The notes below the pieces were generated by a model, which saw nothing but the letters and a program-made list of their open reading frames with translations, did no database searches and was not told the origin of the DNA. A DNA stretch of 31,966 nucleotides from Phlegmacium glaucopus (lineage: Eukaryota; Basidiomycota; Agaricomycetes; Agaricales; Cortinariaceae), in the NCBI GenBank assembly GCA_015039465.1, contig MU130357.1, positions 521,847 through 553,812 on the forward strand, read 5' to 3'. Shown here piece by piece: positions 1 through 31,966 of the stretch. The translations under genes and the position numbers were made by a program. Each line of letters opens with the position of its first letter. Within the stretch, counting starts at the first letter, position 1.

Positions 1-198
1 ACATAGTAAGGAAATAAATAAAATATAGAGGCAATACAGGTATAATCATGAATTTGTGGGGGTCGGATCGTCCCTAGGGGTAGGAAAGGAGAAACCTAGG
101 GGACGATCCATTCAGTGAACATCTATAGAAAAGACTTTATAATAATTGAAACCTAGGGGACGATCGAACTGATTCAGTCGTAGCGTCAACGGGATTGT
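1..198. repeat. Mirrored first part of a solo chromovirus LTR
   Basis: Read backwards from 198, this begins TGTTAGGGCAACTGCG and follows the LTR at 10335-10747 base by base to ...GGAATGATACA at base 1. The next LTR bases, ATAATAATTAATT, are found at 2676. The piece therefore belongs with 2676-2890 as one 413-bp LTR. Its duplication GACTC is at 203-199 (read backwards) and at 2891-2895. The same sequence as displayed recurs at about 1507-1704, which is the mirrored 3' LTR, so the apparent direct repeat is simply LTR against LTR. Confidence 0.93.
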
Positions 199-590
199 CT
201 CAGGTCACTTTCATCTTTTTAATACGGACCTGACATACAGACCAGTGTCAGGCCGCCTGAAGGTGGCCTGTAGGTGACCTGAAAACTACCTTAAATCCCA
301 ATATAAATCTAAATCTCCAATCCGAATCCCAATATAAATCTAAATCCCGAATCCGAATCCCGAATCCTAATTATAAATCCCTACCCCTATAAAAGACAGG
401 CGCGCCATCGTGTAAGAATCCAATCCTCCCCTATGTCCGTACAAAACATGAAGGTGGTCTGAAGGCGGCCTGAAGGTGGCCTGAGACTGGCCTGAGACTG
501 GTCTGAGACTGGCCTGACAAGACCTCAGACGGTCTGAGACCAGTTAGGCCGCCTTAAGGCCGGTCTGTTACACCCCCTCACATTTCAGGA
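199..590. mobile_element. Mirrored part of a MULE-like MITE with internal short tandem repeats
   Basis: Read backwards from 590 the sequence opens AGGACTTTACACTCCCCCAC. This matches the terminal inverted repeat of the element at 20913-21429 (CTTTAC then CTCCCCCACA). Inside are arrays of an approximately 11-bp unit (TCCGGTGGAAG-like) and runs of CCCTAA-type sequence that only appear after un-reversing. The element continues across the inserted solo LTR to 2891-3000. It sits in the integrase gene: TGGCGGAGTG flanks it at 600-591 (read backwards) and at 3001-3010. A 9-10-bp duplication suggests a Mutator-like transposase acting in trans. Confidence 0.75.
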
Positions 591-600
591 GTGAGGCGGT

Positions 601-1291
601 GTGTCGTGGGTGGAAAGGAGGATCTGAGGTCTGTTTAGGGGACTTACCCAAAACTTGGCTCGGTTGGCCTTAGGGTTTACCTCAGGCAATTACTTAAGTA
701 CCTTACTTACGTCTTGTGGGATCTACTTCGCTTTCGTCGTGACCAGTTCAGATTTCTGCTGTACCGTTCTATAATATTAGTCTTTTCCTGAAGTCGTGGT
801 CTTATGTTTGGCCCTCTGTTTCATATGGACCTACGGTCGCTGTATGTTTGTTGTTCTGGTAGGTCCTTTAACAGGGTAGCCGTGGATCCGGGGAAAGGTT
901 AGCTTCTTGTTCAGTCGTTGTTACGAATGGCTGAAGTTGAAGGGAACAGGTACTTTGCTGAGGTAGGTCAGAAATTGCATCAGTTTGACTGAGGTCGGGG
1001 TTATCTGGACTAGGGACCTTCTGCGTAAGGCTGAGGAGGTGAAGGCCTTTAGTAACTGCCTCTTCTCCTTACCCAGTAGCTCCTTTAGGAGTTGTCGTCT
1101 CAGTATTTGTCCTCCAAGGCTATGGAGCAGTTTACCGTTCTGAAACCTTAGTTTGTATTGTGGTATGTACGGGGGTTTAATCAGTACCTTAAGGTGTTCT
1201 TCATGGGGTCTCGAGGATTCGTGTAGTCCTACCGGTTTAAGTTTGTCAAAGGAAAGCACGACCCTACAGTGGATGACTTCCCCCCCTACCT
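601..1291. pseudogene. pol: Mirrored chromovirus integrase C-terminus and chromodomain
   Basis: Complementing this interval without reversing it gives a long open frame. It starts with the integrase tail (HSAT, then FLLD), passes through the typical KPGDKVYLDA and RLHPVFNVVKL segments, and enters a chromodomain with EEEWVIEEIL and RFRYLVKWQDF, then HAPKLVMEF and KHIRM. Chromodomains steer integration of chromoviruses to heterochromatin. A few residues after the KWQDF motif (WEP-like) are missing. Two in-frame TGA codons stand where arginine is expected (before MGFEP and before MQNTL). A polypurine run with seven G residues lies at 1277-1291, directly before the 3' LTR. Upstream integrase coding continues at 3001-3716 on the ordinary minus strand, beyond the inserted MITE and solo LTR. 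Confidence 0.9.
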
Positions 1292-1704
1292 ACAATCCCC
1301 TGTGGGCTGAAATTGGGTTTGGAGTTGGAATCTTGGTATGTGGGACGGAAAGGCTGCTGGAGGCTGGAAGGCAGGTTGAGGCGAAGGTAGTGGACAACTG
1401 AGGCCTTGGGGTATCAAGGCGAGGCTGAGGTTAGGAGGTAAAGTGAGGTAGAAAATAAAGATAAAAAGTGTAATATGGTGAAGAATAAATTAATTAATTA
1501 ATAATAGAATAGTAAGAAAATAAATAAAATATAGAGACAATACAGGTATAATCATGAATTTATGGGGGTCGGATCGTCCCTAGGGGTAGGAAAGGAGAAA
1601 CCTAGGGGACGATCCATTCAGTGAACATCTATAGAAAAGACTTTATAATAATTGAAACCTAGGGGACGATCGAACTGATTCAGTCGCAGCGTCAACGGGA
1701 TTGT
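1292..1704. repeat. Mirrored 3' LTR of the chromovirus, 413 bp
   Basis: Read backwards from 1704 this is a complete 413-bp LTR, TGTTAGGG...CCCCTAACA, colinear with 10335-10747 and, in opposite orientation, with 11491-11903. It adjoins the polypurine tract at 1277-1291. The outer flank read backwards is CTTCC (1709-1705). The outer flank of the 5' LTR is CTTCT (10748-10752). These look like the original 5-bp target duplication with one transition. Confidence 0.92.
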
Positions 1705-2644
1705 CCTTCTAGTATGGGTTATCGTTATATATTAGGTACCTATAAAAATTCAGTTCTGGTATATAGAATTCTTATTCTTACTGGTTCTAAAGTCACGGAG
1801 TTTTGGACAAAATGGTAGAGAACTTGCATTCTTACTGTTTCTAAAGTCGTGAAATTTTAGACAGAATAGTAGTTTTAAAGGAGGTCTAGGGGGAAGTCGT
1901 AGAAATTAACTCTTTTAACAATTTCCGAAAACATTTCTGTGATATGGTTTGTTTAATCAACTTCCTCCGACGTGACAAACACCAGTTAATCACGGAGAAT
2001 TGTTATACGAAGAAAATTGACTTTAACTAACGCTAAAAGTTATAAGATAGTGGACCATTGTAACCAGTTGTACTTTCTGATGTGTGTAGTCTGGGCTAAA
2101 ATGGCAATTTTCCAGGTTATAATCGACTTTTAACAGTTGTATATACGTTTAGAACAGTTTGGAAAAACTTTTTTCCATTTTTTGGTGGAGTTAGAAACCG
2201 ATTAAGAAAGACCTATCCACGTCATGGTAGCCATAATGTTCTGGATTGTAAACGTCTTTTTTATAACTATAGTTCCTAAGCTGTATTGTCTACAGATCAG
2301 GTTCAGAGTAGTCCTGTACGTTTTTACTAACGGTTACATTATTACAAAAGATTGGGGTACCATTTTCAAATAGTACGTAATGGAGGGTCGGCTGTTCTAT
2401 AATTACTTTAAGACCGCAAACATAAAGTTCCTGGATAGTTCGGGTGACTACTACTGTAATTTGCGTGTGGTTACGATCATGCATCTTTATTACATTTTTT
2501 ACGTAACCTTACCAATTTTAATTTAGTACAACTGATATTTCTAGAAAGATAAAGAGAACTTTTAGAATTATCAATAGGAGATCGTCCTCAGGGTCAACTT
2601 TAAGTTATAAGTTATAGACTAGGTTTAACACCTTTATTTTGTTA
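1705..2644. pseudogene. Mirrored Helitron-associated DUF6570 protein, 3' truncated by a MITE
   Basis: The complement read left to right encodes a protein with strong similarity to DUF6570 proteins found with fungal Helitron helicase-like genes. It has a CTVCGQL zinc pair near the N-terminal side and CKSC further on. Then come LANSFWIGAVP, FAEKILISRIRHNRC, KVYHALPPS, RTPMLVRRN and ALEWLKLNH. An intron-like break with a GTAACA donor lies between ITW and SDP. The frame stays open until about 2644, where a MITE terminus cuts in. No catalytic domain is visible here. In related elements Rep and helicase functions lie downstream. I recognise the family from memory of conserved motifs and could not run a search. 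Confidence 0.85.
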
Positions 2645-2675
2645 TGAAATGTCAGGGGGTGGGAAAGGTGAACCT
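2645..2675. mobile_element. Mirrored MITE terminus
   Basis: Read backwards from 2675 the sequence is CCAAGTGG, then GTGGGGGACTGTAAAG. This is the inverted terminus shared with the elements ending at 2996 and 21429. It interrupts the DUF6570 frame. The rest of this copy would lie outside the window. Confidence 0.65.
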
Positions 2676-2890
2676 ATAATAATTAATTAATTAAATAAGA
2701 AGTGGTGTGATGTGAAAAATAGAAATAAAAGATGGAGTGAAATGGAGGATCGGAGTTGGAGTGGAACTACGGGGTTCCGGAGTGAAGCAGTGACGGAAGC
2801 GGAGTTGGACGGAAGGTTGGAGGTCGTCGGAAAGGCAGGGTGTATGATTCTGAGGTTGAGGTTTGGGTTAAAGTCGGGTGTCCCCTAACA
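2676..2890 (-). repeat. Second part of the split solo chromovirus LTR
   Basis: In normal orientation, this matches the last 215 bp of the LTR at 10335-10747 and ends GTGTCCCCTAACA at 2890. It begins abruptly inside the LTR because the mirrored block ends at 2675. With bases 198-1 it forms a complete 413-bp LTR. The flanking GACTC at 2891-2895 matches the other side exactly, so this is a solo LTR inserted into the MITE. Confidence 0.9.
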
Positions 2891-3000
2891 GACTCTCACT
2901 GGACTTTTACCGGAATTTTACTGGAGTCTGCTGGACTTCTGCCGGACTTTTGGCAGTCTGGTGGACTCTGGCTGGACAACGTGGGGGACTGTAAAGTACA
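2891..3000. mobile_element. Right part of the MITE inside the integrase gene
   Basis: About 100 bp of an 11-bp-like tandem unit (CTGGACTTCTGCCGG variants) ends in GTGGGGGACTGTAAAGTACA, the inverted terminus of this MITE family. The left part is mirrored at 590-199. The flank TGGCGGAGTG at 3001-3010 is duplicated on the other side. Confidence 0.75.
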
Positions 3001-3716
3001 TGGCGGAGTGGACATGATTATTGTACTGGAATTCCGCAAGAGGAAGGAGTTTGGCCCAATTGGTTTGTTGCTGGTTTGTAAAGAGTCGGAGATACTGTTC
3101 CAGCTCCTGATTTACTCATTCCGCCTGGCCGTCTCCTTGCGGATGATAGGCGGTGGTGGCTGCTAACTTAATTCCGAGGATCCGGTAGAGCTTGCGCGTG
3201 AATTCTGCTACAAACTGTGGTCCTCTGTTTGATACCACTCTCTGGGGTAGTCCATGATGTTTCCAGACATGTTGGATATAAAGGCGAGCGGTTCCGGACG
3301 CGGAGGTGGTAGTAAGGGTTGGTGCAAAATGAGCTCGTTTGGTGACCGAATCAACTACCACCATCACCGAGTCGTATCCTGAAGACTCTGGAAGTTCCAC
3401 TATGAAGTCCACACTAATTGTGTCCCATGGAGCGTTTGGAATTGGGAGGGGATGGAGTTCGCCGACTGGGTGGTGTCTTTGAGCCTTAGTCCGAAGACAC
3501 AGGTCACAGGTTGAGGCATATTTTCTGATATATCGGGACATCTGTGGCCACCAATAGTTTCGGGATACAAGTTCAAGGGTCTTCCATCTTCCCAGATGCC
3601 CAGCGATTAGGGTGTCGTGGCAGAGGGATACAATCCATCTTCACAAGTCAAACATGTCCAGAATGTAGATTTTTCCTCGGAAAGAGAGGATGTCGTTGGT
3701 CATGAGACCATTCTGC
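3001..3716 (-). pseudogene. pol: Chromovirus integrase, N-terminal zinc and catalytic part
   Basis: From about 3716 the frame begins AEWSHDQ, continuing the RNase H end beyond the solo LTR, and carries a frameshift near 3650. The zinc domain follows (LCHDTLIAGHLGRW, then CDLCLRTK). The catalytic core has FIVELPESSGYDSVMVVVD and ends YHPQGDGQAE at 3119. The second catalytic aspartate is replaced (SNRGPQF where SDRGPQF is usual), which should abolish strand transfer. A TGA at 3118-3116 follows QAE where arginine is expected. The frame then resumes [12 protein letters not shown] to HVHSAM at about 3001, where the MITE enters. The remaining C-terminus and chromodomain are mirrored at 601-1291. 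Confidence 0.9.
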
Positions 3717-4607
3717 TGATGTACCTGCGGTGGGATCAGACCGCAAGTAGTAACATAGTTCAGAGGGGTTAATGTAGTTTTCCTCGATAGAATTTAAAGA
3801 GAAGTTCACGGTATTGAAATACGCAAGAAGAATAGGTCGCGAAGATAGCGAAGTTCGCGAACGAGAACACAGTGCGCAAAGTAGCTTAAAGAATGAGACT
3901 ATTGACTTAGAACATTGCTGCAAAGTTTATGGGATCAAAACTCTGGCCGTCTCTTGTTCACCTGGCCTTACAGGTACTTAATATGAGAATAATAAACTAA
4001 CCAGGTGCAGATATGCAAAACAGTAATGTAAAAATTGAGCTAATGCGAAGTCACATGGGCCCAGTAGTTTGGTAACAGAGAGATAGGAGATAAAGTAAAA
4101 ATAAAGGTGATGAGTAAGGAGGTCAGTTGAATGACCTCCTGTTTTGAAAGAATGATAAAAATATATATATGGAAAGATGAAAGAAAGTAAATGCAAAACA
4201 ACACGGACCATTGATAAAACCAATGCATGGAGAGGTAAGGAATGCGTATGTGAACCATGAAAGACCGCGAGATTAGATAGTGGCTGTGCGAAGATGCGGC
4301 TGCAAAGGAGTGAATATGGCTAAGTCCACTGTGACTAACGAGAGCTGTAGATATGTTGAAGTATCAAGTGTGAAGAGGAATGAGGGTACTTTGAATAGTT
4401 ATGAGGGTCGTAGAGGTGATGTGCGAGACATGTGCTAAGAGTAGGCAATATAGTAGGACCTGCAAATGATAGTGCGAGGGTTACTGACAACCGCGGCCAA
4501 GAATGCGAGTGATAATGGTAACCGCGAGGTATCCGCGAGTGTCTGCGAAGTTGTTAAATCGCAAAAATAACCTATTTACAAACCTAGAGGTTATATGGAT
4601 CCTATCA
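3717..4607 (+). mobile_element. Solo LTR, 891-bp TGATGTACC family, inserted in pol
   Basis: The sequence begins TGATGTACCTGCGG and ends GATCCTATCA. A near-complete copy lies inverted at 19920-20793, and a 5' fragment at 20993-21176. The flanks CTGC (3713-3716) and CCGC (4608-4611) form a 4-bp duplication with one transition. Removing the LTR rejoins RNase H (RSA) to AEW of integrase, which confirms the limits. The LTR is rich in GCGAA and CGCGAA motifs. No internal coding is present, so it is a solo LTR by recombination. The autonomous parent is not in the window. Confidence 0.82.
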
Positions 4608-4611
4608 CCGC

Positions 4612-5996
4612 CGATCGGACGGATTGTGTGTGAGTGGTTTTCAACTCCTTTACCACTTTAGCTATGGCCTCTTCTTTTCCACCTTCATGGGTACCTTTCC
4701 GGATGTCTTTCAAGATGTCTCGTTCTTCTCCTATGACTTCCAGTCCTTCTAAGGCCCAAATCACAAAAAAGCCTGGAGTTAGGAGTGTGATGTTGTTATT
4801 GTCACCAGTTCCGGTTCCGTGATCCACTTGTCTGGACAAGGCGTCCAGTTTTCCCATGCTCTTGCCTGGTCTGTGGTGCATGAGGAAATCAAACCGGGCT
4901 AGGAACAATGACCAACAGGCTTGTCTCCGATTGAGCTTTTTGGCTGTCATGAAGTATTCCAAGTTCTTGTGATCAGTCCAGATCTCGCACTTGTGTTCTG
5001 CTCCTTCGAAGAAGTGTCTCCACTCTTCTAGAGCTTGGATGATCACTAGCATCTCTTTGTCGTGGATCTCATAGTTCCGTTCGACCAGAGATAAGGATTT
5101 AGACAGGAACACAACTGGGTGCCATTTCTCATCATCGAGGGATTGTTGGGAGAGTACAGTTCCAGTTGCAAAATTGGAACTGTCTGCTTCGATGCAGAAT
5201 GGCCTGGAGTTGTCCGGAGAGGCTAGAATTGGGGTTGAAGTGATCAGGTTCTTGAGAGAATTGAACACCAACTGCTCTTCCATATTCCATCTCCATTTAA
5301 TGTCACTTTTGGTGAGATCAAACAAGGGACGGGCATGATGAGAAAAGTCTTGGATGAACCTTTGGTAAAAGTTGGTGAAGCCTAGAAATGACTGGACTTC
5401 CTTTTTGTTTGTTGGAATTGGCCATTCCGCTACTCCAGCAACTTTTACAGGGTCCATCTTGATGGAGTTATGAGATATTATGACTCCAAGGTATTCCACC
5501 TTGGTGTGTTCAAATTTGCACTTGTCTGGTTTTAGGAAGAGTTTATACTTCCATAAAAGTTCCAGTACTCTCTGAGTTATGGACCTGTGTTCCTCTAGTG
5601 TCTCCGTGAATATCAGGATATCGTCAAGGTAGACCACTACAACCCCTTCCATTATGAGCTCACGGAAGATGTCATTCATCATTGTTTGGAAAGTAGCCGG
5701 ACTGTTGGTGAGGCTGAAGAACATAACCAGGGGTTCAAATAATCCCCGGTTAGTTTGGAAAGCTGCTTTCCATTCGTCCCTTCCTTCATTTGGACATTGT
5801 TAAAACCCCATTGGATGTCCAACTTAGTGAAATATTTAGCGCCCCGGAGTTGGGTAATCAGTTCCAAAATGAGGGGAAGTGGGTACTTGTTTTTGATGGT
5901 GATTGCATTGAGAGCTCGATAGTCCTGAACAAGCCAAAGACTTCCATCTTTCTTTTTAATAAAGAAAACCGGAGATGCCATTGGAGATTTGGAAGG
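4612..5996 (-). pseudogene. pol: Chromovirus reverse transcriptase and RNase H
   Basis: RT begins at about 5996 with [18 protein letters not shown]. It has the LDIQWG and TNRGLFEP regions and the catalytic VVVYLDDILIF, followed by the thumb (FLGFTNFYQRFI). RNase H follows with EADSSNFATGTVLSQ, HDKEMLVII and WTDHKNLEYF. The tether ends at TQSVRSA beside the solo LTR at 4607. A one-base deletion at about 5783-5790 (in KEG-DEW) shifts the frame, so the domain appears in two overlapping frames. It is otherwise typical of Ty3/gypsy RT-RNase H in length and motif order. The enzyme copies the element RNA inside the Gag particle. Confidence 0.93.
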
Positions 5997-7061
5997 TCAG
6001 ATGCATCTGGAGTTTAAATTCTCCTGGAGGAACATGTCAAGTTCCTTTTGTTCTGTCGGAGCTAGAGGATAGACCTTGCAACCTGATGGTTTTTCTCCCA
6101 GAATGAGTTCTACTGCGTGGTCCCAAGGTTTCGGATCAGGTAGGATATCAAAAGATTCTTTGGCAAAAACACTATCAGATTCTCGGAGATAATCCAGAAC
6201 TCCTTCTTTTGTTTCAGATTGTGTGTTGCGCTGGAAAGCTTCTGCAAGACATTGGGAGATGGTGGAGGTGGCTTGGATATCTGCCTGCAGTGGTAGTAGG
6301 CTGGTGGCAAATATTCTGTCACCATCCTCAAATTCAGGGTTTGGGCTACTTTCCTCCTCGTCATCCTCATCACAATCCTCTACATGAGCCAGAAGTGGGC
6401 TGGTTGAACATTTTTCAATTTGGTGTATTTCTGCCTTTTGAATTTTTTGTTCCTCTCGGATCTCATTCCTGCATTCTGAACAACAATGGGGTGGACAACG
6501 GGACATTTTTACTTCTCCGGTTGCCCAGTCAATCTCTGGGTTGTGCATCTTAAGCCAGGAATGTCCAAGAATCAAGGTTTGTTTTCCCAGTCCAGTGACC
6601 GCGAACAAGGATCTCTTGGAATGTCCTTTATACCTGAGTATCAGATCAACCACTTCCGTGATTGATCCGGCTTCATTCGGAGTACCGTCAATGTTAAATA
6701 CCGGAATCAGATTTGACAGGGACTTTGTTGTGAGCCTGTTAGTTTTGACATAGTCTCTGTCAATAAACCTTCCGTCGGCTCCGGAGTCTACTAAGGACAG
6801 AAAGGAGTTTACTTCTCTGGTGTCGGTCGTCTCAATGCTGACTTTGAGTTCCAGTGATTTAGAGTCAGCATCGAGGGAGCCAATAGTGAACTTTTTCGGG
6901 AGGGTTCTTTCCCATTGGGGTTGGAACACTTGGATTTTTTTTGGATTTTCTGATGTTTGTACAACTTGAATGTTTTCAACCATCTTGTTTATTTCATCAA
7001 TGCTATCTACATGTAAAACAGAGAAATGGTTGGTCGTTGACAGCGAGGGCATGCAGTTCAC
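5997..7061 (-). pseudogene. pol: Chromovirus protease region and linker to RT
   Basis: The frame starts near 7061, overlapping the end of gag in the -1 frame, as in elements that make Gag-Pol by -1 frameshifting. A retropepsin fold is indicated by FLSLVDSGADGRFID, with the single DSG active-site motif expected for a homodimer, and LILGHSWLKMHNPEIDW downstream. An acidic linker (DEDDEEES) leads to PLAPTEQKELDMFL. The stop at 5999-5997 is TGA in RCI*PSKSP, where arginine is conserved. It is in frame with RT, so protease and RT were once continuous. The upstream part (about 7061-6900) is likely the end of the Gag-derived spacer. Confidence 0.9.
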
Positions 7062-7402
7062 TCACTGTTTTGGCAAAAATCCTTTAAATCATTGGTCTGA
7101 CTTTCATGTTCAGTGTTCTCTGAAGGTTCCGTCAGTTCCGGATCAGGTACTTTGTCATATTTGGCCAGCTGGAACTCCAAGAGGGTATGGAGTTTGTCAT
7201 TGGTCATTGTTCGGATGTCGAAACATTTTTTGCAATGTCTCTCAATGTGTCCGATGCCTCCGCACCAGAAGCATGACAGTGGTACAGAGCCTGCTTTTTG
7301 GGCCGCATCAATGTCCATAGGTACAGGGTTTCCCGGAGTTGGTATGAGGTGTGTGTTCCTCTGTGGTGGTATTGATGGATTGAATTGGAGTGTGGTGGTA
7401 CC
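7058..7402 (-). pseudogene. gag: Chromovirus gag, nucleocapsid part
   Basis: This is the C-terminal piece of gag, separated from the capsid part at 9389-10225 by the element at 7403-9383. It contains PVPMDIDAAQKAG, then one CCHC knuckle (CFWCGGIGHIERHC, spacing C-x2-C-x4-H-x4-C) that binds element RNA. It ends in an acidic tail at 7058. The preceding coding (about 7402-7319) is in the same frame and joins across the insertion when one GTACC copy is removed. Confidence 0.9.
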
Positions 7403-7731
7403 TGTTAGGGGACACTCATTGTGTCCGCCCCTAGTTACGCTTAGCTACTCATACTTTCACTTTCACTCTATGATCATATCACTTGCCATGTTCCCCAGGC
7501 TACCCTTTATGGACTCCCTCTTATTGTTGTAGTAGTTGACACTTCACCGATGACATCGTGAGATGTCAGTTTATATTCTTGTACTTATCACACGCACCCT
7601 ACCTTCTATTACACCCTAGCCGTATATAGTCATATTGGCTCACACACTTGTAGTATATAGGTGTAAAGTGGTTATCGAAGATAACCACCTTAGAATTCAA
7701 CTTGGTTCCCGGGTCTTTACATTCCCTCACA
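7403..7731 (+). repeat. 5' LTR of the KH element
   Basis: It spans TGTTAGGGGACAC to CATTCCCTCACA. The last bases differ by one from the 3' LTR (CCCTAACA). It contains a TATA-like GTATATAG at 7653-7660 and a perfect 9-bp-stem hairpin at 7669-7689. Confidence 0.93.
7653..7697 (+). promoter_or_regulatory. Putative core promoter, hairpin and transcript start of the KH element
   Basis: A TATA-like GTATATAG (7653-7660) lies about 27-30 bp before a segment, ACCTTAGAATT (7687-7697). That segment is perfectly complementary to the site just after the LTR. Between them GTGGTTATC-GAA-GATAACCAC (7669-7689) forms a perfect hairpin. The spacing would place the RNA 5' end at or next to the complementary segment, as in Tf1. 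The start site itself is inferred. Confidence 0.5.
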
Positions 7732-7732
7732 T

Positions 7733-7743
7733 AATTCTAAGGT
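7733..7743 (+). promoter_or_regulatory. Candidate self-primer binding site of the KH element
   Basis: AATTCTAAGGT begins two bases after the 5' LTR. It is an exact 11-nt complement of LTR bases 7687-7697. It lacks the TGG expected at a tRNA 3'-end primer site. The layout resembles Tf1 of fission yeast, where the mRNA 5' end folds back as primer. Confidence 0.55.
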
Positions 7744-7946
7744 CTCTACGAGCTCGCCCCTCTCTAGCCTGCTCCCCACCCCCTACTCCAGTTCCTGCTG
7801 CCCTATAGCAACTGTTCTACAGTGCTATACCCGAACCCTACCCCGTCTTCGCATCGCTCTGTGTCTTTGCCAGTATCTAGTATCCATGCTCGTCCCTGTA
7901 CTTGCCAGGATCTACCTCCGCACTCATTCCTCCTTGATCAGACATC

Positions 7947-8756
7947 ATGCCTCTTACCCCTACTCCTACTGATGACCTCTCCTCTGTCCTTCGACAACTG
8001 GCCGACAGGCTAGACTCTCTAGAGGTCAGATTGGACCGCATTGAGGCCTCGGCAGGCCCCACAATTGCCTCGACCAGTACCCCTTTCCGTGGGTTTTCTG
8101 ACTTGCAGGAGGCATCCAAAGTCCCCCCATTTCAAGGGGCATTTTCTACCAAAGGCAAGGGTCGAGCTGACACTCCCCAAGCCCCTTCGAAGGCCAAGCC
8201 GGCCAAGAAGGAACGACCTACCAGAAAGGGTGCTATCTCTTACACCACCATCCCCCTCCCCCTTGCTCAGACATTCCCTATCGAGGGCAAGACCGATTGC
8301 CACCTTGTCACAGTGGTCATTCCTGACTCTGCTGCCCAGCACATTATTGGTCAGGGTGGTAAGGGCCTTAAACAGGTCCACAACATCTCTGGTGCTCGGG
8401 TCAACACTTACACTTTAGTGGATGGCCCCAATGATGAGCGCCACATCTCTATCCGAGGTACTGACCTCCAAATTGGTGATGCCCTAGTGGTATTGGGCAA
8501 ACAGATTGCTCGCAAGAAGGTCTGCCCCCCTAAGTTGAAGAAAACTGGCCCTACAAAGGGTTCAACTAATCCTGCCCACCCCAACCCTATCACCTCCTTG
8601 TCCCAGCGCCTGCCTCCCTTTTCTACTACCCAGTGCTCAGGACCATCTACCAGATCCCACATCGTTGAGATCCCTACTGCAGAGTTCCAAGCCAAGTCGT
8701 TTGGGACCAGAACTCCCCAGGGGACTGCTTTTGCCCCTACGGCGGCGATGGCCTAG
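7947..8756 (+). CDS. KH-domain (Gag-like?) protein of the non-autonomous LTR element
   Basis: This is a 269-residue intact ORF beginning MPLTPTPTDDL. Residues 9-35 form a likely coiled coil (LRQLADRLDSLEVRLDRIE). A basic, Pro/Ala-rich linker follows (KAKPAKKERPTRK, about residues 83-97). A type I KH domain spans about residues 118-192: VTVVIPDSAAQHIIGQGGKG holds the GXXG loop (GQGG), followed by LKQVHNISGARV and HISIRG. KH domains bind single-stranded RNA or DNA. The tail is Pro/Ser-rich and reaches a stop at 8754-8756. It is the only ORF of size in the element and lies where gag would be, so a role in packaging the element RNA is a reasonable inference, not shown. C-rich codon use contrasts with the AT-rich surroundings. 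Confidence 0.85.
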   Translation: MPLTPTPTDDLSSVLRQLADRLDSLEVRLDRIEASAGPTIASTSTPFRGFSDLQEASKVPPFQGAFSTKGKGRADTPQAPSKAKPAKKERPTRKGAISYTTIPLPLAQTFPIEGKTDCHLVTVVIPDSAAQHIIGQGGKGLKQVHNISGARVNTYTLVDGPNDERHISIRGTDLQIGDALVVLGKQIARKKVCPPKLKKTGPTKGSTNPAHPNPITSLSQRLPPFSTTQCSGPSTRSHIVEIPTAEFQAKSFGTRTPQGTAFAPTAAMA

Positions 8757-8988
8757 CTCTACACCCATCGTTCCTAGTGTCTCAATGGGCAGCCCCACCC
8801 CCTACCTTTCCCCCGAGTTGTTAACACCGATGCAGGTTGACGCACTTTGTCAGGGATCAAACACTCCCCTCCTTGGTCTGGCCTCGCTTCATCCTCACAG
8901 CATCGTCCCCTCTGAGTATGCGTACATCCCACCACGTCACAGCACTAATACTGCCCAGCGCTCCAGATCTGGACCCCCTGGAGGTTGA
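8745..8988 (+). pseudogene. Frame-shifted C-terminal extension of the KH protein
   Basis: From about 8745 the +1 frame stays open to 8988. It encodes Pro/Ser-rich sequence (STPIVPSVSMGSPTPYLSPE, then HSIVPSEYAYIPPRH) similar in composition to the tail of the KH protein. The KH frame stops at TAG (8754-8756) a few codons into the overlap. A single-base indel, or a programmed +1 shift, would add about 80 residues. Which of these applies cannot be told from one copy. Confidence 0.5.
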
Positions 8989-9040
8989 GGAAGACGGTAA
9001 ATGTTTTTGGAATCAATCATTCGTTGTGGACAACAAATCT

Positions 9041-9054
9041 TAATAGGGGGGTGA
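9041..9054 (+). promoter_or_regulatory. Polypurine tract of the KH element
   Basis: TAATAGGGGGGTGA abuts the TGTTAGGG start of the 3' LTR at 9055. This is the expected position and composition for the plus-strand primer of an LTR retrotransposon. Confidence 0.8.
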
Positions 9055-9383
9055 TGTTAGGGGACACTCATTGTGTCTGCCCCTAGTTATGCTTAGCTAC
9101 TCATACTTTCACTTTCACTCTATGATTGTATCACTCGCCGCATTCCCCATCCTACCTTTTACGGACTCCCTCTTATTGTTGTAGTAGTTGACACTTCACC
9201 GATGACATTGTGAGATGTCAGTTTCTATTCTTGTACTTATCACATGCACCCTACCTTCTATTACGCCCTAGCCATATATAGTTGTATTGGCTCACACACT
9301 TGTAGTATATAGGTGTAAAGTGGTTATCGAAGATAACCACCTTAGAATTCAACTTGGTTCCCGGGTCTTTACATTCCCTAACA
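9055..9383 (+). repeat. 3' LTR of the KH element
   Basis: This 329-bp copy is colinear with 7403-7731 and ends CCCTAACA, followed by the duplicated target GTACC. It repeats the TATA-like, hairpin and complementary segments of the 5' LTR. Confidence 0.93.
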
Positions 9384-9388
9384 GTACC

Positions 9389-10225
9389 GGTTGGTTGAGA
9401 AGTGGTTGCTGCTGGACTTTTGTAAGCTGACTGGAAGGCCTTGTTAGTGGCTCAGTTTTTGTCTATTGTCCGTGCCATTCTGTACCATCCTGTCAGATCT
9501 GTATTGGATGGTCTTCCGGAAGCCATTGTAGCAATGGAGTTCTGAATCTGGGCATTTAGGCCTCTTCGGAATTTTACTACAATAGTTTTCAGATCAGTGT
9601 ATCCAGAATCCGTGATTAGGTCTTGGAATTCATCTACATATTCTTCCAAGGACCGGGTTTTCTGGAAATATCCAGTTGATTCTAGTCGGTTGATGGCAAC
9701 CAAGTCCGCATTTGCGGGACAGAACTCTTTTTTGAAGTCATCTCAGAAATCAGACCAATCCAGGAACCGGGTTGACTGAGGGTTGTCCATTTCCCATTGG
9801 AAAACCCTAGCTGCCCACTTTGATGCTCTTCCGGATTTCATGTAGGACATGGCCCAGATAATTTTTGTTTGCTCATCCAAGAATTTGTTGGAACAGAGCC
9901 GGATGTACATTTGGCAGGAGTGAAGGAATGCTGTTCCTTTGGATGGTTCTCCATCAAACTCCGTTGGGAATGCCGGCCTTGCAGAGCGTGTCCAGGGTAT
10001 GTTTTCGGTTTGTGGGGGAACCTCTTGTTGTGGTACAGGTGATTGTACATTTGGAACAAGTCGGTGGATTGTCTCCATGATTCGGTCAAATCTGTTTTGG
10101 TATTTGATGTCCCGAGCTCGCAATAGGACGACTTCTCTTTCCAGCTGGGTGGTGCATTGATCGTCCATGGCTGATAGGAAGGAGCTGCTCAGAGATGCGT
10201 GCTGTGAAGACAAGGAGGGAGCCAC
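9389..10225 (-). pseudogene. gag: Chromovirus gag, capsid part
   Basis: A start at 10225 gives MAPSLSSQHAS, a coiled-coil segment (LEREVVLLRARD) and the typical capsid region (FDGEPSKGTAFLHSCQMYI, then WAMSYMKSGRASKWA and FQWEMDN). Two TGA codons interrupt the frame where arginine is expected: WSDF*DDFKKEF near 9743 and IDKN*ATNKAF near 9452. The frame then runs into the GTACC target of the KH element at 9388 and resumes at 7402. The product would assemble the cytoplasmic particle. Confidence 0.9.
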
Positions 10226-10322
10226 GGTCTGGGAGTGTACAGAGTCTGATTGGCCCGAATTGGGGGCTGTAAATTGGACTATTGTTCCACTGTGCGGACT
10301 GGACTCAGTCCATTAAAGGATG

Positions 10323-10334
10323 ATCCTTTCCTAA
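10323..10334 (-). promoter_or_regulatory. Candidate self-primer binding site of the chromovirus
   Basis: On the minus strand the bases right after the 5' LTR are TT then AGGAAAGGAT. Ten bases are exactly complementary to ATCCTTTCCT inside the LTR (10451-10442 read on the minus strand). As in the KH element the match starts two bases after the LTR and is not a TGG-type tRNA site. Self-priming is established for Tf1/sushi-type chromoviruses. Confidence 0.55.
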
Positions 10335-10747
10335 TGTTAGGGCCACTGCGAGGCTGACTTAGTCAAGCTAGCAGGGGATCCAAAGTTAATAATATTTCAA
10401 AGGGATATCTACAAGTGACTCACCTAGCAGGGGACCCAAAGAGGAAAGGATGGGGATCCCTGCTAGGCTGTGGGGTGTTTAAGTACTAATATGGACATAA
10501 CGGAGATATAGAATAAATAAAGGAATGATACAATAATAATTAATTAATTAATTAAGAAGTGGTGTGATGTGAAAAATGAAAATGAAAGACGGAGCGAACC
10601 GGAGGATTGGAGTCGGATCGGACTTATGGAGTCTTGGAGTAAACTGGTGACGGAAGCAGAGTTGGATGGAAGGTCGGAGGTCATCAGAAAGGCAGGGTGT
10701 ATGATTCTAAGGTTGAGGTTTGGGTTGAAGTTGGGTGTCCCCTAACA
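10335..10747 (-). repeat. 5' LTR of the chromovirus, 413 bp
   Basis: On the plus strand it runs TGTTAGGGCC to GTCCCCTAACA. Internal landmarks are paired CTAGCAGGGGA motifs and an AATTAATTAATTAA tract. The same-length copies at 1292-1704 (mirrored), 198-1 joined to 2676-2890, and 11491-11903 define its limits. CTTCT follows at 10748-10752. Confidence 0.95.
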
Positions 10748-11490
10748 CTTCTGTGATCTATGCACTAACTATCTTGTGATGATAATAGCCTTGATCTGAT
10801 CCTGTCTTGAATTGGAATGCGGTGTAGTTATTCTGTACTTTAGACAGTGTACATGTTGTCTTATTTTTGCAGAGGATGACCTTGAAATGATATTTTCTTT
10901 TAAATTGTACCATTGTTGTATTGATATATAAAGAAGATTTTTTTTTTATGCAAAAATGATTTAAATTGATTAGCTGAGTGTACTGATAGTAAGATGATAT
11001 AGGGTATTAAAGAATTTGGTGATACCTCTTGATGGTGAATTATGTTAGTCTCCTATCAATGTTCCATCATGATGTAGTCATTTTTTATCTTATCTTAGTT
11101 CAAGATGCTGACAATCCACATATTGTATGGTATTGTAATATACAGTATTATTTTACATAATTTATCAATATTTAAATGTCAACTTTTTTTGCACAGTCAA
11201 ACTCGAGTGACAGTCCTAAAGTCTCGGCTTTTCTCCAATACTAACTATTCATACCACAATCTCCTTAAAGTAGTACAAAATATGGTTCCTCAGCCAGTCA
11301 TGTTATTTTTATGATAATGAATGGAATCATATTTTAAAATCACAATTGTTTTTTATTGCACTTTTTTTGGCAATATATACAAAGTAAAATAATATTTTAT
11401 GCATGCGTTTTTCGGAATGCAGACACATCAGAGTTAAAACCATGCTTTTTTTCTGTATTTTTGAAGGAGGGCAATCAGAATAAGACAAGT
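10748..11490. other. AT-rich interval without a recognised gene
   Basis: This stretch flanks the chromovirus and so was once continuous with the Helitron-associated DNA at 1705-2644. It has T tracts (near 10930) and no frame with recognisable motifs on either strand. Confidence 0.6.
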
Positions 11491-11903
11491 TGTTAGGGGA
11501 CACCCAACTTTAACCCAAACCTCAACTTTAGAATCATACACCCCGCCTTTCCGACGACCTCCGACCTTCTGTCCAACTCCACTTCCATCACCGGTTTACC
11601 CCGGAACCCCGTAGTTCTGCTCCGACTCCGATCCTCCGATTCACTCCATCTTTTATTTCTATTTTTCATATCACACCACTTCTTATTTAATTAATTAATT
11701 ATTATCATATCATTCCTTTATTTATTCTATATCTCCGTTATGTCCATATTAGTACTTAAACACCCCCAGCCTAGCAGGGATCCCCATCCTTTCCTCTTTG
11801 GATCCCCTGCTAGGTAAGTCACTTGTAGATATCTTTTCTGAAATATTATTAACTTTGGATCCCCTGCTAGCTTGACTAAGTCAGCATCGCAGTTGCCCTA
11901 ACA
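11491..11903 (+). mobile_element. Solo chromovirus LTR, 413 bp
   Basis: TGTTAGGGGACACCC...GCCCTAACA is the reverse complement of the LTR at 10335-10747. It is bounded by a perfect 5-bp duplication, CAAGT (11486-11490 and 11904-11908). No internal sequence remains. It lies just downstream of the JmjC-like gene on the minus strand. Confidence 0.95.
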
Positions 11904-11977
11904 CAAGTTGGAACTATTATCTTCATTGTGTTCCGGTGCTGTATGAAAAAAATAAAATAGTAATGATCAATGTCAAA

Positions 11978-14900
11978 TTATGAAATGGATTCGAGATTGG
12001 AACATATACTAAATTGATCCAAATCAAAATGGCAATCAAGACCTGAAAAAAAATGTTGATCTGCAAGGTTTTTGCCTTCCTCCAATAAATCAACGATTGT
12101 GGAATTTTCCACGTTAGAAATTTCAAGTTCACTAATGGTGAACTCTGTGATGTCAAAATCAAAATCATCAAGTTTGGAGGGGTCTGTTTTGCTATGACTG
12201 ACTGTTTTCAGTGTAATAGACTGCCTTTTGCTTACCAGCTAGTTCCTCTTCATACACAACCTTCATCCCATCGTAATCAAATAGAGCATCTTGGACTTGA
12301 CATTTTACTTGATCAGGAGTACCAACACCTGCATGCCCACATTGCACGGCAGTACATTTGTAACGAATAATCTGATGTCCAATATGAACAATGAAAGGAA
12401 CAAAGATAGTCCTATATGGGTCAATGTTGTCCAATTCAACACTGGAGAAAGTGTGGTTTTCGAAGAGCCAGTTAATAAGGTTCCATGCAAGGCCTCGGGT
12501 ATAACACATGTGAAAATGTTCAATTACTGGGATAGCATTAAGATTGAAATGATCTTGGCAATGTTGAAGAGTGTTGGTGTCTTGACCATCAGAACCAGAA
12601 GGAAGTGTATATGTTCTTTCATCAAGAACATTTAAGAATATGGCTATTGCGAATAATGTGAAGAGGTCTTGAACGCCATCTAATGTTGACAGTGCTGGTA
12701 AATGAGCTCTGTCGCTAGAATTGTTAAGGATGAACACATTGTGGAAATAATGCACCAGACAATGGGCAAACATTATGAAAGGAGGTTTTTCTCCTTCTGT
12801 GAGAAGAGAAGGAAGAATGAATGTATGAATGGCACCGATGAGACTGTCTTGTAGGGTGTGTGTAGAAAGGTAAAAACCTCCTGTAATAACAGTATTTTCC
12901 ATTGTGACAATGACATAAGGAGTATTCGGTCTCAGGATTCTATGATAAGGGTTTTTTTAATTAATTCTATTCTGAATATATAAGGGTACTTACAGGTGAT
13001 TTCCTGGTTCAAGATAAATCACTTCAAGTCCATTTTCAATGCAGAAAACAGGGTCCATTTGATCAAATTCCTGAAGATAATGGTTCCATCAGGTGAAGAA
13101 GTCGACATGTCCATCCTTGTCCATGAGATTGGGCATGGCTATGATTAGCCATTGTCTTCCAGATCGAATATTGAAAAATGCTCCAAAGCCAGCTGGTACA
13201 ACACACCAGAACTGAATGGCATTGGTAGTTGATAGCTCAGTCCATCAAAGTAGTGATTGTTTCGTTGTTTCATCTTGAACACAATATGGTTCAGACAATG
13301 TATCCTGCCAGGCAACATGATCAGATGAGAAAGGAGATGATTCAATGCCAGAAAAGGACCTCATGCGAACAATAGAAAGAATATTTGAGCTTTCGGTTTC
13401 CAGATTGTTGACAAATTGTTTTAAAGTTCTTTTCTTTATTCTTGGTATGTCTGAAGTGGATTGATCTTGAAAATCAATGAGTAAAAAAAAAAAGTATTTA
13501 AAATATGATATTATCATACCTTCCATGTTCACAACTTCTTTCAGACCGTTCAGAGTTGCCAATCCACGATGATCGCATGGAATATTAGGAAGGTTATAAT
13601 TCTCAATGATGATGTGATGGGAATGAAGTAATTTTTGAAAGTCATGCGGTGTCATTTCTTGCACAATTTCATGTGTCAATGTCATTATAGCAGATGATTC
13701 AGGATTTTCAATGTTAGCTGGATAACTGCTGCTTATAGCAAGAGAGAATTTGTCAATGGCAGCAATTGTGCATTCTGACTACAGGTTAGTAGAAATGGGA
13801 TAGTCAGAATAAACTTTTAAATGGAATCTAAAAATTTTGTATGAATGAAGATATTATTTGTTCTTGAAGTTCACCATTTATATTGAAGGTAGAAATTTTA
13901 GTTGAAAATGTGGGAGCAGACGTCATCTAGCATAATTCAATAAATTGAACAAATATATTATTTTTATTTTGCTGGATCAGTTACCTGTTCTGCTAGAGGA
14001 TATATCTCTGAAGGCGTATTTTTTGGTGCCTTAGATCGTGTTAGATCAATTATTAGCTATTAGCTGAGATGAGAATGTTACCAATAAGTCTTCAAGATTG
14101 ATATTTTCAAATTTTACATATGTGTTTCCGATGATAAGTGGAAGATGCTTCGGTGCAGTCAAAATTGTTTGCTGATGAGAAAGGAAAGAACATTGTGATG
14201 TCCATGAGATGGAGACAGATCATGTCTTGTTCTTTCTTTTTTTACTTGCATTTGCTTTATGAGCAGGAAGAGCTGAAGAATTTGTAGGTTTGTGTCTTGT
14301 GCGTCTTGGTATTGTAATGTCAGGAATGGATTTATCATTGCCATTGCTTGAATCATGTTCCCTATCTGTAAGGTCATCTTTGTTGGTGGCTGGAGCAATG
14401 ATTGTACTATCTGGAAGCAGGCGTTGTATAGAATCCTCGTTAGTGTTATCTGCAAATATCAATATTTATGATGTACTATATAAGATATTGTGATTACATA
14501 CCATTTTGATCTCCTGGTGAATTTTGCCACGGTAAAGATACAGGTTGCTTGAGCTTGATCTTATTAGGTGCGAGTATTGAAGCAAGTGGCCAGTCAGTAG
14601 GCATGGATCCGTCTTCAATATTGAGGAAAGATAAATGAACAGTTGTGTTTCCCTTATCGTCTGGTGTTTCTATATAAAAGATGTTAGATACCTCTGAAGA
14701 AATAGAATTTGTTCATACCAAGCATGAACCAAGATTGTATTTCTGGTTCTACGTCATTGAATGTATTTGGGATGAATCCAACAATGTTTGATGCAGCATC
14801 ATAAATTGTTTGGTATCCCAGTGCAACATTGATCAGCTCCTCCCAGATTTTTTTCTCAAAGTGAGAAATAACATGTGGATGTTCGTTACCAAGCACTTTA

Positions 14901-16990
14901 GAATACTGTATAATGGCAATAATGTTATTTGCATCTTAATGTTTAATAGATGAACACATACAAGAGAGAGTTTGTATCGTTGGACATAGAAGCTAGAAAG
15001 GTGAATCTGTGCTTCTTGGAGAAGGAATATGGGACTAATAAGAAGGGTGACTTGAAGTGGGAGATTGTTAAGTTTAAAACAAAGGAGTCACGTCGGAGTA
15101 ACACCAGATTGGACAGAACAGAACCGGAACAAGTAACGGAAAGGACTTTGGCCTCAGCATATGTGCTGTGCCACCCAGCTCCTACAATGTCCTGATTTCG
15201 GAACCAGAAGAGAACAGAAAGACAGAAGACCTCAGTGACTTAGAGGATGAACAAGAGGAGGAAACTAAGATGATATTCGAACTGAGGAAAAACATACAAG
15301 TTTGAGTACTTAAATATAAAAGGAATTGCAACCAAAATATAGAATATAAATATGAGTGCTGCATTCTGCTCCTGGAAAAGGTCCTGCATTCTTGGGTGAA
15401 TAATCCATGGCTGGTGTGCTGACTGATAGTGGGAAAGTGATGACAAAGAAATAGTTGTTATGGTGAAGGTGTGGTAATGGGTTTGGGATATTGTTGGAAG
15501 AGTTGGAATGATACGGAGAAGTCTTGGAGTTGGACGTAGAAGGAGTAGAGTTGGAAATAAGGAAAGTACTGGAATGGAGTACAGACTACTGGAAACAACT
15601 CCAACGGAGTCGGACTGGAGTAATGTATGACAGAATGTAACAGAGATGGAGATTATTGATTTTTTGATTATAACTGGTCTTTTTCATCATTGTTGGAGAC
15701 AAACATTGTTCTATTGATATAATTGTTTTTGAAGTGAGGACAAAATAAAAATTAATCAAGTATGACTGACAGTGTAGTAATATCTTTGAACACTTCCAAC
15801 ATTCCAGGTAAATCAGGAATACTCTGCAGAATAGTAAATTGAATGGTCGCAATAATTATAGAGTATTAATTTTGATAGTACATACAATAATATCAGGATT
15901 ATGATCCAACATAAACACAATGTGTGTGGCAGCAAGTTGCATATTAAAAAGACTTTTGTCCACAGCTATATTTGAATGCAATTGGAACAAAGCATGTAAT
16001 TGTTTTATGGGAAGATCCATGGAAGCAACATTAACACTTGTTTTTGCCTTATGTGTGGTGAAGTTATGACAAAATTTTCTCAATATTGAGGTCCAATTGC
16101 CCAGTGTACACAGAACTTTCTGTTTCTCATAAGGACAATTCAGAATAAAATCAGCAGATTACTTACCTCATGTTTTGTAAAATCAACTTTCATTTTCTTG
16201 TGCAAAGGAGGAAGGAGTAACATGTTTTCTGTCACTTCCAGACTGGATATGACATCTAAAAGCCGATAGGCGCTCAATAAGCTGCAAAATTCATTTCCTT
16301 TCTCTTTTGTTTTTAACAATGATGCTTCTCACTTTGAAATTGCAGTAGGGGATAATGCCGACATTGAATCAATGTTCACCACTCATAATAGTGCTTTCAA
16401 CAACAAATTGTGAATGCTTTGTGATTTTAGAAAGGTGTCATAACAATCAACTGAGCCTGCCAAACCCTAATATTGAAAGATGGGTATGAATTATCAACTT
16501 GTAACCAATAAAATTTCAATAATGTACAAGTGCATAGTGTGCATTTCCAAATTTATCATAAATTGATGTTGGTACCATTGGCAACATGGAAACAAAGTAA
16601 GAAGCAAAGATTGAACTCTGAGTGAAAGGTCAATTACTTGATGTTGATCTTCAGAGTTTTTGTTGGTTGTGAGTGCAGGGCAATCTAGTTCCATAGTAAT
16701 ATCTACATTGGTATTCAGTAGCTCTTGAGGGTTAATACAGAATTGGCTAGTATTAATGTCAAAGGGGGGAGATGATGTTGGATGATTATTGTGGAGGACC
16801 AGAGAATGAGGGGGCTGAGGACATTGGGCCTGGTTTTGAGAACTAGTATCAGTTGATGAGGAGATTAAGTTTATGTTCAATGGACTAGACACTGTGATTA
16901 TAATGATGAAAATATTTCAATGTAAAAATTTGAGTGGACCTACTTTATTGACTGATCTGAAGCAGAGCAAGTTGATCTTTTCAATTTTCT
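11978..16990 (-). pseudogene. JmjC-like (cupin-fold) multi-exon gene, decayed
   Basis: Many short exons can be chained on the minus strand, for example 13778-13520, 13465-12994 and 12939 to about 12237, with GT-AG introns of about 54 nt. The core reads AIQFWCVVPAGFGAFFNIRS, GRQWLIIAMP, NGLEVIYLEPGNH, then ILRPNTPYVIVTM and GGFYLSTHTLQDSLIGAIHT. This matches the JmjC-like proteins abundant in agaricomycetes. The Fe(II)-binding HxD is absent (FNI), and the usual TPH histidine is tyrosine, so demethylase activity is unlikely even for the intact ancestor. A basic patch (KKRKNK) lies near 14225. N-terminal exons reach about 16990. TGA stops replace arginine at 13091-13089, 13247-13245, 14222-14220 and elsewhere. 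A solo LTR splits it at 15066-15642. The last exon ends at 11978 with an acidic tail. Confidence 0.65.
15066..15642 (+). mobile_element. Solo LTR, TGTTAAG family, CpG-depleted copy
   Basis: TGTTAAGTTTAAAAC...GAATGTAACA is 577 bp, with a perfect 5-bp duplication GAGAT (15061-15065 and 15643-15647). It is homologous end to end with 28507-29100. Most CpG sites kept in that copy are TpG or CpA here. It lies inside the JmjC-like pseudogene. Confidence 0.9.
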
Positions 16991-18148
16991 GTTGTGTTAA
17001 GGGTAGGCTTAACCCTTAATCTCAACATCCATCAACACAAAGAAGTACATGGATATAGTATGGTTATAAGCACTAAACTTTCTCAATACTCGATAACCTT
17101 TAAGCTTTTCTTCATTTACATAAAAATATGATTCACATCAATCACCTATGGGTCCAACTATGGTAAATATCAGCACACTATCAGATAAGATAATGAGGCC
17201 CAATAACCTTGAAACATTACATTATTTTGCCTAAATTATGAATTGAATTGATCAGTGGTATATCTCAATGGATTTAGAACAAATTGATAGTGATTTGTGT
17301 ATCTATAACTTTCCATCCGGTGATATATTTTTGTCTAACTATACTTTGCCTTTTTTAGATTGTTGGATTGGACCATGAGATCATAGAGAACTAACAAGTA
17401 CATTTTTTTGGTCTTTTTCACATATTTACTACTGGCTCTTGAGTTCTTCTCATAGTCAGTCTGATTCAGACATTATTCAATCTTCAGTAGGAATGGACAA
17501 ACATATATAAACATATGATTGCCAGTGATTGATTGTTGATGGGTATTTATACATAAGAGTCAAGCTGTATTTATACTTTTTAACATTTCAAGAGACTGAT
17601 ACAACTATTTGTCGATAGATATCACCAAAACATCATTTCAATTTTTTACTATCATAGAAGTGATCCTTGGCAAAAATTTGACCAACACAAATTCTCTGAA
17701 CTGGATAAAAATAAAAATCTGTACCGCATGTTCTATAGAACAAATGAGCTTGTTTTATCAACCATCAGAATAGCCAAACTGCCAAACTATTCAACAATAA
17801 GGATAAAAACAGATCACAAAACACTCGAAGTCTTGTAGATTCAATTTGATATCATTCTTTTATGTGCTTCAAACCATTCTCAATCAGGTAGTTCTTTCAA
17901 TCATAGATTTTGATCAAGATGGAATTAACAAACAATTGCAATGACAAAACCAGCAATAACTCTTTTGGAAAGGTTGAAGCCGCTAACAGGAGGTTGAAGA
18001 TGTTAACAGGCCTTCAAATCATTGATGTGTAATTGAAACACAGTCATTATGTAACACTGTTTCATAAAAAACAGGACAAGACATAATGTTATTTTTATTT
18101 TTTCCTATCATGTATATAGTTCCGTGGCAGAAAATTAGGAAAATTTTC
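16991..18148. other. AT-rich spacer without a recognised gene
   Basis: No ORF of note and no motif was recognised. One inverted repeat stands out near 16995-17020 (TTAAGGGT then ACCCTTAA with a short loop). It lies between the divergently oriented JmjC-like gene and the zinc-finger gene. Confidence 0.55.
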
Positions 18149-18625
18149 TAGCAGCTAGACCTTTTCGGAAAGGGCTAGCACAACAGAAATCTCGCAAGAA
18201 TTTTGTTGTTTGCCAGAAAATTGAAAACTGACAATGGCAAAAAGTAGATAAGACAAATCAGAAAAATTTACTAGCAACTAGAGCTCTTTGCAAGGGGGCC
18301 CTAGCACAACATAAATCTCCCGAGAATTATTGTTGTTTGCTAGAAAACCTAAAACGGACGACAGCAAGAAGTGGATAGGAGAAATCATCAACTTTAGTTT
18401 ATTAGCAGCTAGAGCCCTTCGCAAGGGGGCCCTAGCACAACAGAAATCTTGCAAGAACTTTTGTTGTTTGCCAGAAAACTGAAACGGACGACGACAAGAA
18501 GTGGATACATCAACTTCAGTTTATTAGCAGCTAAAGCCCTTTGCAAGGGGGCCCTAGCACAACAGAAATCTCGCAAGAATGTTTGTTGTTTGCCAGAAAA
18601 CCAAAAGCTGACGACAATAAGAAGA
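18149..18625 (+). repeat. Four tandem copies of a hairpin-forming repeat, period 122-131 bp
   Basis: Units start near 18149, 18272, 18403 and 18525 with TAGCAGCTAGAGCCC or a variant. Each unit holds one inverted repeat (GCTAGAGCCC ... GGGCCCTAGC). A second follows (CACAACAGAAATCT, AAGAA, TTTTGTTGTTTGCC). Then comes a less structured stretch including GGACGACGACAAGAAGTGG. In unit 1 the first stem has different bases (CTAGACCTTT/AAAGGGCTAG) but still pairs, which hints that structure is kept. No coding is apparent. The array lies about 150 bp upstream of the zinc-finger gene. Confidence 0.75.
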
Positions 18626-19919
18626 TGAATGGAGTCAAGTTTAAACTGACCTAAAGTAGCAGAATATTCAACATGTCACATTATTTATTTCTCACACAAT
18701 CAGATCATAGATAATGATTTGAATGCGTCACACGATCAGATTAAATGTAGATAAAGATTTGAATGAAATGTTCAGACCCTCATGGCTTCTGTTCCCATTG
18801 TCCACCATACATTCCATATTAGAAATGCCCTCGTTTCCTACAAGAATACCTGTGGCAATAGCGCACCCAGGACTACCATCAAAGGACAAACTCAAGTTAC
18901 AATTGGGAAAACACCAAAGTTTAAAAAGGTAGCTGCAACCAACGATGTAGATACTGGTGTTTTGTTGTTCAAAATGGAAGGGGAACGAATACTGCCTGGA
19001 AGTGTAAGTGTTTTGTTACTTTATTTCATTGTTTGGTACTCATCATGTCATGTTGCTTGCATTTCTGAATTAAACAATATTTCTAGTGGTGTAGCGGCTG
19101 TCAAAATGGTGGTACAACAATCCTCTGTACTTTGTGTCAGATCAACTCAATATGCACGGAATGTATTGACCTTGAATTGGAAAAGGATGATCCTGACCCT
19201 ATCCCATTTGAATGTCCGTCTTGTTTCTTGAAGAAAAATAAATTTGGCGAATTTGTGCATTGATCTTAAAATATTGATTATCTGTTGATGTGAATACATG
19301 TTTTAGCCATTTAAATTCCATAGTACCTCATCAACTAGACAGAATTGGCCTCAGGTTCTAACCACACCACTCGCAATTATCTCAATCTACCTCAAAGGAA
19401 TGAACGACACACCTAATGTCATCACCTATTATCATCTTCTACCCTGGCTTCAGGGGAATCTTGTCCATGTCAATCTAGATTTTAGTTTCCAAAGCTCGGA
19501 CAATGATTTTGAGTCTTGTTTAAATACAATGTTGGATAGATTTGAATTTGGTGACCTAAAAGAGTATGTAAAATCTCAATCTCAATATGCTTCATTCTAA
19601 GACCTTATGATCCAGATGGTGTTGCTTTTTGATTTTTATAACATCACATTCTGATCCAAACACTGGATACATACACATAGGACCCAATAATATTGGATCG
19701 GTTCCAATTGAAGAGGTATAAATTTCAATTTTTAAACTTTAAAATTTAAGCAACTTTTCTGAAATTGTAACTTTAGCTTTTAAATGTTGTTTTTTCAACA
19801 CACTTTCAAAATATTTTAAGATGTAGCGATTCAAACATTCTGAGTCTCCTCTCCTGTGGTGCTCTGTCAACTTGCAAAGACTCCAAGGGAGCAGTTAAGG
19901 AATTTGCAAACAGGTACGA

Positions 19920-20793
19920 TGATAGGACCCATATGGCCTCTAGGTTTGTAAACTGGTTATTTTTGCGATTTAACAACTTTGCAGTGTACGCGGATGCCTC
20001 ATGGGTACCAACTTCATTTGCACTCTCATTTGCGGTTCTCGCATATCCTTCACACCTCGCATAACCTTCACACATCACTTCTACGACCTTCATAACTATC
20101 CAAAGCACCCTCATTCCTCTTTGCACTTCATACTTTGACATATCTTCGGTTCTCTCAGTTAATATTGGACTTAACCATTTGATCCCTTCGCAACCATATC
20201 TTCGCACAGCCCCTCTCTAATCTCGCGGTCTTTCACAGTTCGCACATGCGTTCCTTACCTCTCTGTGCATCCTTTGCATTGGTTTTATTATGGTCCGTGT
20301 TGCCTTGCATTTAATTTCTTTCATCTTTCCATATATATATATTTATCATTCTTTCGAAACAGGAGGTCATTCAACTGACCTCCTTACTCATCACCTTTAT
20401 TTTTACTTTATCTCCTATCCCTTTGTTACCAAACTACTGGACCCATGTGACTTTGCATTAGCTCAACTTTTACATTACTGTTTCGCATATCCGCACCTGG
20501 TTAGTTTATTACTCTTGTATTAAGTACCTGTAGCAAGTAGGAGGCCAGGTGAACAAGAGACGGCCAGAGTTTTGATCCCATAAACTTTGCAGCAATGTTC
20601 TAAGTCAATAGTCTCATTCTTTAAGCTACTTTGCGCACTGCGTTGTCGTTCGCGACCTTCGCTATCTTCACAACCTATTCTTCTTGCATATTTCAATACC
20701 ACGAACTTCTCTTTAAATTCTATCAAGGAAAACTACATTAACCCCTCTGAACTATGTTACTACTTGCGGTCTGATCTCACCGCAGGTACATCA
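19920..20793 (-). mobile_element. Solo LTR, TGATGTACC family, inserted in the zinc-finger gene
   Basis: This 874-bp reverse-complement relative of 3717-4607 is bounded by ACGA (19916-19919) and ATGA (20794-20797), a 4-bp duplication with one C/T change. Excising it restores an open frame in the surrounding exon (ANRYD then TFHFLKHL). Confidence 0.85.
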
Positions 20794-20912
20794 ATGATAC
20801 TTTCCATTTTTTAAAACATCTGAAATATAATTCAACAGAGAGTTATTTGGCAAAATCATATGTTTTGATCAACCCAACTTTCAAACATTTTTCATCCATG
20901 GATTTGTGAGGT

Positions 20913-21429
20913 CTTTACTCTCCCCCACACATTCCGAGCGGGTCCAAGTGGGTCCGAGCAAACTCCGAGCAGAATCCAAGCAGAATCCGCATTGATGTAC
21001 CTGCGGTGAGATCAGACCGCAAGTAGTAATGTAGTTCAGAGGGGTTAATGTAGTTTTCCTCGATAGAATTTAAAGAGAAGTTTGCGGTATTGAAATATGC
21101 AAGAAGAATAGGTCGCGAAGATAGCGAAGTTCGCGAACGAGAACGCAGTGCGCAAAGTAGCTTAAAGAATGAGACTAGCAGAATCCAACCATATTCCAAC
21201 CAATTTTACATCAAATTCATTATAACCACCTAGCATCAATATACTTCCCTAACCTCTTAAATAAACCTTAATCCTAACCCTAAATAGACTCTAACCAAAC
21301 CTTAACCTAACCCTAAATGAGGTCAGAAGTTGGTTGGAATTTGGTTGGAATTTGGTTGGATTGCTTGGACTTGCTTGGACTTGCTTGGGCCCGCTTGGAC
21401 CCGCTTGGAATGTGTGGGGGAGGGTAAAG
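20913..21429. mobile_element. MULE-like MITE with inverted 11-bp-unit arrays, containing an LTR fragment
   Basis: The left end CTTTACTCTCCCCCACACATT and the right end AATGTGTGGGGGAGGGTAAAG form an inverted repeat with one mismatch. Arrays of GGTCCAAGCGG-like units continue inward on both sides. The centre contains CCTAACCCTAAA-type sequence (about 21270-21320). Flanks GGATTTGTG and GAATTTGTC look like a decayed 9-bp duplication. A fragment of the TGATGTACC LTR (20993-21176) lies inside the left array. It interrupts the last coding part of the zinc-finger gene. Confidence 0.75.
20993..21176 (+). repeat. 5' fragment of the TGATGTACC-family LTR
   Basis: The first 184 bp match 3717 onward closely, starting TGATGTACCTGCGG and ending GAATGAGACT. 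It keeps CpGs that are altered in the other copies. The right edge is an internal LTR position, so it is a truncated or recombined piece. Confidence 0.85.
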
Positions 21430-21839
21430 TACTGGAATTTGTCATGGATCTTGGGTTACATCATTTCATTTACAATTTTACAAAGCTTGACAATCTTCTC
21501 CTTGACCAACAGGAATTGGGAGCACATACCAATATTGTTGAGTTTCGCCCTCAGAATGTTTCAACCTTCAAATGGAGTCATCCCAGTTCACAACCAATGG
21601 GAGTGGGCATTTATAAACAGTGCCACCACTGTGGTCGGGTCAAAACCATGAATCCAACAGTCAGCGTGGATAATTTAAAAGTAGTCCTCAAATGTTCACA
21701 ATGCAAATCTATGAACACATACAATTTCCCAACTGGTTGGAAATGGGTTCATGGTCCAGCCAAGAGGGATGAGCACGGTAGTTGGATGGTTTTTGTTGAT
21801 TCAGAGGAAAATAAAGATGTGATGGATACAACTTGGTAA

Positions 21840-22578
21840 GTTGAACATTTTATACTTCAATTGTTTTGTTAATGACAATCTATTCCAACATTTTGTACTT
21901 CAACAATGTAGAATCTGTTAACCTGTAACTCTTTGTACTTGACCCATTTCATTACTCTTGATATCTTGTTCCTTCATGCAATATAACTATTTGGTCTTAT
22001 TTACATATAGTGTCTTTCTACCCTTTGTAATTTCACCAATTCTTTATGTTTATGCTGTGTCACATATCTTGTTTTAATCTTATGATTTGCAATCAATAAC
22101 AAAGAAGAAAGGAGAAAAAAACAAGACAGAACTATTATTAATAAACAAATTATTTCTGTTATCGGTGTTGAGAAAATGAACAAGCAAACAAAGGCAAACA
22201 AATCAATGTTGGCACCTTCTTGTTGTCCTATATTTGTTGCTAAAGCCTATAGCCATAGATTTTTGATTGTTAACCATTAAGATGAATATGAAAAGATACA
22301 AATTTGATATCTCTTTATTCAGTAGGCAATAGAAGGTATACAAAACTGATAGGGACAACGGTCAGACTATTTATGGGTTGAATTAAAGTGAAAAAAAAGG
22401 TGAAGTGAATTGGATGACTATATAGAATGCCAACAAGGGGAACCATGTTACATGTTGACACCAGAAGATGATAAAAGGTAAAGAAGAACAAAGGAAAAGT
22501 TATATCAGGCAACTTGAAAATATTTGATGGAAAATGTAGGGATAATTCAACACCAAATTGAAGACAAAAAAATGAAAT
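21840..22578. other. Intergenic region between convergent genes
   Basis: AT-rich with no recognised coding. It separates the 3' ends of the plus-strand zinc-finger gene and the minus-strand gene ending at 22579, so it should contain both polyadenylation regions. Confidence 0.5.
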
Positions 22579-23408
22579 TCAAAGATATGGTGTGCCAAGC
22601 ACAATGACAAAGAGAACGCTGGTAGCAAGATGTACATTTGTTACGTCGTCTGATTCCTTCTTATATGAAGAAACACTATGACCAACTATAATGTAGGAAC
22701 CAGTGGGTATCTCCCTGGGGAAAGTAGGAAGCACATTGCCAAGGTCATCAAAATTGATGTCTTCATTAATATTGACATTTTGGCCATCGAAAACTGGGAC
22801 TGATATCAAATTAATAACATCCAATAGTTTATGCATAAAAGATATACCAATATCCGTGAAATATAATGCACCACAAGCGTGTTTGACAGGAGTATTGTTT
22901 GTCTTGGCACGGCGACCAGAAAGAGGACTAAGACTAGTGTCTGGAAAGTTCAGAGGTGCAGAAATGCTCTCCGGCAAAGTCGAAAATGATAGTGCTGATT
23001 TGTAAACCAGTGCGATCATCTTGGGCTCATCAAATATTGTGGTGATGAAACAGCAGTAGTGTTCCCACTCTTGACCATGGAATAAGATGCTGATCAACTT
23101 ATAGGTCTTTCCTTTGGCACGGATCAAGCTCGAATTGGTACAGTATCCAGTAATGATGGCCACAGCAGGTTTCTTTTCAATGAAGGCTTCACGACGGTAT
23201 AAATTGTTGTTTGTGTTGTTATATAACACCAACCAGAGAGCAGTGGACCAGTCTTTAGGTCAAGAGACTCCCTGTTGTTTGTTTAGGGAAGGTGTAACCT
23301 TGACTTGTATCACACAGAGGTAGGGGGTGAGAATAGAGATGAGAAGGATGAGGATGAATGAGAAAGAGTCTTCAGTAAGACTATAGCAGTTGACAGTGGA
23401 TTGACAGT

Positions 23409-23435
23409 AAAAAAAAAAAAAAAAAAAAAAAAAAA
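23409..23435 (+). repeat. A27 tract
   Basis: Twenty-seven consecutive A bases are followed by CTATCC. A second tract of the same counted length lies at 30085-30111. No retroposon body can be recognised upstream of either. Confidence 0.9.
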
Positions 23436-23479
23436 CTATCCTGGGTCCTCTGCAGATCCCTACATTTGCGTGGTAAAAG

Positions 23480-23700
23480 CGCCAAAGTGTTGGAAACGTC
23501 ATATGAGCGCCTACGAGTGTATAGTAACGCCTATGAACGTCTAGTAGCGTCCAGTAGCGTCTAGTAGCGTCTAGTAGTGTCGCTAGTAGTGCAGTCGTCA
23601 TAGTAGTTGTGTATGAGCGTCTAGTAGCGTCTTGTGAACGTCTAGTAGCGTCTGTGAACGTCAGTAGTGGTTATAAGCGTAATAGTAAACGTCAACGGTC
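23480..23700 (+). repeat. Degenerate minisatellite of a GTCTAGTAGC-like decamer
   Basis: Repeated GTCTAGTAGC units and variants (GTCCAGTAGC, GTCTAGTAGT) with GAACGTC and GAGCGTC spacers run through about 23520-23680. The array is CpG-containing and non-coding. Confidence 0.75.
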
Positions 23701-24248
23701 GACAAGAACGTTAGTAATTTGTGCTGAGTTTGTTTCCAGTGAGTCCACTGACATAATGAGTAGTGGATATAAAAATAGAACAGGGGAAATAAACCGAGAA
23801 TAGAGGATACAAAGTAATGGTTTAATGGCCTAGGTACACTGAGGCGAAATTGGGTGTAAAATGTAAGGACAAAGTGGAAAGGCGTGAATCGATAACGATC
23901 AATGATATAATAATCGTCATCGTTCATCCCATTGTTCCCTCCCCCTCTTGCCTGCTTAATGGTGTGAAAACTAGGGTGGAAACCTTACAGCATGATTCGA
24001 TGAGAACGTGAGGAATTTTTAGTAGGACGTGTGAAGCGAAAAAGACGCGTAATAGAGTGTGAAATTTCGCTTGGAAGCGTGGAGTATTTTGGAGTGATAG
24101 TGGATACTTCTCTTGATGTAGTTGGGGTGCTTGATGCATGATGAACGCCAGACAGGGGTGGCGTCCATGTAGTTTAACCTCGGGTGGCGCTCCCCAAGAA
24201 CAAGTAAAGAGAAGTTTTTGTGGTGTCAGAGATGATCAGAGTGTTTAG

Positions 24249-25462
24249 TCAGTGACCGGTAAGTTCTCTTCGGCTGCGTCTGTTTCCCCGAACCAAGCGC
24301 GGGTAGTTCGCTTGGTAGTCGTAAGCATGAACTGGATCGAAACGAGTGGAGTGTTTTTGAGCAAGGAACATCTCTTCGACCATTTCTTTGTCCTTTTGCG
24401 TGAACGTAACCCCCTCCTCTTCTTCTTGGAGGTGTTCAACAAACAACTCGGCTAGTTCGTTGTTCCACCTTGTGTGCTTGCTGGTGTCGAGGTACGGGCG
24501 CATTGGATTTAGCTCGGGGCCCACTGCCTGGCCCTCTTCAAAATCGTCAGCTTCCTCCTCTGTTATACAATCAACTTTATGAATCTCAGCATCTGCGCTG
24601 ATGCCCATAAGCTGGTTCATCGACTCCCTGATCGCAGTCTAGAGCAATATGAGATGGGTGCTCTCCATCCAAAGAATATAGGCGTACCAATCTCGCTGCC
24701 CTCATAGCCCGATACCCACGAAGGGATGACTGAGGGAAGAGTTTCCTTTTTGTTGGCCTCTTGTGAACAACCGGACTTTCTTCATCTATTCTATCATTGC
24801 CGAAGATTTGTTGCAACTTCTTCGACCGCTTGATACGCTCCCATGGATGGAGTACGGCACGAGAGGAAGTATCTGTGGCCATACCACTGTCCTCAGATTG
24901 ATCCCTCTGTAGACGGATGTTGACTGGCGCAGCCCCTCCTCGAGGTGCAGAAAATCTCCGCGGTAGTGGAATCTTTGGAAGAACGCTGAGCTAAAATATT
25001 TGAAAAGCTGGAAGGGTTGCTTGCCTTATTCTCATTTCGCTTCTCTTTCCCTTTCCCTTTCCTTTTCCCAGTCTCATCCACTTCCTCGACTTCTTCCTCA
25101 TCTTCCTCTGTTTCTTCCTCATCGCTTTGTGAGCTCACACTCATCCCCTCCACCTCGCTCCCCATAACATTTATACCTCCCTCAAAGTGCACTCGGCTCG
25201 TCTGCGCAGGTTCCCCCTGATTCATATCCCTTGAATGATGTTCCGCCAGGAAAGGTTCATCCATCCCCCTATTTGATGGTCCTGCAGTTGGAACCTGGAC
25301 TAAGTTTTGGACCGCTTCAATGTCAGCCTCCGAGTCGGGCGCCTCCTCCGAATTCCGAATAACCCCCTGCTGCCTCTCGGTGTGAGGATTTCCCTCTTGC
25401 CTTTCCACTCTTATCCTTACCTCTTCCACTGCTTTCCGAATCCTCTTCTCTGTTTCCTCCAT
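24249..25462 (-). CDS. Acidic, coiled-coil hypothetical protein inside the insertion
   Basis: A three-exon model gives 376 residues in phase 0: exon 1 25462-25025, exon 2 24990-24688, exon 3 24638-24249. Exon 1 encodes a charged helix (EETEKRIRKAVEEVRIRVER), TAGPSNRG and a Glu/Asp-rich run before KRKGKGKEKR. Exon 2 has LPKIPLPRRFSAPRGGAAP and LHPWERIKRSKKLQQIF. Exon 3 has RPYLDTSKHTRWNNELAELF and ends RRSRRELTGH. Intron 2 (49 nt, GTACGC...CTCTAG) is ordinary. Intron 1 would be a 34-nt GC-AG intron (AAG|GCAAGC), the least secure step. Without it exon 1 alone reads to 24893. The frame is open upstream of the chosen ATG to about 25500, so the 5' end may be missing. I do not recognise the family. 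A transposon-borne structural protein is possible. Confidence 0.55.
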
Positions 25463-27786
25463 GAGATTGGTGGAATAATCCTCTGCTGCTGATTCATCTG
25501 CAATTCCTGCTTAGTTGTGATCCTGCTGGACTTTCTAAATTGTCATAAAGAGGGTGGGAAGGCTTCATGTACTGCGTGAATGATGGTTTTGGCAGTGAAT
25601 GATAAGATAAGAGGTAGATAATTGAGGATAGGGGACTGAGTGAGATCCAGGAGCGAGGGATGGCAAGATAGATGGCTGAGGGGAAGACTTGTGGGTCCAT
25701 AGCCACAACAACAATGACAAAGCCTTGTACATAATGGGAGATGTAGTTGATGCGTCCATAAAGGGGCCGTTCTTGAAATGATGGACCAAAGATACAATCA
25801 AACGCGAGCCGATGACCAATGCAAATAGTAGATTGATCATTTTGTTGGATCACTAACCAAGGAACAAATGGATGGTAGATGCTTAGGAGCATGTTGATAG
25901 TGAAAACGATGGAGAGCATAGTGTGAGACATTGAGAGTATGATGAGCAATGAGGGTGATAACGTTGAACGAATGATTTGTTGACCAGGAATGTGATTCAG
26001 GGCGACTTCCAAAATAGGTAAGCAAATTCAAAGTCCGCTTATTTTCATGATGGCAACTTTTAAGCTTTCTTCTCATGCTACCAATCAGTATTGGTGCGCG
26101 ATAATGGTTTCAATAGTTTTCTCAAATGTTGATGTCAAACGGGGAAGCACAGGAAGGATTAAAAAACTGTCCCCATTGCACCATACTGATAATAGCCATG
26201 ATGGAACTATCCAGCCTATGTTTTGTTTATAAATAATTGAATAATAGGTATAAAGCACAGATATACCCGATGTCCATTGTGGGAATAATATCTGGCCATT
26301 TGAAATATGGGACATGGGGGATATCTGGTGATGATGTGCTCCAAGACAGCAAATAACTGATCCTAAAGATATCATTAATTATATGCATTTCATTAATTAT
26401 AGATGTAGCATATTTACCATAAAGGAGGAAGATTCTTGTATTGTGGACGCAAATGGATGTCTTGAACATCGACAAAAAGGGATTGATCCTTTTCTGGCAA
26501 GGATCTATAGACAGAGTTAATTGAAAAATATAAATTGCATCCTGATAATGTTACTTGATAGTGAAATTATCAAAATCTTCAAGATAAACCTTCTTTGGTT
26601 TTGAGGGGGGTACAGGCATAACATTTTTCATGTTAATGTCGATAAACGGATCCTCATCACCATCATCTGCGATATGACTCTTTGATCCTCCAGTAAATTT
26701 ATCATCATGTTTACTGATTTGGCTGCAAATTCAATGGGGTCAGTACTTACGTTGTAAAAAAGGAATAAATGTATTACTCACCGAGACTTGCTGAAAGCAA
26801 GTTGCATCTCTTCCTCATCCCAATCATCAGATATCTCATCTTCATCTTCATCATTTTCAGCTTTGATATCAGAATGGACATTAATCTCTGATTTCACCTT
26901 TCCTTTCTGGGGATGCAAAGGAGTAGAAATCTGTGCGGAATGCTGTATACCATGCAATGGCGATGCAATCTTGATCCAAACCATCAGTAAACAAATGTTA
27001 TTATTGAAATGAATTTTTACCCAGCGTCAATCTCATCAGTGTCATGTTCATGGAAACATAATTTCTTCTTTAACGGTATGTTGGGTGTAACATTGATATC
27101 CTCACTGTCATCTGGAATCAACTTTTTTTTTTGACTAAATTTGCGGTAAAATATTGTTAGTATAAAATGGATACAATATCTGATACTCACATTCCAGTCA
27201 CACTCCATGTTGTTATCCTGTCTACGTTGGATACAGAATCATTGATACAATTGGCCGGTTTCCCATGAAAATTTGTGCTAAACAATTAGTATCAGTATTA
27301 AAGTACTAGAACACACTCACAATGTGTCTTGTTCTCTATGGATGTTAATCGGCTGATATTCAAATCACATTAGATGTAGGAAGCTTACCGTTTAGTTTTT
27401 CCTTTTGGAACTGGTCTATTAAAATGCACCGTCATTGAGGAAAGCAATAAATAAATGTATATATATACCGTGCTGCAGAATTCTTTGCCTGTATATCAAC
27501 GCTAAACAATAAAGGTCAAAAAAACACAGAATAGTAAGATGAGGATGTCACAATTTGAGAGCACCATTATCAGAACCCGCAGGAGATACAGATCATTCTT
27601 TTCACTTAGAGATACACATTGGTCATTTCAACATGAGAAGATATTATGAGTGGTATAGGAAGGAAGACAGTAAACGCAATCTTTAAATAAGTAGAATCAC
27701 TACTATCTAATCTATGGTGTACATACAATAAAACCAAATACAAGGGTGGTATTGAATGGCCTGTGCATTTAACAATAAAAGCACTC

Positions 27787-29320
27787 ATCAGGAAAAATGA
27801 CTTCTGCCCTAGGCTGTCCTGAAATGTCCTGGGGTGCCCCAGGCAGCTCAGGGCACTCAGGTCAAGAGGTCGCCCTGGGGTGCAAGTTACCTATGTATGA
27901 AAAGTCTTAGGCTGTCCTGGGGCAACCTGAGGCAACCTGAGAGCATCCTGAGGCAACCTGAGAGCATCCTGAGGCAGCCTTAGTCCCTTTGGATCTGATA
28001 CTAGAAAACATATATAAACCAGATATTTGAGTGGTCTCACACAACAGAATAATAATAATAATAATAAAATTATATTCAATTATTCTAAACATTGTATATA
28101 CTAGTAATAAAATAATAATAAAATAGTGATACATAAATATACTAGTATAATACTGGGGAAGTAGGAAATAAGAAAACAAAATTGTGGGTGGTTTATATAT
28201 CTTTTGGATGGCGCACAGACCATTGGTCACATGATCACAGATAAGCATGATTTCGAGCATATGCTGGGTCAGGGTAGATTACATAAATTCCAAAAAAGGA
28301 ATTTTTTTTAAAAAAAAAATTGGTAGAAAATTGTTTTAGGACCCTGAATATGTTTAAATTATATTAATAGCAGCTCTCCTTATTGAGAAAACTGCAAAAT
28401 ATTTTCCTAGATGCGGCGGTTAAAGATTTTCTAGCAAAATTCATAAATTCTAAGGGACTCTCAGGACCTCCTGATGTGATTTAATCCAGATGGTCAATGC
28501 ACCAGGTGTTAAGTTTAAAACAAAGGAGAAGTCACGTCGGAGTTACTCCGGAACGGACGGAACGGAACCGGAACAGTAACCCGGAAAGGACGTTGGCCTC
28601 AGCGTATGTGCTGTGCCGCCCAGCTCCTAAGGTGTCCTGATTTCGGAACGGAAGAAAAAGTAATAAGTCGGAAGACCTCAGTGACTTAGAGGAAAAACAA
28701 GAGGAGGGGAACTAAGTTGATATTCGAACTAAGGGAAAACATACAAGTTCGAGTACTTTAAATATAAAGAGAATTGCAACCGAAATATAGAATATAAATA
28801 TAAGTGCTGCGCTCTGCTTCCGGGAAAGGTCCTGCATTCTTGGGTGAATAATCCATGGGTAGTGTGCTGACTGATAGTGGGAAAGTGATGACAAAGGAAT
28901 AGTGTTATGACGAAGGTGTGGTAAGGTGTTTGGAATATCGTCGGAAGAGTCGGAATGATACGGAGAAGTCTCGGAGTCGGACGTAGGAGGAGTAGAGTCG
29001 GAAACGAGGGAGAGTACTGGAACGGAGTACGGACTACCGGAAACGACTCCAACGGAGTCGGACCGGAGTAACGTGTGACGGAATGTGACGGAATGTAACA
29101 GCAGGATACACTAAAGGTGTCCTGAGAAAATGGGTGACACTCAAAACTTTATCTATGCTGTCCTAGGTTGTCTTGAGGTGTCCTTGGATAAGTGTGTAAC
29201 ACTCAAATTTTACCTGTGCTGCTCTAGGGGTGTCCTGGGATGTCCTGGGATGTCCTGAGTAGTGATGTGATACTAACAAATTACCCAAGGCTACCTAGGG
29301 CCAAAATCATTTTTCTTGAT
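27787..29320. mobile_element. TIR-bounded non-autonomous element with CCTGAGG/CCTGGG repeats and a nested solo LTR
   Basis: The left end ATCAGGAAAAATGACTT and the inverted right end ATCAAGAAAAATGATTT match at about 26 of 34 positions, including GCCCTAGG. Both arms carry short tandem repeats: a 21-bp unit near 27918-27975 (CAACCTGAGAGCATCCTGAGG) and GTGTCCTGGGAT-type units at 29110-29260. No transposase is visible. A TGTTAAG-family solo LTR (28507-29100) lies inside. Target duplication could not be fixed. Confidence is moderate because the inverted repeats are diverged. Confidence 0.5.
28507..29100 (+). mobile_element. Solo LTR, TGTTAAG family, CpG-rich copy
   Basis: It is 594 bp, TGTTAAGTTTAAAAC...GGAATGTAACA, with flanks CCAGG (28502-28506) and GCAGG (29101-29105), a 5-bp duplication with one mismatch. 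It keeps many CGGA and CCGGA motifs that are TGGA or CAGA in the copy at 15066-15642, so it is the less mutated relative. Confidence 0.85.
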
Positions 29321-29814
29321 GCTGCTAGCCGGATCATGGCCTTAGCATCTCAACAGCACTATCCCAACCACTAATTTCAAAATTGGTATATAGAAAAGCC
29401 ACAGAAAAGCTCAAAGTAATTACAAGTAAAGTATCGTTAGACATCAGCCCTGAAAACTAGATCCAAAGACTGGATACCAATAGAATACCAATAATACAGA
29501 CCATCACCGTTTCTTTGCCCAAACAAATGTTATGAATCCAATGGAGATCATTGTTAAATCATTATATTATTCACATGGACAAATTTAAAGTATTTAACAC
29601 TAATGATGCTAAATTCACACAAGGTTCCATGATTTAAATTACCGGTGCTAACAAAAAGTGGAGAAATGGTTAATGGACTCCAAAACTAATAGAATACGCT
29701 GTTCTGAGAACATAATGGATCAGATTATCTAGGAACCATTCACATAAAGACAAAACAACAACATAATAGTATTCCTCTCATTGCATTTCCGTTCATCAGT
29801 AACATGGACAAAAA

Positions 29815-30064
29815 TTATGATAGCTTTGCTGCAAGTAGCCTAAGGTTCTGTTCTACATAGTCACATAAAGATTTCTCATCCAGTATATATAGAGACGGCA
29901 CTTTCAAAAAATTTTGCAGAATATCTTGAGGGAAATGAAGACAATACTGTCGGATATGATCACCTATCACTTTTCAAGGTCAGGCCTATCCGTGTAATAT
30001 TCAGATAACCTTTGTGTTGATCAATTGCAGTCTGAAGGATACCAAATGCATCCTTTTGGGAATC
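29815..30064 (-). pseudogene. Short coding remnant of an unknown multi-exon gene
   Basis: After an acceptor-like CATAG the frame reads DSQKDAFGILQTAIDQHKGY and INITRIG-like text. It shifts frame near 29975, then continues HIRQYCLHFPQDILQNFLKV and LCDYVEQNLRLLAAKLS to a stop at 29817-29815. The amphipathic, Leu-rich composition and clean exon edge suggest a true relic. No upstream exons were found before the A tract at 30085. Family not identified. Confidence 0.45.
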
Positions 30065-30084
30065 CTATGACCTACAGGCTAGTG

Positions 30085-30111
<27 letters not shown>
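30085..30111 (+). repeat. A27 tract
   Basis: Twenty-seven A bases followed by GGATATGAGG. It marks the left edge of the LTR-like segment that ends at 30445. Confidence 0.9.
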
Positions 30112-30115
<4 letters not shown>

Positions 30116-30445
30116 ATGAGGTTTGGGCAATAGTGAAGAAGTGGTGATGGTGATAAGAAAGAGTAGTAGAAAGGGTGATAGTCAATCGTGTGGTCGGTAC
30201 CTAATAAGTGGGTTCTTACGTCCTGGAAAGGGCCCTCGTCTTGCGTCGTGAATATAAATATAAGATATAAAGCCAACGTTAAGGAAAATATAAATTTCGG
30301 AGGAACCGGAATGACACAGAGAAGTCTCGGAGTTGAACATAGGATGAGTAGTTCCGGATATAAGGGAAGGCACTGTACGGAGCACGGACTACCGGAAACA
30401 GCTCCGACGGAGCTGGACCGGAGTAACGTATAATGGAATGTAACA
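30112..30445 (+). repeat. Diverged LTR-like segment related to the TGTTAAG family
   Basis: The last 130 bp or so (GAGAAGTCTCGGAGT, CGGACTACCGGAAAC, GACGGAGCTGGACCGGAGTAA, GTAACA) align with the end of 28507-29100. The upstream part shares motifs (AATATAAATATAAG) in a different order. No TGTTA start was found, so it may be a truncated or rearranged LTR. It ends about 140 bp before the ATG at 30587. Confidence 0.55.
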
Positions 30446-30478
30446 GTACCTCCCTGTCAAGGCCGAGACCCTCGAGGC

Positions 30479-30515
30479 CACGTGATGGTCCGTGCGAGGT
30501 TTCCGTGGTATAAAG
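30479..30515 (+). promoter_or_regulatory. E-box and TATA box upstream of the zinc-cluster gene
   Basis: CACGTG at 30479-30484 and TATAAAG at 30509-30515 precede the ATG at 30587 by about 103 and 72 bp. This spacing suits a pol II core promoter lying outside the LTR-like segment. Confidence 0.55.
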
Positions 30516-30586
30516 ACTGTCGGCGACTGGGGTTGATTCCTCACTTCGGTAACTACCCAACAACTCATCCTCTAAAAACAAAACTC

Positions 30587-31641
30587 ATGAACACCAACAA
30601 CAACGCCGGCCCCTCCCGCCCTCCTGCTTCCCAACGAGCTCGGCTCGAGGAAGCACGGGAGCGTCGACGGAGAGAGCGGGAGGAGGAGGAAAGATGGGAA
30701 GAGGCGGAGATTGAGGAAGCGCGGAGGCTAGAGGAGGAGGAGGAGAGACAGAGGGTAGAGGCGGAGAGACAGAGGGTGGAGGCAGAGAAACGGAGGGAAG
30801 AGGCGGAAGAGAGAAAGAGAGAGGAGGTGAAATGGAGGCAGCAGGAGGAAGAGCAGAGGAAGAGAAAAGCGGAAGCGATGGTCGTTGATGACGACGACGA
30901 TGAAGAAGAGCAGGAAGGTAATGGAATGGAGCCGGGGCCGAGTGCCCCGAAAAAAAGAAAAAGAAATGACAAAGTAAGTGGTTCAAAAAATAGGAACAGA
31001 TCAAGACTAACGGAATAACATAGGAGGTCTATCAGACCAAAACGAAGAAGAACCCGGCGTGTAGCCGGTGCACAGAGGCACACAAAGTGTGCTACGAGAA
31101 GAGCAGCGGGCCAGGGTGCTGGCGCTGCTATCAGCGGAAGATTGCATGTAGCTTGGTCGGAGGGAAATGGAGGACGAAAGAGACGGAGACGGAGAAGCGG
31201 AGCGGGAAGAAGGACAAGGGGAAAGGGAAGGAGGTAGCGCCGGAGGTGGATACAACGGAGTTGTTAATAGAGGGGCTGGAAATGATTGGAGGATTGTTGA
31301 GGAAAATGGTGGAGACGCAGGAGGGAATGAAATACGCGATGGAAGTACGGATGAGGCGGGAGATCGAAAGGGAAAAGAGGGAGATAGAGAAGGATAGACG
31401 GAAAGAAGAGTGGAGAGAGGAGGAGAGGAAACGGAGGGATGCGACGAAAGCGGAGAAGGGGGTGGAGACGGAGGTCCAAAAGGAGACGGAGGTGCAAGAG
31501 GAGACGGAGGAGGAAACGGATGACGGGGAAGACGAGGTGGAGGAAGGGTTGGAAGCGGAGATGGAAAGAACGGACGGAGGGAAAGACGGAGAAGCAGAGA
31601 CGATGGAAGGAATAGAAGAAGTAGAAAAACAAGTAGAATAG
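30587..31641 (+). CDS. Cys6 zinc-cluster-like protein with charged coiled coils
   Basis: Two exons (30587-30973 and 31024-31641) join in phase 0 across a 50-nt GTAAGT...CATAG intron and give 334 residues. The N-terminal half is an Arg/Glu-rich coiled coil (RERRRREREEEERWEEAE and three EAERQRVEAEKRR-like turns), an acidic patch (DDDDDEEEQE) and a PKKRKR nuclear signal ending exon 1. The cysteine cluster in exon 2 is CSRCTEAHKVC then CWRCYQRKIAC (C-x2-C-x6-C, C-x2-C-x6-C), like a fungal Zn2Cys6 DNA-binding cluster. The rest is again Glu/Lys/Arg-rich, helical (EIEREKREIEKDRRKEEWRE) with an acidic end. Proteins of this build recur in basidiomycete repeat regions. Function is not known to me. The ATG is the first after the TATA box. 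Confidence 0.75.
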
Positions 31642-31966
31642 AAAAGTAAAAATAATTGTATAATTTTTTTTTCTTGTTGTTTCTTTTTTTGTTTTGTTCA
31701 TAAAAGATGGTTTTCTTGAACTTTGTTTTGAAAAACAGAAGAGTAAGATAACAGAAAGGAATAGAACGGATAAAATGACTTTGTTTTGTGAAACGGAAAA
31801 GTAAGATGACGGAATGGAAAAGACATGGAAAGGCACGGAAAAAGCAAGGAAAGAAACGGAAAAGGAATCAAGAGAGCGGAAGAGGTCCGGGTTTAGCCGG
31901 ATAACTCTGGTGGAAATCAGCAACAAGTTCGGACGCGTGTCCTAGTTCATTAGCTGGTAACCAGGA
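31642..31966 (+). repeat. 3' flank of the zinc-cluster gene with an imperfect 59-bp tandem duplication
   Basis: CTTTGTTTTGAAAAACAGAA and CTTTGTTTTGTGAAACGGAA start near 31719 and 31778. Each is followed by GAGTAAGATAACAGAAAGG or AAGTAAGATGACGGAATGG. Many ACGGAA motifs follow to about 31870. No further gene is seen before the window end. Confidence 0.6.

Follow-up and report, generated by a model that had tools for sequence, protein, structure and literature searches.

Results

The window analysed here is the whole stretch of 31,966 nucleotides at C125:521847-553812 of the Phlegmacium glaucopus assembly, a source genome of 60.5 Mb in 259 contigs. The source record holds the same letters; the locus fetched from it is identical to the window, with stretch L004 corresponding to window 1-10000. 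A run of 2,405 N (C125:519442-521846) lies directly left of window base 1. The window harbors copies of an element whose LTR is 413 bp long, has TG...CA ends (TGTTAGGG...CCCCTAACA) and is present at least twice in the genome. Alignments place full-length ordinary copies of the LTR at 10335-10747 on the plus strand, which served as the reference copy, and at 11491-11903 on the minus strand. LTR positions 199-413 occupy 2676-2890 on the plus strand and represent the end of the original right-hand contig. Pieces of reverse transcriptase and RNase H are found at 4591-5721 on the minus strand (RVT_1, E 2.3e-18; RT_RNaseH, E 2.6e-32).

Positions 1-2675 form a distinct block. Thirteen stop-free pieces of at least 50 aa from its ordinary strands matched zero families above cut-off, one sub-threshold hit being to DUF2507 (E 0.059, 13.8 bits against a cut-off of 35). 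Profile searches identified two open frames in the complement reading of the block. The frame at 708-1412 (235 aa) matches SH3_Tf2-1 (E 1.8e-18, 66.8 bits against a cut-off of 30) and Chromo (E 2e-5, 24.9 bits, just below the 25.1 cut-off), and is predicted to be the C-terminal part of a Ty3/Gypsy-type integrase. The frame at 2019-2675 (219 aa) matches DUF6570 (E 1.3e-39) and is truncated at the block's gap end. When the block is reversed without complementing, it contains a full LTR which, aligned with window 10335-10747 (+) and 11491-11903 (-), agrees at 90-94% of the 413-414 columns. In the alignments a mirrored full-length LTR, positions 413 to 1, lies at 1292-1704, and a mirrored partial LTR, positions 198 to 1, lies at 1-198. 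An earlier examination of the letters, hereafter the sequence-only reading, had claimed that reading the block backwards yields correct LTRs, a DUF6570 protein and an integrase with chromodomain, and that neither ordinary strand does so. Each of these claims is borne out by the searches except the chromodomain, which falls just short of its cut-off; SH3_Tf2-1 in the same frame is well above its own.

The composition of the block is likewise that of mirrored DNA. When the block was compared with the rest of the window in four forms, 25-mers were shared only by the reversed form (125) and the complemented form (266), with 0 for the block as is and 0 for its reverse complement. The dinucleotide skews of the block have the opposite sign to those of the surrounding DNA. 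Scored by 5-mer likelihood, ordinary over mirrored, the block gives -50.8 as is and +50.3 when reversed. Among 103 held-out windows of 2,675 bp each, which overlap, the median was +40.4 and the value was below zero in 3 of 103. The two lowest of these three lie inside stretch L011, which is mirrored as well, and the third, at -2.4, lies in stretch L014 and contains an A25 run. Four-form k-mers, LTR match, domains and likelihood confirm the central claim of the sequence-only reading that 1-2675 is the mirror of real sequence.

The source of the block is found across the gap. The reversed block is identical to C125:516914-519441, the last 2,528 bp on the other side, at 2521 of 2528 positions (99.7%) with no indel. 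The same comparison gave 675 matches for the block as is, 1 for its reverse complement and 643 for its complement. A complement standing in place, with the order of bases kept, is ruled out by a score of only 643/2528. Past the match to the far contig, the reversed block continues for 147 bp, which correspond to LTR 52-198, and window 2676 resumes the LTR at 199. Two alignments put mirrored LTR 198 at window 1, and reversal of the block in place joins LTR 198|199 at window 2676. The right edge was set at 2675/2676 by the two stricter alignments and not by BLAST with looser gap costs, in which the ordinary LTR alignment enters the block by 12 bases (start 2664). Because the reversed form matches the far contig end and the LTR then resumes at 199, the block at 1-2675 is best read as a leftward extension of the right-hand contig, which starts at 2676, across the gap, written backwards; correctly read, it would bridge the gap. 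Far-flank match and k-mer likelihood both assign it as a mirrored (reversed, uncomplemented) gap-flank extension. The sequence truly absent between the contigs amounts to 147 bp, for which a run of 2,405 N is too long.

The window contains two further mirrored blocks. The second, at 23436-24257 with an approximate right edge and a length of some 0.8-0.9 kb, was identified by mirror homology and k-mer likelihood; positions 23435-24174 mirror-match window 3717-4137 and 19920-21066 at 70-86%, and the likelihood is negative across about 900 bp. The third, about 185 bp at 30112-30296, is the mirror of a repeat also present at 28756-28938 and 15310-15486, and from 30297, no more than 1-2 bases off the expected position, this repeat carries on in the ordinary reading. 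Runs of 27 A at 23409-23435 and 30085-30111, both on the plus strand and each directly before one of these blocks, were found by homopolymer scan; each is interpreted as a placeholder of 25 bases lengthened by adjacent A.

A genome search with the mirrored LTR gave 41 matches, full-length and fragments, including 2 in the block at 1-2675. For the mirrored LTR all 40 of 40 candidates were scored, and for the ordinary LTR 40 of 723 first-look candidates. The surrounding DNA was inspected for 15 of the 41 mirrored matches, which represent 13 places (8 initial and 5 probed; 2 matches shared blocks). All 13 of 13 places in this sample of the mirrored copies have either an N gap or a run of 25-26 A no more than 4.1 kb away. 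N is within 1.4 kb at ten places and 4.0 kb away on C109, and the stretches around the mirrored LTRs of C105 and C24 lack N and have an A25 and an A26 run, respectively, within 1 kb. Confinement of the fault to the right side of gaps is excluded by blocks left of N on C147, at C125:44.8 kb, and on C241 (L029), C128 and C61. On C201 (L040) the DNA on both sides of N is mirror-related to other DNA.

Seven other blocks likewise become continuous when reversed in place, either to the base or with an offset of 1-2 bases. Such reversal joins LTR 96|97 on C147 and LTR 103|104 on C148, brings LTR 413 to the next internal base at C125:44.8 kb, and gives continuity within 1 base on C198 and within 2 on C188; the remaining two are the third block of the window, at 30112-30296, and the fatty-acid-synthase site described below. 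Sequence from across the gap is present in the fill at C125:505.5 kb, where the terminal 50 bp of the far contig recur (50 columns at 94%), and in the C24 fill, which carries the far contig end (46/47). The C147 far flank has the LTR alone in common with its block, and for C198 and C148 no source was seen in the far flanks, where the stretches examined are all N.

Mirrored DNA also occurs outside this LTR. At C125:4.3 kb (stretch L016), beside a fatty-acid-synthase frame, an A25 run is followed by a 199-bp mirror of 3195-3393 (198/199) and then by an ordinary copy, which is a repeat of 3394-4127 (733/734); the whole site spans C125:3195-5217. In-place reversal gives the join 3393|3394. The best relatives of the encoded protein are fatty acid synthases, some labelled 'fungi type', at up to 95% identity. 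By these alignments the site is a putative false duplication of a contig end, outside mobile DNA. A mirrored stretch without N occupies L011:6001-10000, beginning at about C125:447.8 kb and reaching at least 451.8 kb. Its reversed reading contains a 491-aa frame in which 400 residues score as Plavaka transposase (E 1.1e-96); the two longest ordinary frames of the stretch have 110 and 109 residues. No copy of the far flank of this L011 block turned up in a self-mirror search of its surroundings.

Runs of A are strongly strand-biased. Across the genome, 157 runs of exactly 25 A lie on the plus strand and 1 on the minus strand; for A runs of 18 or more the counts are 334 and 38, respectively. A homopolymer scan of 267,851 fetched non-N bases, from loci that in part overlap (thresholds A/T at least 16, C/G at least 14), listed 10 runs at 9 distinct sites, all of A and all 25-27 long save one of 18. 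Seven of the nine sites adjoin mirror-related DNA (L007, L016, C105, C24, C188, and window 23409 and 30085). The A27 run of L011 (7679-7705) falls inside the Plavaka stretch, and the k-mer likelihood is negative to either side of it. For the run in L014, the k-mer signal is weak and confined to the left side. Since natural homopolymers should be strand-symmetric and the ratio at exactly 25 is 157:1, most A25 runs are likely 25-base placeholders written as A. Natural poly-A is ruled out as the source of most A runs by the same asymmetry. T runs of at least 18, of which there are 38, may be natural.

Segmentation of C125 covered six gaps with both flanks inside the 10-kb stretches examined. It calls one flank mirrored at three gaps and none at the other three, which indicates that the fault is conditional. 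One of the three mirrored flanks, in stretch L013, is weak and has no homology behind it. This flank, L013:5628-7674 (C125:559440-561486), lies to the right of the gap that follows the window and has a k-mer likelihood of -15. This segmentation was too blunt for edges, and block edges were taken from alignments. It was trained on a set that included the mirrored stretch L011, and it labelled L024-L027 as ordinary, missing mirrored parts that are evident from homology.

Discussion

The results presented here reveal that the block at 1-2675 is an assembly artefact and no real biological feature. We consider it very likely, with a probability of about 94%, that the block is a mirrored copy of the neighbouring contig end beside the gap, likely arising from a strand fault in gap-filling. 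Mirrored gap-flank blocks are systematic within the assembly. The sequence-only reading had favoured an assembly or file-handling fault over a biological inversion. This is borne out, and the fault can now be narrowed to a flank extension that was written backwards into the gap, of a kind found beside many gaps. If an extension X were built from the other strand, as rc(X), a routine that only complements would turn it into reverse(X). Alternatively, a leftward walk left unflipped would also give reverse(X). A mirrored extension has no findable overlap with the far flank, so a gap that it bridges would look open or overfilled, and would have been left either as N or as a 25-base placeholder that was afterwards written as A.

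Flipping of whole contigs without complementing at scaffolding, the block being the end of such a contig, would likewise be expected to leave mirrored sequence next to gaps. However, the mirrored pieces are only about 0.2 to 4 kb long, turn ordinary at a definite base where there is no gap, and repeat the end of the far contig, all of which makes a flip of this kind improbable. An edit of a single stretch, deliberate or accidental, introduced either into the source file or during preparation of the window, would be enough to explain one mirrored block in one window. This is very improbable given that the genome record has identical letters and that many other contigs carry mirrored blocks. The location of these blocks beside N gaps and A25 runs also speaks against the deliberate edit that the sequence-only reading had entertained.

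A real mirror duplication, in which an unrecognised process copied DNA in parallel orientation beside the original, would place the block near its source, where it is indeed found, differing at 7 of 2,528 bases. Yet base pairing is antiparallel, and we know of no process that makes mirrored (reversed, uncomplemented) DNA. Moreover, the blocks end at N gaps or at A25 runs of one strand, and in-place reversal restores continuity to the exact base, which a duplication does not need. A real duplication is therefore scarcely credible. The suggestion that the block, if real, would be without precedent finds nothing in its favour, since the sequence of the block is that of the neighbouring contig end and continuity returns once it is reversed in place. 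A gap-flank extension written backwards by a gap-filling step is the reading adopted in what follows.

False duplication of contig ends is a known kind of error in draft assemblies. The block resembles it in that both sides of a gap carry the same contig end. It differs in that one copy is mirrored, so that ordinary searches miss the duplicate. A literature search of partial coverage found no report of mirrored gap fills. Among gap-filling programs, PBJelly is described as extending flanks, using a gap unit of 25 N, and leaving overfilled gaps whose extensions together exceed the gap yet lack identifiable overlap (PMC3504050). The gaps of the present assembly are like the partly extended and overfilled gaps of PBJelly in flank extension from either side, leftover N, a putative 25-base unit, and extensions that add up to more than the gap with no overlap to be identified, but here the extensions are reversed without complement and the 25-base placeholders read A, not N. 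No such strand fault is described in the passages of PMC3504050 consulted. In a second report, PBJelly fills average 88.6-95.2% identity on simulated reads (PMC8848313). Use of PBJelly on raw reads would fit poorly with this figure because the fill identity of 99.7% in the present assembly is higher. The described behaviour of PBJelly appears to fit in kind only, and PBJelly is left as a candidate for the program used here.

The fault has practical consequences. The block is biologically nothing and offers no basis for a story of mirror DNA. Genes and repeats within mirrored blocks cannot be read, contig ends are falsely doubled, the fatty-acid-synthase locus included, and gaps already crossed by data stay open in the assembly. 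On balance, we lean towards the view that a strand fault in gap-filling put mirrored DNA and A25 placeholders at well over 100 sites in this assembly and in public assemblies made alike. If true, mirrored fills are invisible to ordinary searches, and a scan of mirror likelihood together with a test of A25:T25 asymmetry would expose them. These two signs, the k-mer likelihood of the reversed reading and the A25:T25 asymmetry (157:1 here), are cheap to use in screening assemblies.

Finally, the content of the block, where pieces only were examined, shows nothing unusual when read backwards as part of a Ty3/Gypsy-type LTR retrotransposon. It is like such elements in the 413-bp TG...CA LTR and the Tf2-1-like SH3 domain, as well as in the reverse transcriptase and RNase H within the window. 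A literature search on DUF6570 found no paper. One LTR family is present in several copies around the gap, at L003:6039-7595 and at window 2676-2890, 3001-7061 and 10335-11903. A single Ty3/Gypsy-type element, copied in nested or tandem fashion, probably accounts for them. Elsewhere in the window, a 269-aa frame at 7947-8753 (+) contains a KH_1 domain (E 4.6e-8). The region from about 10700 to 18700 is AT-rich, with 35-37% GC, and CpG is strongly short relative to GpC (log2 -0.9 to -1.9); this CpG-poor region perhaps consists of mutated repeats.
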